Assembly (NCBI RefSeq): GCF_003931565.1
Contig: NZ_RRYI01000001.1
Coordinates: 310,001 to 374,000, forward strand
Length of the DNA stretch: 64,000 nucleotides
Origin: Caulobacter sp. 602-1
GTDB lineage: Bacteria > Pseudomonadota > Alphaproteobacteria > Caulobacterales > Caulobacteraceae
Direction of reading: 5' to 3'
The translations under genes were made by a program, and so were the position numbers. The notes below the pieces were generated by a model. The model searched no databases, was not told the origin of the DNA, and saw only the letters and a program-made list of their open reading frames with translations. Of this stretch, positions 1 through 64,000 are shown piece by piece. Within the stretch, counting starts at the first letter, position 1; every line of letters begins with the position of its first letter.

Positions 1-1
1 G

Positions 2-418
2 GGCGAGGCGCTGCAACGGATCGTGGCGAAGGTCGGTGAGATCGACGCTCTGGTCACCGAGATCGCGGCTTCGGCCGCGGAGCAGGCGACCGGTCTGAAT
101 GAAGTCAACACGGCCGTGAACCAGATGGATCAGGTCACGCAACAGAACGCCGCCATGGTCGAGCAATCGACCGCCGCGACGCACTCGCTGAAAGGCGAGA
201 CCGGTGAACTGGTGCGCCTGATGGCCCGCTTCCAAGTTGGGAACGGCGCTTCGAATTACACCCGCCCGGCGATGGCCGACGCGGCGCAGCACGCTCCGGC
301 GCGCAACCCGGTGGCCGAGCAGCAGGCCCGCCTGAACACCTTCGCCCGTCCGGGCCGGAGCAGTGGTTCGGCGGCTGTCGCTCAGGCCCCCGCCACGGAT
401 GGTTGGGAGGAATTCTGA
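2..418 (+). CDS. mcpA: Methyl-accepting chemotaxis protein, C-terminal part (mcpA-like)
   Basis: The frame is open from the first bases of the window, so the N-terminal sensor, HAMP and most of the signalling domain lie outside. About 139 residues remain. They show the end of the MCP coiled coil (EIAASAAEQATGLNEVNTAV, then NQMDQVTQQNAAMVEQSTAA), then a flexible Ala/Pro-rich tail. The protein ends in GWEEF, which fits the xWxxF pentapeptide that tethers CheR and CheB to high-abundance receptors. The stop codon overlaps the next start (TGATG), so this receptor is the first visible gene of the chemotaxis operon. Its position matches McpA of Caulobacter crescentus; the name rests on order and the tail. 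Confidence 0.93.
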   Translation, partial: GEALQRIVAKVGEIDALVTEIAASAAEQATGLNEVNTAVNQMDQVTQQNAAMVEQSTAATHSLKGETGELVRLMARFQVGNGASNYTRPAMADAAQHAPARNPVAEQQARLNTFARPGRSSGSAAVAQAPATDGWEEF

Positions 419-705
419 TGGCCGCCGCGATCGCGCTGCCCGAAACCCTGGATCTGAAGGCCGCGGCCCCTCTCAAGGCCGCCTTCCTCGAACGCCGCGG
501 CGCGGCGATCACCGTGGAAGCCGATCAGGTCCGTCGCCTCGGCGGCCTGTGCCTGCAGGTTCTGCTGGCCGCCCGCAAGGCGTGGGACCAGGACGGGCAA
601 GCCTTTTCCATCAAGGGGCCTTCCGAGGCCTTTGTCGAAACCACCCGTCTTTTCGGCGCCGAAGGGGCGCTCCTCTCGGCGGAATTCCAAGGAGCTGAGT
701 CGTGA
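418..705 (+). CDS. cheX: STAS-domain protein of the chemotaxis operon (CheX of Caulobacter)
   Basis: A 95-residue protein that fits the STAS fold: a short N-terminal strand region (ALPETLDLKAAAPLKAAFLE), a central segment (VEADQVRRLGGLCLQVLLAA) resembling the anti-sigma-antagonist core, and a C-terminal helix-strand. The usual phosphorylatable Ser/Thr is not obvious at the expected spot, so a switch role as in SpoIIAA is doubtful. The start at 418 was chosen because it overlaps the upstream TGA; a start 15 bases earlier is possible. In Caulobacter this small gene sits between mcpA and cheYI and is called cheX, although it is unrelated to the CheX phosphatase of spirochaetes and Thermotoga. 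Confidence 0.82.
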   Translation: MAAAIALPETLDLKAAAPLKAAFLERRGAAITVEADQVRRLGGLCLQVLLAARKAWDQDGQAFSIKGPSEAFVETTRLFGAEGALLSAEFQGAES

Positions 706-1067
706 CGCGTACGATTCTCACGGTCGACGATTCCCGCACCATGCGGGACATGCTGCGCATGGCCTTGGCCGGCGCCGGCTTCAACGTGGTCGAAGCGGTC
801 GACGGCGAACATGGCCTGGAGGTTCTCTCCGCCCATCGCCCCGACGTGATCATCACGGACATCAACATGCCCAAGCTGGACGGCTTCGGCTTCATCGAGG
901 CGGTGCGGGTCGATGACGACTATCGCGCCATCCCGATCCTGGTCCTGACCACGGAAAGCGACCCGGCGAAGAAGCAGCGGGCTCGTGAAGCCGGCGCGAC
1001 GGGCTGGATCGTCAAGCCGTTCAACCCGGAAAAGCTGGTCGACGCCATCCGCCGCGTCGCCGCCTAG
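702..1067 (+). CDS. cheYI: Chemotaxis response regulator CheYI
   Basis: A single receiver domain of 121 residues. The acidic pair D9-D10, phospho-acceptor D53 (ITDINMPKLDG), T83 and K105 (VKPFNP) are all present, so it should accept phosphate from CheA. It starts with GTG overlapping the cheX stop (GTGA), a sign of translational coupling. It lacks an output domain, as expected for a flagellar-switch-binding CheY or a phosphate sink. The window has three receiver proteins in this operon, a known feature of Caulobacter. Confidence 0.95.
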   Translation: MTRTILTVDDSRTMRDMLRMALAGAGFNVVEAVDGEHGLEVLSAHRPDVIITDINMPKLDGFGFIEAVRVDDDYRAIPILVLTTESDPAKKQRAREAGATGWIVKPFNPEKLVDAIRRVAA

Positions 1068-1152
1068 GTCCGGGGCCGGCTGATCCAGGCCCAAGTACCG
1101 CGTACCGAATTTTGACTACCCGTTGCTAGACGCGAATTAGGACGTACGGGAC

Positions 1153-3441
1153 ATGGACGAGCTAGAGGCCATCAAGGTTACTTTCTTCCAGGAATGCGAG
1201 GAGCTCCTCGCCGACCTCGAAGGCGGTCTCCTGGCCATGCAGGAAGGGGCCGGCGACAGCGAAACGGTCAACGCCGTGTTCCGCGCCGTCCACTCGATCA
1301 AGGGCGGCGCCGGCGCCTTCGGCCTCGAGCCGCTGGTGCGCTTCGCCCACGTGTTCGAGACCCTGCTGGACGCCGTGCGCGCCGGTTCGGTGCCCAATAC
1401 GGTCGAGCTGGCGGCTGTCCTGCTGCGCGCTTCCGACATTCTGGCCGACCACGTCAGCGCCGCGCGCGGCCTGGGCGATGTCGACATGGCCGCCTCGGCC
1501 GCCATGGCCGCCGAGCTGGAAACCTGGACCGACCCGAACGCCGCGCCCGCGCCGGCGGCCGCCGCTCCGATCATCGAGAACGCCGCTCCGGCTCCGACCA
1601 CGATTGCTTCCGACGCGGCCGCCGACGAAGCGATGGATGATGACGATCTGGGCTTCGTCTTCGTGCCCCAGACCATCTCGGTCGAGGCGCAGGCCGCCGA
1701 CGCCGACCTGATCCCCGCCAATGTCTGGACGGTGTCGATCCGTCCGAAGTCGGACCTCTACCGCAAGGCCAACGAGACGGCGCTGCTGCTGCGCGAGCTC
1801 AACCGCCTGGGTCCGATCAAGGCGACGCTGGACGATCGCGCCCTGCCGGCCCTGGAAGACCTGGATCCCGAAGCCGCCTTCGTGACCTGGAGCGTCCGCC
1901 TCGAGACCGAGGAGGACGAGACCGCGATCCGCGAAGTCTTCGAGTTCGTCGACGGTGACTGCGACCTGGAGATCACCCGTGGCGAAGCCGCGGTCGAGGA
2001 CGCCCTGGCCTCGCTGCTGACCGCCGCCGAGGCCATCCCTGAAACGGCCGTCGAGCCCGCCGCTCCGGCCGTCATCGAAATTCACGCCCCCGAACCGGCT
2101 TTGGCGCCCGTCGCCGAGGTCGCGCCCGTCGCGCCGGCCCACGCGCCTGTGGTTGAGGCCGCCAAGCCCGCCGCGCCCGCCGCCCCGACGCCGAAGGCCA
2201 CGCAGGTCGAGGTCCCAGGTCCCGGGCAGTCGGTCATCCGCGTCGATCCGGAGCGCATCGACCGCCTGATCGATCTCGTCGGCGAACTCGTCATCAACCA
2301 GGCCATGCTGGCGCAGCGCGTCGGCGAGTATGGCATCGCCCCGTCCTCCAACCTGGCCATGGGTCTGGATGAGCTGGAACAGCTCACCCGCGAGATCCAG
2401 GACAGCGTCATGGCCATCCGCGCTCAGCCGGTGAAGTCGGTGTTCCAGCGCATGCCGCGTCTGGTCCGCGAAGTCGCCAACATGACGGGCAAGCAGGCCC
2501 GTCTGGTCATGGACGGCGAAAACACCGAGGTCGACAAGACGGTCATCGAGCGTCTGTCCGACCCGATCACCCATATGCTGCGCAACGCCATCGACCACGG
2601 GCTGGAAAGCCCCGAGGAGCGCAAGGCGGCCGGCAAGAATCCCGAAGGCGTGGTCCGTCTGGCGGCCCTGCACCGCAGCGGCCGGATCGTCATCGAGGTC
2701 TCGGACGACGGCAAGGGGATCAACCGCGAGCGGGTGCTCTCGATCGCGGTCAAGAAGGGGCTGATCTCGCCCGACCTGACCCTGACCGACGAAGAAATCG
2801 ACAACCTGATCTTCCTTCCGGGCTTCTCGACCGCCGACAAGATCTCGGACGTGTCGGGACGCGGTGTCGGCATGGACGTGGTCAAGCGCTCGGTCCAGGC
2901 CCTGGGCGGCCGCATCTCGATCACCTCGCGTCCGGGTCACGGTTCGACCTTCACCCTCAGCCTGCCGCTGACCCTGGCGGTCCTGGACGGCATGGTGGTC
3001 GACGTGGCCGGCGAGACCCTGGTCGTGCCGCTGGCCGCCATCGTCGAGAGCCTGCGTCCGAAGCCGGAAGAGGTTCGCCCGCTGGGGCCGGTCGGCTCGG
3101 TGCTGGCCGTCCGTGACAGCTTCGTGCCGCTGATCGACGTCGGCCTGACGCTCGGCTACCGCGACCATAGCCCCAACCCGACCGACGGCGTCGTGCTGCT
3201 GGTCGAGGGCGAGGACGGCTCTCGCGCGGCCCTGGTGGCCGACGCGATCCATGGCCAGCGCCAGGTCGTCATCAAGTCGCTGGAGCAGAACTACCAGCAG
3301 GTCGAAGGCGTCGCCGCCGCGACGATCCTGGGCGATGGCCGCGTGGCCTTGATCCTCGACGTCGACGCAACGATCGCCATGCGCCGCCGCGAAGGCGGCG
3401 CGCCTCGCCCCACAGAACCCACCCTCATCGCCGCGGAGTAA
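1153..3441 (+). CDS. cheA: Chemotaxis histidine kinase CheA
   Basis: A protein of 762 residues with the full CheA layout. An N-terminal HPt domain has phosphorylatable His47 (AVHSIKGGAGAFG). A linker rich in Ala/Pro and a CheY/CheB-binding-like region follow (residues about 130-360). Then come the dimerisation helices (RIDRLIDLVGELVINQAMLA), the HATPase with N box (HMLRNAIDHGLE), G1 box (DDGKGI) and G2 box (GRGVGMDVV), and a C-terminal CheW-like domain. It acts at receptor arrays, phosphorylating the CheY proteins and CheB. An 85-base gap separates it from cheYI, the largest space in the operon; no clear promoter is seen there. Confidence 0.97.
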   Translation: MDELEAIKVTFFQECEELLADLEGGLLAMQEGAGDSETVNAVFRAVHSIKGGAGAFGLEPLVRFAHVFETLLDAVRAGSVPNTVELAAVLLRASDILADHVSAARGLGDVDMAASAAMAAELETWTDPNAAPAPAAAAPIIENAAPAPTTIASDAAADEAMDDDDLGFVFVPQTISVEAQAADADLIPANVWTVSIRPKSDLYRKANETALLLRELNRLGPIKATLDDRALPALEDLDPEAAFVTWSVRLETEEDETAIREVFEFVDGDCDLEITRGEAAVEDALASLLTAAEAIPETAVEPAAPAVIEIHAPEPALAPVAEVAPVAPAHAPVVEAAKPAAPAAPTPKATQVEVPGPGQSVIRVDPERIDRLIDLVGELVINQAMLAQRVGEYGIAPSSNLAMGLDELEQLTREIQDSVMAIRAQPVKSVFQRMPRLVREVANMTGKQARLVMDGENTEVDKTVIERLSDPITHMLRNAIDHGLESPEERKAAGKNPEGVVRLAALHRSGRIVIEVSDDGKGINRERVLSIAVKKGLISPDLTLTDEEIDNLIFLPGFSTADKISDVSGRGVGMDVVKRSVQALGGRISITSRPGHGSTFTLSLPLTLAVLDGMVVDVAGETLVVPLAAIVESLRPKPEEVRPLGPVGSVLAVRDSFVPLIDVGLTLGYRDHSPNPTDGVVLLVEGEDGSRAALVADAIHGQRQVVIKSLEQNYQQVEGVAAATILGDGRVALILDVDATIAMRRREGGAPRPTEPTLIAAE

Positions 3442-3444
3442 GTC

Positions 3445-3912
3445 ATGACCGACCATGCCACCGCCACAGGCATTGACCGCCGGGAACTGATCTCCTTTCG
3501 CGTCGGCGACCAGGAGTACTGCGTCGATATCATGGCGGTTCGAGAGATCCGCGGCTGGAGCCCGGCCACGGTGCTTCCGCAGTCGCCCGGTTTCATGCGC
3601 GGCGTGATCAATCTGCGCGGCGCGGTGCTGCCGATCATGGATCTGGCCTGCCGTCTGGGCATGCCGGTGATCGAGCCGACCGTTCGCAGCGTCTTCATCG
3701 TGGTCAAGGCGGGCGACCGCACCGTCGGCCTGCTGGTCGACGCGGTGTCGGACATCCTGTCGATCAACGACGACATGATGCAGCCCACCCCCGACATGGC
3801 CTGCGACACCGTCCGCAACTTCGTGCGCGGCATCATCTCGATCGAGGGCCGCATGATCAGCGAGATCTCCTTGGACCGCATCCTGCCCGAACGGGAGGCC
3901 CTGGCCGCCTGA
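3445..3912 (+). CDS. cheW: Chemotaxis adaptor CheW
   Basis: A protein of 155 residues covering one CheW domain: [22 protein letters not shown] at the start, a central [16 protein letters not shown] motif, and [12 protein letters not shown]. It couples MCPs to CheA. It begins three bases after the cheA stop and its own stop overlaps the cheR start (TGATG), so the three are almost certainly co-translated. Confidence 0.97.
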
Positions 3913-4790
3913 TGACGAGTTTCGCTTCCACCTCAGAACGTCGCGAAGCCATCGTCGATGGCGAGTTCGCGTTCACGACCCAGGACTTCAAGCGCATCGC
4001 CGCGCTGCTGTACGACCTGGCCGGCATCAGCCTGCCCGACAGCAAGGCGACGCTGGTCTATTCGCGTCTGGCCAAGCGTTTGCGGACCCTGGGTCTGCGG
4101 ACCTTCACCGAGTACTGCGCCTTCGTCGCCAGCGACAAGGGCCAGGACGAGAGCCAGGAGATGCTCCGGGCGCTGACCACCAACGTCACGCGCTTCTTCC
4201 GCGAGCCGCACCACTTCGACGACCTGCGCGCCAACGTGCTGGAGCCCGTCGCCGACAAGGTGCGCGCCGGGGGGCGGCTGCGGCTGTGGTCGGCCGCCAG
4301 CTCGTCTGGCCAGGAGCCCTATTCGATGGCCTTCACGGTGCTGTCGGTCTGGCCGAACGCGGCCGATCTGGACATCCGGATCCTGGGCACGGACATCGAC
4401 ACCAACGTGCTGGCGACCGGTCGCGAGGCCGTCTACGACGAATCGCTGCTGGAAGGGATCCCGGCCTCGGCCCGGAGCCAGTTTTTCGAGCGCGACGCCT
4501 CGGATCGACGCGCCTGGCGCGTTTGCGACGCGGCCCGCAGCCTGGTCGCGTTCCGGGAACTAAATCTCAACGGTCCGTCATGGCCTATGAAGGGGCCTTT
4601 TGACGCAATCTTCTGCCGGAATGTCGTGATCTATTTCGATGAACCTACCCAGGAACGCGTTTGGAGCCGCTTCGCGCCGCTCCTCGCGCCGGGCGGCCGT
4701 CTCTATGTCGGCCATTCCGAGCGCGTGGGCGCCAACGTCACCGCGTTCGAAAGCTGCGGCCTGACCGCCTATCGGAAGGTGGGCCGCTGA
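3912..4790 (+). CDS. cheR: MCP glutamate methyltransferase CheR
   Basis: A SAM-dependent methyltransferase of 292 residues. The all-helical N-terminal domain is followed by the CheR core: [13 protein letters not shown] (the TxFFR region), [16 protein letters not shown] (SAM-binding loop), [14 protein letters not shown], and [17 protein letters not shown]. It methylates receptor glutamates for adaptation. A receptor ending in GWEEF sits at the head of the operon, consistent with tethered CheR action. Its stop overlaps the cheB start. Confidence 0.97.
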
Positions 4791-5824
4791 TGCCGAAGAT
4801 TCGCGTTCTCGTCGTCGACGACTCCGCCACCATGCGCAGCCTGATCACTGCGGCCCTCAATCGCGACCCGGAGATCGAGGTGGTCGGCGGCGCCGGCGAC
4901 CCGTTCGAGGCCCGGGGCATGATCAAGGCCCTGAACCCCGATGTCGTCACGCTCGACATCGAGATGCCGAACATGAACGGCATCGAGTTCCTCGAGAAGA
5001 TCATGCGCCTGCGGCCGATGCCGGTGGTCATGGTCTCAACCCTGACCCAGGCCGGCGCCGAGATGACGCTGCGGGCCCTGGAACTGGGGGCGGTGGATTG
5101 CGTGGGCAAGCCCGCCGACGCCACCGGAACCCAGGAAGCCCTGGCCGAGATCGTCACCAAGGTGAAGATCGCCGCCCGCGCCTCGGTCCGCACCAACGCC
5201 GGCGCCGCGCCGGCCGCCGCGCCCGTGCGTCGCAAGGACTTCATGCCGTCGGGCGACATCGTGGCGATCGGTTCGTCGACCGGCGGGGTGGAAGCCCTGC
5301 TGTCGATCCTGACCCTGTTCCCCGAGACCTGCCCGCCGACGGTCATCACCCAGCACATGCCGGCGACCTTCACCGCCAGCTTCGCCGCGCGCCTGGATCG
5401 CGCCAGCGGGGCCAAGGTGCAGGAAGCCGTCGACGGCGCCCTGCTGGAACCCGGCAAGGTCTATGTCGCCCCCGGCGGCGTGGCGCACCTGGAGGTCGTT
5501 CGCTCGGCCGGCCTGCGCTGCCGCCTGGTCCAGGGCGACCCGGTCAGCGGCCACCGTCCTTCGGTGGACGTGCTGTTCAACTCGGTGGCCAACGCCGTCG
5601 GCGACAAGGCGGTTGGGGCCATCCTGACCGGCATGGGCCGCGACGGCGCCCAGGGCCTTCTGGCCATGCGCAAGGCCGGCGCCAGGACGCTGGGCCAGGA
5701 CGAAGCTTCCTGCGTCGTCTACGGCATGCCGCGCTCCGCTTTCGAAATTGGCGCTGTGGAGAAGCAGGTCTCCCTGTCCCACATGGGCCAATCCATCCTC
5801 GATCTGGCCTCCGCGAGGCGATGA
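4790..5824 (+). CDS. cheB: Receptor methylesterase/deamidase CheB
   Basis: A protein of 344 residues: receiver domain (phospho-acceptor D56 in [11 protein letters not shown]), linker rich in Ala, and the methylesterase domain with the catalytic Ser163 in GSSTGG, the His of VITQHMP and the Asp of GMGRDGAQG. The start at 4790 is set by the overlap with the cheR stop; the frame is open further upstream but that part has no receiver-like sequence. CheA phosphorylates CheB to activate demethylation, opposing CheR. Confidence 0.97.
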
Positions 5825-5827
5825 ACC

Positions 5828-6217
5828 ATGCCGCAAGCTAGCACCATCTCCGTACTCGTGGTCGACGACCAGCTCACCATGCGGGCTCTGATCCGCAATG
5901 CGTTGCAGCAGATCGGCTTCAAGGACATCCGTGAGGCGCCGGACGGCGAGGAGGCTCTCAAGAACCTCCTGGCCAAGCCCGCCAACCTCGTCATCTCGGA
6001 CTTCAACATGCCGAAGATGGATGGCCTGGCGCTGCTGCGCGCGGTGCGCTCGCACCCGCCGATCCGCCAGACCGCCTTCGTCATGCTGACGGGCCGCGCC
6101 GACCGCGAGCTGGTCCAGCGCGCCGTGCAGTTCGGCGTCAACAATTACTGCGTCAAGCCGTTCACGGTTCAGGGCTTGAAAGAGAAGATCGAACAAGTGT
6201 TCGGGCAGCTGACATGA
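5828..6217 (+). CDS. cheYII: Chemotaxis response regulator CheYII
   Basis: A single-domain receiver of 129 residues with acidic pair DD at 13-14, phospho-acceptor D58 ([12 protein letters not shown]), a T (MLTGRAD) and the conserved Lys in CVKPF. It starts three bases after the cheB stop and overlaps cheD by four bases. In Caulobacter the second CheY of the cluster is thought to be the main motor-binding regulator; here that is carried over only by position. Confidence 0.95.
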
Positions 6218-6780
6218 CGCCATTCTCCCACAACGACGACACGGAACGGGCGGTCAAGGTTCACGTGACCCAGGGCGAAAGCCATGTGACCGGCGACCCT
6301 CAGGTGGTGATGACCACGGTGCTGGGCTCGTGCATCGCCGCGTGCATCCGCGATCCGCAAGCCGGTGTCGGCGGCATGAACCACTTCCTGCTGCCGGATT
6401 CGGGCGATGGCCGCACCGGCGGCGACGCCGTGCGCTATGGCGCCTACGCCATGGAAGTGCTGATCAACGATCTGCTGAAGAAGGGCGCCCGCCGCGAGCG
6501 GATGGAAGCCAAGATCTTCGGCGGGGCCAAGCTGTTCGACGGTCTCTCGGACGTCGGCGCCAGCAACGCCGCCTTCGCCGAACGCTTCCTGCGCGACGAA
6601 GGCATCCCGATCGTCTCGTCCAGCACCGGCGGGGTCTCGGCCCGTCGCGTCGAGTTCTGGCCCACCTCGGGGCGCGTGCGCCAGCGTCTGGTGGCGGTCG
6701 ACAACGCGCCGCAGGATGTCCGCCGTCCCGTTCCGCCGCCGATGCCGGCGGTGGCCAGCGGCGACGTGGATCTGTTCTGA
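6214..6780 (+). CDS. cheD: Chemoreceptor glutamine deamidase CheD
   Basis: A protein of 188 residues with the CheD catalytic layout: Cys40 in [14 protein letters not shown] and His57 in GMNHFLLP, followed by the GGAKLF loop. CheD deamidates MCP glutamines and in other bacteria also interacts with a CheC/CheX phosphatase, which is not seen here. It overlaps cheYII by four bases (ATGA). Confidence 0.96.
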
Positions 6781-6785
6781 GCCTG

Positions 6786-7166
6786 ATGACCGCGCTGCCG
6801 CTCCAGACGCCGACGATCGCACCGACCGAGCACCTGCCGGTCGGGGAGCTGTCGCGACGCCTAGCGGTGGAGCTGGCCTCGGCCGCGGCCCTGTGCCGGG
6901 ACTGCGAGCACCTGGCTGGCGACCTCGCCAAGGGCGGGGCGACGCTGGAGAACCTGACGCGCCTGCAGTCGCTGGACGAACTGAGCCAGCGCCTGCACGG
7001 CCTGTCCGAGGTGCTCGAGCGCATCGGCCAGCACGCCTCCGGAGAATGGAACGTCTCGATCGAGCCCCTGCTGAGCGGCCTGGGCCTTTCAGACATGGTC
7101 GTGAGGCTGCGCGCCGAGGAGCGGCAGGGCGAGCGCGCCGACCCCGGCGAACTCGACTTCTTCTAG
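6786..7166 (+). CDS. cheU: Small chemotaxis-operon protein CheU
   Basis: A 126-residue, mostly helical protein without motifs I recognise beyond its position. It has a central heptad-like stretch (LENLTRLQSLDELSQRLHGL) and an acidic end (DPGELDFF). The start at 6786 lies five bases after the cheD stop and gives the length expected from the Caulobacter gene order, where cheU lies between cheD and cheYIII. Its function is not established from sequence; a scaffold or dephosphorylation role is only a guess. Confidence 0.8.
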   Translation: MTALPLQTPTIAPTEHLPVGELSRRLAVELASAAALCRDCEHLAGDLAKGGATLENLTRLQSLDELSQRLHGLSEVLERIGQHASGEWNVSIEPLLSGLGLSDMVVRLRAEERQGERADPGELDFF

Positions 7167-7173
7167 GCGCGCG

Positions 7174-7776
7174 ATGGCCGACCCGCTCCTGCCCTCGACG
7201 CGGATCAATCTCGAAAAGGCCACGGTTCTGGTCCTGGACGATAACGGCGCCTCATTGGACATTTTGTCGCAGGTGGTCTCCGGCTTCGGCGTCAAGCAGC
7301 TGTTCCGCGCCGAAAGCGTAGCGGACGCCCAGGCGCTGATTCGCACCAAGACCTTCGATCTGATCATCAGCGACGTGCAGATGCCCGTCACCGACGGCAT
7401 AGAGTTCATAGAGTGGCTGCGGAAGGAAGGCGGCGAGAACAACCGCTATGTCCCGGTCATCCTGGTCACGGGTCACACCCGCACCTCGCAGATCTTCAAA
7501 CTGCGCGACGCGGGGTCGAACTATGTGGTGGCCAAGCCGATCACGCCCAAGGTTCTGCTGGAGCGTATCTTCTGGGTGGCCCGGGAAGAGCGAGCCTTCA
7601 TCGAGTGCGACAGCTACATCGGGCCCGATCGACGTTTCAAGCACGAGGGACCCCCGCCGGGGACGGACGGACGGCGGAAGGATGACCTCCCGGCGGAGGT
7701 GGGCGATGCGCAGACGCCCAACATGTCGGATGATGAAATCGCCAACCTGATGCGCCCAGCGAAGGTGCAGATATGA
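7174..7776 (+). CDS. cheYIII: Extended response regulator CheYIII
   Basis: A 200-residue protein with a receiver domain (acidic pair D22-D23, phospho-acceptor D67 in LIISDVQMPVTDG, Lys in VVAKPITPK) followed by about 65 extra residues. The tail carries YIGPDRRFK, GTDGRRKDD and SDDEIANLMRP and has no recognised output domain. The PDRR...GRRKDD pattern recurs in other alphaproteobacterial receiver proteins of this sort. The stop overlaps the start of cheE by four bases. Confidence 0.9.
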   Translation: MADPLLPSTRINLEKATVLVLDDNGASLDILSQVVSGFGVKQLFRAESVADAQALIRTKTFDLIISDVQMPVTDGIEFIEWLRKEGGENNRYVPVILVTGHTRTSQIFKLRDAGSNYVVAKPITPKVLLERIFWVAREERAFIECDSYIGPDRRFKHEGPPPGTDGRRKDDLPAEVGDAQTPNMSDDEIANLMRPAKVQI

Positions 7777-8243
7777 CCGTCCGTAAATTCCGTCCCCCCA
7801 ACCGCCTGGCCAACATGATCAAGGAGCGGGGCGGCATCCTGGCCCAGGACGCCCTCGTCGCCGCCGAGGCGGGGGTCGAGAGCCTGCGCGAGGCCTCGCT
7901 GGCCGCGCTTGACGAAACGCTGGCCGAGATCGAGCGCCGCTTCGGCAAGGGCGCCGAAGACCGCGAGCATGAGCCGTTCGAGGGGCTCTATCTGCTCAGC
8001 TCACGGATCATCGACGTCGGACATTTCGTCTCCGACACGGGGGTCGATAAGGCGGCGGTGTCGCTTTGCACCCTGGCCGACAGCCTGGCGGAAACCGGGG
8101 TCTGGCGCTGGGACGCGGTCGACGTGCATCTCAACGCCTTGAAGCTGCTGCGGGCCATGGGCGCCCAGCTGCCGGCGGCTCAGCGCGACGCGATGCTGGA
8201 AGGCCTCTATCAGGTCAGTCACCACCGTCCCGACGAGGTCTGA
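7773..8243 (+). CDS. cheE: Chemotaxis-operon protein CheE
   Basis: A 156-residue, largely helical soluble protein, last gene of the operon. It has IKERGGILAQDALVAAEAGV near the N-terminus and a well-formed C-terminal helical region (WRWDAVDVHLNALKLLRAMG). No enzymatic motif is seen. Name and place follow the Caulobacter order cheU-cheYIII-cheE. It overlaps cheYIII by four bases, so the two are probably translated together. Confidence 0.82.
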   Translation: MTVRKFRPPNRLANMIKERGGILAQDALVAAEAGVESLREASLAALDETLAEIERRFGKGAEDREHEPFEGLYLLSSRIIDVGHFVSDTGVDKAAVSLCTLADSLAETGVWRWDAVDVHLNALKLLRAMGAQLPAAQRDAMLEGLYQVSHHRPDEV

Positions 8244-8354
8244 CGGGCCCCGCGACCAACCGTCCCATGTGTCGGAAACGCAACGGCTGCAACAGTCTGA
8301 AGGGTTGTGTCCGCTTTGTGGCCTTGTCGGCCGCTAATCGCTTTGTTAGTGCTC

Positions 8355-8400
8355 TGATACCGGTGTCAAAAACGAGTGTCTGCTTCTGACACCGGTGGCA
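8355..8400. promoter_or_regulatory. Tandem palindromic operator-like sites (LacI-type CCGG core)
   Basis: Two near-palindromes, TGATACCGGTGTCA (8355-8368) and TGACACCGGTGGCA (8387-8400), lie 32 bases apart centre to centre, about three helical turns on one face of DNA. They are 110-160 bases before the TonB receptor start. The even, CCGG-centred symmetry is typical of LacI-family sugar regulators. No LacI-family gene lies in the window, so the regulator would act from elsewhere. The remainder of 8244-8513 shows only a strong GGGAGGAGG ribosome site before 8514. Confidence 0.6.
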
Positions 8401-8513
8401 AAAATCAAGATCTATGGCCGGAGGACGGCTTCGTGGGAAGGACGCGAAGCCGGAACGAAGGCCAAGGGCGGCGGTAACGCCGTCTCCAAATGGTCTCATC
8501 GGGAGGAGGTTCT

Positions 8514-11321
8514 ATGTCCAAGAAAATCACGGGACGCGTGCGCGCCCTGCAATATGGCGTGTCCGCCGGCGCTCTGGCCCTGGCGATGGCGTTCGCCGGC
8601 GCGGCGACCGCGCAGACGGCTGACGCCCAAGTCGCGGCCCCGCCCGCCGACGAAGTCGAGGCCATCGTGGTCACCGGTTTCCGCAAGTCGCTCGATGCCG
8701 CGCTTAACGCCAAGCGCGACTCGGTCTCGTCGGTCGACGTCATCGTCGCCGAAGACATCGCCAAGTTCCCCGATCAGAACCTCGCCGAGTCGCTGCAACG
8801 CGTTCCGGGCATCTCGATCGTTCGCGACGGCGGCGAAGGCCGCGCCATCACCGTCCGCGGCCTGGGCTCGCGCTTCACCCGCGTGCGGGTCAACGGCATG
8901 GAAGCCGTCGCCACCACCTCGGACGGCGCCAGCGCCAACCGCGAGCGCGGCTTCGACTTCAACGTCTTCGCTTCGGAGCTGTTCAGCTCGCTGGTCGTCC
9001 ACAAGACCGCCGAGGCTTCGCTCGACGAAGGCTCTCTGGGCGCGGTCGTCGACCTGAACACCGGCAATCCGCTGGCCGGGAAGGACGGCTTCACGCTCGC
9101 CCTCAGCGCCCAGGGCCAATACAACAGCCTGAGCAAGGATCTGGGGCCGCGCCTGGCCGGCCTGGTCAACTACCGTCATCCGAGCGGCAAGTGGGGCGCG
9201 TCGATCTCGGCCGCCTATTCCCAGCAGGAACAGATCGAGTCGACCAACAACACGGTGCGCTGGGCCCAGGCCCGCTTCAACCGCGTGGGCTCGACCAACT
9301 GCTTCACCACGCAAAACAGCGGCGGCTCCTACGTGCCCAGCGCGGCCTGTAACGAAGTGGCGCTGGCCTTCCATCCTCGCATTCCGCGTTACGGCCAGGT
9401 CACCCATGATCGCGAGCGCCTGGGGCTGACCGGCAGCTTCCAGTATGCGCCGACCGACCGCACCAAGCTGTCGATCGACGGCCTGTATTCGAAGTACAGC
9501 GCCACCCGCAACGAGAAGTGGGCCGAGGTCCTGTTCCGCTCCAACGAGCGCTCGATCAACGTCCGCGACTACACGCTGGACAGCAACAACAACCTGATCA
9601 AAGGCACGTTCGACAACGCCTGGGTGCGCCTGGAGCACTACGAGCGCAAGCTGGACACCACGTTCTACCAACTCGGCGCCAACCTGACTCACGAGTTCTC
9701 GGACCGGTTCAAGATCCAGGGTCTGGCCGGCTTCTCGAAGTCGGACGCCGACATTCCGTATGAGACGACGATCATCTTCGACGACCGGGACGCCACCGGC
9801 TACAGCTACGACTACACCAACATGAAGAAGCCGGTGCTGGCGTTCGGCACCAGCATCAGCGATCCGACGAACTTCCAGTTCGCCGAATTCCGCGACCGTC
9901 CCTCGAACAACACCAACAAGTTCAAGACCGTTGGCCTGAATGGCGACTGGGCGATGAACGATGCGATCACGCTGAAGGGTGGGGCGTCGTTCCGTCAGTT
10001 CGATCTGAACCTGCGCGAAGGGGCCCGCGATTCGACCTACTGCGCGGCCTTCACCTGCGCGGCCGGGACCTATGGGGCGCCGGTCACCTCGGCGCTGACC
10101 ACGAACTTCACCCTGACCGGCGCGGAGGCCCCGGCCGGCACGACGATCAGCTGGGCGGCTCCGAACCTCGATGCGGCGGCGGCCCTGGTCAATCTCTACA
10201 GCCGTCCTCTCATCCAGCAGGCCGGTAACACCCGCGCCGTCACTGAGAAGGACACCGGCGCCTTCGTCCAAATGGACGTGAAGAGCCAGATCGGCGATCT
10301 CGACTACGCGCTGAACGCCGGCGTGCGGTACGTGAAGACCGAGCAGACCTCGACCGGCATCAACAGCGGCCAGACCGTCACCGTGGATCGCAGCTACGAC
10401 GACTGGCTGCCGGCGGCTAACCTGGTGCTCTATCCGATGGAAAAGGTTATCCTGCGCGCCTCGGCCGCCAAGGTCATGACCCGCCCGAACCTGAGCTCGC
10501 TGACGCCCGGCGGTTCGGTGGACGGCTTCAACTATCGGGTCACCTCGGGCAACCCGCAACTGAAGCCCTATCGCGCCAAGGCCTATGACGCTTCGGTCGA
10601 ATGGTACTTCGCTCGCGAGTCGATCTTCTCGATCGCGGTCTTCAAGAAGGACATCGCCAGCTTCCCGCTCAGCACTTCGGTGCAGGGCACCTACGCGTCG
10701 ACCGGTCTGCCGACCTCGCTGATCCTGGCCAGCTCGCCGGCGGCGGCCGATCCCGAAGGGCGTCCCTGGACGATCGGCACCACGATCGACGGCAAGGGCG
10801 CTTCCTTGAAGGGCGTCGAGTTCGCCGTGCAGGGGCCGTTCAGCTTCCTGCCGGGCTTCTGGTCGAACTTCGGCGGCATCGCCAACCTGACGCTGGTCGA
10901 CTCCAACGTCGACTATCGGGTCAATGGCGCGGCCACCGCCGCCCCGACCGCGACGGGCAACTTCCCGATCCTGGTCGCGCGTAACGAAAGCGCGTCGCTG
11001 TTCGACCTGTCCAAGCGCGCGGTCAACGCCACGCTCTATTACGAGGCCGACAAGTTCAGCGCCCGGGCCTCGATCGCCTATCGCAGCGGCTATATCGACG
11101 CCGCCAGCGACACCGGCAACGTGTTCGAGGGCTACAACAGCTCCGTCAATGTCGACGCCTCGATGCGTTATCGCCTCAACGACAACTTCGAGGTTTCGCT
11201 GGAAGGCGTGAACCTGACGGACGAGTACCGCGACCGCTTCACCGACCTCGCGGCTGATCGCAACTACGAATACAACCACTTCGGCCGGACCATCATGTTC
11301 GGGGTCCGCTACAAGATGTAG
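8514..11321 (+). CDS. TonB-dependent receptor, carbohydrate type
   Basis: A 935-residue outer-membrane receptor. It has a signal peptide ending near AGAATAQ, a TonB box (VEAIVVTGFRKSL), a plug domain (DIAKFPDQNLAESLQRVPGISI, then TVRGLGSRFTRVRVNGME) and a long beta barrel ending in aromatic YNHFGRTIMFGVRYKM. The FRKSLDAALNAKR start is typical of the large Caulobacter/Xanthomonas receptors for oligosaccharides. The start at 8514 has a near-perfect ribosome site; the frame is open a little further up. It is flanked by two operator-like palindromes upstream and a terminator downstream, so it is a single-gene unit, probably for chito-oligosaccharides given its neighbours. Confidence 0.93.
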   Translation: MSKKITGRVRALQYGVSAGALALAMAFAGAATAQTADAQVAAPPADEVEAIVVTGFRKSLDAALNAKRDSVSSVDVIVAEDIAKFPDQNLAESLQRVPGISIVRDGGEGRAITVRGLGSRFTRVRVNGMEAVATTSDGASANRERGFDFNVFASELFSSLVVHKTAEASLDEGSLGAVVDLNTGNPLAGKDGFTLALSAQGQYNSLSKDLGPRLAGLVNYRHPSGKWGASISAAYSQQEQIESTNNTVRWAQARFNRVGSTNCFTTQNSGGSYVPSAACNEVALAFHPRIPRYGQVTHDRERLGLTGSFQYAPTDRTKLSIDGLYSKYSATRNEKWAEVLFRSNERSINVRDYTLDSNNNLIKGTFDNAWVRLEHYERKLDTTFYQLGANLTHEFSDRFKIQGLAGFSKSDADIPYETTIIFDDRDATGYSYDYTNMKKPVLAFGTSISDPTNFQFAEFRDRPSNNTNKFKTVGLNGDWAMNDAITLKGGASFRQFDLNLREGARDSTYCAAFTCAAGTYGAPVTSALTTNFTLTGAEAPAGTTISWAAPNLDAAAALVNLYSRPLIQQAGNTRAVTEKDTGAFVQMDVKSQIGDLDYALNAGVRYVKTEQTSTGINSGQTVTVDRSYDDWLPAANLVLYPMEKVILRASAAKVMTRPNLSSLTPGGSVDGFNYRVTSGNPQLKPYRAKAYDASVEWYFARESIFSIAVFKKDIASFPLSTSVQGTYASTGLPTSLILASSPAAADPEGRPWTIGTTIDGKGASLKGVEFAVQGPFSFLPGFWSNFGGIANLTLVDSNVDYRVNGAATAAPTATGNFPILVARNESASLFDLSKRAVNATLYYEADKFSARASIAYRSGYIDAASDTGNVFEGYNSSVNVDASMRYRLNDNFEVSLEGVNLTDEYRDRFTDLAADRNYEYNHFGRTIMFGVRYKM

Positions 11322-11375
11322 TCACGCCGCAAGGCGTGAACGGGAAAGGCCGCCGGGTGACCGGCGGCCTTTTTC
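11322..11375 (+). terminator. Post-TonB hairpin plus intrinsic terminator
   Basis: Immediately after the receptor stop is a small hairpin with a GCAA tetraloop (TCACGCC-GCAA-GGCGTGA, 11322-11338). It is followed by a strong terminator: GGCCGCCGG (11348-11356), loop GTGA, CCGGCGGCC (11361-11369), then a T-run to about 11375, preceded by AAA that can extend the stem. It also lies just past the end of convergent nagA. Confidence 0.88.
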
Positions 11376-11401
11376 TTTGCGGGGACGGCCGGAGCGGAGG
11401 G

Positions 11402-12538
11402 TTACCTGGCGACCCCGTCGATCCAGGTCGCCGTGACGTTGAGCGCGTCGTCGAGCAGGCAGAGGTCGGCCGCGAAGCCGGGCGCGATCCTTCCCCGTCG
11501 GCCTTCGAGGCCCAGGAACGCCGCAGGGGCGGCCGAGGCCATCATCACGGCGTCCTCCAGGCTGACGCCCAGCAGCGCGATGGCGTTGCGCACCGCGCCG
11601 GCCATGTCGAGGTCCGAGCCGGCCAGGGTGCCGTTCTCGTCGACGCAGACGCCGTCGCGCACGACGATCTCGCGACCCTGCAGGACGAAGCGCTTGTCGG
11701 TCATGCCCACGGTCGGCATCGCGTCGGTCACCAGCATGAAGCGGTCGAGCGGCCGGGCGCGCAGGGCGATCTTCAGAGTCACCGGATCGACGTGGCGGCC
11801 GTCGACGATGATTCCGGCCCAGGCTGTCTGGCTCTCCAGCGCCGCGCCCACCGCGCCCGGCTCGCGGCTGGTCAGCGGCGACATGGCGTTGAACAGGTGG
11901 GTGAAGCCGGTCAGGCCATGGTCCAGCGCCTGGCGCATGGTCTTGTAGAGCGCGTTGGTATGGCCGGCGGCGACGCGGACGCCGGCGTCGGCCAGGCGCT
12001 TGATCATGTCCGGCGTGGTGCGCTCGGGAGCCAGGGTGACCAGGGTCTTGCCGACTTTCAGCGAGGTCAGCAGGTCCAGGGCCTCGTCGTCGATGACGCG
12101 GAACTTGCCCTCGTCGTGGATGCCCTTGCGCTTGGGGTTGAGGAACGGGCCTTCGATATGGACGCCCAGCACGCCCGGCACGCCCTGCGCGATGGCTTGC
12201 TCAGTGGCGCGCATAGCCCGGTCGACCACCGAGAGGTCGTCGCTGATCAGGGTCGGCAGGAAGCCGGTCGTGCCATAGGCCCTGTGGGCCGCGCCGATCG
12301 CGGCGATGGCCTCGGGCGTAGGCGAGTCGTTGAACAGCACGCCGCCGCCGCCATTGACCTGGGTGTCGATATAGCCGGGAACCAGCAGGCCGCCAGCCAG
12401 GTCGTGGGCTCGCGCGCCGGCCGGGATCGCGCCAGCGTCGACAATCGCGGCGATCACGCCGTTCTCGATCAGAATGGCCTTGTCTTCGACGAGGCCGGCT
12501 TCCATCAGGACGCGGCCATTTATAAGTGCAGCCTGCAT
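11402..12538 (-). CDS. nagA: N-acetylglucosamine-6-phosphate deacetylase NagA
   Basis: A 378-residue amidohydrolase-fold enzyme. It has GYIDTQVNGGGGVLFND near residue 55-70 (the NagA PG-x-ID-x-QvNG motif), VHIEGPFLNPKRKG, AAGHTNALY, FTHLFNAMSPL and the C-terminal metal-ligand Asp in LVTDAMPTVG. It converts GlcNAc-6-P to GlcN-6-P and acetate in the cytoplasm. Its start overlaps the stop of the upstream sugar-phosphate gene (TGATG). The operon is transcribed from the GntR regulator towards this gene and complements the phosphotransferase genes to the right. Confidence 0.96.
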   Translation of the reverse strand: MQAALINGRVLMEAGLVEDKAILIENGVIAAIVDAGAIPAGARAHDLAGGLLVPGYIDTQVNGGGGVLFNDSPTPEAIAAIGAAHRAYGTTGFLPTLISDDLSVVDRAMRATEQAIAQGVPGVLGVHIEGPFLNPKRKGIHDEGKFRVIDDEALDLLTSLKVGKTLVTLAPERTTPDMIKRLADAGVRVAAGHTNALYKTMRQALDHGLTGFTHLFNAMSPLTSREPGAVGAALESQTAWAGIIVDGRHVDPVTLKIALRARPLDRFMLVTDAMPTVGMTDKRFVLQGREIVVRDGVCVDENGTLAGSDLDMAGAVRNAIALLGVSLEDAVMMASAAPAAFLGLEGRRGRIAPGFAADLCLLDDALNVTATWIDGVAR

Positions 12539-13629
12539 CAGACGGTTTCAGTGACCTTGTTGAGGTGGGGCGGGCTGTCGGGATCGTAGCCGCGCGCGAC
12601 CGAAAGCGCATTGGCCATTCGGTAGAAGCTCTGGATCATCAGGATCGGTTCGAGGACCGGATGACTGGCCAGGGTCGGCAGCGCGCCTGGCGCGGGGGCG
12701 CCGGGCCCGGCCAAAAGGACATCGGCGCCGCGCTCGCGCAGGCCTTCGGCCATCTCGTCGACGCTGGCGCGGCTCTCGTCGTTCTGGGCGAAGACCAGGG
12801 CCGGAAAGCCCGCCTTCACCAGGGCCATCGGCCCGTGCAGCACCTCGGCGGCGCTGAAGGCCTCGGCGTGCAGGCCGCAGGTCTCTTTGAACTTCAGGGC
12901 CGCCTCCAGGGCGACCGCGAAGCCGACGCCGCGCCCCAGGACATAGAGATTGCGGGCCGGCTTCAAGCGCTCGACGGCCGGGGTCCAGTCCAGCGTCCAG
13001 GCCTCGGCCAAGGCGGCCGGCAGGGCCGATAGCGCCTGGGTCAGCGCATCGTCCTGGGTCCAGGCGGCGATCAGCTGGGTGATCGCCACGAGAGCGGCGA
13101 TGTAGGACTTGGTGGCCGCGACGCTGAGCTCGGGGCCGGCGTGCAGCGGGATCACCTCATCGGCCAGCTCGGCCAGGGGCGAGTCGACGACGTTGACCAG
13201 GGCCACCGCATAGGCGCCGGCGGCCTTGGCCGCTTTCACGGCCGCCAGCAGGTCGGGGCTCTTGCCCGACTGCGAGATGGCCAGAACCAGCGCGCCTTCC
13301 AGGTTGGGCGAGGCGTCATAGACCGAGCTGACCGACAGACCGGCCGACGAGGTCAACACCCCGGCCTTGGTCTCGATCAGATAACGGGCGAAGGTCGCGG
13401 CGTGGTCGCTGCTGCCTCGGGCGCAGGTGACGACGACGCGCGGCGGGTTGGCGCGCAGGCGCTCGGCCAGGGCCTCGATCTTGCGGGCGTTGGCGGCCAG
13501 CTGGATCGCCGTGACCTCCGAGGCCTGGCCGGCTTCCAGGAACATGCGCGTGGACTCTGGCGCGAGATTCCGGGGCGCCGGCCGCGTCTGCGCGGGGGTC
13601 TCGGGACGGGTCAAGACGGTCGCCTCCAA
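12538..13629 (-). CDS. nagB-II: Glucosamine-6-phosphate deaminase, SIS-domain type (NagB-II)
   Basis: A 363-residue protein with two SIS domains. Sugar-phosphate loops are seen as CARGSSDHAATFARY, ISQSGKSPDLLAAV and, in the second domain, VLGRGVGFAVALEAALKFKETCGLHAEAF. It lacks the N-terminal glutaminase domain of GlmS, so it resembles the isomerising NagB-II deaminase rather than classical NagB. It lies between nagR and nagA in one operon, which fits GlcN-6-P to fructose-6-P plus ammonia. Confidence 0.92.
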   Translation of the reverse strand: MEATVLTRPETPAQTRPAPRNLAPESTRMFLEAGQASEVTAIQLAANARKIEALAERLRANPPRVVVTCARGSSDHAATFARYLIETKAGVLTSSAGLSVSSVYDASPNLEGALVLAISQSGKSPDLLAAVKAAKAAGAYAVALVNVVDSPLAELADEVIPLHAGPELSVAATKSYIAALVAITQLIAAWTQDDALTQALSALPAALAEAWTLDWTPAVERLKPARNLYVLGRGVGFAVALEAALKFKETCGLHAEAFSAAEVLHGPMALVKAGFPALVFAQNDESRASVDEMAEGLRERGADVLLAGPGAPAPGALPTLASHPVLEPILMIQSFYRMANALSVARGYDPDSPPHLNKVTETV

Positions 13630-13667
13630 ACTTTACTCCTCAGACTCCAAACGCTCGGGACTGGCGC

Positions 13668-14408
13668 TCACGACAGTGAGTTCAGTTCCGCGACGAAATC
13701 GTACGCATCGCCGCGATAGTAGGATTGCGTGACTTCCACCGCCCGGCCGTCGCGCAGGAAGCCGCGCCGCTCGATCAGCAGACCAGCGTCCTTGACGGGT
13801 ACGCCCAGCAAGTCGGCCTGCTCGGCCTGGAACAACACCGCGCGCAGGCGCTGCAGGGCGCGCACGGGCCGGTGGCCGGTGCTCTCCAGCGCCTCGTACA
13901 GCGAGACGCCGACCACTTCGGTGGAGGGCAGGGCGAAGGCGGCGATGGTGGTGTACTCCACGGCCATCGGCGCGCCGTCGGCGTAGCGGATCCGGGCGAA
14001 ACGATAGACCGGCGTGCCGGGCGACAGCCCCAGGGTCAGCGACTCCTCGGGAGTCACCTGGCCCTCGGCGCGGCTGATCCATTCGCTGCGCGGCACGCGT
14101 CCGCGCGAAATCATATCCTCGGTGAAGGACGAGAGCTTGGAAAAGCTCTTCTCGACGCGCGCGGCGACGAAGGTGCCCGCGCCCTGGCGGCGCGTCAGCA
14201 GGCCCTCGCTGACCAGGCCGTCCAGCGCCTTGCGAACCGTGATGCGCGAGACGCTGAACTCGTCCGCCAGATCGCGCTCGGCCGGCAGGGCGTCGTCGGG
14301 CGCCAAGACCTTCTTCTGGATGGCCTCGCGCAGGGCGCGCTGCAGCTGCCTGTAAAGCGGGGCGTGATCGGCGGTGTCGAGCCGCCCGATCCGTTCAGCA
14401 AACGTCAT
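13668..14408 (-). CDS. nagR: GntR/HutC-family transcriptional regulator (NagR-like)
   Basis: A 246-residue protein with an N-terminal winged helix (LYRQLQRALREAIQ, DDALPAERDLADEFSVSRIT, VRKALDGLVSEGLLTRRQGA) and a C-terminal UTRA ligand-binding domain (VYRFARIRYADGAPMAVEYT, VRALQRLRAVLF). HutC-type regulators such as NagR/YvoA and DasR respond to amino-sugar phosphates. It heads the nagB-II-nagA operon and is divergent from the large TonB receptor, so it probably controls both through the gap 14409-14681. Confidence 0.9.
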   Translation of the reverse strand: MTFAERIGRLDTADHAPLYRQLQRALREAIQKKVLAPDDALPAERDLADEFSVSRITVRKALDGLVSEGLLTRRQGAGTFVAARVEKSFSKLSSFTEDMISRGRVPRSEWISRAEGQVTPEESLTLGLSPGTPVYRFARIRYADGAPMAVEYTTIAAFALPSTEVVGVSLYEALESTGHRPVRALQRLRAVLFQAEQADLLGVPVKDAGLLIERRGFLRDGRAVEVTQSYYRGDAYDFVAELNSLS

Positions 14409-14489
14409 TTACAGCCTCCCCCGACCAGATTTCTCCGCGCAAACCGGCGGCGCCCCTCAGTGAGCGTTGAATAGCATATGACCATTTTC

Positions 14490-14616
14490 ATACCAATAAG
14501 AACGTGGTCTGCAATTGGTTTCTTTTTGGCCTTGTCATCCGAAAAATTTCCGTCACAGTTCTCTTCCGAGGCCTGAGAAGCGCCACTTTCTGCGGAACAT
14601 CCCGGAAAATTGGTAT
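14490..14616. promoter_or_regulatory. Divergent nagR / TonB control region with ATTGGT half-sites
   Basis: The 273-base gap between nagR and the receptor is locally AT-rich. It contains ACCAAT at 14492-14497, ATTGGT at 14514-14519 (an inverted pair) and a second ATTGGTAT at 14609-14616, the last about 65 bases before the receptor start. ATTGGT(A/C)T half-sites resemble the known operators of NagR/YvoA-type HutC regulators. No full palindrome is present, so this is a candidate only. Confidence 0.45.
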
Positions 14617-14681
14617 CACATTGGGCTTCGGGGTTCGGCTCCGGTCCAGTAGGCCCGGCAAAAATGGGGAGAAGCCGAGTT

Positions 14682-17348
14682 ATGTCTAATTTCCGCAAAT
14701 CCGTGCTGGCTGTATCAGTCAGCGCCTTGGCCGTCATGGCCGCCGCGCCGGCCTTCGCGCAAGACAACACCGCCGTGGAAGAGGTGGTTGTCACCGGCAT
14801 CCGCGCTTCGCTGCTGCAGTCCATCGAGTCCAAGCGCCGCGCCGACGCCATCGTCGACGTCGTCACCGCCGAGGATGTTGGCAAGTTCCCGAGCAGCAAC
14901 GTCGCCGAAGCCCTGACCATCGTGCCCGGCGTCACCGTCGACCGCGCCTTCGGTCAAGGCGAGAAGGTCAGCATCCTGGGCACCGACCCGGCGCTGAACC
15001 GCACTCTGCTCAACGGCCAGACCGTGGCGTCCGCCGACTGGTTCATCCTGGATTCTCCGGGTCGCACGTTCAACTACGCCCTTCTGGCCCCGCAGATCGT
15101 CGGCAAGGTCGAGGTCTTCAAGTCGCCCGAAGCGCGTATCGACGAAGGCAGCATCGGCGGCACGGTCATCGTCAACACCCGCAAGCCGTTGGATCTGAAG
15201 GCCGGCCTCGTTGCTGGCGCGGTGAGCTATCTCTACAATGATCGCTCCAAGAAGGGCGACGCCCAGGGCTCGCTGCTCCTGAGCTGGAAGAACGACGCCC
15301 AGACCTTCGGCGCCAGCTTCTCGGTCCAGCGGGCCGAGGACCAGCTGCGTCGCGACGGCGTCGAGAGCTACGGCACCATGGCCGCCAACCAGTGGGCCGG
15401 CGGCAATCCGGACAACCCGGTCGACTCGCGGACCAAGGGCTGCACCGGCTCGTGCGCCACGACCCTGACCTCGAACCTGACGGCCCGGAGCCCGAACGCC
15501 TTCGGCGCCTCGTATTTCGAGCAGGACCGCACCCGCACCACCTACACCACGGCCCTGCAGTGGAAGCCGACCGACGCCCTGTCGTTCGACTTCAACTGGA
15601 TGAAGATCAAGGCCGACTACGACAACACCAACCAGTCGATGTACGCCTTCCAGGGCAACACCTGGAACAGCTTGGGCGCCCTGACGGACCTCACCGTCAA
15701 CAACGGCGTCGTCACCAAGGCTTCGTTCAACAACGCGCTGAGCGTGCTGGACGTGCAGTACCGCGAGGCCGAGCTGAAGTCGGACACCTACCACCTGAAG
15801 GGCCAGTACAAGGCCGACGGCTGGGATCTGTCGGGCGAGATCGGCAAGTCGACCGCCGACGGCGGCACCAAGCGTCAGGTGTTCCTCGAGTTCCTGAACT
15901 GGGCCAACTACACCGTCGACATCTCCGGCGCGCCCAAGAGCCCCGGCAGCCTGACCTACACGACCAACGTCATGGGCAATCCGTCGGCCTTCGCGACCGA
16001 TCCGGGCTGGAGCGGCAACCTGGTCAGCAAGCCGACCAGCGACGAGGAGAAGTACGCCCAGCTCGATCTGGGCAAGGACTTCGACGGCGTCATCCAGCGC
16101 GTCCAGGTCGGCTACAAGCGTCGTGAGCACCAGACCGGCCAGCAGTATTCGGGCATCGCCATCACCGGCGTCGCGGCCCCGGCCTCGCTGTTCGACCCGT
16201 CGACTGTGCCCAGCAACTATCTGAAGGGTTTCGACGGCGTCGGCGAGCAGATGGCGAACCGCTTCCGCATCGATGGCCAGTCGATGGTCTCGTACGTCGA
16301 CAGCGGCAAGTGGCTGGCTCCGGGCGCCTCGATGCCCAAGCCGTCGATCTTCGCCGCCGCCGAGTTCACGGCCGGCAACTGGAACATCCAGGAAAACATC
16401 GACGCGCTGTACGCCCAGGCCAACTTCAAGGCCGACAACGTCCGCGGCAACTTCGGCGTCCGCTACGTGAAGACCTCGGTCGACAGCGCCGGCTATGTCT
16501 GCAAGCCCGGCGCGGCCTGCAACGCCGCCGCCGACTGGACCTGGGCGACGACGAAGAAGAGCTACGACAACGTCCTGCCCAGCGTGAACATCATCGTCGA
16601 CGCCCGCGAGGACCTGGTGTTCCGCTTCGCGGCCGCCCAGGTGATCGCCCGCCCGAACTACGCCGACATGACCAACTACTTCTGGCTGTCGGACGGCATC
16701 CTGACGGGCGGCGGCGGCAATCCGAACCTGGAGCCCTACAAGTCGAGCAACGTCAACGCCTCGGCCGAGTGGTACTTCCAGCCGCAAGCGATCCTGTCGG
16801 CCGAAGTGTTCTACAAGGACATCTCGAACTACATCCTGACCCGCACGCAGCCGGAATCGTACTTCAACCAGTCGCAAGGCAAGGTCACGACCTATCAGAT
16901 CAGCCGTCCGTTCAACGCGGGCTCGGCCGAAGTGAAGGGCTTGGCGGTCGCCTACCAGCAGAACTTCGCCTACGGTTTCGGCCTCCTGGCCAACTACACC
17001 TACGCCGACGGCTCCGGCCAGGGCGGGGCGCCGCTGCCGTACAACTCGAAGAACCAGATCAACGTCAGCCCCTTCTACGAACATGGTCCGTTCTCGGCCC
17101 GGGCGACGTTCAACTGGCGCTCGAAGTACTTCACGGGCGTCGACCGCGGCGACGACATGTTCGTCAAGGCGTCGAAGACGCTGGACGCGACGGTCGGCTA
17201 CGCGATCAACCAGAACATCACCATGTCGGTGTCCGGCCAGAACCTGTTGGACAGCGAGTACTACGCCTACGCCAACACCACGGCCCTGCCGCGCGGCGTC
17301 TATCGCACGGGCCGCAAGCTGCAGGCCACGCTGAACGTGGCCTTCTAG
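14682..17348 (+). CDS. TonB-dependent receptor for GlcNAc / chito-oligosaccharides
   Basis: An 888-residue receptor with a signal peptide ending in APAFAQ, TonB box (VEEVVVTGIRASLL), plug (DVGKFPSSNVAEALTIVPGVTVDR) and a barrel ending in RTGRKLQATLNVAF. It sits divergent from nagR and upstream of hexosaminidase and PTS genes. This is the same context as the GlcNAc-transporting TonB-type receptor described in Caulobacter crescentus, so import of GlcNAc or its oligomers is likely. The start at 14682 gives a clean signal peptide; an upstream ATG at 14610 would add a non-signal extension. Confidence 0.92.
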   Translation: MSNFRKSVLAVSVSALAVMAAAPAFAQDNTAVEEVVVTGIRASLLQSIESKRRADAIVDVVTAEDVGKFPSSNVAEALTIVPGVTVDRAFGQGEKVSILGTDPALNRTLLNGQTVASADWFILDSPGRTFNYALLAPQIVGKVEVFKSPEARIDEGSIGGTVIVNTRKPLDLKAGLVAGAVSYLYNDRSKKGDAQGSLLLSWKNDAQTFGASFSVQRAEDQLRRDGVESYGTMAANQWAGGNPDNPVDSRTKGCTGSCATTLTSNLTARSPNAFGASYFEQDRTRTTYTTALQWKPTDALSFDFNWMKIKADYDNTNQSMYAFQGNTWNSLGALTDLTVNNGVVTKASFNNALSVLDVQYREAELKSDTYHLKGQYKADGWDLSGEIGKSTADGGTKRQVFLEFLNWANYTVDISGAPKSPGSLTYTTNVMGNPSAFATDPGWSGNLVSKPTSDEEKYAQLDLGKDFDGVIQRVQVGYKRREHQTGQQYSGIAITGVAAPASLFDPSTVPSNYLKGFDGVGEQMANRFRIDGQSMVSYVDSGKWLAPGASMPKPSIFAAAEFTAGNWNIQENIDALYAQANFKADNVRGNFGVRYVKTSVDSAGYVCKPGAACNAAADWTWATTKKSYDNVLPSVNIIVDAREDLVFRFAAAQVIARPNYADMTNYFWLSDGILTGGGGNPNLEPYKSSNVNASAEWYFQPQAILSAEVFYKDISNYILTRTQPESYFNQSQGKVTTYQISRPFNAGSAEVKGLAVAYQQNFAYGFGLLANYTYADGSGQGGAPLPYNSKNQINVSPFYEHGPFSARATFNWRSKYFTGVDRGDDMFVKASKTLDATVGYAINQNITMSVSGQNLLDSEYYAYANTTALPRGVYRTGRKLQATLNVAF

Positions 17349-17433
17349 GCCGCTCGGTGGCGGGGGCTCCTCACGGGGCCTCCGCCACCACGGCGCATTG
17401 ATCGAACACCTCCTGACTGCAAGCATGGAGCTG

Positions 17434-17467
17434 GGGCGGGGCGGCCTGGCTGTCCCGCCCGCTTTTT
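17434..17467 (+). terminator. Intrinsic terminator between receptor and hexosaminidase
   Basis: GGGCGGG (17434-17440) pairs with CCCGCCC (17454-17460) across a 13-base loop and is followed by GCTTTTT. A second hairpin, GGTGGCGG (17356-17363) with CCGCCACC (17382-17389), lies just after the receptor stop. The hexosaminidase GTG is only 26 bases beyond the T-run, so its expression would depend on read-through or on a promoter lying within the receptor end or this hairpin region. Confidence 0.75.
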
Positions 17468-17492
17468 GCCGCCTGTTCCCCCGCGAGGCCGC

Positions 17493-19775
17493 GTGACCAA
17501 GACTCCGCTGCGCACCATCGCCGTTTCGGCGGTTGTTCTGGCTTCCGCGCTCGCGACGAGCGCCCTGGCCGACTCCGCCGGCCTGACCCTGACCCCCGCG
17601 CCGGCCAAGGCGGTTCGCGCCGAAGGGGCCTTCCAGCTGTCCGCCGCCACCCGCATCCACGTCGCCAAGGGTGATGTCGAGGCCAAGGGTGTCGCCACCC
17701 AACTCGCCGACCTGATTCAGCGCTCTCGCGGTTTCAAGCCCGGCGTGGTCGAGGGGGCGCCCGCCGTCGGCGAGGCCGCCATCGTCTTGACCCGCGGAGG
17801 CCCTGCGGGCGAGGCCTACAAGCTGGACGTCTCGCCGACATCCGTCACCATCGCGGCCGCCAAGCGCGCGGGCCTGTTCTACGGCGCCATGTCGCTGTGG
17901 CAGCTGGCGACGCCGGACGCGGCCAAGGGCCCGGTCGCCGTGCCCGCCGCGTCGATCGAGGACGCCCCGCGCTTCGCCTGGCGCGGCCTGATGGTCGACA
18001 GCGCGCGCCACGTCCAGTCGCTGGACACGCTGAAGGCGGTCATAGACGCCATGGCGGCCCACAAGCTCAACACCTTCCACTGGCACCTGGTCGACGACCA
18101 GGGCTGGCGGCTGGAGATCAAGAAGTATCCGAAGCTGACCCAGGTCGGCGCCTGGCGCACCGATCCGGGCGCGGCGCGCGGCTATCCGAAGTACGGGGGC
18201 TTCTACACCCAGGATCAGGCCCGTGAGCTGGTGGCCTACGCCGCCGCCCGTAACATCACCGTGGTGCCGGAGATCGAGACCCCGGGCCACGCTCTGGCGC
18301 CGATCGTCGCCTACCCCTCGCTCGGCACGGCCGCGCCGGACGCCAGCAAGATGGGCGACTGGGGTGTGTTTCCCTGGCTCTACAACACCGACGACGCGAC
18401 CTTCGCCTTCCTCGACGACGTGCTGAACGAGGTGATGGACATCTTCCCCTCGACCTTCATCCACGTCGGCGGCGACGAGGCGGTCAAGGACCAGTGGGAG
18501 GCCAGCCCCAGGATCCAGGCCAAGATCAAGGAACTGGGCCTCAAGGACGAGCACGAACTGCAGAGTTGGTTCATCCAGCGGGTCGGCAAGACGCTCGACA
18601 GGCGCGGCCGCCGCCTGATCGGTTGGGACGAGATCCTGGAAGGGGGCCTGGCGCCCAACGCCACGGTCATGTCCTGGCGCGGCATCGACGGCGCCATCGC
18701 CGCGGCCAAGCAGGGCCACGACACGGTGCTGTCGCCGCATCCGGTGCTCTATCTCGACAACCGCCAGAGCACGTCGCCCGAGGAGCCGACCGGTCGTGGC
18801 CATGTCTCCAGCCTGAAGGACGTCTACGCCTTCGATCCGGCCCCGGCCCAGCTGACCCCGGACGAGCGCGAGCACATCCTGGGCGTCCAGGCCAATGTCT
18901 GGACCGAGCACATGCAGACCGACCAGCGCATGGAGCTGATGGCCTTCCCGCGCGCCGTGGCCCTGGCCGAGCGCGGCTGGTCGTCTGAAGCGGACGCGAA
19001 CTGGGACGACTTCGCCCGCCGGTTGCCGGCCGAGATGGCCCGCCTGAAGATCCTGGGCGTCGCCGCCAACACCGTGCCGTTCGAGCCGCAAGGCTCGCCG
19101 TCGGAGGGCGAGAGCGGCAAGACCAATCTGGTTCTCTCGACCGGCCTTGGCGTCGGCGAGATCCGCTACACCACCGACGGCAAGGCCCCGACGGCGGCCT
19201 CCAGCGTCTATGCGGGCGCCCTGGCGCTGACCAGCGGCGCGACGGTGAAGGCCCAGACCTTCGTCGAAGGCCAGGCCCTGGGCCGCGCGCGGTCCTGGAC
19301 CATCACGCCGGCCCTGCTGGACACTCGCGTCAGTGGCCAGCTGAAGGCCTGCACCGAGAAGGTGCCCTTGACGCTGATCGACGACGCGCCGGCCGCCTTC
19401 GACAAGCGGCCGATGATGTATGTCGACATCTTCAACCCGTGCTGGATCTGGGAAGACGCCAAGCTGGACAAGGGCGCTGTGCTGACCGCCCGGATCACCC
19501 AGATCCCGTTCAACTTCCAGGTCGGGAAGGATCGCGACAACATTCCGCTCCACCCGCCGGCCACGCCAGGCGGCGAGCTCGAAGTGCGTCTCGGCTGCGC
19601 TGGCGAACGCATCGCCGCCATCCCGCTGGGCGACGCCGCCAGGAATCCCGGCCTGTCGACGGTCACCGCCCGCTTGCCGGCCCGCGCGGGCCGGGCGGAC
19701 TTGTGCCTGACCTTCACCTCGAAGACCCTCGATCCCTTCTGGGTGATCGAGCGCGTGACCCTGAAGTCCCAATAA
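17493..19775 (+). CDS. Secreted beta-N-acetylhexosaminidase, GH20
   Basis: A 760-residue enzyme with a GTG start after GCGAGG and a signal peptide ending in ALATSALA. A GH20 N-terminal domain (about residues 25-150) leads into the catalytic barrel: FAWRGLMVDSARH, HKLNTFHWHLVDDQGWRLEI, VPEIETPGHA and the catalytic D328-E329 pair in FIHVGGDEAVK, then WTEHMQTD. A C-terminal beta-rich region with LSTGLGVGEIRYTTDG resembles a chitobiase C-like domain. It releases GlcNAc from chito-oligosaccharides in the periplasm. The start at 17493 was preferred to a TTG 27 bases upstream. Confidence 0.95.
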   Translation: MTKTPLRTIAVSAVVLASALATSALADSAGLTLTPAPAKAVRAEGAFQLSAATRIHVAKGDVEAKGVATQLADLIQRSRGFKPGVVEGAPAVGEAAIVLTRGGPAGEAYKLDVSPTSVTIAAAKRAGLFYGAMSLWQLATPDAAKGPVAVPAASIEDAPRFAWRGLMVDSARHVQSLDTLKAVIDAMAAHKLNTFHWHLVDDQGWRLEIKKYPKLTQVGAWRTDPGAARGYPKYGGFYTQDQARELVAYAAARNITVVPEIETPGHALAPIVAYPSLGTAAPDASKMGDWGVFPWLYNTDDATFAFLDDVLNEVMDIFPSTFIHVGGDEAVKDQWEASPRIQAKIKELGLKDEHELQSWFIQRVGKTLDRRGRRLIGWDEILEGGLAPNATVMSWRGIDGAIAAAKQGHDTVLSPHPVLYLDNRQSTSPEEPTGRGHVSSLKDVYAFDPAPAQLTPDEREHILGVQANVWTEHMQTDQRMELMAFPRAVALAERGWSSEADANWDDFARRLPAEMARLKILGVAANTVPFEPQGSPSEGESGKTNLVLSTGLGVGEIRYTTDGKAPTAASSVYAGALALTSGATVKAQTFVEGQALGRARSWTITPALLDTRVSGQLKACTEKVPLTLIDDAPAAFDKRPMMYVDIFNPCWIWEDAKLDKGAVLTARITQIPFNFQVGKDRDNIPLHPPATPGGELEVRLGCAGERIAAIPLGDAARNPGLSTVTARLPARAGRADLCLTFTSKTLDPFWVIERVTLKSQ

Positions 19776-19798
19776 GCGTTCCAGACAGAGTAGCGCCC

Positions 19799-22315
19799 GT
19801 GTCCAACCTCGTACTCTCCGCGCCGCTGAAGGGCTGGATCGCGCCGCTCGACGAGGCTCCCGACGCCGTGTTCGCCGAGCGGATGCTGGGCGACGGCCTG
19901 GCCATCGATCCGCTGGACTCGACCCTGCACGCGCCCTGCGACGCGGTGGTCACCACCGTCCACCGCGCCCGTCACGCCGTGACCCTGCGCGCCGCCAACG
20001 GGGCCGAGATCCTGATGCATGTCGGCCTGGAGACCGTGGCCCTGAATGGCGAAGGCTTCAGCGTCTTCGTCAAGGAAGGGCAGAGCGTGAAGGCCGGCGA
20101 CAAGCTGCTGGGCTTTGACATCGACCTCCTGGCCCAGCGCGCCCGAAGCCTGATCTCCCCCGTGGTGATCACCAATCCGGACGCCTTCGAGATCGTCCGC
20201 CGCGACCAGGACCTCGAGGTGTCGGTCGGCGACTTCCTGATGGAGCTGGCGCCGATCGGCGGAACGGCCGCCGCCGGCCTGGTGAGCGACGGCGAGGTCG
20301 CGCGCGCGGTCATCGTTCCCCTGGTCCACGGCGTCCACGCCCGTCCGGCCGCCCGCATCGCCGAGACGGCCCGCAAGTTCGTGGCCGAAGTCGCCCTGGT
20401 GGCGGTCAATCGCCGCGCCAGCGCCAAGAGCCCGGTGGGCGTCATGTCCCTGGCCATCCGCCACGGCGACACCATACAAGTCGTGGCTTCCGGCATGGAC
20501 GCGGAGGCGGCGATCCGGGCGGTGGCTGAACTGATCGAGGGCGGCATGGGCGAAGGCGGGTCGGTTCCCGCCGATGGCCTCGCCACCGCGCCGGCCGCCG
20601 TGACGTCGGAGCCGACCGCGCCGGTCGAACTGCCGCGCGATGGCGTGCTGAAGGGCGTATTGGCTGCGCCGGGCCTGGCCATCGGCAAGGCCGTGCGCCT
20701 GGCCGCCGCCGACATCGTCGTGCGCGAGCAGGGCGAGGGGACCGCCCACGAGGAGGCCGCTCTGGCCGCCGCCCTCGACGTGGTCCGCGCCCGCATCGAG
20801 AAGAACGCCGCCAAGGGGGACAAGGCCCGCAAAGCCATTCTCGGCGCCCACCTGGCCTTCCTGGAAGATCCCGAACTGGCCGCCGGCGCCCGCCGCCTGA
20901 TCGGCGAGGGCAAGAGCGCCGGCTTTGCCTGGCGCAAGGCGGTCGGCGGCTATGTCGAGGCTCTGCGCGGCCTGGGCGACCGCCGCCTGGCAGAACGCGT
21001 CGACGACCTCGTGGATCTGGAGCGCCAGGTGCTGCGCGCCCTGTCGGGTGAAGAGGACGAAGGCCCGGTCCTGCCGCCCGGCTCGATCCTGCTGGCCGAC
21101 GAACTGCTGCCCTCGCAGTTGATGGGCGTCGATCCCAGCGCCGTGGCCGGCTTCGCCACCGCGCGCGGCGGCCCGACCTCGCACGTCGCCATCCTGGCCG
21201 CCGCCATGGGCATCCCGGCGATGGTCGCCCTGGGCGGCGCGCTGCTCAAGGTCAAGGACGGCGCGACGCTGATCCTCGACGCCGACAGCGGGGTCTTGCG
21301 TGTCGCGCCCGACGCGCCGGCCCTCGAAGCCGCCCAGACAGCCCTGGCCGAACGTCAGGCGCGCAAGGCCGCCGCCCAGGCCGCCGCGCATGATCCTTGC
21401 GTGACCAAGGACGGCGTCCGTATCGAGGTCTTCGCCAACACGGGCTCGCTGAACGACGCCCTGGCCGCCCTGGCCAATGGCGCAGAGGGCTCGGGCCTGC
21501 TGCGCACCGAGTTCCTGTTCCTGGACCGCGAGACCCCGCCCGACGAGAACGAGCAGGCTCGCCAGTACCAGGCCATCGCCTCGGCCCTGGAGGGCAAGCC
21601 GCTGATCATCCGCACCCTGGATGTCGGCGGCGACAAGGCCGCGCCCTACCTACCGATCCCGGCCGAGGAGAACCCCGCCTTGGGCCTGCGCGGGGTCCGC
21701 GTCAGCCTGTGGCGTCCGCATCTGCTGAAGACCCAGTTGCGGGCCATCCTGCGTGTTCGACCACTCGGTCAGTGCAAGATCATGGTCCCGATGATCGCCA
21801 GCCTGGACGAGCTGCGCGCCGTCCGCGCCGTGCTGGATGAGGCCAAGCGCGAGATGGGCGTCGCCGACAAGATCGAGCTGGGCGTGATGATCGAGACCCC
21901 GGCCGCGGCCGTGACCGCCGACCTGCTCGCCGCCGAGGCCGACTTTCTGTCGATCGGCACCAACGACCTGACCCAGTACGTGCTGGCCATGGACCGGGGC
22001 AATCCCGAGCTGGCGGCCCGCATCGACGCCCTGCACCCGGCGGTGCTGCGGATGATCGACCAGACCTGCAAGGGCGCGGCCAGGCATCATCGCTGGGTCG
22101 GCGTCTGCGGCGGGCTGGCGTCCGACGTCGCCGCCACCCCGATCCTGCTGGGCCTGGGGGTGACCGAGCTTTCGACCACGGCCTCGATCGCGCCCGAGGT
22201 GAAGGCCCGGGTCCGTGGCCTTTCTCTTGAAGCTTGCCGTGGCCTCGCGGCCCAGGCCTTGGACCAGGCCTCGCCCGAGGCGGTCCGCGCCCTCGTGAAA
22301 TCCTTCGGAGCCTGA
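19799..22315 (+). CDS. nagF: PTS multidomain phosphoryl donor EIIA(Glc)-HPr-EI (NagF)
   Basis: An 838-residue fusion of three PTS modules. EIIA(Glc)-type: active His74 in ILMHVGLET. HPr: His180 in GVHARPAARI and a Ser-site-like SPVGVMSLAI. Enzyme I: His462 in GGPTSHVAILA, PEP-binding LLRTEFLFLDRE, GTNDLTQYVLAMDRGNPE and the catalytic Cys of VGVCGGLASD. It passes phosphate from PEP to the membrane permease encoded next. It starts with GTG 23 bases after the hexosaminidase stop and ends five bases before the EII start. The same fusion is called NagF in Pseudomonas and Xanthomonas GlcNAc loci. Confidence 0.96.
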   Translation: MSNLVLSAPLKGWIAPLDEAPDAVFAERMLGDGLAIDPLDSTLHAPCDAVVTTVHRARHAVTLRAANGAEILMHVGLETVALNGEGFSVFVKEGQSVKAGDKLLGFDIDLLAQRARSLISPVVITNPDAFEIVRRDQDLEVSVGDFLMELAPIGGTAAAGLVSDGEVARAVIVPLVHGVHARPAARIAETARKFVAEVALVAVNRRASAKSPVGVMSLAIRHGDTIQVVASGMDAEAAIRAVAELIEGGMGEGGSVPADGLATAPAAVTSEPTAPVELPRDGVLKGVLAAPGLAIGKAVRLAAADIVVREQGEGTAHEEAALAAALDVVRARIEKNAAKGDKARKAILGAHLAFLEDPELAAGARRLIGEGKSAGFAWRKAVGGYVEALRGLGDRRLAERVDDLVDLERQVLRALSGEEDEGPVLPPGSILLADELLPSQLMGVDPSAVAGFATARGGPTSHVAILAAAMGIPAMVALGGALLKVKDGATLILDADSGVLRVAPDAPALEAAQTALAERQARKAAAQAAAHDPCVTKDGVRIEVFANTGSLNDALAALANGAEGSGLLRTEFLFLDRETPPDENEQARQYQAIASALEGKPLIIRTLDVGGDKAAPYLPIPAEENPALGLRGVRVSLWRPHLLKTQLRAILRVRPLGQCKIMVPMIASLDELRAVRAVLDEAKREMGVADKIELGVMIETPAAAVTADLLAAEADFLSIGTNDLTQYVLAMDRGNPELAARIDALHPAVLRMIDQTCKGAARHHRWVGVCGGLASDVAATPILLGLGVTELSTTASIAPEVKARVRGLSLEACRGLAAQALDQASPEAVRALVKSFGA

Positions 22316-22320
22316 ACCCG

Positions 22321-24132
22321 ATGAAGTCTCCGCTCGAGATCCTTCAGCCCCTGGGTCGGGCCCTGATGTTGCCGATCGCGGTGCTGCCGGTGGCGGCGCT
22401 ACTGTTGCGCGTCGGCCAGACCGACCTGCTGGGCGCGCCGGGGCTGGCCGTCATCACCCACGGCGTCTCGCTGAGCATCGCCAATGTCTTCGCCGCCGCC
22501 GGCGGCGCGATCTTTGGCAGCCTGGGCCTGATCTTCGCCATTGGCGTGGCCGTGGGTCTGGCCAGGGAGAACCATGGCGCGGCGGGCCTGGCCGGCGTCG
22601 TCTGCTACGTGATCGCCACCAAGGGCGTCGACGCCCTGATGGTCGTCCCCCCCGAGGTCGCCGCCAAGGTGGTTGCCGAGGCCAAGGACCTGACGGCGGC
22701 GGCCTGGAAGGCCAAGGAGATCGGCAAGCTGTCGATCCCCGTCGGCATCCTGTCGGGCGTGATCAGCGGCTGGCTCTACAACCGCTACAGCGACATCAAG
22801 CTGCCGGAGTACCTGGCTTTCTTCGGCGGCCGTCGGTTCGTGCCGATCGTGGCCGGCCTGGCGGGCGTGATCCTGGCCCTGATCTTCGGCTCGTGCTGGG
22901 GCGCTCTGGAGGCCGGCGTCGACGGGCTGAGCCATCTGGTCACGGCGTCGGGCAATGTTGGTCTGTTCGTCTTCGGCCTATTCAACCGCCTGCTGATCGT
23001 CACCGGCCTGCACCACATCCTCAACAACGTGGTCTGGTTCATCCTGGGCGACTTCAACGGCGTCACCGGCGACCTCAACCGCTTCGCCGCCGGCGACAAG
23101 ACCGCCGGCGCGTTCATGAGCGGCTTCTTCCCGGTGATGATGTTCGGCCTGCCGGCCGCGTGCCTCGCCATGCTGCACACCGCCAAGCCCGAGCGGCGCA
23201 AGGCCGTCGCCGGCATGCTGGGCTCGCTGGCCCTGACCTCGTTCCTGACCGGGGTGACCGAGCCGATCGAGTTCAGCTTCATGTTCCTGGCCCCGGCGCT
23301 GTTCGCGATCCACGCGGTGCTGACGGGCCTGTCGATGGCCCTGATGAACATTCTCGACGTGAAGCTGGGCTTCGGCTTCTCGGCAGGCCTGTTCGACTAT
23401 GTGCTGAACTTCAACAAGGCCACGCACCCGCTGCTGCTGATCCCGGTCGGTCTGGTCTATGGCGCGATCTACTATGGCGTCTTCCGCTTCGCGATCCTCC
23501 GCTTCGACCTCAAGACCCCTGGCCGCGAGGACGAGGAGGCCGTCGCCGTCGAGACCGTCACCACTGGCGGCGGCCGGGGCGCGGACTTCGTGGCGGCCTT
23601 GGGCGGCGCGGGCAACCTGACCAGCGTCGACGCCTGCACCACCCGCCTGCGCCTGATCGTCGTCGACCAGGGCGCGGTCAGCGAACCGGCTCTGAAGGCC
23701 CTCGGTGCGCGCGGTATCGTCAAGCCCTCCGACAAGGCGCTGCAAGTCGTTCTGGGCCCGATCGCCGACAGCGTCGCCGGCGAGATCCGCGCCGCCCTGA
23801 GCCGAGGTGACGCGAGGGCGCCCGCGCCCGCGACGCCCGCGGTCGCCGCCAGAGTCGCCAGAGCCGCCCCCGCGGCGGCGCCCAGCATCGACGACGACCG
23901 CAAGGCCGAGAAGCTGCTGAGCGCCCTGGGCGGGCCCGCGAACCTGAGAAGTGTCGGGACCTGCTCCAGTCGTCTGCGCCTGGTCGTCGCCGACCAGGGC
24001 GCGGTCAGCGAACCGGCGCTGAAGGCCCTGGGCGCGCGCGGCGTGGTCCGGGTCGGCGAACACGTCGTCCACGTCGTGCTGGGTCCCGACGCCGAGCGCG
24101 TCGGCGAAGCGGTGCGCCGCCAGTTGCCCTAG
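22321..24132 (+). CDS. nagE: PTS GlcNAc permease EIIC with two EIIB domains (NagE)
   Basis: A 603-residue membrane protein. Residues about 1-395 form the glucose/GlcNAc-family EIIC channel (LGRALMLPIAVLPVAALLLR, HHILNNVVWFILG, GVTEPIEFSFMFLAPALF). Two EIIB domains follow: one around Cys439 (VDACTTRLRLIVVDQG) and a second around Cys548 (VGTCSSRLRLVVADQG), separated by an Ala/Pro-rich linker. Both keep the phosphorylated Cys and the repeat GAVSEPALKALGARG. NagE normally has a single EIIB. It imports and phosphorylates GlcNAc for NagA. The stop abuts that of a convergent gene. Confidence 0.94.
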   Translation: MKSPLEILQPLGRALMLPIAVLPVAALLLRVGQTDLLGAPGLAVITHGVSLSIANVFAAAGGAIFGSLGLIFAIGVAVGLARENHGAAGLAGVVCYVIATKGVDALMVVPPEVAAKVVAEAKDLTAAAWKAKEIGKLSIPVGILSGVISGWLYNRYSDIKLPEYLAFFGGRRFVPIVAGLAGVILALIFGSCWGALEAGVDGLSHLVTASGNVGLFVFGLFNRLLIVTGLHHILNNVVWFILGDFNGVTGDLNRFAAGDKTAGAFMSGFFPVMMFGLPAACLAMLHTAKPERRKAVAGMLGSLALTSFLTGVTEPIEFSFMFLAPALFAIHAVLTGLSMALMNILDVKLGFGFSAGLFDYVLNFNKATHPLLLIPVGLVYGAIYYGVFRFAILRFDLKTPGREDEEAVAVETVTTGGGRGADFVAALGGAGNLTSVDACTTRLRLIVVDQGAVSEPALKALGARGIVKPSDKALQVVLGPIADSVAGEIRAALSRGDARAPAPATPAVAARVARAAPAAAPSIDDDRKAEKLLSALGGPANLRSVGTCSSRLRLVVADQGAVSEPALKALGARGVVRVGEHVVHVVLGPDAERVGEAVRRQLP

Positions 24133-24828
24133 CTAGAACAGATGGGCCTTGAAGAAGGCCGCCGAGCGGGCGTTGGCGAGCTTGGCGTCGGCCTCGTCAT
24201 AGTGGTCGCCGCCGGGCCGGGCGAAGGCGTGGTTGCGGCCGGGATAGGTGTGGATCTGGATGAGCGGATGGCCGTCCAGGGCGTCGTGGATCTTCGCCTG
24301 GGCCTCCTTGCCGATATATTCATCGTCGCCGGCCAGGTGCATCAGCAGCGGCTTCTTGATGCGCGCGCCCTCGGCCACGTAGTTGTCGGTCCCACCGCCG
24401 TAATAGACCACGCCGACATCGGCGTCGCTGGCCGCCATGGCCCGGAACGTCATCAGTCCGCCCAGGCAGTAACCGGTCACCCCGACCTTGCCGTTGGCGC
24501 CGTCGATCGTCCGCGCGGCCTTGATCGTGGCGACCACGTCCTGGACGCCCTTGTCGAAGTCGAAGCGGTTGTAGAAGCCGAAGGCCTTCTCCCAGTTTTC
24601 GGGCGAGGCCTCGGACATCGCCAGGCCGGGTTCAAAGCGCCAGAAGAGGTCGGGGGCGATGACGATATAACCCTGGGCGGCCAGCTCGCCGGCGATCTGC
24701 TTTATGCCGTCATTGACGCCAAAGATCTCCTGAATGAGGACGATGGCCGGGGCGGGCTCCGAACGGGGACGCGCCACCAGGGCCTGGAAGTCGCCATCGG
24801 GGACAGTGATGGTCAGATACTCGGACAC
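24133..24828 (-). CDS. Dienelactone hydrolase family protein
   Basis: A 231-residue alpha/beta hydrolase of the dienelactone hydrolase family. It has the Glu region LIQEIFGVND, the nucleophile Cys in VGVTGYCLGGLM, Asp in LAGDDEYIG and His in GRNHAF. It starts with GTG after an AGGAG site. The usual reaction would be hydrolysis of an enol lactone or related ester, but many family members have unknown substrates. It is convergent with nagE and lies upstream of the catabolic cluster's leftmost gene's end; it could belong to either region. Confidence 0.9.
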   Translation of the reverse strand: MSEYLTITVPDGDFQALVARPRSEPAPAIVLIQEIFGVNDGIKQIAGELAAQGYIVIAPDLFWRFEPGLAMSEASPENWEKAFGFYNRFDFDKGVQDVVATIKAARTIDGANGKVGVTGYCLGGLMTFRAMAASDADVGVVYYGGGTDNYVAEGARIKKPLLMHLAGDDEYIGKEAQAKIHDALDGHPLIQIHTYPGRNHAFARPGGDHYDEADAKLANARSAAFFKAHLF

Positions 24829-24923
24829 GGTCGCGCTCCTGCGGCGGATCTGGGGATGCCGCGAGTTTCGACCTTGGCGCGCCCCCACGCTTGAACGATC
24901 CTGTCGGACCGTGTGAGCGTCGA

Positions 24924-26453
24924 CTATTCGAGGTCGATCTCGGCGCAGACGAGCTTCAGGTCGAGGTAGTCCTCCAGTCCATATCGCGATCCCTCTCGTC
25001 CCATGCCAGACTCCTTGATCCCGCCGAATGGCGCGATCTCGGTCGAGATCAGACCGGTATTCAGGCCGACCATGCCGCATTCAAGCGCTTCGCTTAGCCT
25101 CACGCTTCGAGACATGTCCTTGGTGAAGACGTAGGCGGCGAGCCCGGCCGAGGTGTCGTTGGCCATTCGGACGGCCTCGCTCTCCGTCTCGAACCGCGTT
25201 ATGGCCGCCAGGGGCCCGAACGTTTCCTCGCGGTTCACCAGGGCATCCGGCTTCACGTCCACGAGCACGGTCGGCTCGAAGAACAGTCCACCCGCCGACT
25301 GGCCCCCGGTCAGGATGCGCGCGCCGGCTTCAACCGCATCGGCGATGTGAGCGCGAACCTTGGCGACGGCCCGTGCGTCGATGAGGGGGCCCTGGTCGAA
25401 TTCACCTGTCAGGCCGGAGCCGAGCCGGAAGCCGCCGACGCGCTCGGCGAGGGCGGCGGCGAAGCGATCGTGGATGCCCGTCTGGACGAAAAACCGATTG
25501 GCGCAGACGCAGGTCTGGCCGGTATTGCGGAACTTCGAGGCGACCGCGCCGTCCACCGCGGCCTCGATATCGGCGTCGTCGAAGACGATGAAAGGCGCAT
25601 TGCCGCCGAGTTCCAGCGACACCCGTTTGACCGTCGCCATGCATCGTGCAGCGAGCATCTTCCCGACCGCCGTCGATCCCGTGAAGGTGAACTTGCGGAC
25701 GCGAGGGTCGCCGGTCAGCACCTCGCCGATCGGGGCGGCCTCGCCCGTGATCACGTTGAACACGCCGGGCGGGACGCCCGCTTCCTCGGCGAGCTTCGCA
25801 AGCGCGAGCGCCGACAGGGGGGTGAGCTCCGAAGGCTTGAGAACCATCGCGCAGCCAACCGCCAGGGCCGGCCCGGCCTTTCGCGTGATCATCGCCAGAG
25901 GGAAGTTCCAGGGCGTGATCGCCGCCACCACCCCCACGGGCCGCCGCAGCACCGTGAGCCTTTTGTCCGCGGCGTGCGGGGTCAGGACATGGCCGTTCAC
26001 GCGACGCGCCTCCTCGGCGAACCATTCGAGGAAGCCCGCGGCGTAAGCGACCTCGCCTCGGGCCTCCGTCAACGGCTTGCCCTGCTCGCCGGTCATGATC
26101 CGCGCCAGATCCTCGGCGTGCGCCAGCATGAGTTGGGACCAGCGGCGAAGGACCTCGCCGCGCGCCTTGCCGGTGAGCCCCTGCCAGCCGGGCATCGCAT
26201 CCCGGGCGGCGGTCACGGCGTCCATCGCTTCGGCCGCGCCGAGGTTGGGGACGTCGCCGACGACCGAGCCGTCCGCGGGGTTGTCGACTAGAATCCGGCT
26301 CTCGGCTCCAACCCACGCGCCACCGATGAACGCCTCGCTACGGACCAGGTCGGCACGCTGCAGACCAGGAATTCGGCTGACATTCCGCACGTTCACACCC
26401 ACCCCCATGTCCTGGAACATCTCCACCGTCCGGATGCTCTCCCCGGCGTGCAT
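24924..26453 (-). CDS. NAD(P)-dependent aldehyde dehydrogenase, succinate-semialdehyde type
   Basis: About 509 residues if the first ATG is used. The core begins at EAFIGGAWVGAESRILVDNP, so a start at 26408 is plausible. It shows the GabD signature VSLELGGNAPFIVFDDADIEAA with the catalytic Glu, catalytic Cys in NTGQTCVCANRFFVQTG, and FGPLAAITRF near the end. It oxidises an aldehyde, most likely a short semialdehyde such as succinate semialdehyde, to the acid. It begins nine bases after the HyuB stop and so is the last gene of the operon lyase-1, alcohol dehydrogenase, hyuA, hyuB, aldehyde dehydrogenase. Confidence 0.92.
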   Translation of the reverse strand: MHAGESIRTVEMFQDMGVGVNVRNVSRIPGLQRADLVRSEAFIGGAWVGAESRILVDNPADGSVVGDVPNLGAAEAMDAVTAARDAMPGWQGLTGKARGEVLRRWSQLMLAHAEDLARIMTGEQGKPLTEARGEVAYAAGFLEWFAEEARRVNGHVLTPHAADKRLTVLRRPVGVVAAITPWNFPLAMITRKAGPALAVGCAMVLKPSELTPLSALALAKLAEEAGVPPGVFNVITGEAAPIGEVLTGDPRVRKFTFTGSTAVGKMLAARCMATVKRVSLELGGNAPFIVFDDADIEAAVDGAVASKFRNTGQTCVCANRFFVQTGIHDRFAAALAERVGGFRLGSGLTGEFDQGPLIDARAVAKVRAHIADAVEAGARILTGGQSAGGLFFEPTVLVDVKPDALVNREETFGPLAAITRFETESEAVRMANDTSAGLAAYVFTKDMSRSVRLSEALECGMVGLNTGLISTEIAPFGGIKESGMGREGSRYGLEDYLDLKLVCAEIDLE

Positions 26454-26462
26454 CGCCGCGGG

Positions 26463-28337
26463 TCACTCGGCGGCGAGGCGCGTCGGCCGGATCGGCGGCT
26501 TGGGAGGCTCCAAGCCGGTCTCGGCCAGGCAGTTACGGCGCAAGGTCTCCAGGTCGGGACCGTAGTTGAACACGCCCTGCTCGGCGGGACGCGCGGCGCG
26601 CATCCGGGATCTGAGCGCGGAGGTCGCGCTCGCGTCCAGTCCGCCGTCCGCGATCACCACGCCATAGCGGCGGGCGCCCTCGACCGTGACCAGGCCTTGC
26701 GTCACTTCCAGCGCCACAAGGGACGGATCGCGATCCAGGGGATCACCCCAGCCGCCACCGCCCCAGGTGATGAAATGTAGGCGGTCGCCGTCCTCGACCG
26801 GCACGTCCTCGACCTTGTTGCCGACGACGGTGGTCGTACCATCGGCCTTTTCCAGGAGCTTGCGCGCGCGAGCTCCCGGTTCGCCGCCGTTCACGCCCCA
26901 GGGCGGGATGAACCAGCGATCATCGTGGATGGCGATCGTGCCGGGCTCCAGGAACCGGTAGGTCATGTGGATGCCGTTGCCGCCTCGATGAAGACCGGGG
27001 CCGCCGGAGTCGGCCACGGTCTCGTAGCGTTCGATGACGAGCGGGAAGTAGCGCTCCAGGAACTCGTTGGGCACGTTGGTGAAGCCCGGCCAGAGCGAGT
27101 GGCCGTCCGGGCCGTCGCCGATGGGCCGGCCGGGGATGCCGCCGAACCCGATCTGGAAGAGCTGGAACCACCGCCCCTTGGCGTCGAAGCCCGAATAGAA
27201 GAGGTGCGGCGAGGACGAGAAGCCCGCCGCGGTCAGGAACTCGGGCGTCTTCTGGCCGAGCAGCCCTCCCAGGATGTCGAAGATGCGGCCGAGCGCGTGA
27301 GTGCGGCCTGAAAGCGCCGCGGGGAAGGCGGGCTTCAGCAGCGAGCCTTCCGGGATATGCACCTCGATCAGGTCGTAGAAGCCGTCGTTGAACAGGATCT
27401 GCGGGTCGAAGACCATGATCATGTAGATGCCGAAGAACATGCGCAGCATGTTCTCGTTGAGGAAGAAGTTGATAGAGGCCTGGCTCTGGGGATCGGTGCC
27501 GGAGAAGTCGAGCACGACCTTCTCGCCCACGCGCTGCATGGTGCAACGGATCTTGTAGGGCCCATAGCCGAGACCGTCGTCGCAGACATAGTCTTCAAAG
27601 CTGACCGCCTCCTCGCTGACTGAGGTCAGGATCAGCTGCTTCATGGCGCGGTAGTTGCGGGCCAGCAGCTCTTCGGTGGCGGACACATAGACGTCGTCGC
27701 CGAAACGCTCGGCGAGCTCGATCACCCGGCGCGAGGCCACGCGGCAAGCCGCGACCAGGGCGTTGAGATCCGCCGCGCACCAATCGGGCTTGCGGGTCTG
27801 GTGCATGACCAGGCGGATCAGGTCCTCGTTGTAGACCCCGGCTTTCCAGATCTTCACGGGCGGGATGCGGACACCCTCCTCGAAGATGGAGCGGGCGTCG
27901 ATCGGCATGGAGCCCACCACCTTGCCACCGATGTCGGACTGGTGGCCGAACATCGACGTGTAGGCGATCAGCCGGCCGTCTTTGAACACCGGCAGCAGCA
28001 CCAGCCAGTCGTTGGAATGACTGATCGCGCCGCCGACCGAGTAGGGGTCGGAGAGGAAGATCATGTCGCCGTCCTCGACCGTGCCCTCGAAGCCTTCGAG
28101 AAACGGGCCGATGTAGGAGCCGAACTGGCCCACGACCATGCGACCCTTGTGATCGGCGATCAGGGGGAAGGCGTCGCCTTGCTCGCGAATGCCGGGCGAC
28201 ATGGCCGTGCGCACCAGTGTGGCGTCCATCTCGACGCGGGCGTTGCGCAGGGCGTTCTCGATGACCTCGAGGGTCACCGGGTCGATGGCGATCTTCTCGA
28301 ACGGCGTCGAATTGCTCTGGATGATCGTGGCGGGCAT
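26463..28337 (-). CDS. hyuB: Hydantoinase / oxoprolinase beta subunit HyuB
   Basis: A 624-residue HyuB-family protein starting IDPVTLEVIENALRNARVEMD, with GIREQGDAFPLIADHKGRMV, DPYSVGGAISHSNDW, SGTDPQSQASINFFLNENM and HRGGNGIHMTYRFLEPG. The family forms complexes with HyuA that hydrolyse or carboxylate with ATP: N-methylhydantoinase, 5-oxoprolinase, acetone carboxylase and acetophenone carboxylase. It has a good GAGGAG ribosome site and follows hyuA by ten bases. No third (gamma) subunit is seen, which favours the hydantoinase/lactamase group over acetone carboxylase. An N-heterocycle ring-opening role suits the nearby NCS1 permease. Confidence 0.92.
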   Translation of the reverse strand: MPATIIQSNSTPFEKIAIDPVTLEVIENALRNARVEMDATLVRTAMSPGIREQGDAFPLIADHKGRMVVGQFGSYIGPFLEGFEGTVEDGDMIFLSDPYSVGGAISHSNDWLVLLPVFKDGRLIAYTSMFGHQSDIGGKVVGSMPIDARSIFEEGVRIPPVKIWKAGVYNEDLIRLVMHQTRKPDWCAADLNALVAACRVASRRVIELAERFGDDVYVSATEELLARNYRAMKQLILTSVSEEAVSFEDYVCDDGLGYGPYKIRCTMQRVGEKVVLDFSGTDPQSQASINFFLNENMLRMFFGIYMIMVFDPQILFNDGFYDLIEVHIPEGSLLKPAFPAALSGRTHALGRIFDILGGLLGQKTPEFLTAAGFSSSPHLFYSGFDAKGRWFQLFQIGFGGIPGRPIGDGPDGHSLWPGFTNVPNEFLERYFPLVIERYETVADSGGPGLHRGGNGIHMTYRFLEPGTIAIHDDRWFIPPWGVNGGEPGARARKLLEKADGTTTVVGNKVEDVPVEDGDRLHFITWGGGGWGDPLDRDPSLVALEVTQGLVTVEGARRYGVVIADGGLDASATSALRSRMRAARPAEQGVFNYGPDLETLRRNCLAETGLEPPKPPIRPTRLAAE

Positions 28338-28347
28338 GGTCTGCTCC

Positions 28348-30396
28348 TCAAGCCAGAGTGATCAGGATGTTGCCGATAGCGTCGACCGTGCCGACGCAGC
28401 CGAGCTCGATCAGGGTGGTGGAATCCATCTCGGTGACGATCGCCGGCCCCGGAATCACGTCGCCTTTGCAGAGCTTGGCGCGCTCATAGATCACAGCCGG
28501 GTGCATCCGCCCGTCGATCCAGAGCTCATGGTCGCGGATCTTGGCGGCGATGGGGTCGCCGGTCCCCTGAGGCGGCTCGGCCGCCGGAAGGTCCAGAGCG
28601 GTCCCGAGCGCCACGGCCCGCAGGTTCACGAGCTCGTGCGGGGTATCCATCTTGAAGGTGAAGAGCCGTTGGTGCTCCTCATCGAACCTCGAGGTCACGC
28701 CAGCCAGGCCATCGCGCCGCAAGGTCTCCGGATCAATGGCGAGCGGCACTTCGAAGGCCTGTCCCTCGTAGCGGACGTCGATCTCGAAGAGCGAGGTGAT
28801 CTCGGCCTCGGGCAGGCCGTCCGCCATGAGTTCGTCGCGGGTCTGGCGCGCCATCTCCTCGAGCAGGGCGATGACTTCCTCCGACGTCGTCTGGTCGAAT
28901 CGCCGCGAGAACGAGCGGGCGGTCTCGGTGCGCATCCGGGTGGTCGCGTCGCCAAGCGCGCAGAGCACCCCCGGGGAAACCGGCGAGATCGCCGGCCAAC
29001 TGCCCATCAGGCGGGCCACGGCGTTGACGTGCAAGGGACCCGCGCCGCCAAAGCCCATGAGGGCGAAATCGCGCGGATCATAGCCCTGCTGGACCGAGAT
29101 CATGCGCAGAGCGCCGAACATGTTCTCGTTGACGATGTCTATGATGCCGCGCGCGGCTTCATAGAGCCCGATGCCAAGCGCGTCGGCGATTGTCTGCACG
29201 GCGCGGATAGAGCCTTCGCGGTCGAGCTTGAAGGTCCCGCCGAGCAGGGCCTCGGGCAAATAGCCCAGAACGACATTGGCGTCGGTCACGGTCGGAAGGG
29301 TCCCGCCCTTGCCATAGGCCACCGGTCCGGGCACGGCGCCGGCCGATTGCGGGCCGACGCGAAGGGCCTTGGTCAGTTCGGGAACATAGGCGATGGAGCC
29401 GCCGCCGGCGCCGACGGTCTTCACGTCCAGAGCCGAGGCGCGGACCGAGAGGTGGCCGACCTCCGTCGTGCGGACGCGGCGCGCGTCCAGGTTCTCGATC
29501 AGGGCGACGTCCGTCGACGTCCCGCCGACATCCAAGGTGAGGATGTTGTGGATGCCAGCCTTCTTGCCGACCCAGAGCGCGCCGGTGACACCGCCCGCTG
29601 GGCCCGACATCAGGAGCGAGACCGGATGGTGCTCGGACTTCTCCGACGACATCAGGCCGCCGTCCGAACGCAGCAGGGAGAGCTTTCCGGCCACGCCCGC
29701 GTCGCGCAACTTCGTGCGCAGATTGCGGACATAGCGTCCGACGATGGGCCGGACGCTGGCGTTCGCCACCGTGGTGAGCGTGCGTTCGTATTCCTGCATC
29801 TCGGGCAGGACCTCGTGGCTCAGCGAGGTCGGGACATCGCCCATGATCTCGGCCGCCAGCTCGCCGACGCGCCTTTCGTGGGCCCCGTTCAGGTAAGCGT
29901 TCATCAGGGAGACCGTGATCGCTTCCACGCCCTGGGCCTTGAGACGTTCGAGCGCCGATCGTATTTCGGCGTCGTCGATGGGCTCGAGCTCGGCGCCGCG
30001 GGCGTCCATGCGACCGCCGATCTCGAAGGTGTCAACGAGGGCCGCGAGCGGCGAGGGCTTGTTCCACACCACCCAGCCGGCCAGGCCGCCGGGTACGAAG
30101 CTGCGCGCGATCTGCATGATCTGACGGTAGCCTCGGGTGACGATCAGGCCGACGCGGGCGCCCTTGCCTTCCAGCACCGCGTTGGTGGCGACGGTCGTGC
30201 CGTGCAGGAAAACCTCGATGTCGGCCGGCGCGACGCCCGCGGCCTCGCAGATGGCGGTTACGCCATTCAGGATTCCGATGGAGCTGTCGGCGGGCGTGGA
30301 TGGCGTCTTGTGCCGCCAGAACGCGCCGGTCCGCTCCTCGAGCAACAGCAGGTCCGTGAAGGTCCCGCCGACATCAACACCCAATCGATACGCCAT
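28348..30396 (-). CDS. hyuA: Hydantoinase / oxoprolinase alpha subunit HyuA
   Basis: A 682-residue ASKHA-type ATPase with the N-terminal phosphate loop YRLGVDVGGTFTDLLLLEE, GTTVATNAVLEGKGARVGLI, a central SGPAGGVTGALWVGKKAG, LDVGGTSTDVALIE and FGGAGPLHVNAVARLM. It phosphorylates an amide or ketone oxygen at ATP expense to enable ring opening or carboxylation with HyuB. It is preceded by an AGCAG/GGGAGC ribosome site and by a stable hairpin that separates it from the alcohol dehydrogenase gene. Substrate is not determinable from sequence; candidates are cyclic ureides, lactams or pyrrolinones. Confidence 0.93.
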   Translation of the reverse strand: MAYRLGVDVGGTFTDLLLLEERTGAFWRHKTPSTPADSSIGILNGVTAICEAAGVAPADIEVFLHGTTVATNAVLEGKGARVGLIVTRGYRQIMQIARSFVPGGLAGWVVWNKPSPLAALVDTFEIGGRMDARGAELEPIDDAEIRSALERLKAQGVEAITVSLMNAYLNGAHERRVGELAAEIMGDVPTSLSHEVLPEMQEYERTLTTVANASVRPIVGRYVRNLRTKLRDAGVAGKLSLLRSDGGLMSSEKSEHHPVSLLMSGPAGGVTGALWVGKKAGIHNILTLDVGGTSTDVALIENLDARRVRTTEVGHLSVRASALDVKTVGAGGGSIAYVPELTKALRVGPQSAGAVPGPVAYGKGGTLPTVTDANVVLGYLPEALLGGTFKLDREGSIRAVQTIADALGIGLYEAARGIIDIVNENMFGALRMISVQQGYDPRDFALMGFGGAGPLHVNAVARLMGSWPAISPVSPGVLCALGDATTRMRTETARSFSRRFDQTTSEEVIALLEEMARQTRDELMADGLPEAEITSLFEIDVRYEGQAFEVPLAIDPETLRRDGLAGVTSRFDEEHQRLFTFKMDTPHELVNLRAVALGTALDLPAAEPPQGTGDPIAAKIRDHELWIDGRMHPAVIYERAKLCKGDVIPGPAIVTEMDSTTLIELGCVGTVDAIGNILITLA

Positions 30397-30412
30397 TCTG
30401 ATCTGCTCCCGA

Positions 30413-30432
30413 GGGCGGGGTCGCCCCCGCCC
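30413..30432. other. GC-rich hairpin between alcohol dehydrogenase and hyuA
   Basis: GGGCGGGG (30413-30420) pairs with CCCCGCCC (30425-30432) over a short loop in the 59-base gap. There is no T-run on either side, so it is probably an mRNA-stability or processing element that sets the ratio of hyuAB to upstream genes, rather than a full terminator. Confidence 0.6.
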
Positions 30433-30455
30433 TTTCGATCTGTCGGTTCGACGCC

Positions 30456-31613
30456 TCAGAGCGCCTTGAGATAGAGATCCACGGCGTCCTGGTGGCTGAC
30501 GTCGCGGGGGTTGTTCACGAGCAGGCGCGAGACCTTCATGGCGTCGGTCGCCATGCGCTCGATGTCCTGGCGCCGGACGCCGACTTGGGTCAGGCGCTGC
30601 TCCATGGGCATGTCGGCGACCAGCTGGCGCATGGCGGCGACGAAGCCCGCGGCGGCGGCCTCGGTGGTGGCGCCCGCGGCTCGCGGAGCGACCACGCGGC
30701 AGAGCTCGGCGTAGTGCGCCTGGGCCGCCTCCTGGTTGAACGCCAGCACCGGCGACAGTACCAGCGCGTTGCTCAGGCCATGCGGCACATGGAACAGGCC
30801 GCCGATGGGGTAGGCGAGCGCATGGACCGCGCCCACCGGTGCGTTTGCGAAAGCCATGCCGGCCAGAAGCGAGCCTTGCAGCATGGCGCGGCGGGCGACG
30901 ACATCGCGCCCGTCGGCCACGGCGGCGCGGATCGAGCCCGACAGCAGTTCCAACGCCTTCAGCGCCAGGCTGTCGGAGACCGGATTCTTCTTGATGCGGC
31001 TGGTATAGCCCTCGATGGCGTGGACCATGGCGTCGATGCCGGTCATGGCCGTGATGCGGGGCGGAAGGCCAAACGTCAGGGTCGCGTCCAGGACGGCGAT
31101 GTCGGGATAGAGCAGGCGGGAAACGACGCCGACCTTCTGATCGTCCGGCGTGGTGACGATGGCGATGGAGGTGACTTCCGAGCCGGTGCCCGCGGTGGTC
31201 GGAACCTGGATCAGCGGCAGGCGCGGGCCGCGCGCCCGTTCCACGCCATAGGCCTGCGTCAGGGTCTGGCCGCCGAGGCCCGCCAGCAGGGCGACCAGCT
31301 TGGCGGTGTCCATCGAGCTGCCGCCGCCGAGACCTATCACGCCGTCGGTGTCGCGAGCCCTGGCGAACCGCGCGGCGGCCTCGATCGAGGCTTCTGGCGG
31401 GTCGGCGAGCACATCGCGGAACAGCTCGACGGGCAAACCCGCAGCCTTGAAGCTGTCAAGCGCGTCGTCCAGGACGCCAAGCTCAAACAGTCCGCGGTCG
31501 GTGACGATCAGTGGCCGCTTGATCCCGAGCTCGGCGGCGAGCTGGCCGAGCCTGCCGCTGGCGCCGTCCTCACAGAGGATGCGTGGGGTGGTCTCGAAGG
31601 TGAAGCCGGTCAC
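30456..31613 (-). CDS. Iron-containing (group III) alcohol dehydrogenase
   Basis: A 385-residue Fe-ADH. It has GLGGGSSMDTAKLVALL (nucleotide binding), QVPTTAGTGSEVTSIAIV, the metal-ligand region MTGIDAMVHAIEGYTS and VHALAYPIGGLFHVPHGLSNALVL with conserved His residues. The GTG start overlaps the stop of the lyase gene (GTGA). Family members include 4-hydroxybutyrate dehydrogenase and maleylacetate reductase. Pairing with a succinate-semialdehyde-type dehydrogenase in the same operon suggests a 4-hydroxybutyrate or similar hydroxy-acid oxidation route, but this is inferred. Confidence 0.92.
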   Translation of the reverse strand: MTGFTFETTPRILCEDGASGRLGQLAAELGIKRPLIVTDRGLFELGVLDDALDSFKAAGLPVELFRDVLADPPEASIEAAARFARARDTDGVIGLGGGSSMDTAKLVALLAGLGGQTLTQAYGVERARGPRLPLIQVPTTAGTGSEVTSIAIVTTPDDQKVGVVSRLLYPDIAVLDATLTFGLPPRITAMTGIDAMVHAIEGYTSRIKKNPVSDSLALKALELLSGSIRAAVADGRDVVARRAMLQGSLLAGMAFANAPVGAVHALAYPIGGLFHVPHGLSNALVLSPVLAFNQEAAQAHYAELCRVVAPRAAGATTEAAAAGFVAAMRQLVADMPMEQRLTQVGVRRQDIERMATDAMKVSRLLVNNPRDVSHQDAVDLYLKAL

Positions 31614-32479
31614 GCCTGTCCCCCCCACTTGCGTTCGAAGGCCCAGACCTCCTCGAAGCCGATCAGGCCGCAGAACTCCTTGAAGTCGAACATCGGGGTC
31701 GCCGGGTCGGCGCTGACGCCCGTGGTCTTCAGCTTGACGAGCGCCGCTTCCATCGCGGCGGCGCCGACCAGGCTCGTCATCGAGGGGTAGATGGCGAAGG
31801 CGTAGCCAATGTCCTTCAGCACCTGGGCCGGCAGGATCGGGGTGACTCCGCCATCGGCCATGTTCGCCATCATCGGCGCATCGATGGTCTCGCAGGCCCG
31901 GCGCATCTCCTCTTCGCTTTGGGGCGCCTCGAAGAAGATGACGTCGGCGCCGGCCTTCCGGTAGGCCTCGGCGCGCTTCAGGGCCTTGTCCATACCCTCG
32001 CTCGCCCGCGCGTCGGTGCGTGCGATGATCAGACAGTTCTGCTTGTCCTCGCGGGCATCCACGGCGACCCGGATCTTGTCGACCATGTCCTCGAGCGAGA
32101 TCACCCGCTTGAAGGGGGTGTGGCCGCACTTCTTAGGGAATTCCTGGTCTTCCAGCTGGATCGCGGTGACGCCGGCGGACTCGTAGCCGCGTACGGTGTG
32201 ATGCACATTAAGCAGGCCGCCGTAGCCAGTGTCGGCGTCGGCGATGACCGCGCCGGTCGACGAGCGGACCACGGTCGCCATGCGGTCGAGCATCTGGCTG
32301 TAGGTGGCGATGCCCGCGTCGGGCAGACCATAGGCCGAGGCCGTCAGCCAGTAGCCCGTGCCATAGACCACCTCGAAGCCGACCTTCCGACAGATGGCGG
32401 CGGTAATCATGTCCTGCACGCCCGGCGCGACGAAGAACTCCTTAAGGTCGAGCTTCCGCCGGATGATGGGATCGGCCAT
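31610..32479 (-). CDS. Isocitrate lyase/PEP mutase superfamily lyase 1
   Basis: A 289-residue member of the 2-methylisocitrate / 2,3-dimethylmalate lyase group. It has the metal-binding VIADADTGYGG (D81, D83), AIQLEDQEFPKKCGH with catalytic Cys118, IARTDARASEGMD and FFEAPQSEEEMRR. The motif set predicts retro-Claisen-type cleavage of a 2-hydroxy-dicarboxylate into a 2-oxoacid and a carboxylate. An ATG with AGGG spacing places the start at 32479; a TTG lies five codons upstream. It lies after leuD1 with a 130-base gap, so a hydratase-then-lyase pair is implied. Confidence 0.9.
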   Translation of the reverse strand: MADPIIRRKLDLKEFFVAPGVQDMITAAICRKVGFEVVYGTGYWLTASAYGLPDAGIATYSQMLDRMATVVRSSTGAVIADADTGYGGLLNVHHTVRGYESAGVTAIQLEDQEFPKKCGHTPFKRVISLEDMVDKIRVAVDAREDKQNCLIIARTDARASEGMDKALKRAEAYRKAGADVIFFEAPQSEEEMRRACETIDAPMMANMADGGVTPILPAQVLKDIGYAFAIYPSMTSLVGAAAMEAALVKLKTTGVSADPATPMFDFKEFCGLIGFEEVWAFERKWGGQA

Positions 32480-32609
32480 CTGACAACCCTGCAACGAGGC
32501 GCCGCGCGAAGTCCGCGACGTCGCGAGACTTAGGCCAGTGGCTGGAATTCGCTCGGACGGAGGCGAGACTATCCGCGATGCGGACAGCCCGGATACGCGC
32601 GCCCCGCGA

Positions 32610-33227
32610 TCACTCGTCCGCGTAGAGCCAGGAGGACCGCCTCCTCTGCGCGTCTTCGAAGGCGGCGATGGATTGGCCGCGCGTCTGCGAGATCGTGGCG
32701 ATTTCGTCCCAACCGTTCAGCAGGGCCTCCCGCCGCCAGCCGTCCACCCGGAAGGCGATGACCCCGCCGTCGGCGGTGCGGATCTCCTGGTGTTCGAGGT
32801 CCACGTCCAGAGATTCTCCCGCCGAGGCGCGGGTCGTCAGGTCGGCGCGCTGTCCGGGCGTGACCATCACCGGCAGCAGGCCGTTCTTGAAGCAGTTCGA
32901 ATAGAAGATGTCGCCGAAGCTGTCGGCGATGACGCACCTCACACCGAGATCGGCCAGGGCCCAGACCGCGTGTTCGCGGCTGGAGCCGCAGCCGAAGTTC
33001 GATCCGGAGACGATGATCTGGGCGCCCCGGAAGGCGGGTTGGTTGAGCGGGAAGTCGGCCTTTTCGGTCTTGCCGTCGGCCTCGTAGCGCCGCTCGAAGA
33101 AGGCGTATCGACCCAGGCCGGTCTTGCTGGTCAGCAGCAGGTAACGGGCAGGGAAGATGATGTCGGTGTCGATATCGCGCTCGGGCAAGGGCGCGGCGAT
33201 CGAGGCGATGCTGACGAACGGCTCCAT
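32610..33227 (-). CDS. LeuD-like hydratase small subunit 1
   Basis: A 205-residue swivel-domain subunit of the bacterial isopropylmalate isomerase type. It has RDIDTDIIFPARYL, the cluster-adjacent GSNFGCGSSREHAVWAL and FYSNCFKNGLLPV. It starts two bases after its large subunit. The family adds or removes water on 2-substituted maleate/malate acids: LeuD itself, and maleate or dialkylmaleate hydratases such as HbzJ and DmdB. The catabolic neighbours make a role in leucine synthesis unlikely, though a true leuD cannot be excluded. Confidence 0.88.
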   Translation of the reverse strand: MEPFVSIASIAAPLPERDIDTDIIFPARYLLLTSKTGLGRYAFFERRYEADGKTEKADFPLNQPAFRGAQIIVSGSNFGCGSSREHAVWALADLGVRCVIADSFGDIFYSNCFKNGLLPVMVTPGQRADLTTRASAGESLDVDLEHQEIRTADGGVIAFRVDGWRREALLNGWDEIATISQTRGQSIAAFEDAQRRRSSWLYADE

Positions 33228-33229
33228 GG

Positions 33230-34639
33230 TCAGCCGATCTCCCGCACGTCGACGATATGCCCGGCGATCGCCGCTGCGGCGACCATCATCGGGCTCATCA
33301 GGTGCGTGCGCGCGCCCGGGCCTTGCCGCCCCTCGAAGTTGCGATTGGAGGTCGAGGCGCTGCGCTGGCCCGGCGCGAGGCGGTCGTTGTTCATGGCCAC
33401 GCAAAGGGAGCAGCCGGCGTCGCGCCATTCGAAGCCGGCTTGGCGGAAGATCAGGTCAAGCCCCTCGGCCTCGGCCTGGCGCTTGATCGTGCTTGAGCCC
33501 GGGACGACCAGGGCCGTGACGTGCTTGGCCACGCGCTTTCCCGCCACGATCTCGGCGGCCGCCCGAAGGTCCTCGAGGCGGCTGTTCGTGCACGACCCGA
33601 TGAAGGCGTAGTCGATGGAGATATCCTGCAGCGCGGTGTCGGGCGTCAGGCCCATATAGGCGAGCGACTTCAGGAGGCTTTCTCGCTCCGGCGCGCTGGC
33701 GGCGTTGTCGGGATGGGGCGTCCGGCCAGTGACTGGCAGCACCAGGTCGGGTCTGGCGCCCCAGGTGACTTGCGGCGCCAGCGCGCCGGCGTCGATCTCC
33801 AGCACCCGGTCGAAGCGCGCCCGCGTGTCACTGGGAAGCGTGCGCCAATAGGCGACGGCCTCGTCCCACAGCGGGCCCTTGGGCGCGAAGGGACGGCCTT
33901 CAAGGAAGGCGAAGGTGGTCTCGTCGGGCGCGACCATGCCGATGCGGGAGCCGGCCTCGATCGTCATGTTGCAAAGGGTCATGCGGGCGGCCATCGACAT
34001 GGCCGAGATGGCCGCGCCCATGTACTCGATCGCGTAACCGGACCCGCCGCCCGCGCCGATGCGGCCCACCGCGGCCATGGCCAAGTCCTTGGCCGAGATG
34101 CCCCGACCCAGCGTTCCTGTAGCCCTGAGCGCCATGTTGCGAGACCTGGACTGGCGAAGCGTCTGCGTGGCCAGCACGCATTCGATCTCGGAGGTGCCAA
34201 CGCCGAAGGCCAGTGTTCCGAAGGCGCCATGCGTGGCCGTGTGGCTGTCGCCGCAGACCAGAGTCATGCCCGGCTGGGTGAAGCCCTGCTCGGGCCCAAC
34301 GACGTGGACGATTCCCTGGCGCGGGCTTCTGGAGCCATAGAGGGTGATCCCGTGGGCGGTCGCGTTGTTCTCAAGCAGCGCGATCTGGGAGCGCGCGAGA
34401 GGATCGGCGACCGGCTTGTCTCGGTCCTTGGTGGGGATGGCGTGGTCGACGGTGGCGAGTTGCGCCTTGGGGCGACGAACGCTCGCGCCGCGCGCCTCCA
34501 GGCCGGCGAAGGCCACGGGGCTGGAGACCTCATGAAGGATCTGGCGATCGATATAGAGCAGGCAGACGCCGTCACCCTCGTCGGCCACGACGTGGTCATC
34601 CCAGAGTTTGTCGTAGAGCGTCTTCGCCGGGGCCGACAT
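33230..34639 (-). CDS. LeuC-like aconitase-family hydratase large subunit 1
   Basis: A 469-residue aconitase-superfamily protein of the long bacterial LeuC type. It has [33 protein letters not shown], then the Fe-S cysteines in [17 protein letters not shown] and [13 protein letters not shown], and [16 protein letters not shown]. It needs a [4Fe-4S] cluster. It starts directly after the stop of an isochorismatase-fold gene. Placed between two amidase-like hydrolases and a dimethylmalate-lyase-like gene, it is best read as hydrating a maleate-type product. Confidence 0.9.
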
Positions 34640-35272
34640 TCAGGTCTCTCCAATCAGCGCGATCGCCTCGCGCTCGGTGACCACCTCGCCGTACTTGGCC
34701 CGCAGGTCGAACAGGTTGGCCTCGTGCGGCGCGCGGTGACGGTCGCCGCAGGCGTCGCTGACGACGAAGGGCGCGAACCCATGCTGCATGGCGTCCAGAG
34801 CGGTGGCGCGGACGCAGCCGGACGTGGAAAACCCGGTGATGAGCAGGCAGTCGACCCTCATGGTGGTGAGGGTTGCCGCGAGCGAGGTGCCGAAGAAGGC
34901 CGAGGCGTACTGCTTCGAGACGACGGTTTCGGTCGGCAGCGGCTGAAGGCTGGCTGGGAAGGCGCCGGCGGCCGAACCGCGATCGAACAGCTTCAGCGCC
35001 GGAATCTTGCGGTAGAACAGGCCGCCGTCGGCCCCGCCAGGCTGATAGACGACATTGGTGAAGATCACCGGCACGCCCGCGGCGCGAGCTGCGGCGACCA
35101 ACCGTTCATTGCTGGCCAGCGCCGTCTCGAAGGCCGGATCGTAGAGCGGCGATCCAGGTGTCAGATAGGCGACGACCACGTCGACGATCAGCAGCGCGGG
35201 GCGCTCGCCGAAGGGCAAGGCGCCGTCGAAGGCGACGGCGTAGTTCGCATCGAGGTCTTCGTGACCGGTCAT
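34640..35272 (-). CDS. Isochorismatase-fold amidohydrolase (maleamate amidase-like) A
   Basis: A 210-residue cysteine hydrolase with the triad D31 (LLIVDVVVAYL), K120 (VVSKQYASAFFGT) and C153 (GFSTSGCVRATALDAM). The TSGCVRA motif and the HEANLFDLRAKYGEV end match N-carbamoylsarcosine amidases and maleamate amidohydrolases (NicF). It would hydrolyse a half-amide or ureido acid to ammonia and a carboxylate. The start follows a GGAAGAG site. It sits between hydrolase B (17-base gap) and leuC1. Confidence 0.9.
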   Translation of the reverse strand: MTGHEDLDANYAVAFDGALPFGERPALLIVDVVVAYLTPGSPLYDPAFETALASNERLVAAARAAGVPVIFTNVVYQPGGADGGLFYRKIPALKLFDRGSAAGAFPASLQPLPTETVVSKQYASAFFGTSLAATLTTMRVDCLLITGFSTSGCVRATALDAMQHGFAPFVVSDACGDRHRAPHEANLFDLRAKYGEVVTEREAIALIGET

Positions 35273-35289
35273 GGTCGCCGCTCTTCCGA

Positions 35290-35850
35290 TCAAAACGGCA
35301 GGTCGGCGGCGGAGACCACCTGGGCCTGGCGGGGGAACACCTTGTCCATGAGCGTCTCGTGGATCTGCGGATCGGCGTCCGCGCAGCCGTCGCGCACCAC
35401 CAGCAGGCGATAGTCTTGGTCGGCGGCGGCGCGGACCGTGGACAGCACCACCCCGCCCGTGGCCACGCCCAGCAGGACAAGGGTGTCGATGTCGTGCGCG
35501 CTGAGGATCGGCTGCAGTTCGGTGCCGTAGAAGGCGCCGACGCGGTGCTTCACCACCACGAACTCCGTGTCGAGCGGCGCCAGGCGCGGATCGATTTCGC
35601 TGGCCGGATCGGTCAGCTGCATGCGGCCGGCCTTCTTGATCGCGCTGAACATCTGGTTGCGGTCGCTGACTTCCGGATGCCCAGGGCGAAACGCGACGCG
35701 GATGAAGATCACCGGAAGGCTGGCGGCCCGCGCGCGCGCCAGCACGTCGGCCGCGGTGGCGATCAGTTCGTTGTTGTTGGGCAAGCCGCCGATGATGCCG
35801 GGTTGGAAGTCCATGAACAGAACGGCGGTCTTGGAATGGGTCTCGGACAT
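35290..35850 (-). CDS. Isochorismatase-fold hydrolase B lacking the catalytic cysteine
   Basis: A 186-residue isochorismatase-fold protein. It keeps D14 (VLFMDFQPGIIG) and K101 (VVVKHRVGAFYGTEL), but the Cys position reads G133 (GVATGGVVLSTVRAA). True isochorismatases such as EntB and PhzD also lack the cysteine and hydrolyse vinyl ethers, so this could be an active non-cysteine hydrolase rather than an amidase. It heads the operon hydrolase B, hydrolase A, leuC1, leuD1 behind a clear AAGGAA site. Confidence 0.88.
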   Translation of the reverse strand: MSETHSKTAVLFMDFQPGIIGGLPNNNELIATAADVLARARAASLPVIFIRVAFRPGHPEVSDRNQMFSAIKKAGRMQLTDPASEIDPRLAPLDTEFVVVKHRVGAFYGTELQPILSAHDIDTLVLLGVATGGVVLSTVRAAADQDYRLLVVRDGCADADPQIHETLMDKVFPRQAQVVSAADLPF

Positions 35851-36111
35851 TGATTTCCTTGAAGATTGCTAATCGCTTTTGCCGGCGATCGTCCCGCTCC
35901 GCCTCGTCGGCGACCGGTCTGGATAGAGTTCGCGTGACGTCGCTGACGTGTTGAGGCGCTCTGCGCGCCAACGCCGGGAACCGCCGCCTCACGGCCAACC
36001 CTCGGTGCGTGGCTTCTTAGGCGGCCGGTCGTGGGAGGCCAAAGGCCGGCGTCCGCGTCGCGCCCGCCGATCGGGCCGCTGGCCGAAATGCCGAACAGAA
36101 AGGAAACGATG
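35851..36111 (-). promoter_or_regulatory. Upstream region of the hydrolase-B / leuCD1 operon
   Basis: The gap between 35850 and the small - strand gene at 36168 is 317 bases. No convincing coding sequence is seen. It should hold the promoter for the operon beginning at 35850. GGATAGAGTTCGCG (35921-35934) resembles a CGGATAAAT...GCGAAC stretch before the NCS1 permease and CGGATAAAT before the IclR gene, a possible shared regulator site. Confidence 0.35.
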
Positions 36112-36154
36112 CTGGCGTCAGCTTCCAGAGACAGGCTCCGGAAGCTGACGCCAG
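36112..36154 (-). terminator. Perfect 15-bp inverted repeat after the small helical gene
   Basis: CTGGCGTCAGCTTCC (36112-36126) is perfectly complementary to GGAAGCTGACGCCAG (36140-36154), with a 13-base loop. It lies 13 bases after the stop of the - strand gene ending at 36168 and so could end the methyltransferase transcript. There is no T-run, so termination might be helped by other factors; it could also be an operator or mRNA 3-prime shield. Confidence 0.65.
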
Positions 36155-36167
36155 ACAAACCGCATGC

Positions 36168-36515
36168 CTATGCGGTCGTCGCTTCAACGTCCTCGATGAC
36201 GGCCGTGTAGGACTGGGCGTTCAGTCGCCGCTCCAAGGCCTCCCGCTCCTGGTGGACGGCGCGCAGAACGATGTCGAGGAACCGGGCGCGCCAATGGTCC
36301 CGTTCGGCGCGGGCCTCGTCGTCGGGCGTATAGGCGTCGAGAGTCGCGCGGCTCACGGGCTGCTGGGTCTCCAGCAGACGCTCAAGGCTGTCGATGCGAT
36401 CGCGCATCACCGCGACCTCGCCCGCCAGAGCCATCGTCATCGAGAGCACCTTGTCGATGCCGGGGTCGGCGAAATAACGCGGTCGCTCCCCCTTGGCCCC
36501 TTGTTGTAAATTCAT
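36168..36515 (-). CDS. Small helical protein of unknown function
   Basis: A 115-residue soluble protein. Its middle (MALAGEVAVMRDRIDSLERL) and end (AVHQEREALERRLNAQSY) look like coiled coil. It has a GGGAG ribosome site and lies 33 bases after the methyltransferase stop, so it is likely a partner or regulator of that enzyme. The pattern KVLSMTMALAGEVAVMRDRID is recurrent next to such methyltransferase-like genes in my recollection, but I cannot name the family. Confidence 0.72.
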   Translation of the reverse strand: MNLQQGAKGERPRYFADPGIDKVLSMTMALAGEVAVMRDRIDSLERLLETQQPVSRATLDAYTPDDEARAERDHWRARFLDIVLRAVHQEREALERRLNAQSYTAVIEDVEATTA

Positions 36516-36548
36516 GAAAAAACTCCCGAGGTCTAACGGACGCGGCGT

Positions 36549-37724
36549 CTATTTCTGAACGCCCCAGATGTACCAGGCTCCGCCGCCGCCAAAGTCGCCG
36601 CCCTGGAACACCTTGGTGCGCTGGGCGTCGGCGGATTCGTAGGCGCTGGGTTGCAGGCCCTCGAACGCCTTGGCGCCCTCGAAGCCGGTTTCCTCGGCCA
36701 TGTCGGCCGGAACGATCTCGTGGCTGGCCCCCCAGAAGGGCTCGTTGTTGTTGCGGGTGTCCCAATCGAGCATGAAGGCGTCGAAGGGCTCCAACTGGCG
36801 GTAGGGCGGGGTCTCGGTGTGGGCCACGACGCCGCCGGGCGACAACAGTCGGTTGGTTTCCCGCATGATGTTGCGGATCGCCACGTGGCTGGTCTCGTGG
36901 ACCAGGATATGGCTGACGATCAGGTCGAAGTAGCCGTCCGGGAAGTTCATCTTCTCGGCGTTCTGCTGGCTGTAGTGGACGGGCTTGCCCAGCGACTCCG
37001 CGCGGGCGTGCGCATAGCGCAGCATCGGTGCGCCGACGTCGATCCCGTGGACTTCCGCGTCCGGATAGGCGTCGACGTATGAAAGGGTCGAGTGGCCCAC
37101 GCCACAGCCCATGTCGAGGATCCGGCGCGGCTTCAGATCAGGGAACTTGGCCTTGATGAAGTTGGCGGTGCTGTCGCCGATATCGGAGTTGAGCGGCCCC
37201 ATGCGGCCCATCACATAGACATAGACCGCGCGGTCGTAGACGGCGCCGTTGGCGATGTCCTCCTCGGCGAACTCGGTGTGGTAGCCGCCTGGCATGCAGT
37301 GGATGTCGACCAGGCGGTGATAGCGCGGAGTCTCGAGCGTCGGATCCAGTGTCAGCGAGCCCTTCGAGCCCGAAGCGTTCTTGAAGGCGTCGATCAGGGA
37401 CGGGAGCTGGCGCTCGACCGGCACCTGCGCCGCCTTCCACATCATTTCCTGACTGTTGCGCTGCATCGCGCTCCAGAACTGGTAGTAGGGCTCGCCCGCC
37501 ATGGCGTGCTGGACTTCACGATAGGTTTCCGGCTCGCGGCCCTTGGCCTGCTTGAACTGCGGCTGGGCGCGCACCTGATAGGCCGCCTTGATGCCGAGGC
37601 TGACCGTCGACGCCAAGTGGAATTTCAGCGACTTCACGAACTCTTGCCGTGAATATTCCTCCGACGTGGTTTCGGGCAAAACCGCGTGAGCAAACTGTTC
37701 GGTCAGTTCTCCGGTCACAGCCAT
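36549..37724 (-). CDS. Class I SAM-dependent methyltransferase with long N-terminal domain
   Basis: A 391-residue protein. The first 200 residues are helical and of unknown type. A Rossmann methyltransferase follows, with motif I at 202-212 (ILDMGCGVGHS), acidic VHGIDVGAPML, then NAEKMNFPDGYFDLIVSHILVHE. The substrate is unknown. The start at 37724 has a GGAG site eight bases upstream; an ATG 24 bases earlier is also open. It is divergent from the NCS1 permease and followed by a coiled-coil gene. In a pathway for N-heterocycles it might modify the substrate or be unrelated to catabolism. Confidence 0.86.
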   Translation of the reverse strand: MAVTGELTEQFAHAVLPETTSEEYSRQEFVKSLKFHLASTVSLGIKAAYQVRAQPQFKQAKGREPETYREVQHAMAGEPYYQFWSAMQRNSQEMMWKAAQVPVERQLPSLIDAFKNASGSKGSLTLDPTLETPRYHRLVDIHCMPGGYHTEFAEEDIANGAVYDRAVYVYVMGRMGPLNSDIGDSTANFIKAKFPDLKPRRILDMGCGVGHSTLSYVDAYPDAEVHGIDVGAPMLRYAHARAESLGKPVHYSQQNAEKMNFPDGYFDLIVSHILVHETSHVAIRNIMRETNRLLSPGGVVAHTETPPYRQLEPFDAFMLDWDTRNNNEPFWGASHEIVPADMAEETGFEGAKAFEGLQPSAYESADAQRTKVFQGGDFGGGGAWYIWGVQK

Positions 37725-37988
37725 ATTCGTCACTCCAACATCAGTCATTGCGGAAGGCCAGCGGCGTGTGGGCTTGAGGAAGCAAGGCCTGCGACTTGAT
37801 GAGCCCACGCCGGCGATTTAGCGACGACCGCTCGACGCCGAGCAATGCCGGACCGCGAAACTGTCCGGACCTCGGATAAATCTGCGAACGACATTGTGGT
37901 TAGGGGCCGCGCGAACAGGCTGCCTGGCATGGCGCCTCGGGGGCGCCCCACGGCGCGCGCGCCTTAAAGCCAGGATGGAGACCGGGGA
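37725..37988. promoter_or_regulatory. Divergent promoter region, methyltransferase / NCS1 permease
   Basis: A 264-base divergent gap with no gene. It contains the 8-base palindrome GTCCGGAC (37863-37870) followed by CGGATAAAT (37873-37881) and TGCGAACG. The CGGATAAAT sequence is repeated exactly at 56876-56884 before the IclR gene, which suggests common regulation. Confidence 0.4.
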
Positions 37989-39317
37989 ATGGCTCACAGC
38001 GAATCCCACGATTCAGCGACCAAACGGGTCAGCGACGAGGACAGAATGTCCCGTGGTCCGCTCACCATGGTGTGGTTCTCGCTTTGCAGCGCGATCTTCT
38101 ACCTGCTGCTGGGCGCGACCCTGGCCACGACCTTCGGGACGCGCAACGCCCTGATCGGGACATTTCTCGGCGTCGTGGCCCTGAGCGGCCTCGGCTACAT
38201 CTTCTCACGCTTCGCGATCCGAAGCGGCGAGAGCTGTTACCTGCTGTCGCGCCGGATATTTGGAACGCTGGGAGCCTCCCTCGCCACCCTGATCTTCGCG
38301 GTGATCGCGATCTACTACGCGGTGTTCGAAAGCGCGGTCGTGGCCGCTGCGGCGGTCAAGGTGTTCAGCGCGATCAACTACGTCCAAGCTTGCGCGATCA
38401 TCGCCGTCTACAGCATCGCGCTCGCGGTCGGCAGCATCCAGAAGTGGCTCGACAAGCTGAACGCCGTCCTGCTGCCGATCTACGTCATCGGCCTGATCGC
38501 GGTGGTCGCCATGTCGATCCATCGCTTCGGCTATTCGCGCGAGTGGCTGAACATCCCGGCCGCGAACCCGACGCCAGCGGGCTGGTGGTATTGCTTCATC
38601 GCCGTGTTCGGCATGCAGCTCTTGATGATGATCACGCTGGACATCGGCCGGTTCGGCAAGACCGAGGACATCGAACACCACTCCAAGATCACCTTTGGCT
38701 TCCCGTTCTACGTGGCCACCTTCCTGGTGAACATGAGCGTCGGCATCTATCTGGCCGCCAGCGCCAACATGGCGGTGGTGTCCGAGACAGCGGTGATCGA
38801 CGTCTGCCTGATGGTGCTGGGCGGGCCGCTGGGCCTGCTGTTCATCTGGGTGACCCAGACCCGGATCAACACGGCGAACTTCTTCCTCTCGTCGAGCAAT
38901 CTGCAAGCCTTCCTGCGGGACGCCCTCCGCGTGCGCGTGCCTCGGCTGATCTGCACGCTGCTCGTGGGCGCCGTGGTGTTCGCCTTCACCGCGGCGAGCG
39001 ACGTGCTGAAGTACATCCTGATCGCCGTGAACTATCAGGCCGTGATCCTGACCGCCTGGGTGGGCGTGGCTCTCGCCTACATCACCTCGCGCGCGATTTC
39101 GTCGTCGGAGGCCGCGACGGCGGTGGAAACGCGGACCTTCATTCCCCAAGGTCTGGTCGCCTGGTTCGCCGGCGCGGCCGTTGGCCTGACCATGATGGCC
39201 AGCGGCGGGGCGGTCGCGAGCTTCTCCTCCCCGGTGACGCTCGCGATCACCTTTGGCCTTTATCGCCTGTTGGGCCGGACCGGCAGCCGGGCCCAACTGG
39301 TCAGCGAACGCACCTGA
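37989..39317 (+). CDS. NCS1-family permease (purine/cytosine/hydantoin/allantoin type)
   Basis: A 442-residue membrane protein with about twelve hydrophobic segments. Family-typical spots are SRGPLTMVWFSLCSAIFYLLLGATLA near the start, SRFAIRSGESCYLLSRRIFG, and GWWYCFIAVFGMQLLMMITLDIGRFG. NCS1 carriers move nucleobases, hydantoins, allantoin and other small N-heterocycles with H+ or Na+ across the inner membrane. Single gene on the + strand, closed by a strong bidirectional terminator. In this cluster it is the best candidate importer for an imide, hydantoin or lactam. Confidence 0.88.
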   Translation: MAHSESHDSATKRVSDEDRMSRGPLTMVWFSLCSAIFYLLLGATLATTFGTRNALIGTFLGVVALSGLGYIFSRFAIRSGESCYLLSRRIFGTLGASLATLIFAVIAIYYAVFESAVVAAAAVKVFSAINYVQACAIIAVYSIALAVGSIQKWLDKLNAVLLPIYVIGLIAVVAMSIHRFGYSREWLNIPAANPTPAGWWYCFIAVFGMQLLMMITLDIGRFGKTEDIEHHSKITFGFPFYVATFLVNMSVGIYLAASANMAVVSETAVIDVCLMVLGGPLGLLFIWVTQTRINTANFFLSSSNLQAFLRDALRVRVPRLICTLLVGAVVFAFTAASDVLKYILIAVNYQAVILTAWVGVALAYITSRAISSSEAATAVETRTFIPQGLVAWFAGAAVGLTMMASGGAVASFSSPVTLAITFGLYRLLGRTGSRAQLVSERT

Positions 39318-39323
39318 CAAAAA

Positions 39324-39359
39324 CTCCCCCGAGCGCGCCGGCGAGCGTGCTCGGGGGAG
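39324..39359. terminator. Bidirectional intrinsic terminator
   Basis: CTCCCCCGAGC (39324-39334) pairs with GCTCGGGGGAG (39349-39359), an 11-bp stem. On the - strand the stem is followed by GTTTTTGT, so it ends the operon whose last gene is at 39396-39872. On the + strand it lies seven bases past the permease stop. Confidence 0.88.
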
Positions 39360-39395
39360 GTGGGGGCAGGAGACGCCGCGCGCTGGCGGCCGGTC

Positions 39396-39872
39396 TCAGG
39401 TCACCCGGCCAGGAACCGGGGGTTGCTGCAGTTCCAACACGATGCCGTCCGGATCGAGGAACTTCACGGCCTTGCCGTCCGAGTAGTGCTGACCTTCTTC
39501 CACCGCGACGGTGATGACGTCGCTGAGGAAGGTGACGCCACGTTCCTTCAGCTTGGCGACAGCGGAATCGATGTCATCGACCTCAAAGCCGATACGGGCG
39601 ATGCCGCGGCCGCGCGATGAGACGTCGGTCGGCTCGCCCAGCGGCTGCAGGACCTCGATCAGCTCGAAGATCTTGCCTTTCGGACCGACGCCAATGAGCG
39701 CGATGTTGAGCCTCATGTCGGTGTCGGGCATGCCGCACACCTTGCCGAGATAGGTTCCGCCCCAGGCGTCCGAACGGCTGACGAGCTCCAGACCGAGAAC
39801 GTCGCGATAGAAGTCGATCGAGCGATCGATGTCGCTCACGAACAGGGTCGTGTGATGCAGGTCTGTGATCAT
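39396..39872 (-). CDS. VOC (glyoxalase/bleomycin resistance/dioxygenase) family protein
   Basis: A 158-residue protein with two beta-alpha-beta-beta-beta modules: ITDLHHTTLFVSDIDRSIDFYRDVLGLEL and GIARIGFEVDDIDSAVAKLKERG, ending KFLDPDGIVLELQQP. Likely metal ligands are the N-terminal His, the Glu in KIFELIEV and the final Glu; the second His position appears as Arg (GIARIGF), so metal binding may differ. Such proteins act as epimerases, lyases or dioxygenases. Last gene of an eight-gene - strand operon, three bases after the bicupin stop. Confidence 0.88.
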   Translation of the reverse strand: MITDLHHTTLFVSDIDRSIDFYRDVLGLELVSRSDAWGGTYLGKVCGMPDTDMRLNIALIGVGPKGKIFELIEVLQPLGEPTDVSSRGRGIARIGFEVDDIDSAVAKLKERGVTFLSDVITVAVEEGQHYSDGKAVKFLDPDGIVLELQQPPVPGRVT

Positions 39873-39875
39873 GGC

Positions 39876-40910
39876 TCAGCTCTTCGACTCATCGTCTTCG
39901 GACCGCACCCAACTGGCGCGGAAACGGCTCTGCCGGCCGCGACCCGCGGGCGCGCGAGGCACCTCGGCGTCGGGCTCGTCACCGCCCCAGAGGACGCCCC
40001 CCGGCGAGGCGCGATAGGCTTGATAGGCCTCCGACGCCTCTTGTTCGGCCGCATAGGGATGTTCGGCCCAAGGGATGTGCCTCGCCGGTTCATCCCAGGG
40101 GGTCTCGGCGATGTAGCGCTCGCAGAAGCAGCGTCCCCGAGGGTAGTCCCGCGTGGGCCACGGATAACCCATGGGCCCGTCGGTGTGGCACAGGATGAGG
40201 GCGCCGCTGCGCGAGACGAAGGGCGCATGGTACCATTCCTGCGGGTGGGAAACGACGCTGCCGGCGCCCATCTGGCCCTCGTTGACCAGCAGGATGTCGC
40301 CGCTCAGCACGATGATCTCCTCCCAACATTCATGGTGCACGTGCTCCAGGTCCGCGATCGCCTGCGGGGAAATGTACTGGAAGCGCAGGAACCCGCCGGG
40401 GCCGCCGTCGAAGCCTTCGCCGCTCGGGCCGGGCACGGCGTCGGGCACGCGCAGGGATTTGTGCATCACCCCGTGCGAGCCGGGCACGCTGTTCACCCAC
40501 TCGATCTTGTCGGTCTGGATCACGCGGTTGCGCGTCACCGGATAGGCATAGGCCGGCATGTTGGGGTTCCAGAACGCCAGGACGAGAGCGCCGGAGACCG
40601 TGCTGACCTCCCCGCCGCCGCAAAGCTGCGGGGCATGGATGTAGCCGCTGACGCCGACCGACGATCCGTTCAGGGCCAGATCGCCTCGGAGGACAAAGAA
40701 CTCCAGGGACGCTTCCTTGCCGTCCGTGCGGACGCGGAAGCCGGGCGGCAGTTCACAGACATAGGTCCGCGAGCCGCTGTGGGCGTCCATGCTCATCAGC
40801 GAGCCGCGCATCCCCGCGATCAGATCGGGCGCGTCGAGCGCTTCACGCTCAAGCGACAGGAAGTTGTAGAAGGCCGGCTCATCGCGACGGTAGTGCGCCG
40901 ACTTGCTCAT
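39876..40910 (-). CDS. Two-domain cupin protein
   Basis: A 344-residue protein with two cupin-like halves. The first (FRVRTDGKEASLEFFVLRGDLALNG) lacks clear His ligands. The second is better conserved: ADLEHVHHECWEEIIVLSGDILLVNEGQM with HVHHE-type ligands and HPQEWYHAPFVSRSGALIL. It may bind a metal and act as a dioxygenase, hydrolase or isomerase. The tail is Arg/Ser rich. Overlaps the upstream single cupin by four bases (ATGA), implying coupled synthesis. Confidence 0.85.
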   Translation of the reverse strand: MSKSAHYRRDEPAFYNFLSLEREALDAPDLIAGMRGSLMSMDAHSGSRTYVCELPPGFRVRTDGKEASLEFFVLRGDLALNGSSVGVSGYIHAPQLCGGGEVSTVSGALVLAFWNPNMPAYAYPVTRNRVIQTDKIEWVNSVPGSHGVMHKSLRVPDAVPGPSGEGFDGGPGGFLRFQYISPQAIADLEHVHHECWEEIIVLSGDILLVNEGQMGAGSVVSHPQEWYHAPFVSRSGALILCHTDGPMGYPWPTRDYPRGRCFCERYIAETPWDEPARHIPWAEHPYAAEQEASEAYQAYRASPGGVLWGGDEPDAEVPRAPAGRGRQSRFRASWVRSEDDESKS

Positions 40911-41395
40911 TGACCGCCCTCGGCTCTGCGCACGCTGTCGGCCAACGGGACCGGATAGCCCGGATTGGGGATGCAGATGCAGAGGTGGCGGAACGGCTTG
41001 TCGCCCAGCACCTTCCACTTGATGTGCGCCCCGCGCGGCAAGAGATAGATGCAGCCTGGCCTGGCGATGACCGTGCCGCTGATCGTCATCATCGGCGCCA
41101 GGTGATAGGTGACCTCGCACTCGCCAGACGTCACGTAGTGCAGTTCGTCGTGGAACATCGCCCAGCTGATGTCGTGGCCGGGAAGGAATTCCTCGAAATT
41201 CACCTGGGTCGCGGGCTCATCGATCCCGACGTTGATCGCCTTGTTCATCACCCCTTCGAGCATGGGGAAGGAGAACAGCGGCGCCTTTTCCAGGTCGCTC
41301 TCGTCGACCTGGTACATGCGAAAGCGCGAGTACGCGATGGCGCTCGAGGCGGTGTAGCCGAGCGTGTTCTCCGGCGCGTCGTCTTGTTTGGACAT
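40907..41395 (-). CDS. Single-domain cupin protein
   Basis: A 162-residue cupin. Core strands are WAMFHDELHYVTSGECEVTYHL and VIARPGCIYLLPRGAHIKWKVLG, ending FRHLCICIPNPGYPVP. Potential ligands are His and Glu in HDELHY and the His of RGAHIKW. It is reminiscent of ethanolamine-ammonia-lyase-associated EutQ-type or dioxygenase cupins, but the substrate is unknown. It lies between the bicupin and the two genes with a possible acetoacetate-decarboxylase-like fold. Confidence 0.82.
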   Translation of the reverse strand: MSKQDDAPENTLGYTASSAIAYSRFRMYQVDESDLEKAPLFSFPMLEGVMNKAINVGIDEPATQVNFEEFLPGHDISWAMFHDELHYVTSGECEVTYHLAPMMTISGTVIARPGCIYLLPRGAHIKWKVLGDKPFRHLCICIPNPGYPVPLADSVRRAEGGQ

Positions 41396-41472
41396 GTCAT
41401 TGCTCCTCGGGAAACAGGAGCGTCGAGACTAGGTCGGCCGCGTAGATCGGCGGCGAGGAAAGGGGCGGCTGA

Positions 41473-42165
41473 TCACCTGCCGGAGACGAGCCTTGATCCC
41501 CCCAGGTCGATGCCGAACTCCATCAGATAGGCCGACGAGACGGTCACGGGCCCCAGCAGCGCCGCGGCGTCTCCAGCCAGGGTCAATTCGGCGTTCGCCT
41601 CGCGGATGCGGTGGATCACGTCTTCATTGTGCCATTCAAGCGTGACGTCGGGCTGATCAGCGAACTGGCGCACGCCGTAGACGCGCAGGAACCTGTGCAG
41701 CGGGGTCGTGTCGAGGTCGACCTCTTCGCCAGGGCGGACGACCATCTCGATCTCCCGCCGACCGCCGCGCGCCACCCAGCCGCCGACCGGCGCCCGTGAA
41801 GGCCACACGAGACGAGCGACGCCCGCGGGCACGCGGCCGATCTCGATTTGGGCATGCTCTCCGACCCAGCCGCTCAGATGCGCGTGCCGCACGATCTGGC
41901 GCGAGTTGAAGTAGGCGGCGGCGAACCAGGTGCCTTCTCCAGCCGGCCCATCGCACGGAATGGCGATATTGGCCTCTAGAAACGAGCGCTCGCGGACCGT
42001 GCTCGTCTCGCTGTAGAGCGAGCACCAGACCAGGTAGATGAAGGCCCGGTCGGCGATGGCCGTGAGGGGCGCGGGCAGCAGCTTCGCCACGCGGCCCGGT
42101 TCCAGCTCGCAGACCGCGGCGAGCGAGGTCTGTCCGCAGGCGCGTTTGATCATCGATGGATTCAC
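41473..42165 (-). CDS. Unrecognised protein, possibly acetoacetate decarboxylase-like fold
   Basis: A 230-residue soluble protein. The arrangement KLLPAPLTAI, then SLYSETSTVRERSFLEANIAIP and GTWFAAAYFNSRQIVRHAHLSGW resembles the acetoacetate-decarboxylase superfamily, in which LLP-G-L, a Y/F-x-E strand and an 'RE-GxPKK' segment recur. The catalytic Lys region is not conserved, so if related it may be a lactonase, aldolase-dehydratase or binding protein. It uses a GTG start overlapping the stop of the next gene upstream (GTGA). Confidence 0.6.
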   Translation of the reverse strand: MNPSMIKRACGQTSLAAVCELEPGRVAKLLPAPLTAIADRAFIYLVWCSLYSETSTVRERSFLEANIAIPCDGPAGEGTWFAAAYFNSRQIVRHAHLSGWVGEHAQIEIGRVPAGVARLVWPSRAPVGGWVARGGRREIEMVVRPGEEVDLDTTPLHRFLRVYGVRQFADQPDVTLEWHNEDVIHRIREANAELTLAGDAAALLGPVTVSSAYLMEFGIDLGGSRLVSGR

Positions 42166-42833
42166 AAGCGTTCTCCGACCGCGAGATCGTAGACCACGCC
42201 GAGCGACCAGGCGTCGCCTCGCACCGTGCCCGACCAGCCCATCCCCTCGGCGAAGGTGGCGCTACCGACGCCTGTCCAGAGGTCGGCGACCCGCGGGTCG
42301 ATAGCGGTTACGAGCCACAAGCCACGATCGATATCGTGGCCGGGCGCCGTCACGTCGCCGTAGCGGACCCTGTTGACCCAGCGCAGCAGGCCCTCGGGAG
42401 TTTTGGCCGCCGGCTGTTCGAGGGTGATGTCGAGGTCGACGATCGGCCGTCCGCCGATGGTCCGGGCTGTCGCCGCGCAACCCCGCCCGGGCGCGCCGCC
42501 CTCATAGTAGGGGCAGGCGGCGTGGAAGCGGGTCATCTCGACGTCGGCGACGGCGATGCCCCGGTCGCTCTTGGCGCCCGAGAGCATGAGGTAGGGATAG
42601 TGGAACGCGGTCGCGGGCTGGCCGCCCACCTCGCAGCCGTAGCCGACCGCGACCTCCGTCCAAAGCGCCTCTTGCGGCTCCAGGGGCTTCTTCGCCCAGA
42701 GGTCGAGGTCGATGGAGTCGGCGAACAACAGGACCGCGGGGCCGGTGCGCGGGCAGGCCGGATCGACGATCAGGTCCTCGAGGCCCTTCGGGGGCTCGAA
42801 GGAAAGCACGAGCAAGTCCTGGCCTATCTTCAT
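42162..42833 (-). CDS. Unrecognised protein paired with the preceding gene
   Basis: A 223-residue soluble protein with LWTEVAVGYGCEVGGQPATA, FHYPYLMLSGAKSDRGIAVA and a C-terminal GTVRGDAWSLGVVYDLAVGE. No motif gives a function. It may share the possible acetoacetate-decarboxylase-like fold of its neighbour, with which it overlaps by four bases, so they could form a two-protein enzyme. It begins 29 bases after the MFS transporter stop. Confidence 0.58.
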   Translation of the reverse strand: MKIGQDLLVLSFEPPKGLEDLIVDPACPRTGPAVLLFADSIDLDLWAKKPLEPQEALWTEVAVGYGCEVGGQPATAFHYPYLMLSGAKSDRGIAVADVEMTRFHAACPYYEGGAPGRGCAATARTIGGRPIVDLDITLEQPAAKTPEGLLRWVNRVRYGDVTAPGHDIDRGLWLVTAIDPRVADLWTGVGSATFAEGMGWSGTVRGDAWSLGVVYDLAVGERL

Positions 42834-42862
42834 CGCCTACGCCTCGTTCGACATGTGACGCC

Positions 42863-44206
42863 CTATGCCTGGCCCAACCAGGTCGACCGGCTGACGGTGT
42901 CGCGGTATTCCTTGATCGTCAGCAGCACGATGATCACCGCTATGACCGTCGCCACGGTGTTGACGGCCATCAGGCCCAGACCGACGCCGTTCGGCCCGGG
43001 GAAAAGGGTGTCGGACAGGAACCCGACCGCGAACGCGCCTCCGCCCAGGGAGATCAGGCCGGTGACGAGGGTGAAGAGGCCCGTGACCTGTCCGCGCAGT
43101 TCGTTGGGCGTGATTTCGTTGAGCCCCGCGAGCGCCGCGACGTATGACCAGGTGCCAGGGACCGTGACCAGGATGAAGCCGAGGTAGGCGAGCGGCGCCG
43201 TCGGAGCCGCGCACATCAGCGCCCCGCAGGTCATCACGACCAACCCTTGGAAAGCGATCACCAACAGAGGGCCGTCTTGACGGCCACGCTTGCGCAGCCA
43301 GTTCAGCACCCATCCGGCGCTCAGGCTGCTGAAGACCCCGATCGGTAGGAAGCCGACCCCGAAGGCGACGCTGACTTCGCTGGCGCTCCAGCCATAGCGC
43401 CGGATGAAGTGCGTCGGCAGCCAGGCCAGTTGGGCGTAGACCGTGATCATGATCAGGGCCGCGCCGCTGATCACCGCGAGGTAGGCGAAACGGTTCTTCG
43501 CGAGAGCCTGCTTCAGGGACATGGAGGACCCGGTCGCGACCGCGCCTTTTTCTCGACGAACGGGTTCGCGCACCGTGGTCAGGGCCAGGATGGCCAGCAG
43601 TAGACCAGGCACGCCGACGAGGATGAAGACGATCTCCCAGTTCTTCATCCCCGCGAGCATCGTCCAGCCCAGCCCCTTCACGAAGCCGGAGAGGTGCAGC
43701 GCCACGGCCCCCAGAAGATAGGCTAGGCCGATGCCCAGCGTGCTGCCCAGCATGAAGACGCTGAAGGCGCGTCCACGGCGTTCGGGCGGGAAATAGTCGG
43801 CGATCAGCGACGCCGCGGCGGGCGAAACGCTCGCCTCGCCGATACCCACGAAAATTCGGGCGATGAAAAAGCCCATGAAGTCGCGGGCGTAGGCGCAGGC
43901 TATGGTCGCCAGGCTCCACACGCAGATGCCCGCGGCCAGGAGCGTGCGCCTGCTGTGGCGATCGACGAAGCGGCCAAGCGGTATGGCGAACAGGCTATAG
44001 GAAACGCCGAAGGCCGCGCCTTGCAGCACGCCCATCTCGGTGTCCGTCAGCCCAAGGTCGGTCTGGATTGGAATGACGAGGATGCCGATGGCGATGCGGT
44101 CCAGGATCGCGAACGCGTAGGCGAACGCCAGGACGGCGACAACGTACCAGGCTCGGACGGGCGAGGGCCAAGGCGCAACGCTGGTGGGGGCGCTCTCGGT
44201 CGTCAT
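42863..44206 (-). CDS. MFS transporter
   Basis: A 447-residue permease with 12 predicted membrane segments. N-terminal signature: YVVAVLAFAYAFAILDRIAIGILVIPIQ; loop 2-3: GRFVDRHSRRTLLAAG; then GIGEASVSPAAASLIADYFPPERRGRAFSVF. It resembles the ACS/spinster-like anion:cation symporters that move organic acids and glycosylated compounds. It overlaps the MDR gene by four bases. A carrier for an acidic substrate, for instance a dicarboxylic or carboxyethyl compound, fits the operon, but the substrate is inferred. Confidence 0.92.
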   Translation of the reverse strand: MTTESAPTSVAPWPSPVRAWYVVAVLAFAYAFAILDRIAIGILVIPIQTDLGLTDTEMGVLQGAAFGVSYSLFAIPLGRFVDRHSRRTLLAAGICVWSLATIACAYARDFMGFFIARIFVGIGEASVSPAAASLIADYFPPERRGRAFSVFMLGSTLGIGLAYLLGAVALHLSGFVKGLGWTMLAGMKNWEIVFILVGVPGLLLAILALTTVREPVRREKGAVATGSSMSLKQALAKNRFAYLAVISGAALIMITVYAQLAWLPTHFIRRYGWSASEVSVAFGVGFLPIGVFSSLSAGWVLNWLRKRGRQDGPLLVIAFQGLVVMTCGALMCAAPTAPLAYLGFILVTVPGTWSYVAALAGLNEITPNELRGQVTGLFTLVTGLISLGGGAFAVGFLSDTLFPGPNGVGLGLMAVNTVATVIAVIIVLLTIKEYRDTVSRSTWLGQA

Positions 44207-45222
44207 AGTGCGTTCCCGCCGATGAGCTCGGGATTGGGCAGGATCACGACCTTGCCGTCCCGCGCCGCGCCGCTCTCCATTTCGTGACGCATGGCGTCCT
44301 TGAAATCACTGAGCGGATAGGTCGCGGCGATCTTGGCGACGAGCAGGCCGTCCGCCGACCAGTTGGCCAAGGACGTCATCATCTTCTGCTTGTCGTCGAC
44401 GGACAGGTCGACCTCGAAATAGGGAGTGCAGAATCCGCGCAACGTCAGGTCCCGCATCAGGAAAAGGTCGCCGGCCACCTGGCAGGGTTGGCCCGACATC
44501 ATGCCGTAAACCGCGAGCACGCCTCCAATGTCCAGGCTCTCGGCCATGCGGTTCGTCGCCGCGCCGGCCACCGCGTCGATGCCATAGCGGATTTTCGCGC
44601 CGCCGGTGGCTTCCGAGACGCGTTCCCGCAGATCGTCGCCGTCGACCACCACCTTGTCCGCGCCTAGCGCGAGCAGATCGGGAACGAGTTCCTGGCGCCG
44701 CACGACATTGATGGTCTTCAGGCCCAGTTGCTTGGCGATGCTGATGTTGAACCGGCCGCAGCTGGAATTCGCCGCGTTCTGAAGGACCCACTCGCCAGGC
44801 TTCAAATCAACGACGCGTGTCATCATCGCGTAGCTGGTCGCGCCGTTGATCGGCATCAGCGACAACTGCACCGGATCGCCGTGATTGACGGCCTTGGTCA
44901 GCTTCTCGGTCTTGACCTTTACATACTGGCTGAAAGTGCCGCCGCGACGGGGAAGAAAGACGCGATCCCCGATCTCGAAGCCGCCGTCGGCGCCGATCTG
45001 GGCGATGCGTCCGCACGCTTCGATGCCGGCCATGGCCGGCGGCGCGGGCGCCCACTGGGGCAGGCGCCCCTCCATGTAGAAGAGGTCCGCCATGTGGATC
45101 GGCGTGGCCTCGATCTGCACGATCGCTTCGTCGGCCTGCGGGTCACCTAGATCAATCGTATCAAGTTCGGCCACCTCGAGAGGGGCGCCGTTGCGCTTAT
45201 AGACGACCGCCAAGGTTTTCAT
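44203..45222 (-). CDS. MDR-family oxidoreductase, enoyl reductase (MECR)-like
   Basis: A 339-residue medium-chain dehydrogenase/reductase without Zn ligands. It has PPAMAGIEACGRIAQIG, the substrate/NADPH segment LMPINGATSYAMMTRVVDL, WVLQNAANSSCGRFNISIAKQLGLKTINVVRR and DAVAGAATNRMAESL, all close to trans-2-enoyl-CoA/ACP reductase ETR1/MECR. It probably reduces an activated double bond with NADPH. It is the second gene of the - strand operon, separated from the receptor gene by a strong hairpin. In a maleimide route, reduction of a vinyl side chain or an enone would be one option. Confidence 0.88.
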   Translation of the reverse strand: MKTLAVVYKRNGAPLEVAELDTIDLGDPQADEAIVQIEATPIHMADLFYMEGRLPQWAPAPPAMAGIEACGRIAQIGADGGFEIGDRVFLPRRGGTFSQYVKVKTEKLTKAVNHGDPVQLSLMPINGATSYAMMTRVVDLKPGEWVLQNAANSSCGRFNISIAKQLGLKTINVVRRQELVPDLLALGADKVVVDGDDLRERVSEATGGAKIRYGIDAVAGAATNRMAESLDIGGVLAVYGMMSGQPCQVAGDLFLMRDLTLRGFCTPYFEVDLSVDDKQKMMTSLANWSADGLLVAKIAATYPLSDFKDAMRHEMESGAARDGKVVILPNPELIGGNAL

Positions 45223-45261
45223 CAGGCCACTCGCAAGTTCGAAGAAAGCACACTCAGGTTC

Positions 45262-45298
45262 GGTCCCGGGGCCGCCCGCCAGCGGCGTCCCCGGGACC
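45262..45298 (-). terminator. Strong hairpin after the receptor gene
   Basis: GGTCCCGGGG (45262-45271) pairs with CCCCGGGACC (45289-45298), and the loop itself holds CCGC/GCGG. It starts eight bases after the TonB receptor stop and precedes the MDR gene. There is no T-run, so partial termination or RNA protection may give high receptor and lower enzyme expression from one promoter. Confidence 0.65.
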
Positions 45299-45305
45299 TG
45301 TCAGA

Positions 45306-47477
45306 CTAGTAGTTGAAGCTGATCCGAGCCATCACGACGCGAGGGTCGGCCGGGTAGCCGGCCACTGACGGCGAGGTGGCGTTGGCGACCTGCAGTACAG
45401 CCGCGTAGTACTTCTCGTTCGCGAGGTTCTTGCCCTCGACCGAGAAGGTCCAATGGCCGTTCGGGGTCTGATAGGCGACCGACGCGTTGAGCAAGCCGCG
45501 CGAGCCCGTCTTCTCGAGATCGACGGTGTTCGACACGTTGTTCCAGTAGCCGGAGATGTAGGTCCAGCCGCCATTCAGACGGATCTTGCCCTGGATGTCG
45601 AGGTCGGGGGTGTAGGTGAAGCCAGCCGAGGCCTGCGTCGGGATGAGCGCCTTGATCTCGCGATCCTGGCAGTTGCGGATGACGTTGTAGGCGTCGCTGC
45701 AAGAGAACGGCGCGGTGTACTTGCCGTCCTGGTGCGAGAAGGAGCCGTAGAGCTCGAGCGCCTGGTTTGGCCGATAGTTGGCCTCCAGTTCGATGCCCTG
45801 GACCCGGGCGCCCGTCGCGTTGGACGTATAGGTGTTGACCGTTCCGGGGAAATAGACCGGCAGTTGCAGGCCGTTGTACACGGCCCTGAAGATCGCGCCG
45901 TTCAGACGGAAGCGATTGTCGGGCGTCTGGTACTTGAAGCCAGCTTCGTAGCTTTTGACCTTTTCCGGATCATAGGCGATCGGGCCGCCTTCGATCCCCG
46001 TACCGGTATTGGTGTTTGGCGAGATGGCGTTGAAGCCGCCGCTCTTGAAGCCCTTGGTGAAGGACACATAGGTCATGAACGACGGTTGGATCTGCCATTC
46101 CAGCCCGATCTTCGGCGTCCAGGCCTTCCAGTCCTGCTTCGCGGCCTGACCGTAGGTCCGCTGCGTATAATAGGCCTGCGTGAATTTGGTCTGTTCGTAG
46201 GTGTAGCGAAGACCGCCCGTCAGCCCGACGGTGTCGGTGATCTTGAACGTCCCCTGGGCATAGGCCGCCGCGGCGTCCGTCTTGCGATACAGGTTCTTGG
46301 GCGGCGACGTGATCGGCTCGAAGTCGTAGGCGTTTTCGTTGAAGTAGTAGACTCCCACGACGCCCTTGAACCGTTCCGTGTCGTAGCTCGCGTTGAACTC
46401 CTGGCTCCAACTTTTGTCGTGAATGTCGAAGTCGATCAGGATCGGCGCGGTGTTCGTCACCATCACCAGCGGAATGATCAACCGATTGTTCAGGCGCCGA
46501 TAGCTGCTGATGGAGTTCAGGGTCCAGTCGCCGACCTCGTAGCGGGCCTGCACGCCGGCGCCCCAGGACGTCAGGTTGCCGTAGTGTTTCCCGGTGATCT
46601 CGGTGGTGAACGGATCGCGGTCGGGCTTGGCGAGCGGAAAGGTGACCCCAGGATAGTTGGTCAGGTTGACGCCCGTCAGGGAATGGGACTTGTCCTTGGT
46701 GTAGTCGGCGGTCGCCGTGATGGTGAACCTGTCGGTGGGCGTGTAGTGCAGCTTCCCACGCGTCGAGATGAGGTTGCGGTTGTTCAGCTTGTCGCCGGTG
46801 ATCGTGTTCTCCACGAGCCCGTCTCGGCGGCGGTAAAGCCCGCTGATCGAGGCGGTGAGATTGTCCGCGAGCGGACCCGCGACATAGGCGCGGGCGTCAA
46901 GGGTGTTGAAGCTGCCGTAGGCGACGTCGCCTGACACCTCCGGTGTCTGGCCGGGCGTCTTGGTGATGATGTTGATCGCGCCGCCCGAGGCGTTGCGGCC
47001 ATAGAGGGTGCCTTGCGGCCCCCGCAGCACTTCCACCCGATCCACGTCGGAGAAGTCGAACAGCGCGCCGTTGGTGCGCGGCATATAGGCGCCGTCCACG
47101 TAGATCGCCACGGCCGGGTCGGCCAGGATGCCGGAGTTGTCCTGCCCCGCACCGCGAATATAGATCCGGGCCGCGTTGGACACGGCGGTCGGGGGCGAGA
47201 TCAGGGTGTTGGGAAGGCTGTTGCTGAGGTCGCGAACGCTCGTGATCTGACGGTTCTTGAGCGTTTGGGCGGTGAGGGCGGTCACAGCCACGGGCGAGCG
47301 CTGAAGGTTCTCGGACGTGCGTTGAGCGGTGACGATGATTTCTTCCAGAGCGCTCTGATCGTTCGCTTGATCCTGGGCCCAGGCTCCAGGCGCCGATAGC
47401 AAAGCTGCCGACGAGACCGTCGCGAAGACTGTAATTCCCATATAAATGGAAGACTTGCGCCTATAGATCTTAGTCAT
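45306..47477 (-). CDS. TonB-dependent receptor of the catabolic cluster
   Basis: A 723-residue receptor, shorter than the sugar receptors. It has a signal peptide ending in GAWAQ, TonB box LEEIIVTAQRTSENLQ, plug motifs SVRDLSNSLPN and IYIRGAGQD, and DVDRVEVLRGPQGTLYGRNASGGAINIITKTPG. The barrel ends in VVMARISFNY. This pesticin/FyuA-like subgroup often imports aromatic or siderophore-like molecules. It has an AGGGGA ribosome site nine bases from the ATG and heads the eight-gene operon. Uptake of a tetrapyrrole fragment or other bulky organic molecule would fit the neighbours. Confidence 0.92.
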   Translation of the reverse strand: MTKIYRRKSSIYMGITVFATVSSAALLSAPGAWAQDQANDQSALEEIIVTAQRTSENLQRSPVAVTALTAQTLKNRQITSVRDLSNSLPNTLISPPTAVSNAARIYIRGAGQDNSGILADPAVAIYVDGAYMPRTNGALFDFSDVDRVEVLRGPQGTLYGRNASGGAINIITKTPGQTPEVSGDVAYGSFNTLDARAYVAGPLADNLTASISGLYRRRDGLVENTITGDKLNNRNLISTRGKLHYTPTDRFTITATADYTKDKSHSLTGVNLTNYPGVTFPLAKPDRDPFTTEITGKHYGNLTSWGAGVQARYEVGDWTLNSISSYRRLNNRLIIPLVMVTNTAPILIDFDIHDKSWSQEFNASYDTERFKGVVGVYYFNENAYDFEPITSPPKNLYRKTDAAAAYAQGTFKITDTVGLTGGLRYTYEQTKFTQAYYTQRTYGQAAKQDWKAWTPKIGLEWQIQPSFMTYVSFTKGFKSGGFNAISPNTNTGTGIEGGPIAYDPEKVKSYEAGFKYQTPDNRFRLNGAIFRAVYNGLQLPVYFPGTVNTYTSNATGARVQGIELEANYRPNQALELYGSFSHQDGKYTAPFSCSDAYNVIRNCQDREIKALIPTQASAGFTYTPDLDIQGKIRLNGGWTYISGYWNNVSNTVDLEKTGSRGLLNASVAYQTPNGHWTFSVEGKNLANEKYYAAVLQVANATSPSVAGYPADPRVVMARISFNY

Positions 47478-47798
47478 TTTTCTACGGTCCCCTTCTGTGT
47501 CGCGTATATTGGTGCGTTTTTATAAATCCGTAACTTTGGAGTGCGAAAATCCAAGGCGCGGCTCGGCGCCAATTGATGATCTCATCACGCAGACTATGTG
47601 CGGGTCTTCGGATTTGAACCTGAAATAAGGTACATGATCGTCTATCGGATATGCGCTCCGCCCACGCACAGAAATCACGAGCACGGATCAGCAGAAAAAC
47701 GAAGCTCAACGCCAGTCAAAGCGCCGGCGTCATCACAACCTGTCCTTGTCTGAAATTTTCTGGAGCGCTCAGGGACTCTCGATACCAGGCGTGATCTT
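47478..47798 (-). promoter_or_regulatory. Upstream region of the cluster TonB operon
   Basis: About 320 bases without a plausible gene. The first 200 are clearly more AT-rich than the surroundings, with TTTTTATAAATCCGTAAC near 47516-47533, so the promoter is likely here. CTATCGGATATGCGC near 47642-47656 carries a CGGATA core also seen before the IclR gene and the NCS1 permease. The remaining stretch up to 47798 shows nothing that I can name. Confidence 0.4.
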
Positions 47799-47830
47799 CC
47801 TCGCCCTGGCCTTTGATGGGCCGGGCGAGG
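47799..47830 (-). terminator. Hairpin after the NodB-fold gene pair
   Basis: CCTCGCCC (47799-47806) pairs with GGGCGAGG (47823-47830), with an inner GGCC/GGCC pair in the loop. It lies ten bases beyond the stop of the gene at 47841-48767. No T-run is seen, so it may be a weak terminator or 3-prime end stabiliser of the five-gene operon. Confidence 0.6.
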
Positions 47831-47840
47831 CGAACCAGGC

Positions 47841-48767
47841 TCAGGCCTGCTCGCTCTCCGCGAATAGATCCGCGGCCTCGCCGGCCGTGACCGCCGCGAA
47901 GCCGCTCGCGCCCGCCAGACCGGCGAGCATCCGGCGAAGGGACGCGATCCGGAAAGGCTGGCCAGCCACATAAGGCGTCAGCGTGAACCCGAGCACCCGG
48001 CCGCCGAAACGCTCGGCGTCGCCTGAAAGGTAGGCCTGCGCGGCCAGAACCTGATCGGCCCATTGGTCCTCGGTCTGGCGTCGATCGTTCAAAAGCGCGC
48101 GGTCATCCAATTCGTTGGAGATAGGCAGCGAAAGGATCCCGCCGGCCGGCGTCGCCATCGGCAGCGGAACCTCGTCCGACTCCCAATCCAGGCAGACCTC
48201 GAAGCCCGCTCCGGCGAGCAATTCCAGTGTGGAGAACGACTGCTGACGAGCTGGGCTCATCCATGTCCTGGGCGAAAGTCCCGCCTCGGCGAACGCCGCC
48301 TTGGTCTCCTCGATCCAGGCGTTCTCGGTCTCGCGGTCCAGGCCGCCCCAGTGGATGTGATCGGTGTCGACTCCGTAGGCCGCCACCTCGTGGCCGTCTT
48401 CCAGGATCGACTCGATGAGCGGCTTCAACCGCGGCAGCAACACGGCGTTGATCGGGAAGGTAGCCTTGAGACCTTCCCGCTTGAGGGCGTCGAGGATGCG
48501 GAAGACACCGACGCGAGCGCCATAGTCGCGGGTGGTGTAGTGGCGCAGGTCCGGATAGGGCGTGACCATCGCGCCCGGATGCTTGAACGGCTTGCCCGAC
48601 GGATTGAGCATGTGATGCTCGAGCGGAACGACGATGACGCCAAGCACCGACGTTCCGCCTGGCCAGGCGATCCTTGGCCGCGAGATCGCCGGCCGCCAGT
48701 CGTACAGCGATTGGTCCATGCCGTAGGCGCGATGCGGATAGTCCAGATATTCCGAGGGCATCGGCAT
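47841..48767 (-). CDS. NodB-fold hydrolase 1 (PuuE / cyclic imide hydrolase-like)
   Basis: A 308-residue protein of the polysaccharide-deacetylase fold. In its N-terminal half it has WPGGTSVLGVIVVPLEH, RDYGARVGVFRILDALKREGLKATFPINA and DGHEVAAYGVDTDHIHWG. This subgroup includes allantoinase PuuE and bacterial cyclic imide hydrolases rather than sugar deacetylases; there is no signal peptide, so it is cytoplasmic. The 'SHG' motif of relatives reads AYG here (residues 130-132), so it may be the less active partner of the protein encoded just upstream, three bases away. A role in opening a cyclic imide is inferred. Confidence 0.85.
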   Translation of the reverse strand: MPMPSEYLDYPHRAYGMDQSLYDWRPAISRPRIAWPGGTSVLGVIVVPLEHHMLNPSGKPFKHPGAMVTPYPDLRHYTTRDYGARVGVFRILDALKREGLKATFPINAVLLPRLKPLIESILEDGHEVAAYGVDTDHIHWGGLDRETENAWIEETKAAFAEAGLSPRTWMSPARQQSFSTLELLAGAGFEVCLDWESDEVPLPMATPAGGILSLPISNELDDRALLNDRRQTEDQWADQVLAAQAYLSGDAERFGGRVLGFTLTPYVAGQPFRIASLRRMLAGLAGASGFAAVTAGEAADLFAESEQA

Positions 48768-48770
48768 CGG

Positions 48771-49718
48771 TCAGTCCTCCGTCAGTTCGAAGCCGGTCCC
48801 GCCGGTCGCCAGTCCTCTGGCCTCGATGTCGGCGACCGTCTGGTCCCAGTACTGTTCGCGATAGACCTGGGCGATCTCGGCGGCGGTCGCGAACCAGACG
48901 TCGGAGCCGTGGTCGACGATATGGGTCAGGGCGTCTTCGAACGCGCGGATGCGGTGTGGCTGGCCGACCAGATAGGCGTGAAGCGGGATGCACATCACCG
49001 TGCCGCTGCGGTCGCCCTCCTCCAGCAACTGGTCGAAGTGCCGCTTCAGCACCTCGGCGTAACGCCAGGGATCCATGGCGAGCGCGCCATAGGTGATGAC
49101 GTCGTTGACCTCCAGCGAATAGGGCATCGAGACGAGACGCCCGCTTTTGGTCTTCAGCGGCTGCGGCTGGTCGTCCTGGAAGAGGTCGCAGGTGTACCAG
49201 AAGTCGTATTCCGCCAGCAGGTCGAAGGTCCGCTCGGTGTGGGTGAGCGCCGGGGCCAGATAGCCGCGGATCCGCTGCCCAGTGGCGCTCTGGATCGAGC
49301 GGATCGAGTCCTCGATGATAGCCCGCTCCTGGGCTTCATCCATGCCGTAGGAGTAGCGGGTGTTGTAGATGCCGTGGGAGAAGAACTCCCAATTGCGCTT
49401 GGCGCAGGCCTCGATGATTTCCGGATGGTGGTCGATGAGCGCGGTCGACAGCGAGATCGAGCCGCGCAGGCCAAAGCGATCCATCAATTCCATCAGCCGC
49501 CAATGACCGACGCGGTTGCCCCAGTCGCGCTGGGAATAGCCGACCACATCCGGGGACGGTTTGGGCCAGCCCGGCCGCGACGGGTTCTTCGGCGGGTCGA
49601 ATTCGTAGAACTCGATGTTGGGCGCGATCCAGAAGGCGAGCTTCTTGCCGCCTGGCCAGACGATCTTGGGCCGGTTCCGATACGGCCAATAGTCGTAGAG
49701 GTTCGGATCGGCGCGCAT
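48771..49718 (-). CDS. NodB-fold hydrolase 2 (PuuE / cyclic imide hydrolase-like)
   Basis: A 315-residue cytoplasmic NodB-fold protein. It has IVWPGGKKLAFWIAPNIEFYE, RDWGNRVGHWRLMELMDRFGLRGSIS (64-89), WEFFSHGIYNTRYSYGM (110-126) with the conserved SHG, YLAPALTHTERTFDLLAEYDFWYTCD and LHAYLVGQPHRIRAFEDAL. This pattern matches the allantoinase PuuE / imidase group. The start at 49718 lies four bases after the lyase stop; an ATG at 49742 would overlap it. Co-transcription with a hydratase and lyase suggests opening of a maleimide-type ring. Confidence 0.87.
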   Translation of the reverse strand: MRADPNLYDYWPYRNRPKIVWPGGKKLAFWIAPNIEFYEFDPPKNPSRPGWPKPSPDVVGYSQRDWGNRVGHWRLMELMDRFGLRGSISLSTALIDHHPEIIEACAKRNWEFFSHGIYNTRYSYGMDEAQERAIIEDSIRSIQSATGQRIRGYLAPALTHTERTFDLLAEYDFWYTCDLFQDDQPQPLKTKSGRLVSMPYSLEVNDVITYGALAMDPWRYAEVLKRHFDQLLEEGDRSGTVMCIPLHAYLVGQPHRIRAFEDALTHIVDHGSDVWFATAAEIAQVYREQYWDQTVADIEARGLATGGTGFELTED

Positions 49719-49722
49719 GGAC

Positions 49723-50622
49723 TCAGCGCTCCGCGGCCGCACGGTAGAGCTCCAATTTGAGGCCTGGATCGTAGCGATCTCCGAGCGTGGCCATCTCGTC
49801 GATGCCGAGGCGCTCGTTCAGTCCCTTGAAGTCGAGCATGCTGCGCAGCATCGGCTGAGTGGAGCCGTTTTCGCGCAGGCTCTTCAGGAAGACTTCGGCC
49901 TGATGCACCAGATTGCGCACGAGCGCGCCCGGCGAGATCACCAGCTTGAAGCCCATGTCGGAGAGCTGGGCCAGGGTGAAGGGCGGCGTCGTTCCTCCCT
50001 CCACCATGTTGGCGATGAGCGGAACGCCAGGCAGGGCCTTCACGATGGCTCTCATCTCCGCCTCGGTGCGCGGCGCCTCGACGAAAATGACGTCGGCTCC
50101 GGTCTCGCGATAGCGCACCGCCCGCTCGATCGCTTCCTCGAAGCCGATCACGGAGATGGCGTCCGTTCGCGCGATCACCAGGGTCTCGGCGGACTCGCGG
50201 GCGTCAAGCACGGCGGCGAGCTTGCCGCACATCTCCTCCACGGAGATCACCGTCTTGCCCGCCAGGTGGCCGCAGCGCTTGGGGAAGGACTGGTCCTCGA
50301 TTTGCATCGCCGAGGCCCCGGCGCGCTCCAGCAGCTTGATCGTGCGGCGAGCGCTGATCGAGCCGCCGAAGCCGGTGTCGGCGTCGACGATGATCGGCAC
50401 GGACACCCGTTCGCGAATCCGCGCCGTCACGTCGACCACATGGTCGAGGCTTACGAGCCCGATGTCGGGCCTGCCCAGCTGGGTGTAGGAGATCGCCGCG
50501 CCCGAAAGATAGACCGCCTCGAACCCGGCGTTCTCGATCATCAGCGCCGAAAGAGGATCGTAGGCCCCGGGGGCGAGAAGGGCCTCACTCCCGGCCAGCC
50601 TCTGCGACAGGGTTTTATTCAT
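49723..50622 (-). CDS. 2,3-dimethylmalate lyase-like enzyme (PEP mutase/isocitrate lyase superfamily)
   Basis: A 299-residue lyase. It has PIIVDADTGFGG with D80 and D82, AMQIEDQSFPKRCGHLAGKTVI with catalytic Cys117, VIARTDAISVIGFEEA, FVEAPRTEAEMR and NMVEGGTTPPFTLAQLSDMG. The 'PKRCGHLxGK' form is that of 2,3-dimethylmalate lyase and related oxaloacetate-type hydrolases rather than of methylisocitrate lyase. It would cleave a 2,3-dialkylmalate into a 2-oxoacid and a saturated acid. Its start overlaps the end of the hydratase small subunit by eight bases. Confidence 0.9.
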   Translation of the reverse strand: MNKTLSQRLAGSEALLAPGAYDPLSALMIENAGFEAVYLSGAAISYTQLGRPDIGLVSLDHVVDVTARIRERVSVPIIVDADTGFGGSISARRTIKLLERAGASAMQIEDQSFPKRCGHLAGKTVISVEEMCGKLAAVLDARESAETLVIARTDAISVIGFEEAIERAVRYRETGADVIFVEAPRTEAEMRAIVKALPGVPLIANMVEGGTTPPFTLAQLSDMGFKLVISPGALVRNLVHQAEVFLKSLRENGSTQPMLRSMLDFKGLNERLGIDEMATLGDRYDPGLKLELYRAAAER

Positions 50623-51112
50623 CGTCGGACTCCGGCGCCGCCAGACGGCGCTTTAGGTGCGGCAATAGCCCGCCGTCGCGGATCATCGCCATGATATGAC
50701 GGGGGAGGGGCTCGAGCTCATAGGTCTTGCCCGTCGTTAGGTTATCGAGGGCGCCTTCCTCCAAGCGGATCTGCAACTGATCGCCTGGCGAGATTTCAGC
50801 CGCCTGTCGGAACACGACCGCCGGGACGCCGAGATTGATGGCGTTGCGGAAGAAGATTCGCGCGAACGACGTCGCCAAGACCGCCGAGACGCCCAGCAGC
50901 TTCAGTGACACCGCCGCCTGTTCGCGCGATGACCCCATACCGAAATTGGCGCCGGCGACCACGAGATCGCCCTGACGCACGCTGGAGGGGAAGGACGGGT
51001 CGAGCGCCTCCAGGCAATGGCTGGCGAGTTCCCGAGCGCTGGATTTCATGTAGGCGCCGGGCGCCAGGAGGTCGGTGTCGACATTGTCGCCGAAGACGAA
51101 CGCGCGGCCCAT
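50615..51112 (-). CDS. LeuD/DmdB-like hydratase small subunit 2
   Basis: A 165-residue swivel subunit of the short (archaeal/DmdB) type, with FVFGDNVDTDLLAPGAYM, VVAGANFGMGSSREQAAVSL and FFRNAINLGVPAVV. It overlaps its large subunit by one base (TGATG) and the lyase gene by eight. Two-subunit hydratases of this shape include 2,3-dimethylmaleate hydratase (DmdAB) and archaeal homoaconitase-like enzymes. Small and large subunits differ clearly in type from the other LeuCD pair in the window, so the two pairs are not a recent duplication. Confidence 0.9.
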   Translation of the reverse strand: MGRAFVFGDNVDTDLLAPGAYMKSSARELASHCLEALDPSFPSSVRQGDLVVAGANFGMGSSREQAAVSLKLLGVSAVLATSFARIFFRNAINLGVPAVVFRQAAEISPGDQLQIRLEEGALDNLTTGKTYELEPLPRHIMAMIRDGGLLPHLKRRLAAPESDDE

Positions 51113-52389
51113 CACGCCGCTTCCTGTTCGAGAAGCTCGCGGGGATCGCTGATCGCGCCCACGACGGCGGCGGCGGCCACCGAATAGGGCGAGCCCAGGA
51201 AGACCTTCGCGCCCGATGAGCCCATGCGGCCCTGGAAGTTGCGGTTGGTCGAGGAGATGCAAACCTCGCCCTGAGCCAGCACGCCGGCCCCGTAGCCCGC
51301 GCAGGCGCCGCAGCCGGACGGCATCAGCGTGGCGCCGGCTTCCATCAGCACCGAGAGCGTGCCGTCGGCGGCGGCCAAGGCCGTGGTTTTCGACGAGGCC
51401 GGCGCCACGAGCAGCCGCACGCCGGGCGCGACCTTGCGGCCCTTGAGCACGGTCGCGGCCATGCGCAGATCCTCGATCTTCGCCCCCACGCAGGCGCCGA
51501 TATAGGCTTGGTCGATCTTCTGGCCGGCCAGCTCACCGACGTCGAAGGTGTTGGCCGGTGAGTGCGGCGCGGCGATCTGCGGGGCGAGTTCCGATGCGTC
51601 GAAGACATGGGTCGCGGCGAAGACGGCGTCGGGATCGGAGGCGAGCGCCAGGGCGGCGACTTCGTCCTCCACAGGACGACCGCGCTCGCGCAGATAGGCG
51701 AAGGTGACGTCGTCGGGCGCGACGACGCCCGTCTCGGCTCCGAGTTCGGCGGCCATGTTGGCCAGCACCATTCTTTCGGGCATGCCCATGGCCTCGACGG
51801 CGGTCCCCGCGTACTCGATGGCGCGGAAGGCGTTGTCGAGGCCGAGCGTCTTGCAGAGACGCAACATGACGTCCTTGGCCGAGATCCCGCGCCGCAAGCG
51901 GCCGTTCAGGATCACGCGCACGGTCTCAGGGCATTGGAGCCAGGTCTCGCCTGTGGCCACGATGCCCGCCATGTCGGTCGCGCCATAGCCCGCCGCATAG
52001 GTTCCGAAGGCGCCGGCCGTCGGCGTGTGGCTGTCCCCGCCGGCGATAAAGGCGCCGGGGCGGATCAGGCCGTGGTCGGGCAGGAGCAGGTGGCTGATGC
52101 CAACCATGTCGAAGAAATTGCGCACGCCATAGTCGCGGACGAATTCACGGGTGACGCGCAGGATCTCGGCGGTCTCGGCGTCGACGGCGGGAACGTAGTG
52201 GTCGGAGACGATGACCACCTTGTCGGGGTCCCAGAGCCCGACGCCGAGCTCCTCGAGCATCGGGCGCCAACGGCGCGGGCCTGAGGAGTCATGAGCGAAG
52301 GCCAAGTCGACCTTGGCGGTCACCATCTGGCCGGGTTTGACGCTGTTCAAGCCGGCGGCGCGCGCGATGATCTTCTCGACCATTGTCAT
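51112..52389 (-). CDS. LeuC/DmdA-like aconitase-family hydratase large subunit 2
   Basis: A 425-residue aconitase-superfamily protein of the short type. It has [71 protein letters not shown] and an Fe-S site with Cys in [17 protein letters not shown] and [13 protein letters not shown]. The usual GSCTN reads GACVG, a departure from true isopropylmalate isomerase. The start at 52389 (MTMVEK) was chosen by homology; upstream ATGs exist to 52458. It heads the five-gene operon hydratase (two genes), lyase, NodB 2, NodB 1. Confidence 0.9.
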
Positions 52390-52626
52390 CGCGGCCCGGC
52401 TCTCCGCATCCCCGATCGCACCAGGCAACAGCTTGCTCTCCCCGCTCCTTCGCATCATGGGCCCACCCTAAGCGGCGGCGCGGATCCGTATAGGTCGAAG
52501 CTACAGCCTTATCCGCTGTGCGACCAAGACCGTCTCCGAACTGGCGATCCGGCCGGGCTCGGCGGAGTTGGAACGCGAGCACGAACCGATAGCGGCCGAT
52601 CCCAAAGTCCGGCCAGAGGAGCATCC
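52390..52626. promoter_or_regulatory. Divergent control region, hydratase 2 operon / gcdH
   Basis: A 237-base divergent gap between the hydratase and glutaryl-CoA dehydrogenase starts. It contains CCTAAGCGG near 52467-52475 and CTTATCCGC near 52507-52515; similar TAAGCGG and ATCCGC/CGGAT pieces recur before the IclR gene. That makes it a likely shared control point for both arms of the pathway. Confidence 0.4.
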
Positions 52627-53817
52627 ATGTCCGCCGCCCCGGGGCAAAGCCAGAAGACGTTTCGCTGGGAAGATCCATTCGACCTCGCCGCTCGACTCAC
52701 TGACGAAGAGCGGATGATCTGGGAGACAGCGCGGCAATACGCCCGCGAAAAGCTCATGCCCCGGGTCGTTGAGGCCTATGCCGAGGAGCGCTTCGACCGA
52801 GAGATCCTCACGGAAATGGGCGCGTTGGGCTTCCTCGGCCCGACCCTGCCCGAAGAGTACGGCGGCGCTGGCGTCAGCCACGTCGCCTATGGGCTCATCG
52901 CCCGCGAAATCGAGGCTGCCGATTCCGGCTATCGGTCCGCGATGAGCGTGCAATCCTCACTCGTCATGTATCCGATCCATGCCTTCGGCTCCGAGGCGCA
53001 GAAGCGGAAGTTCCTGCCGGCCATGGCGGCGGGCGAGGTGGTGGGGTGCTTCGGCTTGACCGAACCCGACGGCGGCTCCGATCCGGCCTCCATGCGCACG
53101 GTCGCCAAAAAGGTTGACGGCGGCTATGTGCTCAATGGCGCCAAGATGTGGATCACCAACAGCCCCATCTGCGACGTGGCCATCGTTTGGGCCAAGCTCG
53201 ACGGCGTGATCCGCGGCTTCCTTGTCGAGCGGGGCGCGGAAGGCTTCAGAACACCCACGATCCGCAACAAGCTGTCGTTGCGCGCCTCCGTCACTGGAGA
53301 GATCGCGCTGGCCGACGTGTTCGTGCCCGAGGACATGATCTTGCCGGGCGTATCGGGCCTGCGCGGGCCGTTCTCCTGTCTCAACAAGGCGCGCTACGGG
53401 ATCGCCTGGGGCGCCATGGGCGCCGCCGAGTTCTGCCTCCACGCCAGCCGCGACTATGTCTCCAGCCGCTCGCTATTCGGGCGCTCGCTCGCGTCGCGTC
53501 AGCTCGTCCAGAAGAAGCTCGCCGACATGCAGACCGAGATCGCGCTCGGCTTCGAAGGGGCCTTGGCGCTCGGCCGGCTGCTCGACGAGGGGGCGTGGGT
53601 TCCCGAGGCCATCTCGATGATGAAGCGCAACAACTGCGGCAAGGCGCTCGACATCGCCCGTGTCGCTCGCGATATGCACGGCGGCAACGGAATTTCCGGC
53701 GAGTATCACGTCATGCGTCACGCCGCGAACCTCGAGACGGTGAACACCTACGAGGGCGCCCATGACGTCCACGCCCTGATCCTGGGCCGCGCCATCACCG
53801 GCGAGAGCGCCTTCTAG
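52627..53817 (+). CDS. gcdH: Glutaryl-CoA dehydrogenase
   Basis: A 396-residue acyl-CoA dehydrogenase with features diagnostic for glutaryl-CoA dehydrogenase: [18 protein letters not shown] with the substrate-carboxylate Arg103, [68 protein letters not shown] and catalytic Glu376 in [20 protein letters not shown]. It converts glutaryl-CoA to crotonyl-CoA and CO2 using FAD/ETF. From memory it is very similar to the human enzyme over long stretches. It is divergent from the hydratase-lyase operon and 29 bases before an amidohydrolase gene. Its presence implies that the cluster makes glutaryl-CoA. Confidence 0.96.
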
Positions 53818-53846
53818 AATGACCCGCAAGCAAGGGAGTTGAACCG

Positions 53847-54539
53847 ATGACGGATCTTGTCTTCGAACCAACCATGGTCCGCGAGCACAAAACCGCGCGC
53901 GAGCTCTACGATGTCGTGAAAGCCAACCCCGCCCGGGCGCGGTTCGGCTTTGGCGAGAAGCTGGCGATCATGAATATCGACTTTCAGCAGGCCTATACGC
54001 GGCCCGATCTGTTTCCGAAGAGCGCCTATGTCACCGACCCGAGGCAGATCGAACACACCAACCGCATATCGGCCCTCGCGCGCGCCAAGGGCATGCCAGT
54101 GATCTGGAGCCGCGTCGCCTATAAGCCCGACGGGGGCGACGCGGGCGTCTGGGGTACGCGAACCGATACGCCAGATTCCCTGCAGAACATTAAGTACGAG
54201 AGCGAGCGCCATCTGTTCGATCCGCGGGTGGAGATCGACGAAGCGCGCGACCTCGTGTTCACCAAGCGGATGCCATCGGCCTTCTTCGAGACGCCGCTGG
54301 CCAGCTACCTCGTCTGGCACAAGGTCGACACCGTCGTGATCACCGGTGGCTCGACCTCGGGCTGCGTGCGGGCGACGGCGGTGGACTCGCTCTCCCACGG
54401 CTACCGCACCATCGTTCCGGAGCAGTGCGTCGCCGACAAGCATGAGAGCTACCACTTCGCCAATCTAACCGACCTTCTGCTCAAGTACGCCGATGTGGTT
54501 GATGTCGGTGAGGTCGAGGCCTGGCTTTCCGCGCGGTAG
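53847..54539 (+). CDS. Isochorismatase-fold amidohydrolase (maleamate amidase-like) C
   Basis: A 230-residue cysteine hydrolase with triad D45 (AIMNIDFQQAYT), K140 (VFTKRMPSAFFET) and C173 (GGSTSGCVRATAVDSL). TSGCVRA plus FANLTDLLLKYADVVD place it with N-carbamoylsarcosine amidases and maleamate amidohydrolases. The N-terminal 40 residues are an extra helical segment. It would release ammonia from a half-amide made by an imide hydrolase. It shares an operon with gcdH, and its stop abuts that of the convergent CoA-transferase. Confidence 0.92.
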   Translation: MTDLVFEPTMVREHKTARELYDVVKANPARARFGFGEKLAIMNIDFQQAYTRPDLFPKSAYVTDPRQIEHTNRISALARAKGMPVIWSRVAYKPDGGDAGVWGTRTDTPDSLQNIKYESERHLFDPRVEIDEARDLVFTKRMPSAFFETPLASYLVWHKVDTVVITGGSTSGCVRATAVDSLSHGYRTIVPEQCVADKHESYHFANLTDLLLKYADVVDVGEVEAWLSAR

Positions 54540-55763
54540 TCAGATCGCGCCCTTCGACGCCAGGCTGTCGAGCGCGTCCTCCGAAAGCCCCAGGCGTTCG
54601 GCCAGAACGGCGCGGGTGTCGGCGCCCAGGGCCGGCGGCGCCAAGCGATACTCCAGCGGCGTCCGCGAAAGCCGGATCGGCGAGGCGACGGTGCGGATCG
54701 GCGCTTCAAGGTCGTCGCGGGCCTGCTCGACCACGGCGCCGCGCGCGATCGCTTGAGGTTCGGCGAAGGCCTGGGCGACCGAATTGATCGGGCCGCAAGG
54801 CACGCCGGCGCGATCGAGCAGTCGCGCCCATTCCGCCGTCGTGCGTCCGCGCAAATGCGACCTCAGGACCTCCACGAGCTCGGCTCTGTTCCTGACGCGC
54901 GAGGCGTTGGTCTGGAACCTCGGATCGGTCGCCAGTTCGTCGTCGCAAAGGGCCGCGAAGGCGCGAAACTGGGCGTCGTTGCCGATCGCCAGGACCAGGG
55001 CGCCGTCAGCGGTCTCGAACACCTGATAGGGAACCAGGTTCGGGTGAGCATTGCCCAGCCGCCCGGGCGATCGCCCCGAAGCCAGGTAGTTCGACGCCTG
55101 GTTGGCGAGCATGCTCAGCTGGACGTCGAACAAGGCCAGATCGATGTGCTGACCCTGCCCGGTCGCCCGCACGTGCAGCAGGGCCGCCAGGATCGCGGTC
55201 GCCGCGTACATGCCGGTGAACAGGTCGACGACGGCCACGCCCGTCTTCATGGGCTCGTCGCCCGGCGCGCCGGCGGGTTGGCCCGTGATGGACATCAGTC
55301 CGCCCATGGCCTGGATCATGGCGTCGTAGCCAGCGCGACTGGCCTCCGGCCCCGTCTGGCCAAAGCCGGTGATCGAACAGTAGATCAGCCGGGGGTTCAG
55401 CTTGGCGAGACTGGCGTAGTCGAGACCATGGCGGCCGAGTCCGCCCACCTTGAAGTTTTCGACGAGAATGTCGGCCTGCATCGCCAAGGCGCGGACGATG
55501 TCTCGACCTTCCTCGGTCGCCAGGTTCGCGGTGACCGACCTTTTGTTGCGGTTGGCCGAAGTGAAGTAGGCCGCGTCGCGGCGCGCGTCCGCCTCGTTGT
55601 CACCGTCGAGGAACGGCGGGCCCCAGGCGCGGGTGTCGTCGCCCGCGCCAGGCCGTTCGATCTTGACCACTTCGGCGCCCAGATCGGCAAGTGTCTGGGT
55701 CGCCCATGGCCCCGCGAGCACGCGCGTGAGATCCAGCACCGTTACGCCCCTAAGAGGTCCCAA
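54540..55763 (-). CDS. Class III CoA-transferase (glutarate/SUGCT-like)
   Basis: A 407-residue CaiB/BaiF family protein. It has MGPLRGVTVLDLTRVLAGPW, DLGAEVVKIERPGAGDDTRAWGPP, RNKRSVTANL, YCSITGFGQTGPEASRAGYD, active-site Asp213 in LALFDVQLSM, VPYQVFETADG and GVPCGPINSVAQAFAEPQ. The N-terminal third reads very much like human succinyl-CoA:glutarate CoA-transferase (SUGCT). It would activate glutarate or a similar dicarboxylate to its CoA ester for GcdH. The 104-base gap to the upstream lyase-like gene suggests one transcript. Confidence 0.92.
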   Translation of the reverse strand: MGPLRGVTVLDLTRVLAGPWATQTLADLGAEVVKIERPGAGDDTRAWGPPFLDGDNEADARRDAAYFTSANRNKRSVTANLATEEGRDIVRALAMQADILVENFKVGGLGRHGLDYASLAKLNPRLIYCSITGFGQTGPEASRAGYDAMIQAMGGLMSITGQPAGAPGDEPMKTGVAVVDLFTGMYAATAILAALLHVRATGQGQHIDLALFDVQLSMLANQASNYLASGRSPGRLGNAHPNLVPYQVFETADGALVLAIGNDAQFRAFAALCDDELATDPRFQTNASRVRNRAELVEVLRSHLRGRTTAEWARLLDRAGVPCGPINSVAQAFAEPQAIARGAVVEQARDDLEAPIRTVASPIRLSRTPLEYRLAPPALGADTRAVLAERLGLSEDALDSLASKGAI

Positions 55764-55867
55764 AAGCCCGCTCTCCTAATTTGGCGAGAACACTAGCGTC
55801 ACCGGGGCGGTCGACGAGGGGGCTCGCGCGCGCTACCCGAACTGCGGATAGCGGCGCACGGAAGGCG

Positions 55868-56683
55868 TCAGGATTTCACGACTCCGATGGGCCGAAGCCG
55901 GCGCGGTGGCGTGAGGCCGCTCAGCGCCCGCGGCGCGGCTTGCGACATAGCGTTCAGGAGGGCGAACGGGCTCAACGCCATCGCATAGCCGAGATCTTCC
56001 AGCACCGCCGCCGTCATACCTTCGCCGCGGTCGAACTCGAGGTCGTAGATCAACGGGATGCGGCCGGCGAAGTGCGCCGCCACCCGCTGTGCTGACGCGC
56101 GATCCGAAGCGCGATCCACCAGAATCAGGTCGGCGCCGGCTTCGAGATAGGCCTCCAGGCGGTCGAGCGCCGCGGCCAAGCCTTCAACACCCGCGGCCTG
56201 GGTGCGGACGATGATCAAGGCGTCCGCCCGCGTGTCGAGAGCCGCCTTGAGCTTACCGATCATGTCGGCCGGACGGACGACAATGTCGCCAGCGCCCTCC
56301 TGCGCGCTGCCGGGGCTGACGGCGTCCGAGATGTTGATCGCCGAGGCGCCGGCGCGCTCGAACAGCTTAACCGTCCGGATGACGTTGAGCGCGTTGCCGT
56401 ATCCAGCCTGGGCGTCGACGATCAAAGGCAGATCGGAGCTTTCGCGGATGGACCGCGTGAGGTCGGCGATCTCTCCGAACGTGACCTGATCCTCGTCGGG
56501 GCGACCGTACCGGGCCATGGCCACCGTACGGGGCGACAGACCGAGAGCGACGGCCCCGGCTTCGGCGGCGATACGGGCGCTGAAGGCGTCCCAGCAGCCC
56601 GGCGCCGCCAGCAGGCCGCCGCCGCCCCGCGCGCGCGCGGCCACCATGGCTTCGAAGTTCGACACGTGGGCCTTTGCGGCCAT
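55868..56683 (-). CDS. Degenerate isocitrate lyase/PEP mutase superfamily protein
   Basis: A 271-residue barrel protein from the chosen start MAAKAHVS. It keeps the superfamily frame (LLAAPGCWDAFSARIAAEAGAVAL, LIVDAQAGYGNALNVIRTV) but the second metal-site Asp is Gln92. The KRCGH loop is replaced by DAVSPGSAQEGAGD (120-133), so the catalytic Cys is missing. It may be a lyase with altered chemistry (decarboxylase- or hydrolase-like) or a non-catalytic protein. A GGGGGA site supports 56683; ATGs to 56755 are open. It is divergent from the IclR gene. Confidence 0.85.
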   Translation of the reverse strand: MAAKAHVSNFEAMVAARARGGGGLLAAPGCWDAFSARIAAEAGAVALGLSPRTVAMARYGRPDEDQVTFGEIADLTRSIRESSDLPLIVDAQAGYGNALNVIRTVKLFERAGASAINISDAVSPGSAQEGAGDIVVRPADMIGKLKAALDTRADALIIVRTQAAGVEGLAAALDRLEAYLEAGADLILVDRASDRASAQRVAAHFAGRIPLIYDLEFDRGEGMTAAVLEDLGYAMALSPFALLNAMSQAAPRALSGLTPPRRLRPIGVVKS

Positions 56684-56955
56684 GCTCGTCAGTTCCCCCG
56701 AGAGTCCAACGGGAAATAGCTTTGTAAGCATAGGGAGAGCTTTCGAAACCGTCACGCGTTGGGTGCCTAACCCTCGGCGGGCGCCCGCAACTTAATCCGC
56801 TTAGCCGCTGGTCGGTCGTTTAGGCGAGCCAAACTTCCTATCCGGCTCGATTGAAGTTCAAATTTTATCGCCTGGCGGATAAATATGGCTAAGCGGTTCG
56901 CGAGCGTGGAATCCGGCACAGAGTTTCGAACAATGTTCTGAGGAGAGCTCGCCAA
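56684..56955. promoter_or_regulatory. IclR / lyase-3 divergent control region with inverted repeat
   Basis: A 272-base divergent gap. CCGCTTAGCC (56797-56806) and GGCTAAGCGG (56887-56896) form an exact 10-base inverted pair 80 bases apart. CGGATAAAT (56876-56884) lies next to the second arm and repeats a sequence before the NCS1 permease. A GGTTCGCGAGC element follows. IclR regulators commonly autoregulate, so this is the prime place for its operator. The ribosome site for the + gene is GAGGAG. Confidence 0.5.
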
Positions 56956-57753
56956 ATGGAAAAAGGCGTTCCCATTCGGTCCGTTACCCGAAGCCTGGCC
57001 GTCCTGCGGGCGATCAACCGCGCCGGCTCCTTGTCGATGATGGATATCGCCGTTCAGTCGAAGGTTCCCTATCCGACCGCCTGTCGGATTGTGCAGACCT
57101 TGCTGCACGAGGGCATGATCGAGCGGGAGCCCGCCAGAAAGCACTATCGCCCGACGGCGCTCGTTCAGACGCTCGCCAGCGGTTACCAGGACTTCAGCCG
57201 GGTCACCTCAATCGCGCGCCCCCATATCGTCGCCCTGACGAAGAAGCATCTCTGGCCGATGTTGATCGCCACCCGCGTCGGGCAATCGATGATGGTGCGC
57301 GACAGCACCCATGCCCTGACATCGTTGAGCTTCAACAACTACCATCCTGGCGACACCTTCCCCTTGCTCGAGTGCGCGTCCGGGCGGGCCTACATGGCGT
57401 TCGCCACCGAAGAGGAGAGGGCGGGCATTCTGGAGAGCATCGACGAGGTCGGGCCGGGAATCGATCCGCATACGCTATCGCTGTTCCAGTCGGGCATCCT
57501 GTTTGAAGAGATCCGCGACGCGGGCTATGCGACGCGCGCCAGGAACCGCTTCACCTCCACGCCGGGCAAGACGTCCTCGATCGCCGCGCCCATTTTCGAA
57601 GACGGCGTGGTCTGCGGCGCGTTGACGCTGGTGTTCTTCTCTTCCGCGATAAAGATGGACGAGGCCGCCAGCCGCTACGCCGACGATCTGATCGCGGCCG
57701 CCCGGATGATCAGCGATGAGCTGCGGGACGTTCAGGGCCGCGCGGCCGCCTGA
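56956..57753 (+). CDS. IclR-family transcriptional regulator (MhpR-like)
   Basis: A 265-residue protein with an N-terminal winged helix (SVTRSLAVLRAINRAGSLSM, YPTACRIVQTLLHEGMIERE) and an IclR effector domain (RVGQSMMVRDSTHALTSLSF, FPLLECASGRAYMAFATEEE, TPGKTSSIAAPIFEDGVVCG). The layout is close to MhpR/PcaR-type activators of aromatic and dicarboxylic acid catabolism. It is the only regulator in the 33-kb catabolic cluster and is divergent from lyase 3 and the CoA-transferase, so it is the probable pathway regulator. Confidence 0.93.
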   Translation: MEKGVPIRSVTRSLAVLRAINRAGSLSMMDIAVQSKVPYPTACRIVQTLLHEGMIEREPARKHYRPTALVQTLASGYQDFSRVTSIARPHIVALTKKHLWPMLIATRVGQSMMVRDSTHALTSLSFNNYHPGDTFPLLECASGRAYMAFATEEERAGILESIDEVGPGIDPHTLSLFQSGILFEEIRDAGYATRARNRFTSTPGKTSSIAAPIFEDGVVCGALTLVFFSSAIKMDEAASRYADDLIAAARMISDELRDVQGRAAA

Positions 57754-57874
57754 CGCTATCCGACAGGCGGCGCCGGGCGCGGCCATTTTCGGCCCTACGC
57801 CTGCCGGTTCCACTCCGGCATCTCGGCGGCCTCGCGCGCTGGCGGGGCTTGAGCCACCTTGCCGTAGACGACCT

Positions 57875-58438
57875 CTAGGTCCTGACCTCGTGCTTCACGG
57901 TCCCGCCGACGAACAGGTAGGCGACGCCCGTGCTGATGAAGTTGAAGCCGAGGATCACGCCCAGCGAGATCAGAGAGGTCCCAGGCAGGCCCGAGACGAT
58001 GGCGAGCGACAAAAGGATGCTCGTCACGGCGGACACCAGCATCCAGGCCCAGCCCTTTTCGGGCCGCAGATGGAACGCCAGCATCATTTCGAACGCGCCC
58101 TGGACCATGAAGAGCGCGCCAAGGCAGATGGTCAGGCCAAGCGCGCCGACGTCCGGGCGCATCAGAATGAAGACGCCCCCGGCGATCGACAGGAGCGAAC
58201 TCAGGAGGGCGCCGAAGAAGGGGCCCGCCTCGCGGATCGAGAAGGACGCGAACAGCGTCGCCAGGCCGAAGATGAAGACCAGCCAGCCCACGAAGGCGGT
58301 GGCCACCAGGGTCGAAAGAACGGGGAACACCAGCGCCGCGATCCCGACCACCAGCAGCGCGCCGCCGAGCCACATCAGGCGGTTGGCCCCTTTTTGGATC
58401 TGAACGCCAAAGGGGCTCTCGATATGCGAGGTGGTCAT
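57875..58438 (-). CDS. HdeD-family membrane protein
   Basis: A 187-residue protein with six hydrophobic segments in pairs (LMWLGGALLVVGIAALVFPV, ATAFVGWLVFIFGLATLFAS, LLSSLLSIAGGVFILM and so on), typical of DUF308/HdeD acid-resistance proteins. The start at 58438 is preceded by GAGGAG eight bases upstream; a further ATG 21 bases up is in frame. Stress-related; not obviously tied to the catabolic genes. Confidence 0.88.
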   Translation of the reverse strand: MTTSHIESPFGVQIQKGANRLMWLGGALLVVGIAALVFPVLSTLVATAFVGWLVFIFGLATLFASFSIREAGPFFGALLSSLLSIAGGVFILMRPDVGALGLTICLGALFMVQGAFEMMLAFHLRPEKGWAWMLVSAVTSILLSLAIVSGLPGTSLISLGVILGFNFISTGVAYLFVGGTVKHEVRT

Positions 58439-58673
58439 GACTTTGCTCCTCTTGACCATGCGGTGCGGCCTCGGCGCCCAGCGCCGCCAAGCCGACGGAT
58501 GCGCCTGTCCGATCGGGCTCCCATCCGAGACCCCACAATGCGCGGCGGGCGCGGCTCCGTATTGATCGCCGTCAAGCTTCCCCGCGGGCGATGCGGGACG
58601 TCATGGTGCGTTGGAAGCAGGGAACGGTGCGCGGGCCTTCGAAAGACGGGCCCGGGTCAGGCTTTGGAGGCGC

Positions 58674-58922
58674 TCAGGCGGCCTCGGACCGGGCGGTTTC
58701 GAAATTCGACGGCGTTGTCTGTATCCGCCGCGCCAGTCGCGCCTGGATCCGTTCCCAGGTCTTCAGCTTGATCGGCTCGCCCTTGCGCAGCTTGGTCCAG
58801 GTCGTCTCGCTGATCCCGTAGACGTCGGTCAGGTGCTCGCGGGTGATCGCCGGCAGGGCGGCCTTCAGGGCTTCGAAGCGCTCGAGGCTAATGGTGATGG
58901 TCTGGATCACGTCGAACTCCAA
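58674..58922 (-). CDS. Small hypothetical protein
   Basis: An 82-residue protein with a helical, helix-turn-helix-like middle ([23 protein letters not shown]...). It could bind DNA, but it is too short and unknown to assign. It is separated from its neighbours by 235 and 76 bases. No family is recognised. Confidence 0.6.
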
Positions 58923-58998
58923 TGGGCGTCTAAAGAGGCGCGGCCGGCGCCCGGGAGGACGGCGCCGGCCGCTGACGATCGCTTGGGGGAAGCGATCG

Positions 58999-60483
58999 TT
59001 ATTCGCGTCCCGCCGAGGCGGGCTTGCGGTAGTCCAGAGCCGGCGGGCGGTCGCCCAGCATGGCCTTGTAGGCGAAGTTGGGGCCGCGACGCTGGTCCAG
59101 TTCGGCCTTCGCCTTCTTGACGACGTCGGGATTGGAGAAGAGATCCGCGCCGGTCAGGGCCAGGGTCTTGGCGGCGTTGACCGCGCCCTTGACGCCGATC
59201 GAGGAGCCGGCGGCGGCCACGTTCTGCCAGCTGTGTCCGGCCGAGCCCGGAACGAAGGTGGCGGTGCCCAGGCCGACGGTCGGGGTGACCCAGCTGATGT
59301 CGGAGACGTCGGTCGAGCCGCCGCCGCCTTCCAGCTCGATCTTGTAGGGTTCGATCGTCTTGACAGTGTCGATCGACGGCGCGCCGGGCAGGGTCTCCTG
59401 CATCTTCTTGGCGAAGGCCTGCTCCTCGGGAGTCCAGGTAATGCCGCCGACCTTGCGCAGGTTGGCGTCCATGACGCGGCCAAGGGTGTCGTTGGGCAGC
59501 AGGGCGTAAACGCCGCCGGTGATTTCCTTGTCGACCGTCGTGCCGGTGGCCAGGGCCGCGCCCTCGGCGGCCTTCTCGACCCGCGACCAGACGTCCTTGA
59601 CGACGGCGGGATCGGGGTGGCGGACGTAGTAATAGACCTCGGCGAAGTCGGGGACGACGTTGGGCGCGGTGCCGCCGGCGGTGATCACATAGTGGATGCG
59701 CGTCTTGTCGGGGGTGTGCTCGCGCAGGAAGTTGGTGGCCACGTCCATGACCTCGACGCCGTCCAGCGCCGAACGGCCCTTCTCGGGCGCGCCGGCGGCG
59801 TGGGCCGAAATGCCGTGGAAGCGGAACTTGCCGCTGATATTGGCCATCGACACGCCCTGAACGGCCGAGTTCGCGTTGGCCGGATGCCAGTGCAGCGTGG
59901 CGTCGACGTCGTTGAACAGGCCGTCGCGGACCAGATAGACCTTGCCCGAGCCGCCTTCCTCGGCGGGCGTGCCGAACACGCGCAGCTCGCCCTTGATGTT
60001 GTTCTTGACCATCCAGTCCTTGATGGCGACGGCGGCGCCGACCGAGGCCGCGCCGAACAGGTTGTGGCCGCAGCCGTGGCCGGCGATCTGGCCAGGGATC
60101 GCGGTCTTCACCGGCGCGGCGGTCTGGGCCAGGCCGGGCAGGGCGTCGAATTCGGCGAGGATGGCGATGACCGGGCCGGCGCCGTTCTTGAAGCTGGCCA
60201 CGAAGGCGGTGGGTTCGCCCGCGACGCCGGCCTTCACGTCGAACCCGGCCGCCTTCAGCTGGCCTTGCAGCAGGGCCGAGCTCTTGACCTCCTGATAGCC
60301 GACCTCGGCGAAGCCCCAGATCTTCAGGGCCGCGTCCTGGATCTGCGGGGCGTCAGCGTCGACGGCCTTGAGGATCTGGGCGCGGGCGGCGTCGCTGAGC
60401 GGCGCGGCTTGGGCCTGGGTCATGAGCACGCCCGTCGCCATGCTGGCGGACAGAAGGGCGAGCTTCAGAGCGGAAAGCTTCAT
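58999..60483 (-). CDS. Exported M20-family amidohydrolase (AbgB-like)
   Basis: A 494-residue protein with a signal peptide ending in TQAQA. It has metal-site motifs [57 protein letters not shown] and PGSAGHSWQ. It is close to p-aminobenzoyl-glutamate hydrolase subunit B and other periplasmic amidohydrolases that cut aminoacyl amides. Single gene; 115 bases separate it from fecR. Confidence 0.92.
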
Positions 60484-60598
60484 GGAACGGTTTCCCCGGT
60501 GGCGAAGGACGACGCCAGACAGGCGCCCATCTATACGACGTAGGGCGAAGAGCGCTCCTCACCTGGAGCGTGAAAAATTTGTCGGGCCGCGCGGCGCG

Positions 60599-61630
60599 TC
60601 AGGCGCGGGGGCGCACCAGTTCGACCCGCTCGCCGTCGGCGCGGCCGACGTCGGCTAGGCCGTAGGTCTTGAGCGCGGCCACGAACGCGTCGATCTGACC
60701 CGTCTTGAAGACGCCGCTGACCGGCGTGGCCCCCAGGCCCGGATCGGCCAGCATCAGCTTGCGCTCGGAGAAGCGGTTCATCTCGGCGACGACGGCCGAC
60801 AGCGGTTCGCCGTCGAACACCAGCCGCCCCTTCAGCCAGGCGGATTCCTTGGCGGTGTCGACGGCCGAGATCAGCCAGTCGGCGGGATCGGCGGCCACGA
60901 AGCGCGAGCCCGCCGACATCTCGACGCGCCGTTCGCCCCCCTGTCCATTGGCGGGCGCGTCGGCGGCGATGCGGACCCGGCCCTCGACCAGCGTCACCGA
61001 CAGCTTGCCCGGCTCCATGCGCACGTCGAAGGCCGTGCCGACGGCGGTGACGCGCTTGTCGCCGGCCGCGACCACGAAGGGGCGCGAGGGATCCTTGGCG
61101 ACCTGGAAGAAGGCCTGGCCGCGCAGCAGCGTCAGCCGCCGCTCCTCGGCCCAATGGTTCACCCGCACGGCGGAGTCGGTGCTGAGGGTCACCACCGAAT
61201 TGTCCGCGAGACGGAAGGTCGAGCGCTCGCCTACCGCCGTGCTGAACACCGGTTCGTCGGCGGCCGGCGCACGCGAAGCCTCTCCGCTCAGCCAGCGCTT
61301 GCCGACGATGCCGCCGCCGACGGCGGCGACCAGACCGGCGGCCGCCAGGCCGAGGGTGCGGCGATTCCAATGCGGACGCCTTTCGCCCGCGCCCAGCGCA
61401 TCGGTGCGCAGGGCCGCGAAGGCCGGATCGCGCTCGATGGCGGCGAGGTTGTTCCAGGTGCGGTCGAGATCTTCCCATGCGGCGGCGTTGCGGGCGTCGG
61501 CCTTCAGCCAGCGCTCGAATTCCCGCCGGTCGCGCGGCGGCACGTCATCGCCTTGCAGTCGCGCGAACCAGAGGGCGGCCGCGCTATCCGGGTCGTCGTG
61601 TATCTCTTTGCCCGACGTGGTCGACGTCAT
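60599..61630 (-). CDS. FecR-type anti-sigma factor / transmembrane sensor
   Basis: A 343-residue protein. The N-terminal cytoplasmic domain has DPDSAAALWFARLQGDD, FERWLKADARNAAAWEDLDRTW, followed by one membrane segment (TLGLAAAGLVAAVGGGIVG) and the periplasmic FecR domain (GERSTFRLADNSVVTLSTDS, RLTLLRGQAFFQVAKDPSRPFVV, VSGVFKTGQIDAFVAAL at the C-terminus). It senses a TonB receptor's signalling domain and controls the sigma factor encoded upstream, with which it overlaps by 47 bases. Confidence 0.95.
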   Translation of the reverse strand: MTSTTSGKEIHDDPDSAAALWFARLQGDDVPPRDRREFERWLKADARNAAAWEDLDRTWNNLAAIERDPAFAALRTDALGAGERRPHWNRRTLGLAAAGLVAAVGGGIVGKRWLSGEASRAPAADEPVFSTAVGERSTFRLADNSVVTLSTDSAVRVNHWAEERRLTLLRGQAFFQVAKDPSRPFVVAAGDKRVTAVGTAFDVRMEPGKLSVTLVEGRVRIAADAPANGQGGERRVEMSAGSRFVAADPADWLISAVDTAKESAWLKGRLVFDGEPLSAVVAEMNRFSERKLMLADPGLGATPVSGVFKTGQIDAFVAALKTYGLADVGRADGERVELVRPRA

Positions 61631-62159
61631 CCTGGTCTCGCAGACGCGCGTGCAGGTGACGCAGCGCCTTCATCACATGTTTCTCGACAGCGCTGACGGA
61701 GACCCCCAGGCGCTGGGCGACGAGCTTGTAGCTCATCTCCTCGAAGCGCACGAGAATGAAAACCCGTCGCGTGCGTTCCGGCAGCTCGTTGAGGGCCGCC
61801 ATGGCGCGCGCCATCTGCTCACGTCCCTGTAAGACGCGTTCGGGCGAGACTTCATCAACGGGATGATGAATTTCTTGCAGTTCGCAGTGGTCGGACCGCC
61901 GACGGGTGCGGTCGCGCCGTCCGCGATCGATCAGGACATTGGCCGCGACCTCGAAGAGATAGCCCTCGACATTGGTCACCACGGCGCCCGGCTGTCGCTT
62001 CTGGATCCGGAGGAGAACCTCCTGCACCAGATCCTCGACGTCGTTGGCGTTCGCGCGACGGGAGAAGAAGGCGCGCAGCGCCGGCGTGAAGCGCGCGCCG
62101 CTGTCCGACAGGTCGCGAACCTCCCCGGGAGGCTCGGCGGGCTTGCGGCCCCAGATCAT
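61584..62159 (-). CDS. ECF sigma factor, FecI type
   Basis: A 191-residue sigma-70 family protein. It has region 2 (DVEDLVQEVLLRIQKRQPGA, VEGYLFEVAANVLIDRGRRD) and region 4 (ALNELPERTRRVFILVRFEEMSYKLVAQRLGVSVSAVEKHVMKALRHL). With FecR and the divergent STN-domain receptor it forms a trans-envelope signalling set. The gap 62160-62335 (176 bases) contains the inverted pair GCAACC/GGTTGC (62243-62261) and no gene. Confidence 0.95.
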   Translation of the reverse strand: MIWGRKPAEPPGEVRDLSDSGARFTPALRAFFSRRANANDVEDLVQEVLLRIQKRQPGAVVTNVEGYLFEVAANVLIDRGRRDRTRRRSDHCELQEIHHPVDEVSPERVLQGREQMARAMAALNELPERTRRVFILVRFEEMSYKLVAQRLGVSVSAVEKHVMKALRHLHARLRDQDDVDHVGQRDTRRPG

Positions 62160-62335
62160 TGTTTACGCCCCGACATGACCGTCAGGTGAAATTGCGGTCT
62201 CGCCCCTGTCAAGAGAGGTTCCCCGAGCGAGGCCACGAGGGCGCAACCTGTGACCGGTTGCCTATTGCCTATGCAATACGCGATCTTGCGCCGTCAGGAG
62301 ACGCCGCGAAGCACGGCGGGCCGGCGAAGTAAGGC

Positions 62336-64000
62336 ATGGTGCGCGCCCTCGACGGCGTGAGATTCCAGGCCGCCAGGGGAGGTCGGTATTCGTTGTTGCC
62401 CAGGGTCAGAGGCTCGGAAGCGCGCGCGAGGCGCGGCGCCGTCTTGGCCTTGCTGTGCGCCACGGCCCTGACAGCCGCGGCGACCGCGGCGGCGGCGGCG
62501 ATCGCCGCGCCGCGCCGCCCGGACGCCGCCCTCCGCTTCGACATCCCCGCGCAACCATTGAGCCAGGCGCTAAATCAGCTGGCGCTAAGGAGCGATCGCG
62601 AAATCCTGTTTTCGCCCGCCCTGACCCAGGGCAAGCGCAGCGAGCGCTTGAGCGGGGTGTTCACGGCGGAGGCGGCGCTGCACCAGCTGCTGGCGGGGTC
62701 GGGACTCACGGTCCAGCTCGAAGGGCGCAGCTTCCTGGTGCTGCCGGCCGCCCAGCCGGCGAGAAGCTCGGCGGCGACCGCGCGGGCGGCCGCGCCGCCA
62801 CCGCCGTCCGTGGCCATCGATTCGGTCGTCGTGACGGCCCTGAAGCGCTCCAGTCTGGCGCGGCAGACGCCGATCAGCATGACCGTGCTCTCTGGCGAGC
62901 AACTGTCGCGAGCGGGCATAGTCGACCTGGAGAAGGCCGCGCCCCTGCTGCCGGGTCTGAAGCTGATCTCCACCGCCTTTGGCCGGCGCCTGGTGTTGCG
63001 GGGGGTCTACGGGGCTGGCGAAGCGACGACGGGGCTCTATTACGACGAGACGCCGATGACCGGACCGGTGGGCACCACGGCTGATCCCGGGGTGATGGCG
63101 CCGGAGCTGGCCCTGGTCGATGTCGACCGCGTCGAACTTTTGCGGGGACCGCAGGGCACGCTCTACGGCTCGGGCGCGATGGGCGGGGCGCTACGGATTC
63201 TGTTCAAGCGCCCCGAACTCTCGGCGGATTCCGCCTCGGTCGGCGCTGCGCTGTCCTCCGCCGCTCACGGCGGGCAAGGCGGTGGGGCGAACGCGGCGTT
63301 GAACCTCGTCGCGATCCCCGAGACCCTTGCCCTGCGCCTGACGGCCTACGACCAGCGCCAGCCCGGTGTGATCGACAATGTTCGGCTGGGGCTGAAGGAT
63401 GTCGACGCCAGCCGCGTGCGGGGCGCGCGGCTGGCGGCGTTCTGGGCGCCAGGGTCGCGGTTTTCGGCCCTGGTGTCGGCGACGCATCAGGCGAGCCGCC
63501 GCGACGACATCTCGGCCTGGAACGACACGGCCGGCCCCTGGCGGACCGTCCACGCCGCTCGCGCGCCCTTCGACGGCGACATCGACCTGACGGCGGCGAC
63601 CCTGAAATGGCGTGGCGACGCGGTGGATCTCACGGCGGTGTCGTCCTGGTACCGCTGGCGACTGACCCGCCGCTCCGACTACAGCGGCGTACTGCTGGGC
63701 GAACGAACCAACGCGGCCGGTTGCGCGCGGATGTTCCCCCTGGCCCAGGCCTGCGACGCCACGCAGATGGCCAGCTACTCGGCCTATGTCGACAGCGTCT
63801 ATCCGGCGATCCTGAACCAACCGGCTGAATTGACCGCCCGGATCCACGAAGTCCGGGTCTCGTCGGTCGGCGAGGGGCCACTGACCTGGACGCTGGGCGC
63901 CTACCGCGAGGTGCGCGGCGACTCCATCGACAGTCAGGTGCGGCACGTGGATCCCGATACCGGCGCCCTGGCCGAACCGCCGGTGCTGATCGGCCGTCGC
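62336..64000 (+). CDS. TonB-dependent receptor with STN signalling domain, truncated by the window end
   Basis: The frame is open to the last base, about 555 residues. It starts MVRALDGVRFQ, with an in-frame TAA just upstream fixing the region. A hydrophobic export segment is followed by the STN domain (LRFDIPAQPLSQALNQLALR, REILFSPALTQGKRSERLSG, LAGSGLTVQLEGRSFLVL), a TonB box (IDSVVVTALKRSSL) and the plug (ISMTVLSGEQLSRAGIVDLEKA, LVDVDRVELLRGPQGTLYGSG). The barrel continues outside the window. The STN domain would contact the adjacent FecR. Confidence 0.92.
   Translation, partial: MVRALDGVRFQAARGGRYSLLPRVRGSEARARRGAVLALLCATALTAAATAAAAAIAAPRRPDAALRFDIPAQPLSQALNQLALRSDREILFSPALTQGKRSERLSGVFTAEAALHQLLAGSGLTVQLEGRSFLVLPAAQPARSSAATARAAAPPPPSVAIDSVVVTALKRSSLARQTPISMTVLSGEQLSRAGIVDLEKAAPLLPGLKLISTAFGRRLVLRGVYGAGEATTGLYYDETPMTGPVGTTADPGVMAPELALVDVDRVELLRGPQGTLYGSGAMGGALRILFKRPELSADSASVGAALSSAAHGGQGGGANAALNLVAIPETLALRLTAYDQRQPGVIDNVRLGLKDVDASRVRGARLAAFWAPGSRFSALVSATHQASRRDDISAWNDTAGPWRTVHAARAPFDGDIDLTAATLKWRGDAVDLTAVSSWYRWRLTRRSDYSGVLLGERTNAAGCARMFPLAQACDATQMASYSAYVDSVYPAILNQPAELTARIHEVRVSSVGEGPLTWTLGAYREVRGDSIDSQVRHVDPDTGALAEPPVLIGRR

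What the first reader, a model, noticed from the sequence alone, without database searches (positions are those of the whole stretch)
47841..56683. Candidate pathway for a disubstituted maleimide, possibly hematinic acid, ending in glutaryl-CoA and crotonyl-CoA
Seen: in 9 kb there are two PuuE/cyclic-imide-hydrolase-like proteins, a maleamate-amidase-like hydrolase, a DmdAB-like hydratase, a dimethylmalate-lyase-like enzyme, a SUGCT-like CoA-transferase and glutaryl-CoA dehydrogenase. Known: imidase plus half-amidase turn imides to dicarboxylates; DmdAB hydrates 2,3-dimethylmaleate, and the lyase splits dimethylmalate to pyruvate and propionate. Inference: with 3-(2-carboxyethyl)-4-methylmaleimide (hematinic acid, an oxidation product of haem, bilins and chlorophylls) the same chemistry gives C8H12O7, which splits into pyruvate and glutarate. 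That explains why glutarate-activating and glutaryl-CoA enzymes sit here. I know of no described bacterial pathway of this kind but could not search.
Basis: partly seen in the sequence, partly recalled or inferred. Interest (0 to 1): 0.93.

Follow-up and report, generated by a model that had tools for sequence, protein, structure and literature searches.

The report
Hematinic acid breakdown gene cluster
A Caulobacter gene cluster encodes a likely pathway that would turn hematinic acid, a fragment of haem and chlorophyll, into pyruvate and glutarate; related clusters carry either of two known sets of glutarate-degrading genes, which supports that predicted product, but no enzyme has been tested.

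Summary
Relatives show a conserved system: a core (amidase-like ISO plus paired PuuE-like NodB2 and NodB1) with one of two modules. Module a, as in the window, is a LeuCD-type hydratase plus an ICL/PrpB-superfamily lyase. Module b is another LeuCD, a CaiB CoA-transferase and an HMG-CoA-lyase-like protein. Of 398 genomes of the order, 77 match NodB2: 35 have only a, 36 only b, 3 both, 3 neither. Three neighbours point to glutarate as module a's product. GcdH lies about 2 kb from the lyase in 19 of the 22 a-only genomes that have it (0 of 14 b-only). A Burkholderia plantarii plasmid carries the whole set with a SUGCT-like CaiB, GcdH and ETF. One Caulobacterales genome without a GcdH match has GlaH and LhgO in the cluster; GlaH is in 0 of the 398. 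A lyase that releases glutarate implies a carboxyethyl side chain; hematinic acid is the natural maleimide that fits best. Against: 15 of 37 a-only genomes have no GcdH match; the NodB proteins are PuuE-like, so a ureide is a rival; 7 of 12 plasmid neighbourhoods read had no LeuCD nearby; nothing has been assayed.

The parts
47841..48767 (-). NodB1, PuuE-like NodB-fold protein, predicted partner or second ring-opening hydrolase
   Evidence: PF01522 37 bits, cut-off 23.1; PuuE model 38 bits, far below cut-off; model closest to PuuE-type structures
48771..49742 (-). NodB2, PuuE-like NodB-fold protein, predicted imide ring-opening hydrolase
   Evidence: PuuE model 118 bits; 93.6 bits to 3cl6 PuuE allantoinase, 30.3 to 3qbu; predicted fold closest to 3s6o and PuuE; in 77 of 398 genomes of the order
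49723..50622 (-). ICL1, ICL/PEP-mutase-superfamily lyase, predicted methylhomoisocitrate lyase
   Evidence: PrpB model 282.7 bits, cut-off 354.4; K, C, G and H of the KRCGH loop invariant in 14 aligned sequences
50615..51112 (-). LeuD, hydratase small subunit
   Evidence: LeuD/DmdB subfamily above cut-off; Lys aligned with the Arg of homoaconitase 2pkp, Lys in 33 of 33 module-a loci
51112..52458 (-). LeuC, hydratase large subunit (aconitase superfamily)
   Evidence: PRK00402 511 bits, cut-off 385; hacA_fam 463.8, cut-off 385.7
52621..53817 (+). GcdH, glutaryl-CoA dehydrogenase
   Evidence: 556-557 bits to solved glutaryl-CoA dehydrogenases; only close homologue in its genome; about 2 kb from ICL1 in 19 genomes of the order
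53847..54539 (+). ISO, isochorismatase-fold amide hydrolase, predicted half-amidase
   Evidence: PF00857; 108.9 bits to solved N-carbamoylsarcosine amidohydrolase 26st, active-site Cys aligned
54540..55763 (-). SUGCT-like CaiB CoA-transferase, predicted glutarate activation
   Evidence: NF052585 499.5 bits, cut-off 750; 344 bits to solved succinate-hydroxymethylglutarate CoA-transferase 9br6; next best in own genome 37% identity
55868..56755 (-). ICL2, second ICL-superfamily protein without the KRCGH loop, role unknown
   Evidence: PF13714; loop missing in the translation; 1 of 80 related loci
56956..57753 (+). IclR-family regulator, possible regulator of the cluster
   Evidence: PF09339/PF01614
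45306..47477 (-). TonB-dependent receptor, possible uptake
   Evidence: TIGR01783 189 bits, below cut-off 223.5; beside the cluster also in L015

Best explanation
The cluster most likely encodes a pathway that would open and hydrolyse a maleimide bearing a 2-carboxyethyl group, most likely hematinic acid, then hydrate and split the resulting acid to pyruvate and glutarate, and consume the glutarate through glutaryl-CoA. Predicted steps: NodB2 (with NodB1) opens the imide; ISO removes the second nitrogen as ammonia, leaving 2-methyl-3-(2-carboxyethyl)maleate, the methyl homologue of cis-homoaconitate; LeuCD adds water to give 'methylhomoisocitrate'; ICL1 cleaves it as methylisocitrate lyase cleaves its one-carbon-shorter substrate; the SUGCT-like CaiB makes glutaryl-CoA; GcdH makes crotonyl-CoA. 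Shown here: the genes, their families, their conserved co-occurrence, the exchange of the lyase module for a CaiB + HMGL-like module in other genomes, and GcdH or GlaH-LhgO beside the cluster. Inferred: every reaction, the substrate and the order of steps.
For: NodB2 co-occurs with ICL1 in 38 of 40 and with the module-b lyase in 39 of 40 genomes that have them; within 77 NodB2 genomes the two lyases exclude each other: 35 a only, 36 b only, 3 both, 3 neither, p = 6e-15. GcdH lies 1.9-2.0 kb from ICL1 in 19 of 22 a-only genomes that have GcdH, in four genera of two families, and within 10 kb of the b lyase in 0 of 14. Genome G007 without a GcdH match carries GlaH (451 bits, cut-off 333) and LhgO (586, cut-off 299) on the strand of the cluster; GlaH in 1 of 27 and 0 of 398 genomes. 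Burkholderia plantarii plasmid p1 carries the whole set with GcdH (64%), SUGCT-like CaiB (56%) and ETF. Rhodospirillaceae bin L093 has GcdH at 66% beside module a. Lys in the LeuD loop in 33 of 33 loci, where homoaconitase has Arg (weak).
Against: 15 of 37 a-only and 23 of 37 b-only genomes have no GcdH match at the threshold. SUGCT-like genes of 54% identity or more are in 2 of 80 loci. NodB2 is closest to PuuE, a ureide hydrolase, and ISO to N-carbamoylsarcosine amidohydrolase. Module-b LeuD also carries a basic residue near the loop site. 7 of 12 plasmid neighbourhoods read, of 26 records hit, show no LeuCD within about 12 kb. No gene specific to tetrapyrroles was identified in the neighbourhoods annotated. 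Nothing was assayed.
Confidence: 0.5

Rival explanations
1. Same reaction logic, other imide: the substrate is a methyl- or dialkyl-maleimide or -succinimide without a carboxyethyl group (citraconimide, dimethylmaleimide, ethylmethylmaleimide); the lyase yields acetate, propionate or butyrate plus a keto acid, and GcdH is a neighbour for other glutarate sources.
For: GcdH has no match in 15 of 37 a-only genomes; solved 2,3-dimethylmalate lyase and petal death protein score about as high as methylisocitrate lyase against ICL1 (173.6, 188.8 and 181.4 bits).
Against: GcdH, SUGCT + GcdH + ETF, and GlaH-LhgO recur beside the cluster in unrelated settings.
Confidence: 0.2
2. A ureide module: NodB2/NodB1 open a hydantoin-like ring as PuuE does, ISO removes a carbamoyl group, and LeuCD + lyase act on the unsaturated acid left.
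For: NodB2 is closest to PuuE and ISO to N-carbamoylsarcosine amidohydrolase.
Against: Both are far from the curated allantoinase (118 and 38 bits, cut-off 424.6) and RutB/biuret hydrolase models. In some relatives without ISO next to the NodB pair an asparaginase or amidase lies by it, which fits amides better than ureides. No common ureide was thought of that leaves a maleate-type acid.
Confidence: 0.12
3. A six-membered imide route: glutarimides from pyridine catabolism are opened and deamidated straight to glutarate or hydroxyglutarate, as in the fungal HxnM-HxnN nicotinate pathway; LeuCD and lyase belong to another pathway.
For: HxnM is a NodB-fold imidase (PMC9304392, passages); an HspB/PnpA-like monooxygenase lies near the core in a few loci.
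Against: 74 of 77 NodB2 genomes of the order carry one of the two hydratase-associated lyases, which such a route would not need.
Confidence: 0.08
4. Hematinic acid with the opposite regiochemistry: hydration and cleavage give 2-oxoglutarate plus propionate (module a) or propionyl-CoA (module b), which needs no GcdH.
For: 23 of 37 b-only genomes have no GcdH match and in none is it near the b lyase.
Against: For module a the GcdH, SUGCT and GlaH-LhgO neighbours point to glutarate. For module b no product-specific neighbour was found.
Confidence: 0.1

Closest known systems
Dimethylmaleate hydratase DmdAB and dimethylmalate lyase of Eubacterium barkeri nicotinate fermentation (pathway recalled; no sequence compared)
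   Same: LeuCD-type hydratase followed by an ICL-superfamily lyase that splits a 2,3-disubstituted malate
   Different: There the acid comes from nicotinate and gives propionate + pyruvate; here an imide-opening core precedes and glutarate is the predicted product
End of the methylcitrate cycle (aconitase-type hydratase + PrpB methylisocitrate lyase)
   Same: Predicted intermediates are one-carbon homologues; ICL1's best curated model is PrpB
   Different: ICL1 is below the PrpB cut-off; the hydratase is LeuCD-type; product glutarate instead of succinate
HxnM imidase and HxnN amidase of Aspergillus nidulans; Pseudomonas putida YZ-26 imidase (PMC9304392, passages)
   Same: NodB-fold imidase followed by an amide hydrolase, releasing ammonia from a cyclic imide
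   Different: Six-membered imide in the fungus; HxnM's nearest structure is 3qbu, whereas NodB2 is nearer PuuE; other amidase family; no hydratase or lyase step
PuuE allantoinase
   Same: Nearest solved relative of NodB2 by sequence and predicted fold
   Different: Far below the PuuE cut-off; two paralogues in tandem; different neighbours
Glutarate catabolism of Pseudomonas putida: glutaryl-CoA dehydrogenation, and CsiD(GlaH)-LhgO (PMC5974017, abstract)
   Same: Each route occurs beside the cluster in different organisms
   Different: There glutarate comes from lysine; here it would come from an imide

Membership tests
Glutaryl-CoA dehydrogenase (52621-53817) | Full-length match to solved glutaryl-CoA dehydrogenases well above other acyl-CoA dehydrogenases | tested here: met
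   556-557 bits to 3gnc, 3eom, 3d6b and 526 to 1sir, against 226 or less for acyl-CoA enzymes with other names; the 561-bit top hit 4w9u is named only acyl-CoA dehydrogenase
Glutaryl-CoA dehydrogenase (52621-53817) | Oxidative decarboxylation of glutaryl-CoA | not testable with these tools
   needs an assay
Succinate-glutarate CoA-transferase (54540-55763) | Curated equivalog cut-off of NF052585 | tested here: not met
   499.5 bits, cut-off 750; still the best of 7 families listed. Called SUGCT-like, not filed as a member
Methylisocitrate lyase PrpB (49723-50622) | Curated equivalog cut-off of TIGR02317 | tested here: not met
   282.7 bits, cut-off 354.4
ICL/PEP-mutase lyase superfamily (49723-50622) | Family match and the KxCGH catalytic loop (loop role recalled) | tested here: met
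   PF13714 167 bits; K, C, G, H invariant in 14 sequences
LeuD/DmdB subfamily (50615-51112) | Curated cut-off of TIGR02087 | tested here: met
   181.1 bits, cut-off 108.95
Homoaconitase small subunit (50615-51112) | Curated equivalog cut-off of HacB2_Meth | tested here: not met
   171.5 bits, cut-off 230
Dimethylmaleate hydratase DmdAB | Orthology to E. barkeri DmdAB and activity on dimethylmaleate | not tested
   no DmdAB sequence was at hand
Allantoinase PuuE (NodB1, NodB2) | Curated cut-off of TIGR03212 | tested here: not met
   38 and 118.1 bits, cut-off 424.6
Cyclic imide hydrolase of the YZ-26/HxnM type (NodB1, NodB2) | Orthology to the P. putida imidase | not tested
   no imidase sequence at hand; indirectly against: 3qbu, the nearest structure of HxnM (PMC9304392), scores 30 bits with NodB2 against 94 for PuuE
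GlaH and LhgO in relative G007 | Curated equivalog cut-offs | tested here: met
   GlaH 451.2, cut-off 333; LhgO 586.4, cut-off 299

The most novel reading that the evidence does not exclude
A widespread and mobile bacterial pathway mineralises the pyrrole-derived imides left when haem, bilins and chlorophyll are oxidised. Its centre is a 'homo-methylcitrate' cleavage: a LeuCD-type hydratase and a methylhomoisocitrate lyase turn ring-opened hematinic acid into pyruvate and glutarate, and a second, unrelated module (CoA-transferase plus HMG-CoA-lyase-like enzyme) does the matching cleavage at the CoA level. Where a TcuA-like flavoprotein (c44) is present, the pathway would also take the reduced succinimides from chlorins.
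Probability: 0.4. Interest if true: 0.88.

Novelty: new variant of a known kind. Interest (0 to 1): 0.8.

Why it matters
Oxidation of chlorophyll and haem leaves hematinic acid, reported in leaves and lake sediments (PMC7318184, passages). The paper searches made here (open-access library;'s 72 papers 20 were listed) listed no paper that by its title or abstract start describes a bacterial pathway for it. If the prediction holds, the last steps of tetrapyrrole mineralisation get a genetic basis, a new lyase activity is named, and marker genes (NodB2, ICL1, the module-b lyase) become available for waters and soils. The exchange of two lyase modules on one core would also be a clean case of replacement of a whole module by an unrelated one.

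Tried and rejected
The LeuD loop as proof of the substrate: rejected, because module-b LeuD also has a basic residue near the site, and the residue's role in homoaconitase is recalled; PMC7308503 (passages) says only that this flexible loop is the substrate-recognition region. GcdH as a universal partner: rejected, 15 of 37 a-only genomes have no match. Neighbourhoods of GcdH-less module-a genomes (L095, L096, L114, and the cut locus L067) were read by start of sequence and showed no obvious other glutarate gene. NodB1 as a dead partner subunit: dropped, since the Tyr of the window protein at the PuuE His position is His in 2 of 15 aligned NodB1 sequences. Genes recurring near the core in many loci (FAD oxidase, aldehyde dehydrogenase, DUF3108, DUF1838, VOC proteins, PaaK-like ligase, amidase, MmgE/PrpD pair) gave no substrate. 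Three TonB receptors scanned were below all haem and siderophore cut-offs. AlphaFold2 models of both NodB proteins (mean pLDDT 80.4 and 79.5) lie nearest PuuE-type structures and do not settle the substrate. Paper searches on dimethylmalate lyase and on homoaconitase loops did not help further.

Limits of the counts: one search kept the best 80 of 143 loci. Loci are at most about 21 kb and many are cut by contig ends. The 50-genome searches used 50 of the 80 loci's genomes. The ICL1 search gave 24 of 50 at E 1e-60; two weak ones (239 and 206 bits) were dropped before the count of 22. The 50- and 398-genome samples overlap; the statistics use the 398. GcdH was searched in 79 of the 398, the window's own taken. 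In one search the GcdH hit in L089 (27%) and the SUGCT hit in L090 (32%) were not counted. Relatedness of the genomes was not corrected for in the Fisher tests. Of 26 plasmid records, 12 neighbourhoods were read.
Full report
WHAT IS THERE. From 47841 to 57753 the window holds, with intact frames, NodB1, NodB2, ICL1, LeuD and LeuC on the minus strand, GcdH and ISO on the plus strand, a SUGCT-like CaiB and a second ICL-superfamily gene (ICL2) on the minus strand, and an IclR regulator on the plus strand; a TonB receptor lies at 45306-47477(-). Families come and from solved relatives. GcdH is clear-cut (556-557 bits to three solved sequences named glutaryl-CoA dehydrogenase) and has no other close homologue in its genome (next 167 bits). 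The CaiB has none either (next 37% identity). NodB2 is PuuE-like in sequence and predicted fold, NodB1 in fold; both are far below the allantoinase cut-off.

KIN OF THE WINDOW. The genome is a Caulobacter by this chain: ICL1 at C36:95111-95968 is found in G003, the genome of locus L020 (Caulobacter zeae), and the same place is listed as G191, same genus as the window. The cluster is accessory: 7 genomes of the genus, the window's own included, match NodB2, and at least 14 do not.

CONSERVATION. A scan of named genomes with a NodB1 alignment kept the best 80 of 143 loci, mostly Caulobacterales, Hyphomonadaceae and relatives. Mapped by tblastn, NodB1 and NodB2 are together in 67 of 80 and with ISO in 54. 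Module a (LeuC, LeuD or ICL1) is in 33, module b in 19 (one of them by its lyase alone), and no locus has both. Module b is a different LeuC/LeuD pair, a CaiB and an HMG-CoA-lyase-like protein (representative 283 bits, subfamily cut-off 246). In 12 of 80 loci NodB1 stands without NodB2, in 9 of these with a nitrilase-family gene.

GENOME-WIDE TEST. In 398 genomes of the order NodB2 matched in 77, ICL1 in 40, the module-b lyase in 40. ICL1 and NodB2 co-occur in 38 of 40 (p = 4e-29), the b lyase and NodB2 in 39 of 40 (p = 3e-31). Within the 77, 35 have only a, 36 only b, 3 both and 3 neither (p = 6e-15). These tests do not correct for relatedness. The overlapping sample of 50 named genomes agrees: 22 with ICL1 (300 bits or more), 30 with the b lyase, 4 with both, 2 with neither. 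Two unrelated lyases, each with a LeuCD-type hydratase, replace each other behind one ring-opening core. The simplest reading is that the core yields a substituted maleate, the hydratase a substituted malate, and the lyase splits it.

OUTSIDE THE ORDER the link is looser. NodB2 was hit in 26 plasmid records. Of 12 neighbourhoods read, 5 have LeuCD-type and lyase genes: Burkholderia plantarii (module a), Acidiphilium multivorum (module b), Sphingomonas JE1 (module b plus a second LeuCD and a 35% ICL1 relative), Neorhizobium and Rhizobium (module-b-type LeuCD with a 42-43% ICL1 relative). The other 7 show no LeuCD within about 12 kb. In Arthrobacter crystallopoietes the NodB pair is followed by an asparaginase and preceded by a xanthine-dehydrogenase-type hydroxylase; in Agrobacterium an amidase lies near.

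WHAT IS THE PRODUCT. Three neighbours say glutarate for module a. First, GcdH lies 1.9-2.0 kb from ICL1, beyond LeuCD, in 19 of the 22 a-only genomes that have GcdH and within 10 kb of the b lyase in 0 of 14. The 19 fall in four genera of two families. In the 80 loci, 15 have GcdH of 65% identity or more, all with module a, among them a Rhodospirillaceae bin (L093). Second, G007, the genome of L026, has module a but no GcdH at the threshold. It carries, on the strand of the cluster, GlaH, LhgO, a TonB receptor, an unassigned gene, ISO, LeuC, LeuD, ICL1, NodB2 and NodB1 in this order. GlaH and LhgO pass their equivalog cut-offs. GlaH was in 1 of 27 genomes, this one, and 0 of 398, where the E. 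coli control rang. GlaH (CsiD) and LhgO are the CoA-independent glutarate route of P. putida (PMC5974017, abstract). Third, Burkholderia plantarii plasmid p1 carries ISO, NodB2, NodB1 and an MFS gene on one strand and LeuC, LeuD, a TcuA-like flavoprotein, ICL1, porin, two ETF-type genes, GcdH (64%) and a SUGCT-like CaiB (56% over 404 residues) on the other, with a transposase gene within 1 kb of each end. That is the window's set, self-contained, in another class.

WHY HEMATINIC ACID. If an ICL-type lyase releases glutarate, the carbon that becomes its alpha carbon must carry CH2CH2COOH. Two hydrolyses of hematinic acid (C8H9NO4) give C8H10O6 and ammonia; water gives C8H12O7, which splits into pyruvate (C3H4O3) and glutarate (C5H8O4). 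The ring-opened acid is the methyl homologue of cis-homoaconitate, the hydrated acid the next homologue of 2-methylisocitrate. ICL1's best curated model is PrpB. LeuD aligns with homoaconitase 2pkp and has Lys where 2pkp has Arg and isopropylmalate isomerase 3vba has Val; Lys is kept in 33 of 33 module-a loci and in the B. plantarii protein. That is weak, as module-b LeuD has a basic residue near there too. Gene content does not fix the methyl group; hydrogen or ethyl is not excluded. Hematinic acid is preferred because it is a known natural compound of this kind: leaves and lake sediments (PMC7318184, passages), and a product of the haem-degrading protein ChuS (PMC8131568, passage).

WHAT SPEAKS AGAINST. 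15 of 37 a-only and 23 of 37 b-only genomes have no GcdH match; eight of the 15 are one genus. They may use another dehydrogenase, make another product or, for module b, cleave the other way to 2-oxoglutarate and propionyl-CoA. SUGCT-like genes of 54% or more are in 2 of 80 loci, so glutarate would be activated differently elsewhere. NodB2 is nearest a ureide hydrolase and ISO nearest N-carbamoylsarcosine amidohydrolase, so a ureide substrate is a serious rival; the asparaginase and amidase beside NodB pairs elsewhere speak for amides. The three TonB receptors scanned are not classed as haem receptors.

WHAT IS KNOWN. Closest in logic are the dimethylmaleate branch of nicotinate fermentation (recalled), the end of the methylcitrate cycle, and HxnM-HxnN of Aspergillus (PMC9304392, passages). 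None of these combines imide opening with hydration and release of glutarate. Searches on hematinic acid with bacteria, degradation, catabolism or gene cluster, on imidases and on the predicted intermediates listed no paper on such a bacterial pathway; the library is open-access only. The enzyme families are known and the assembly appears new: a new variant of a known kind.

Noticed in passing
window 41473-45222(-): An acetoacetate-decarboxylase-family protein, an unassigned 223-residue protein, an MFS transporter and a quinone-oxidoreductase-like protein lie beyond the TonB receptor; of the 80 related loci only L015 showed this whole set.
   Followed up: partly
window 58999-60483(-): An M20-peptidase-type amidohydrolase beyond the IclR gene; a 54% relative lies in one related locus (L074).
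   Followed up: no
L027, L066, L068, L079, L083, L094; L118, L120, L121, L122: A flavoprotein (c44) like flavocytochrome c and tricarballylate dehydrogenase TcuA, below both cut-offs, recurs beside the cluster; it would suit oxidation of a substituted succinate to a maleate.
   Followed up: partly
L033, L034, L035, L043, L056: A flavin monooxygenase closest in solved structures to PnpA and HspB, with an Asp/Glu-racemase/arylmalonate-decarboxylase-like protein and a methyltransferase, near the core.
   Followed up: partly
L093:10854-17253(+): Five or more tandem VOC-fold proteins, some with apparent signal peptides, directly behind NodB1.
   Followed up: no
L057:1984-2980(+): NodB2 is split over two reading frames in this Terricaulis bin; the order sample has a genome with the same b-lyase place (G257) and no NodB2 match.
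   Followed up: no
L100 (G004:C35): A genome with module a (L021) also holds a full module b about 44 kb away on the same contig; the lyase match is reported with one stop codon inside.
   Followed up: partly
L038, L046, L047, L049, L050, L051, L055, L058: NodB1 without NodB2, followed by a YjbR-like and a nitrilase-family gene; in two of these genomes (L095, L096) LeuC-LeuD-ICL1 lie elsewhere beside a GntR regulator.
   Followed up: partly
L124 (Arthrobacter crystallopoietes pLDW-10): NodB pair behind a three-subunit xanthine-dehydrogenase-type hydroxylase and before an asparaginase: possibly an imide made by hydroxylation of an N-heterocycle.
   Followed up: no
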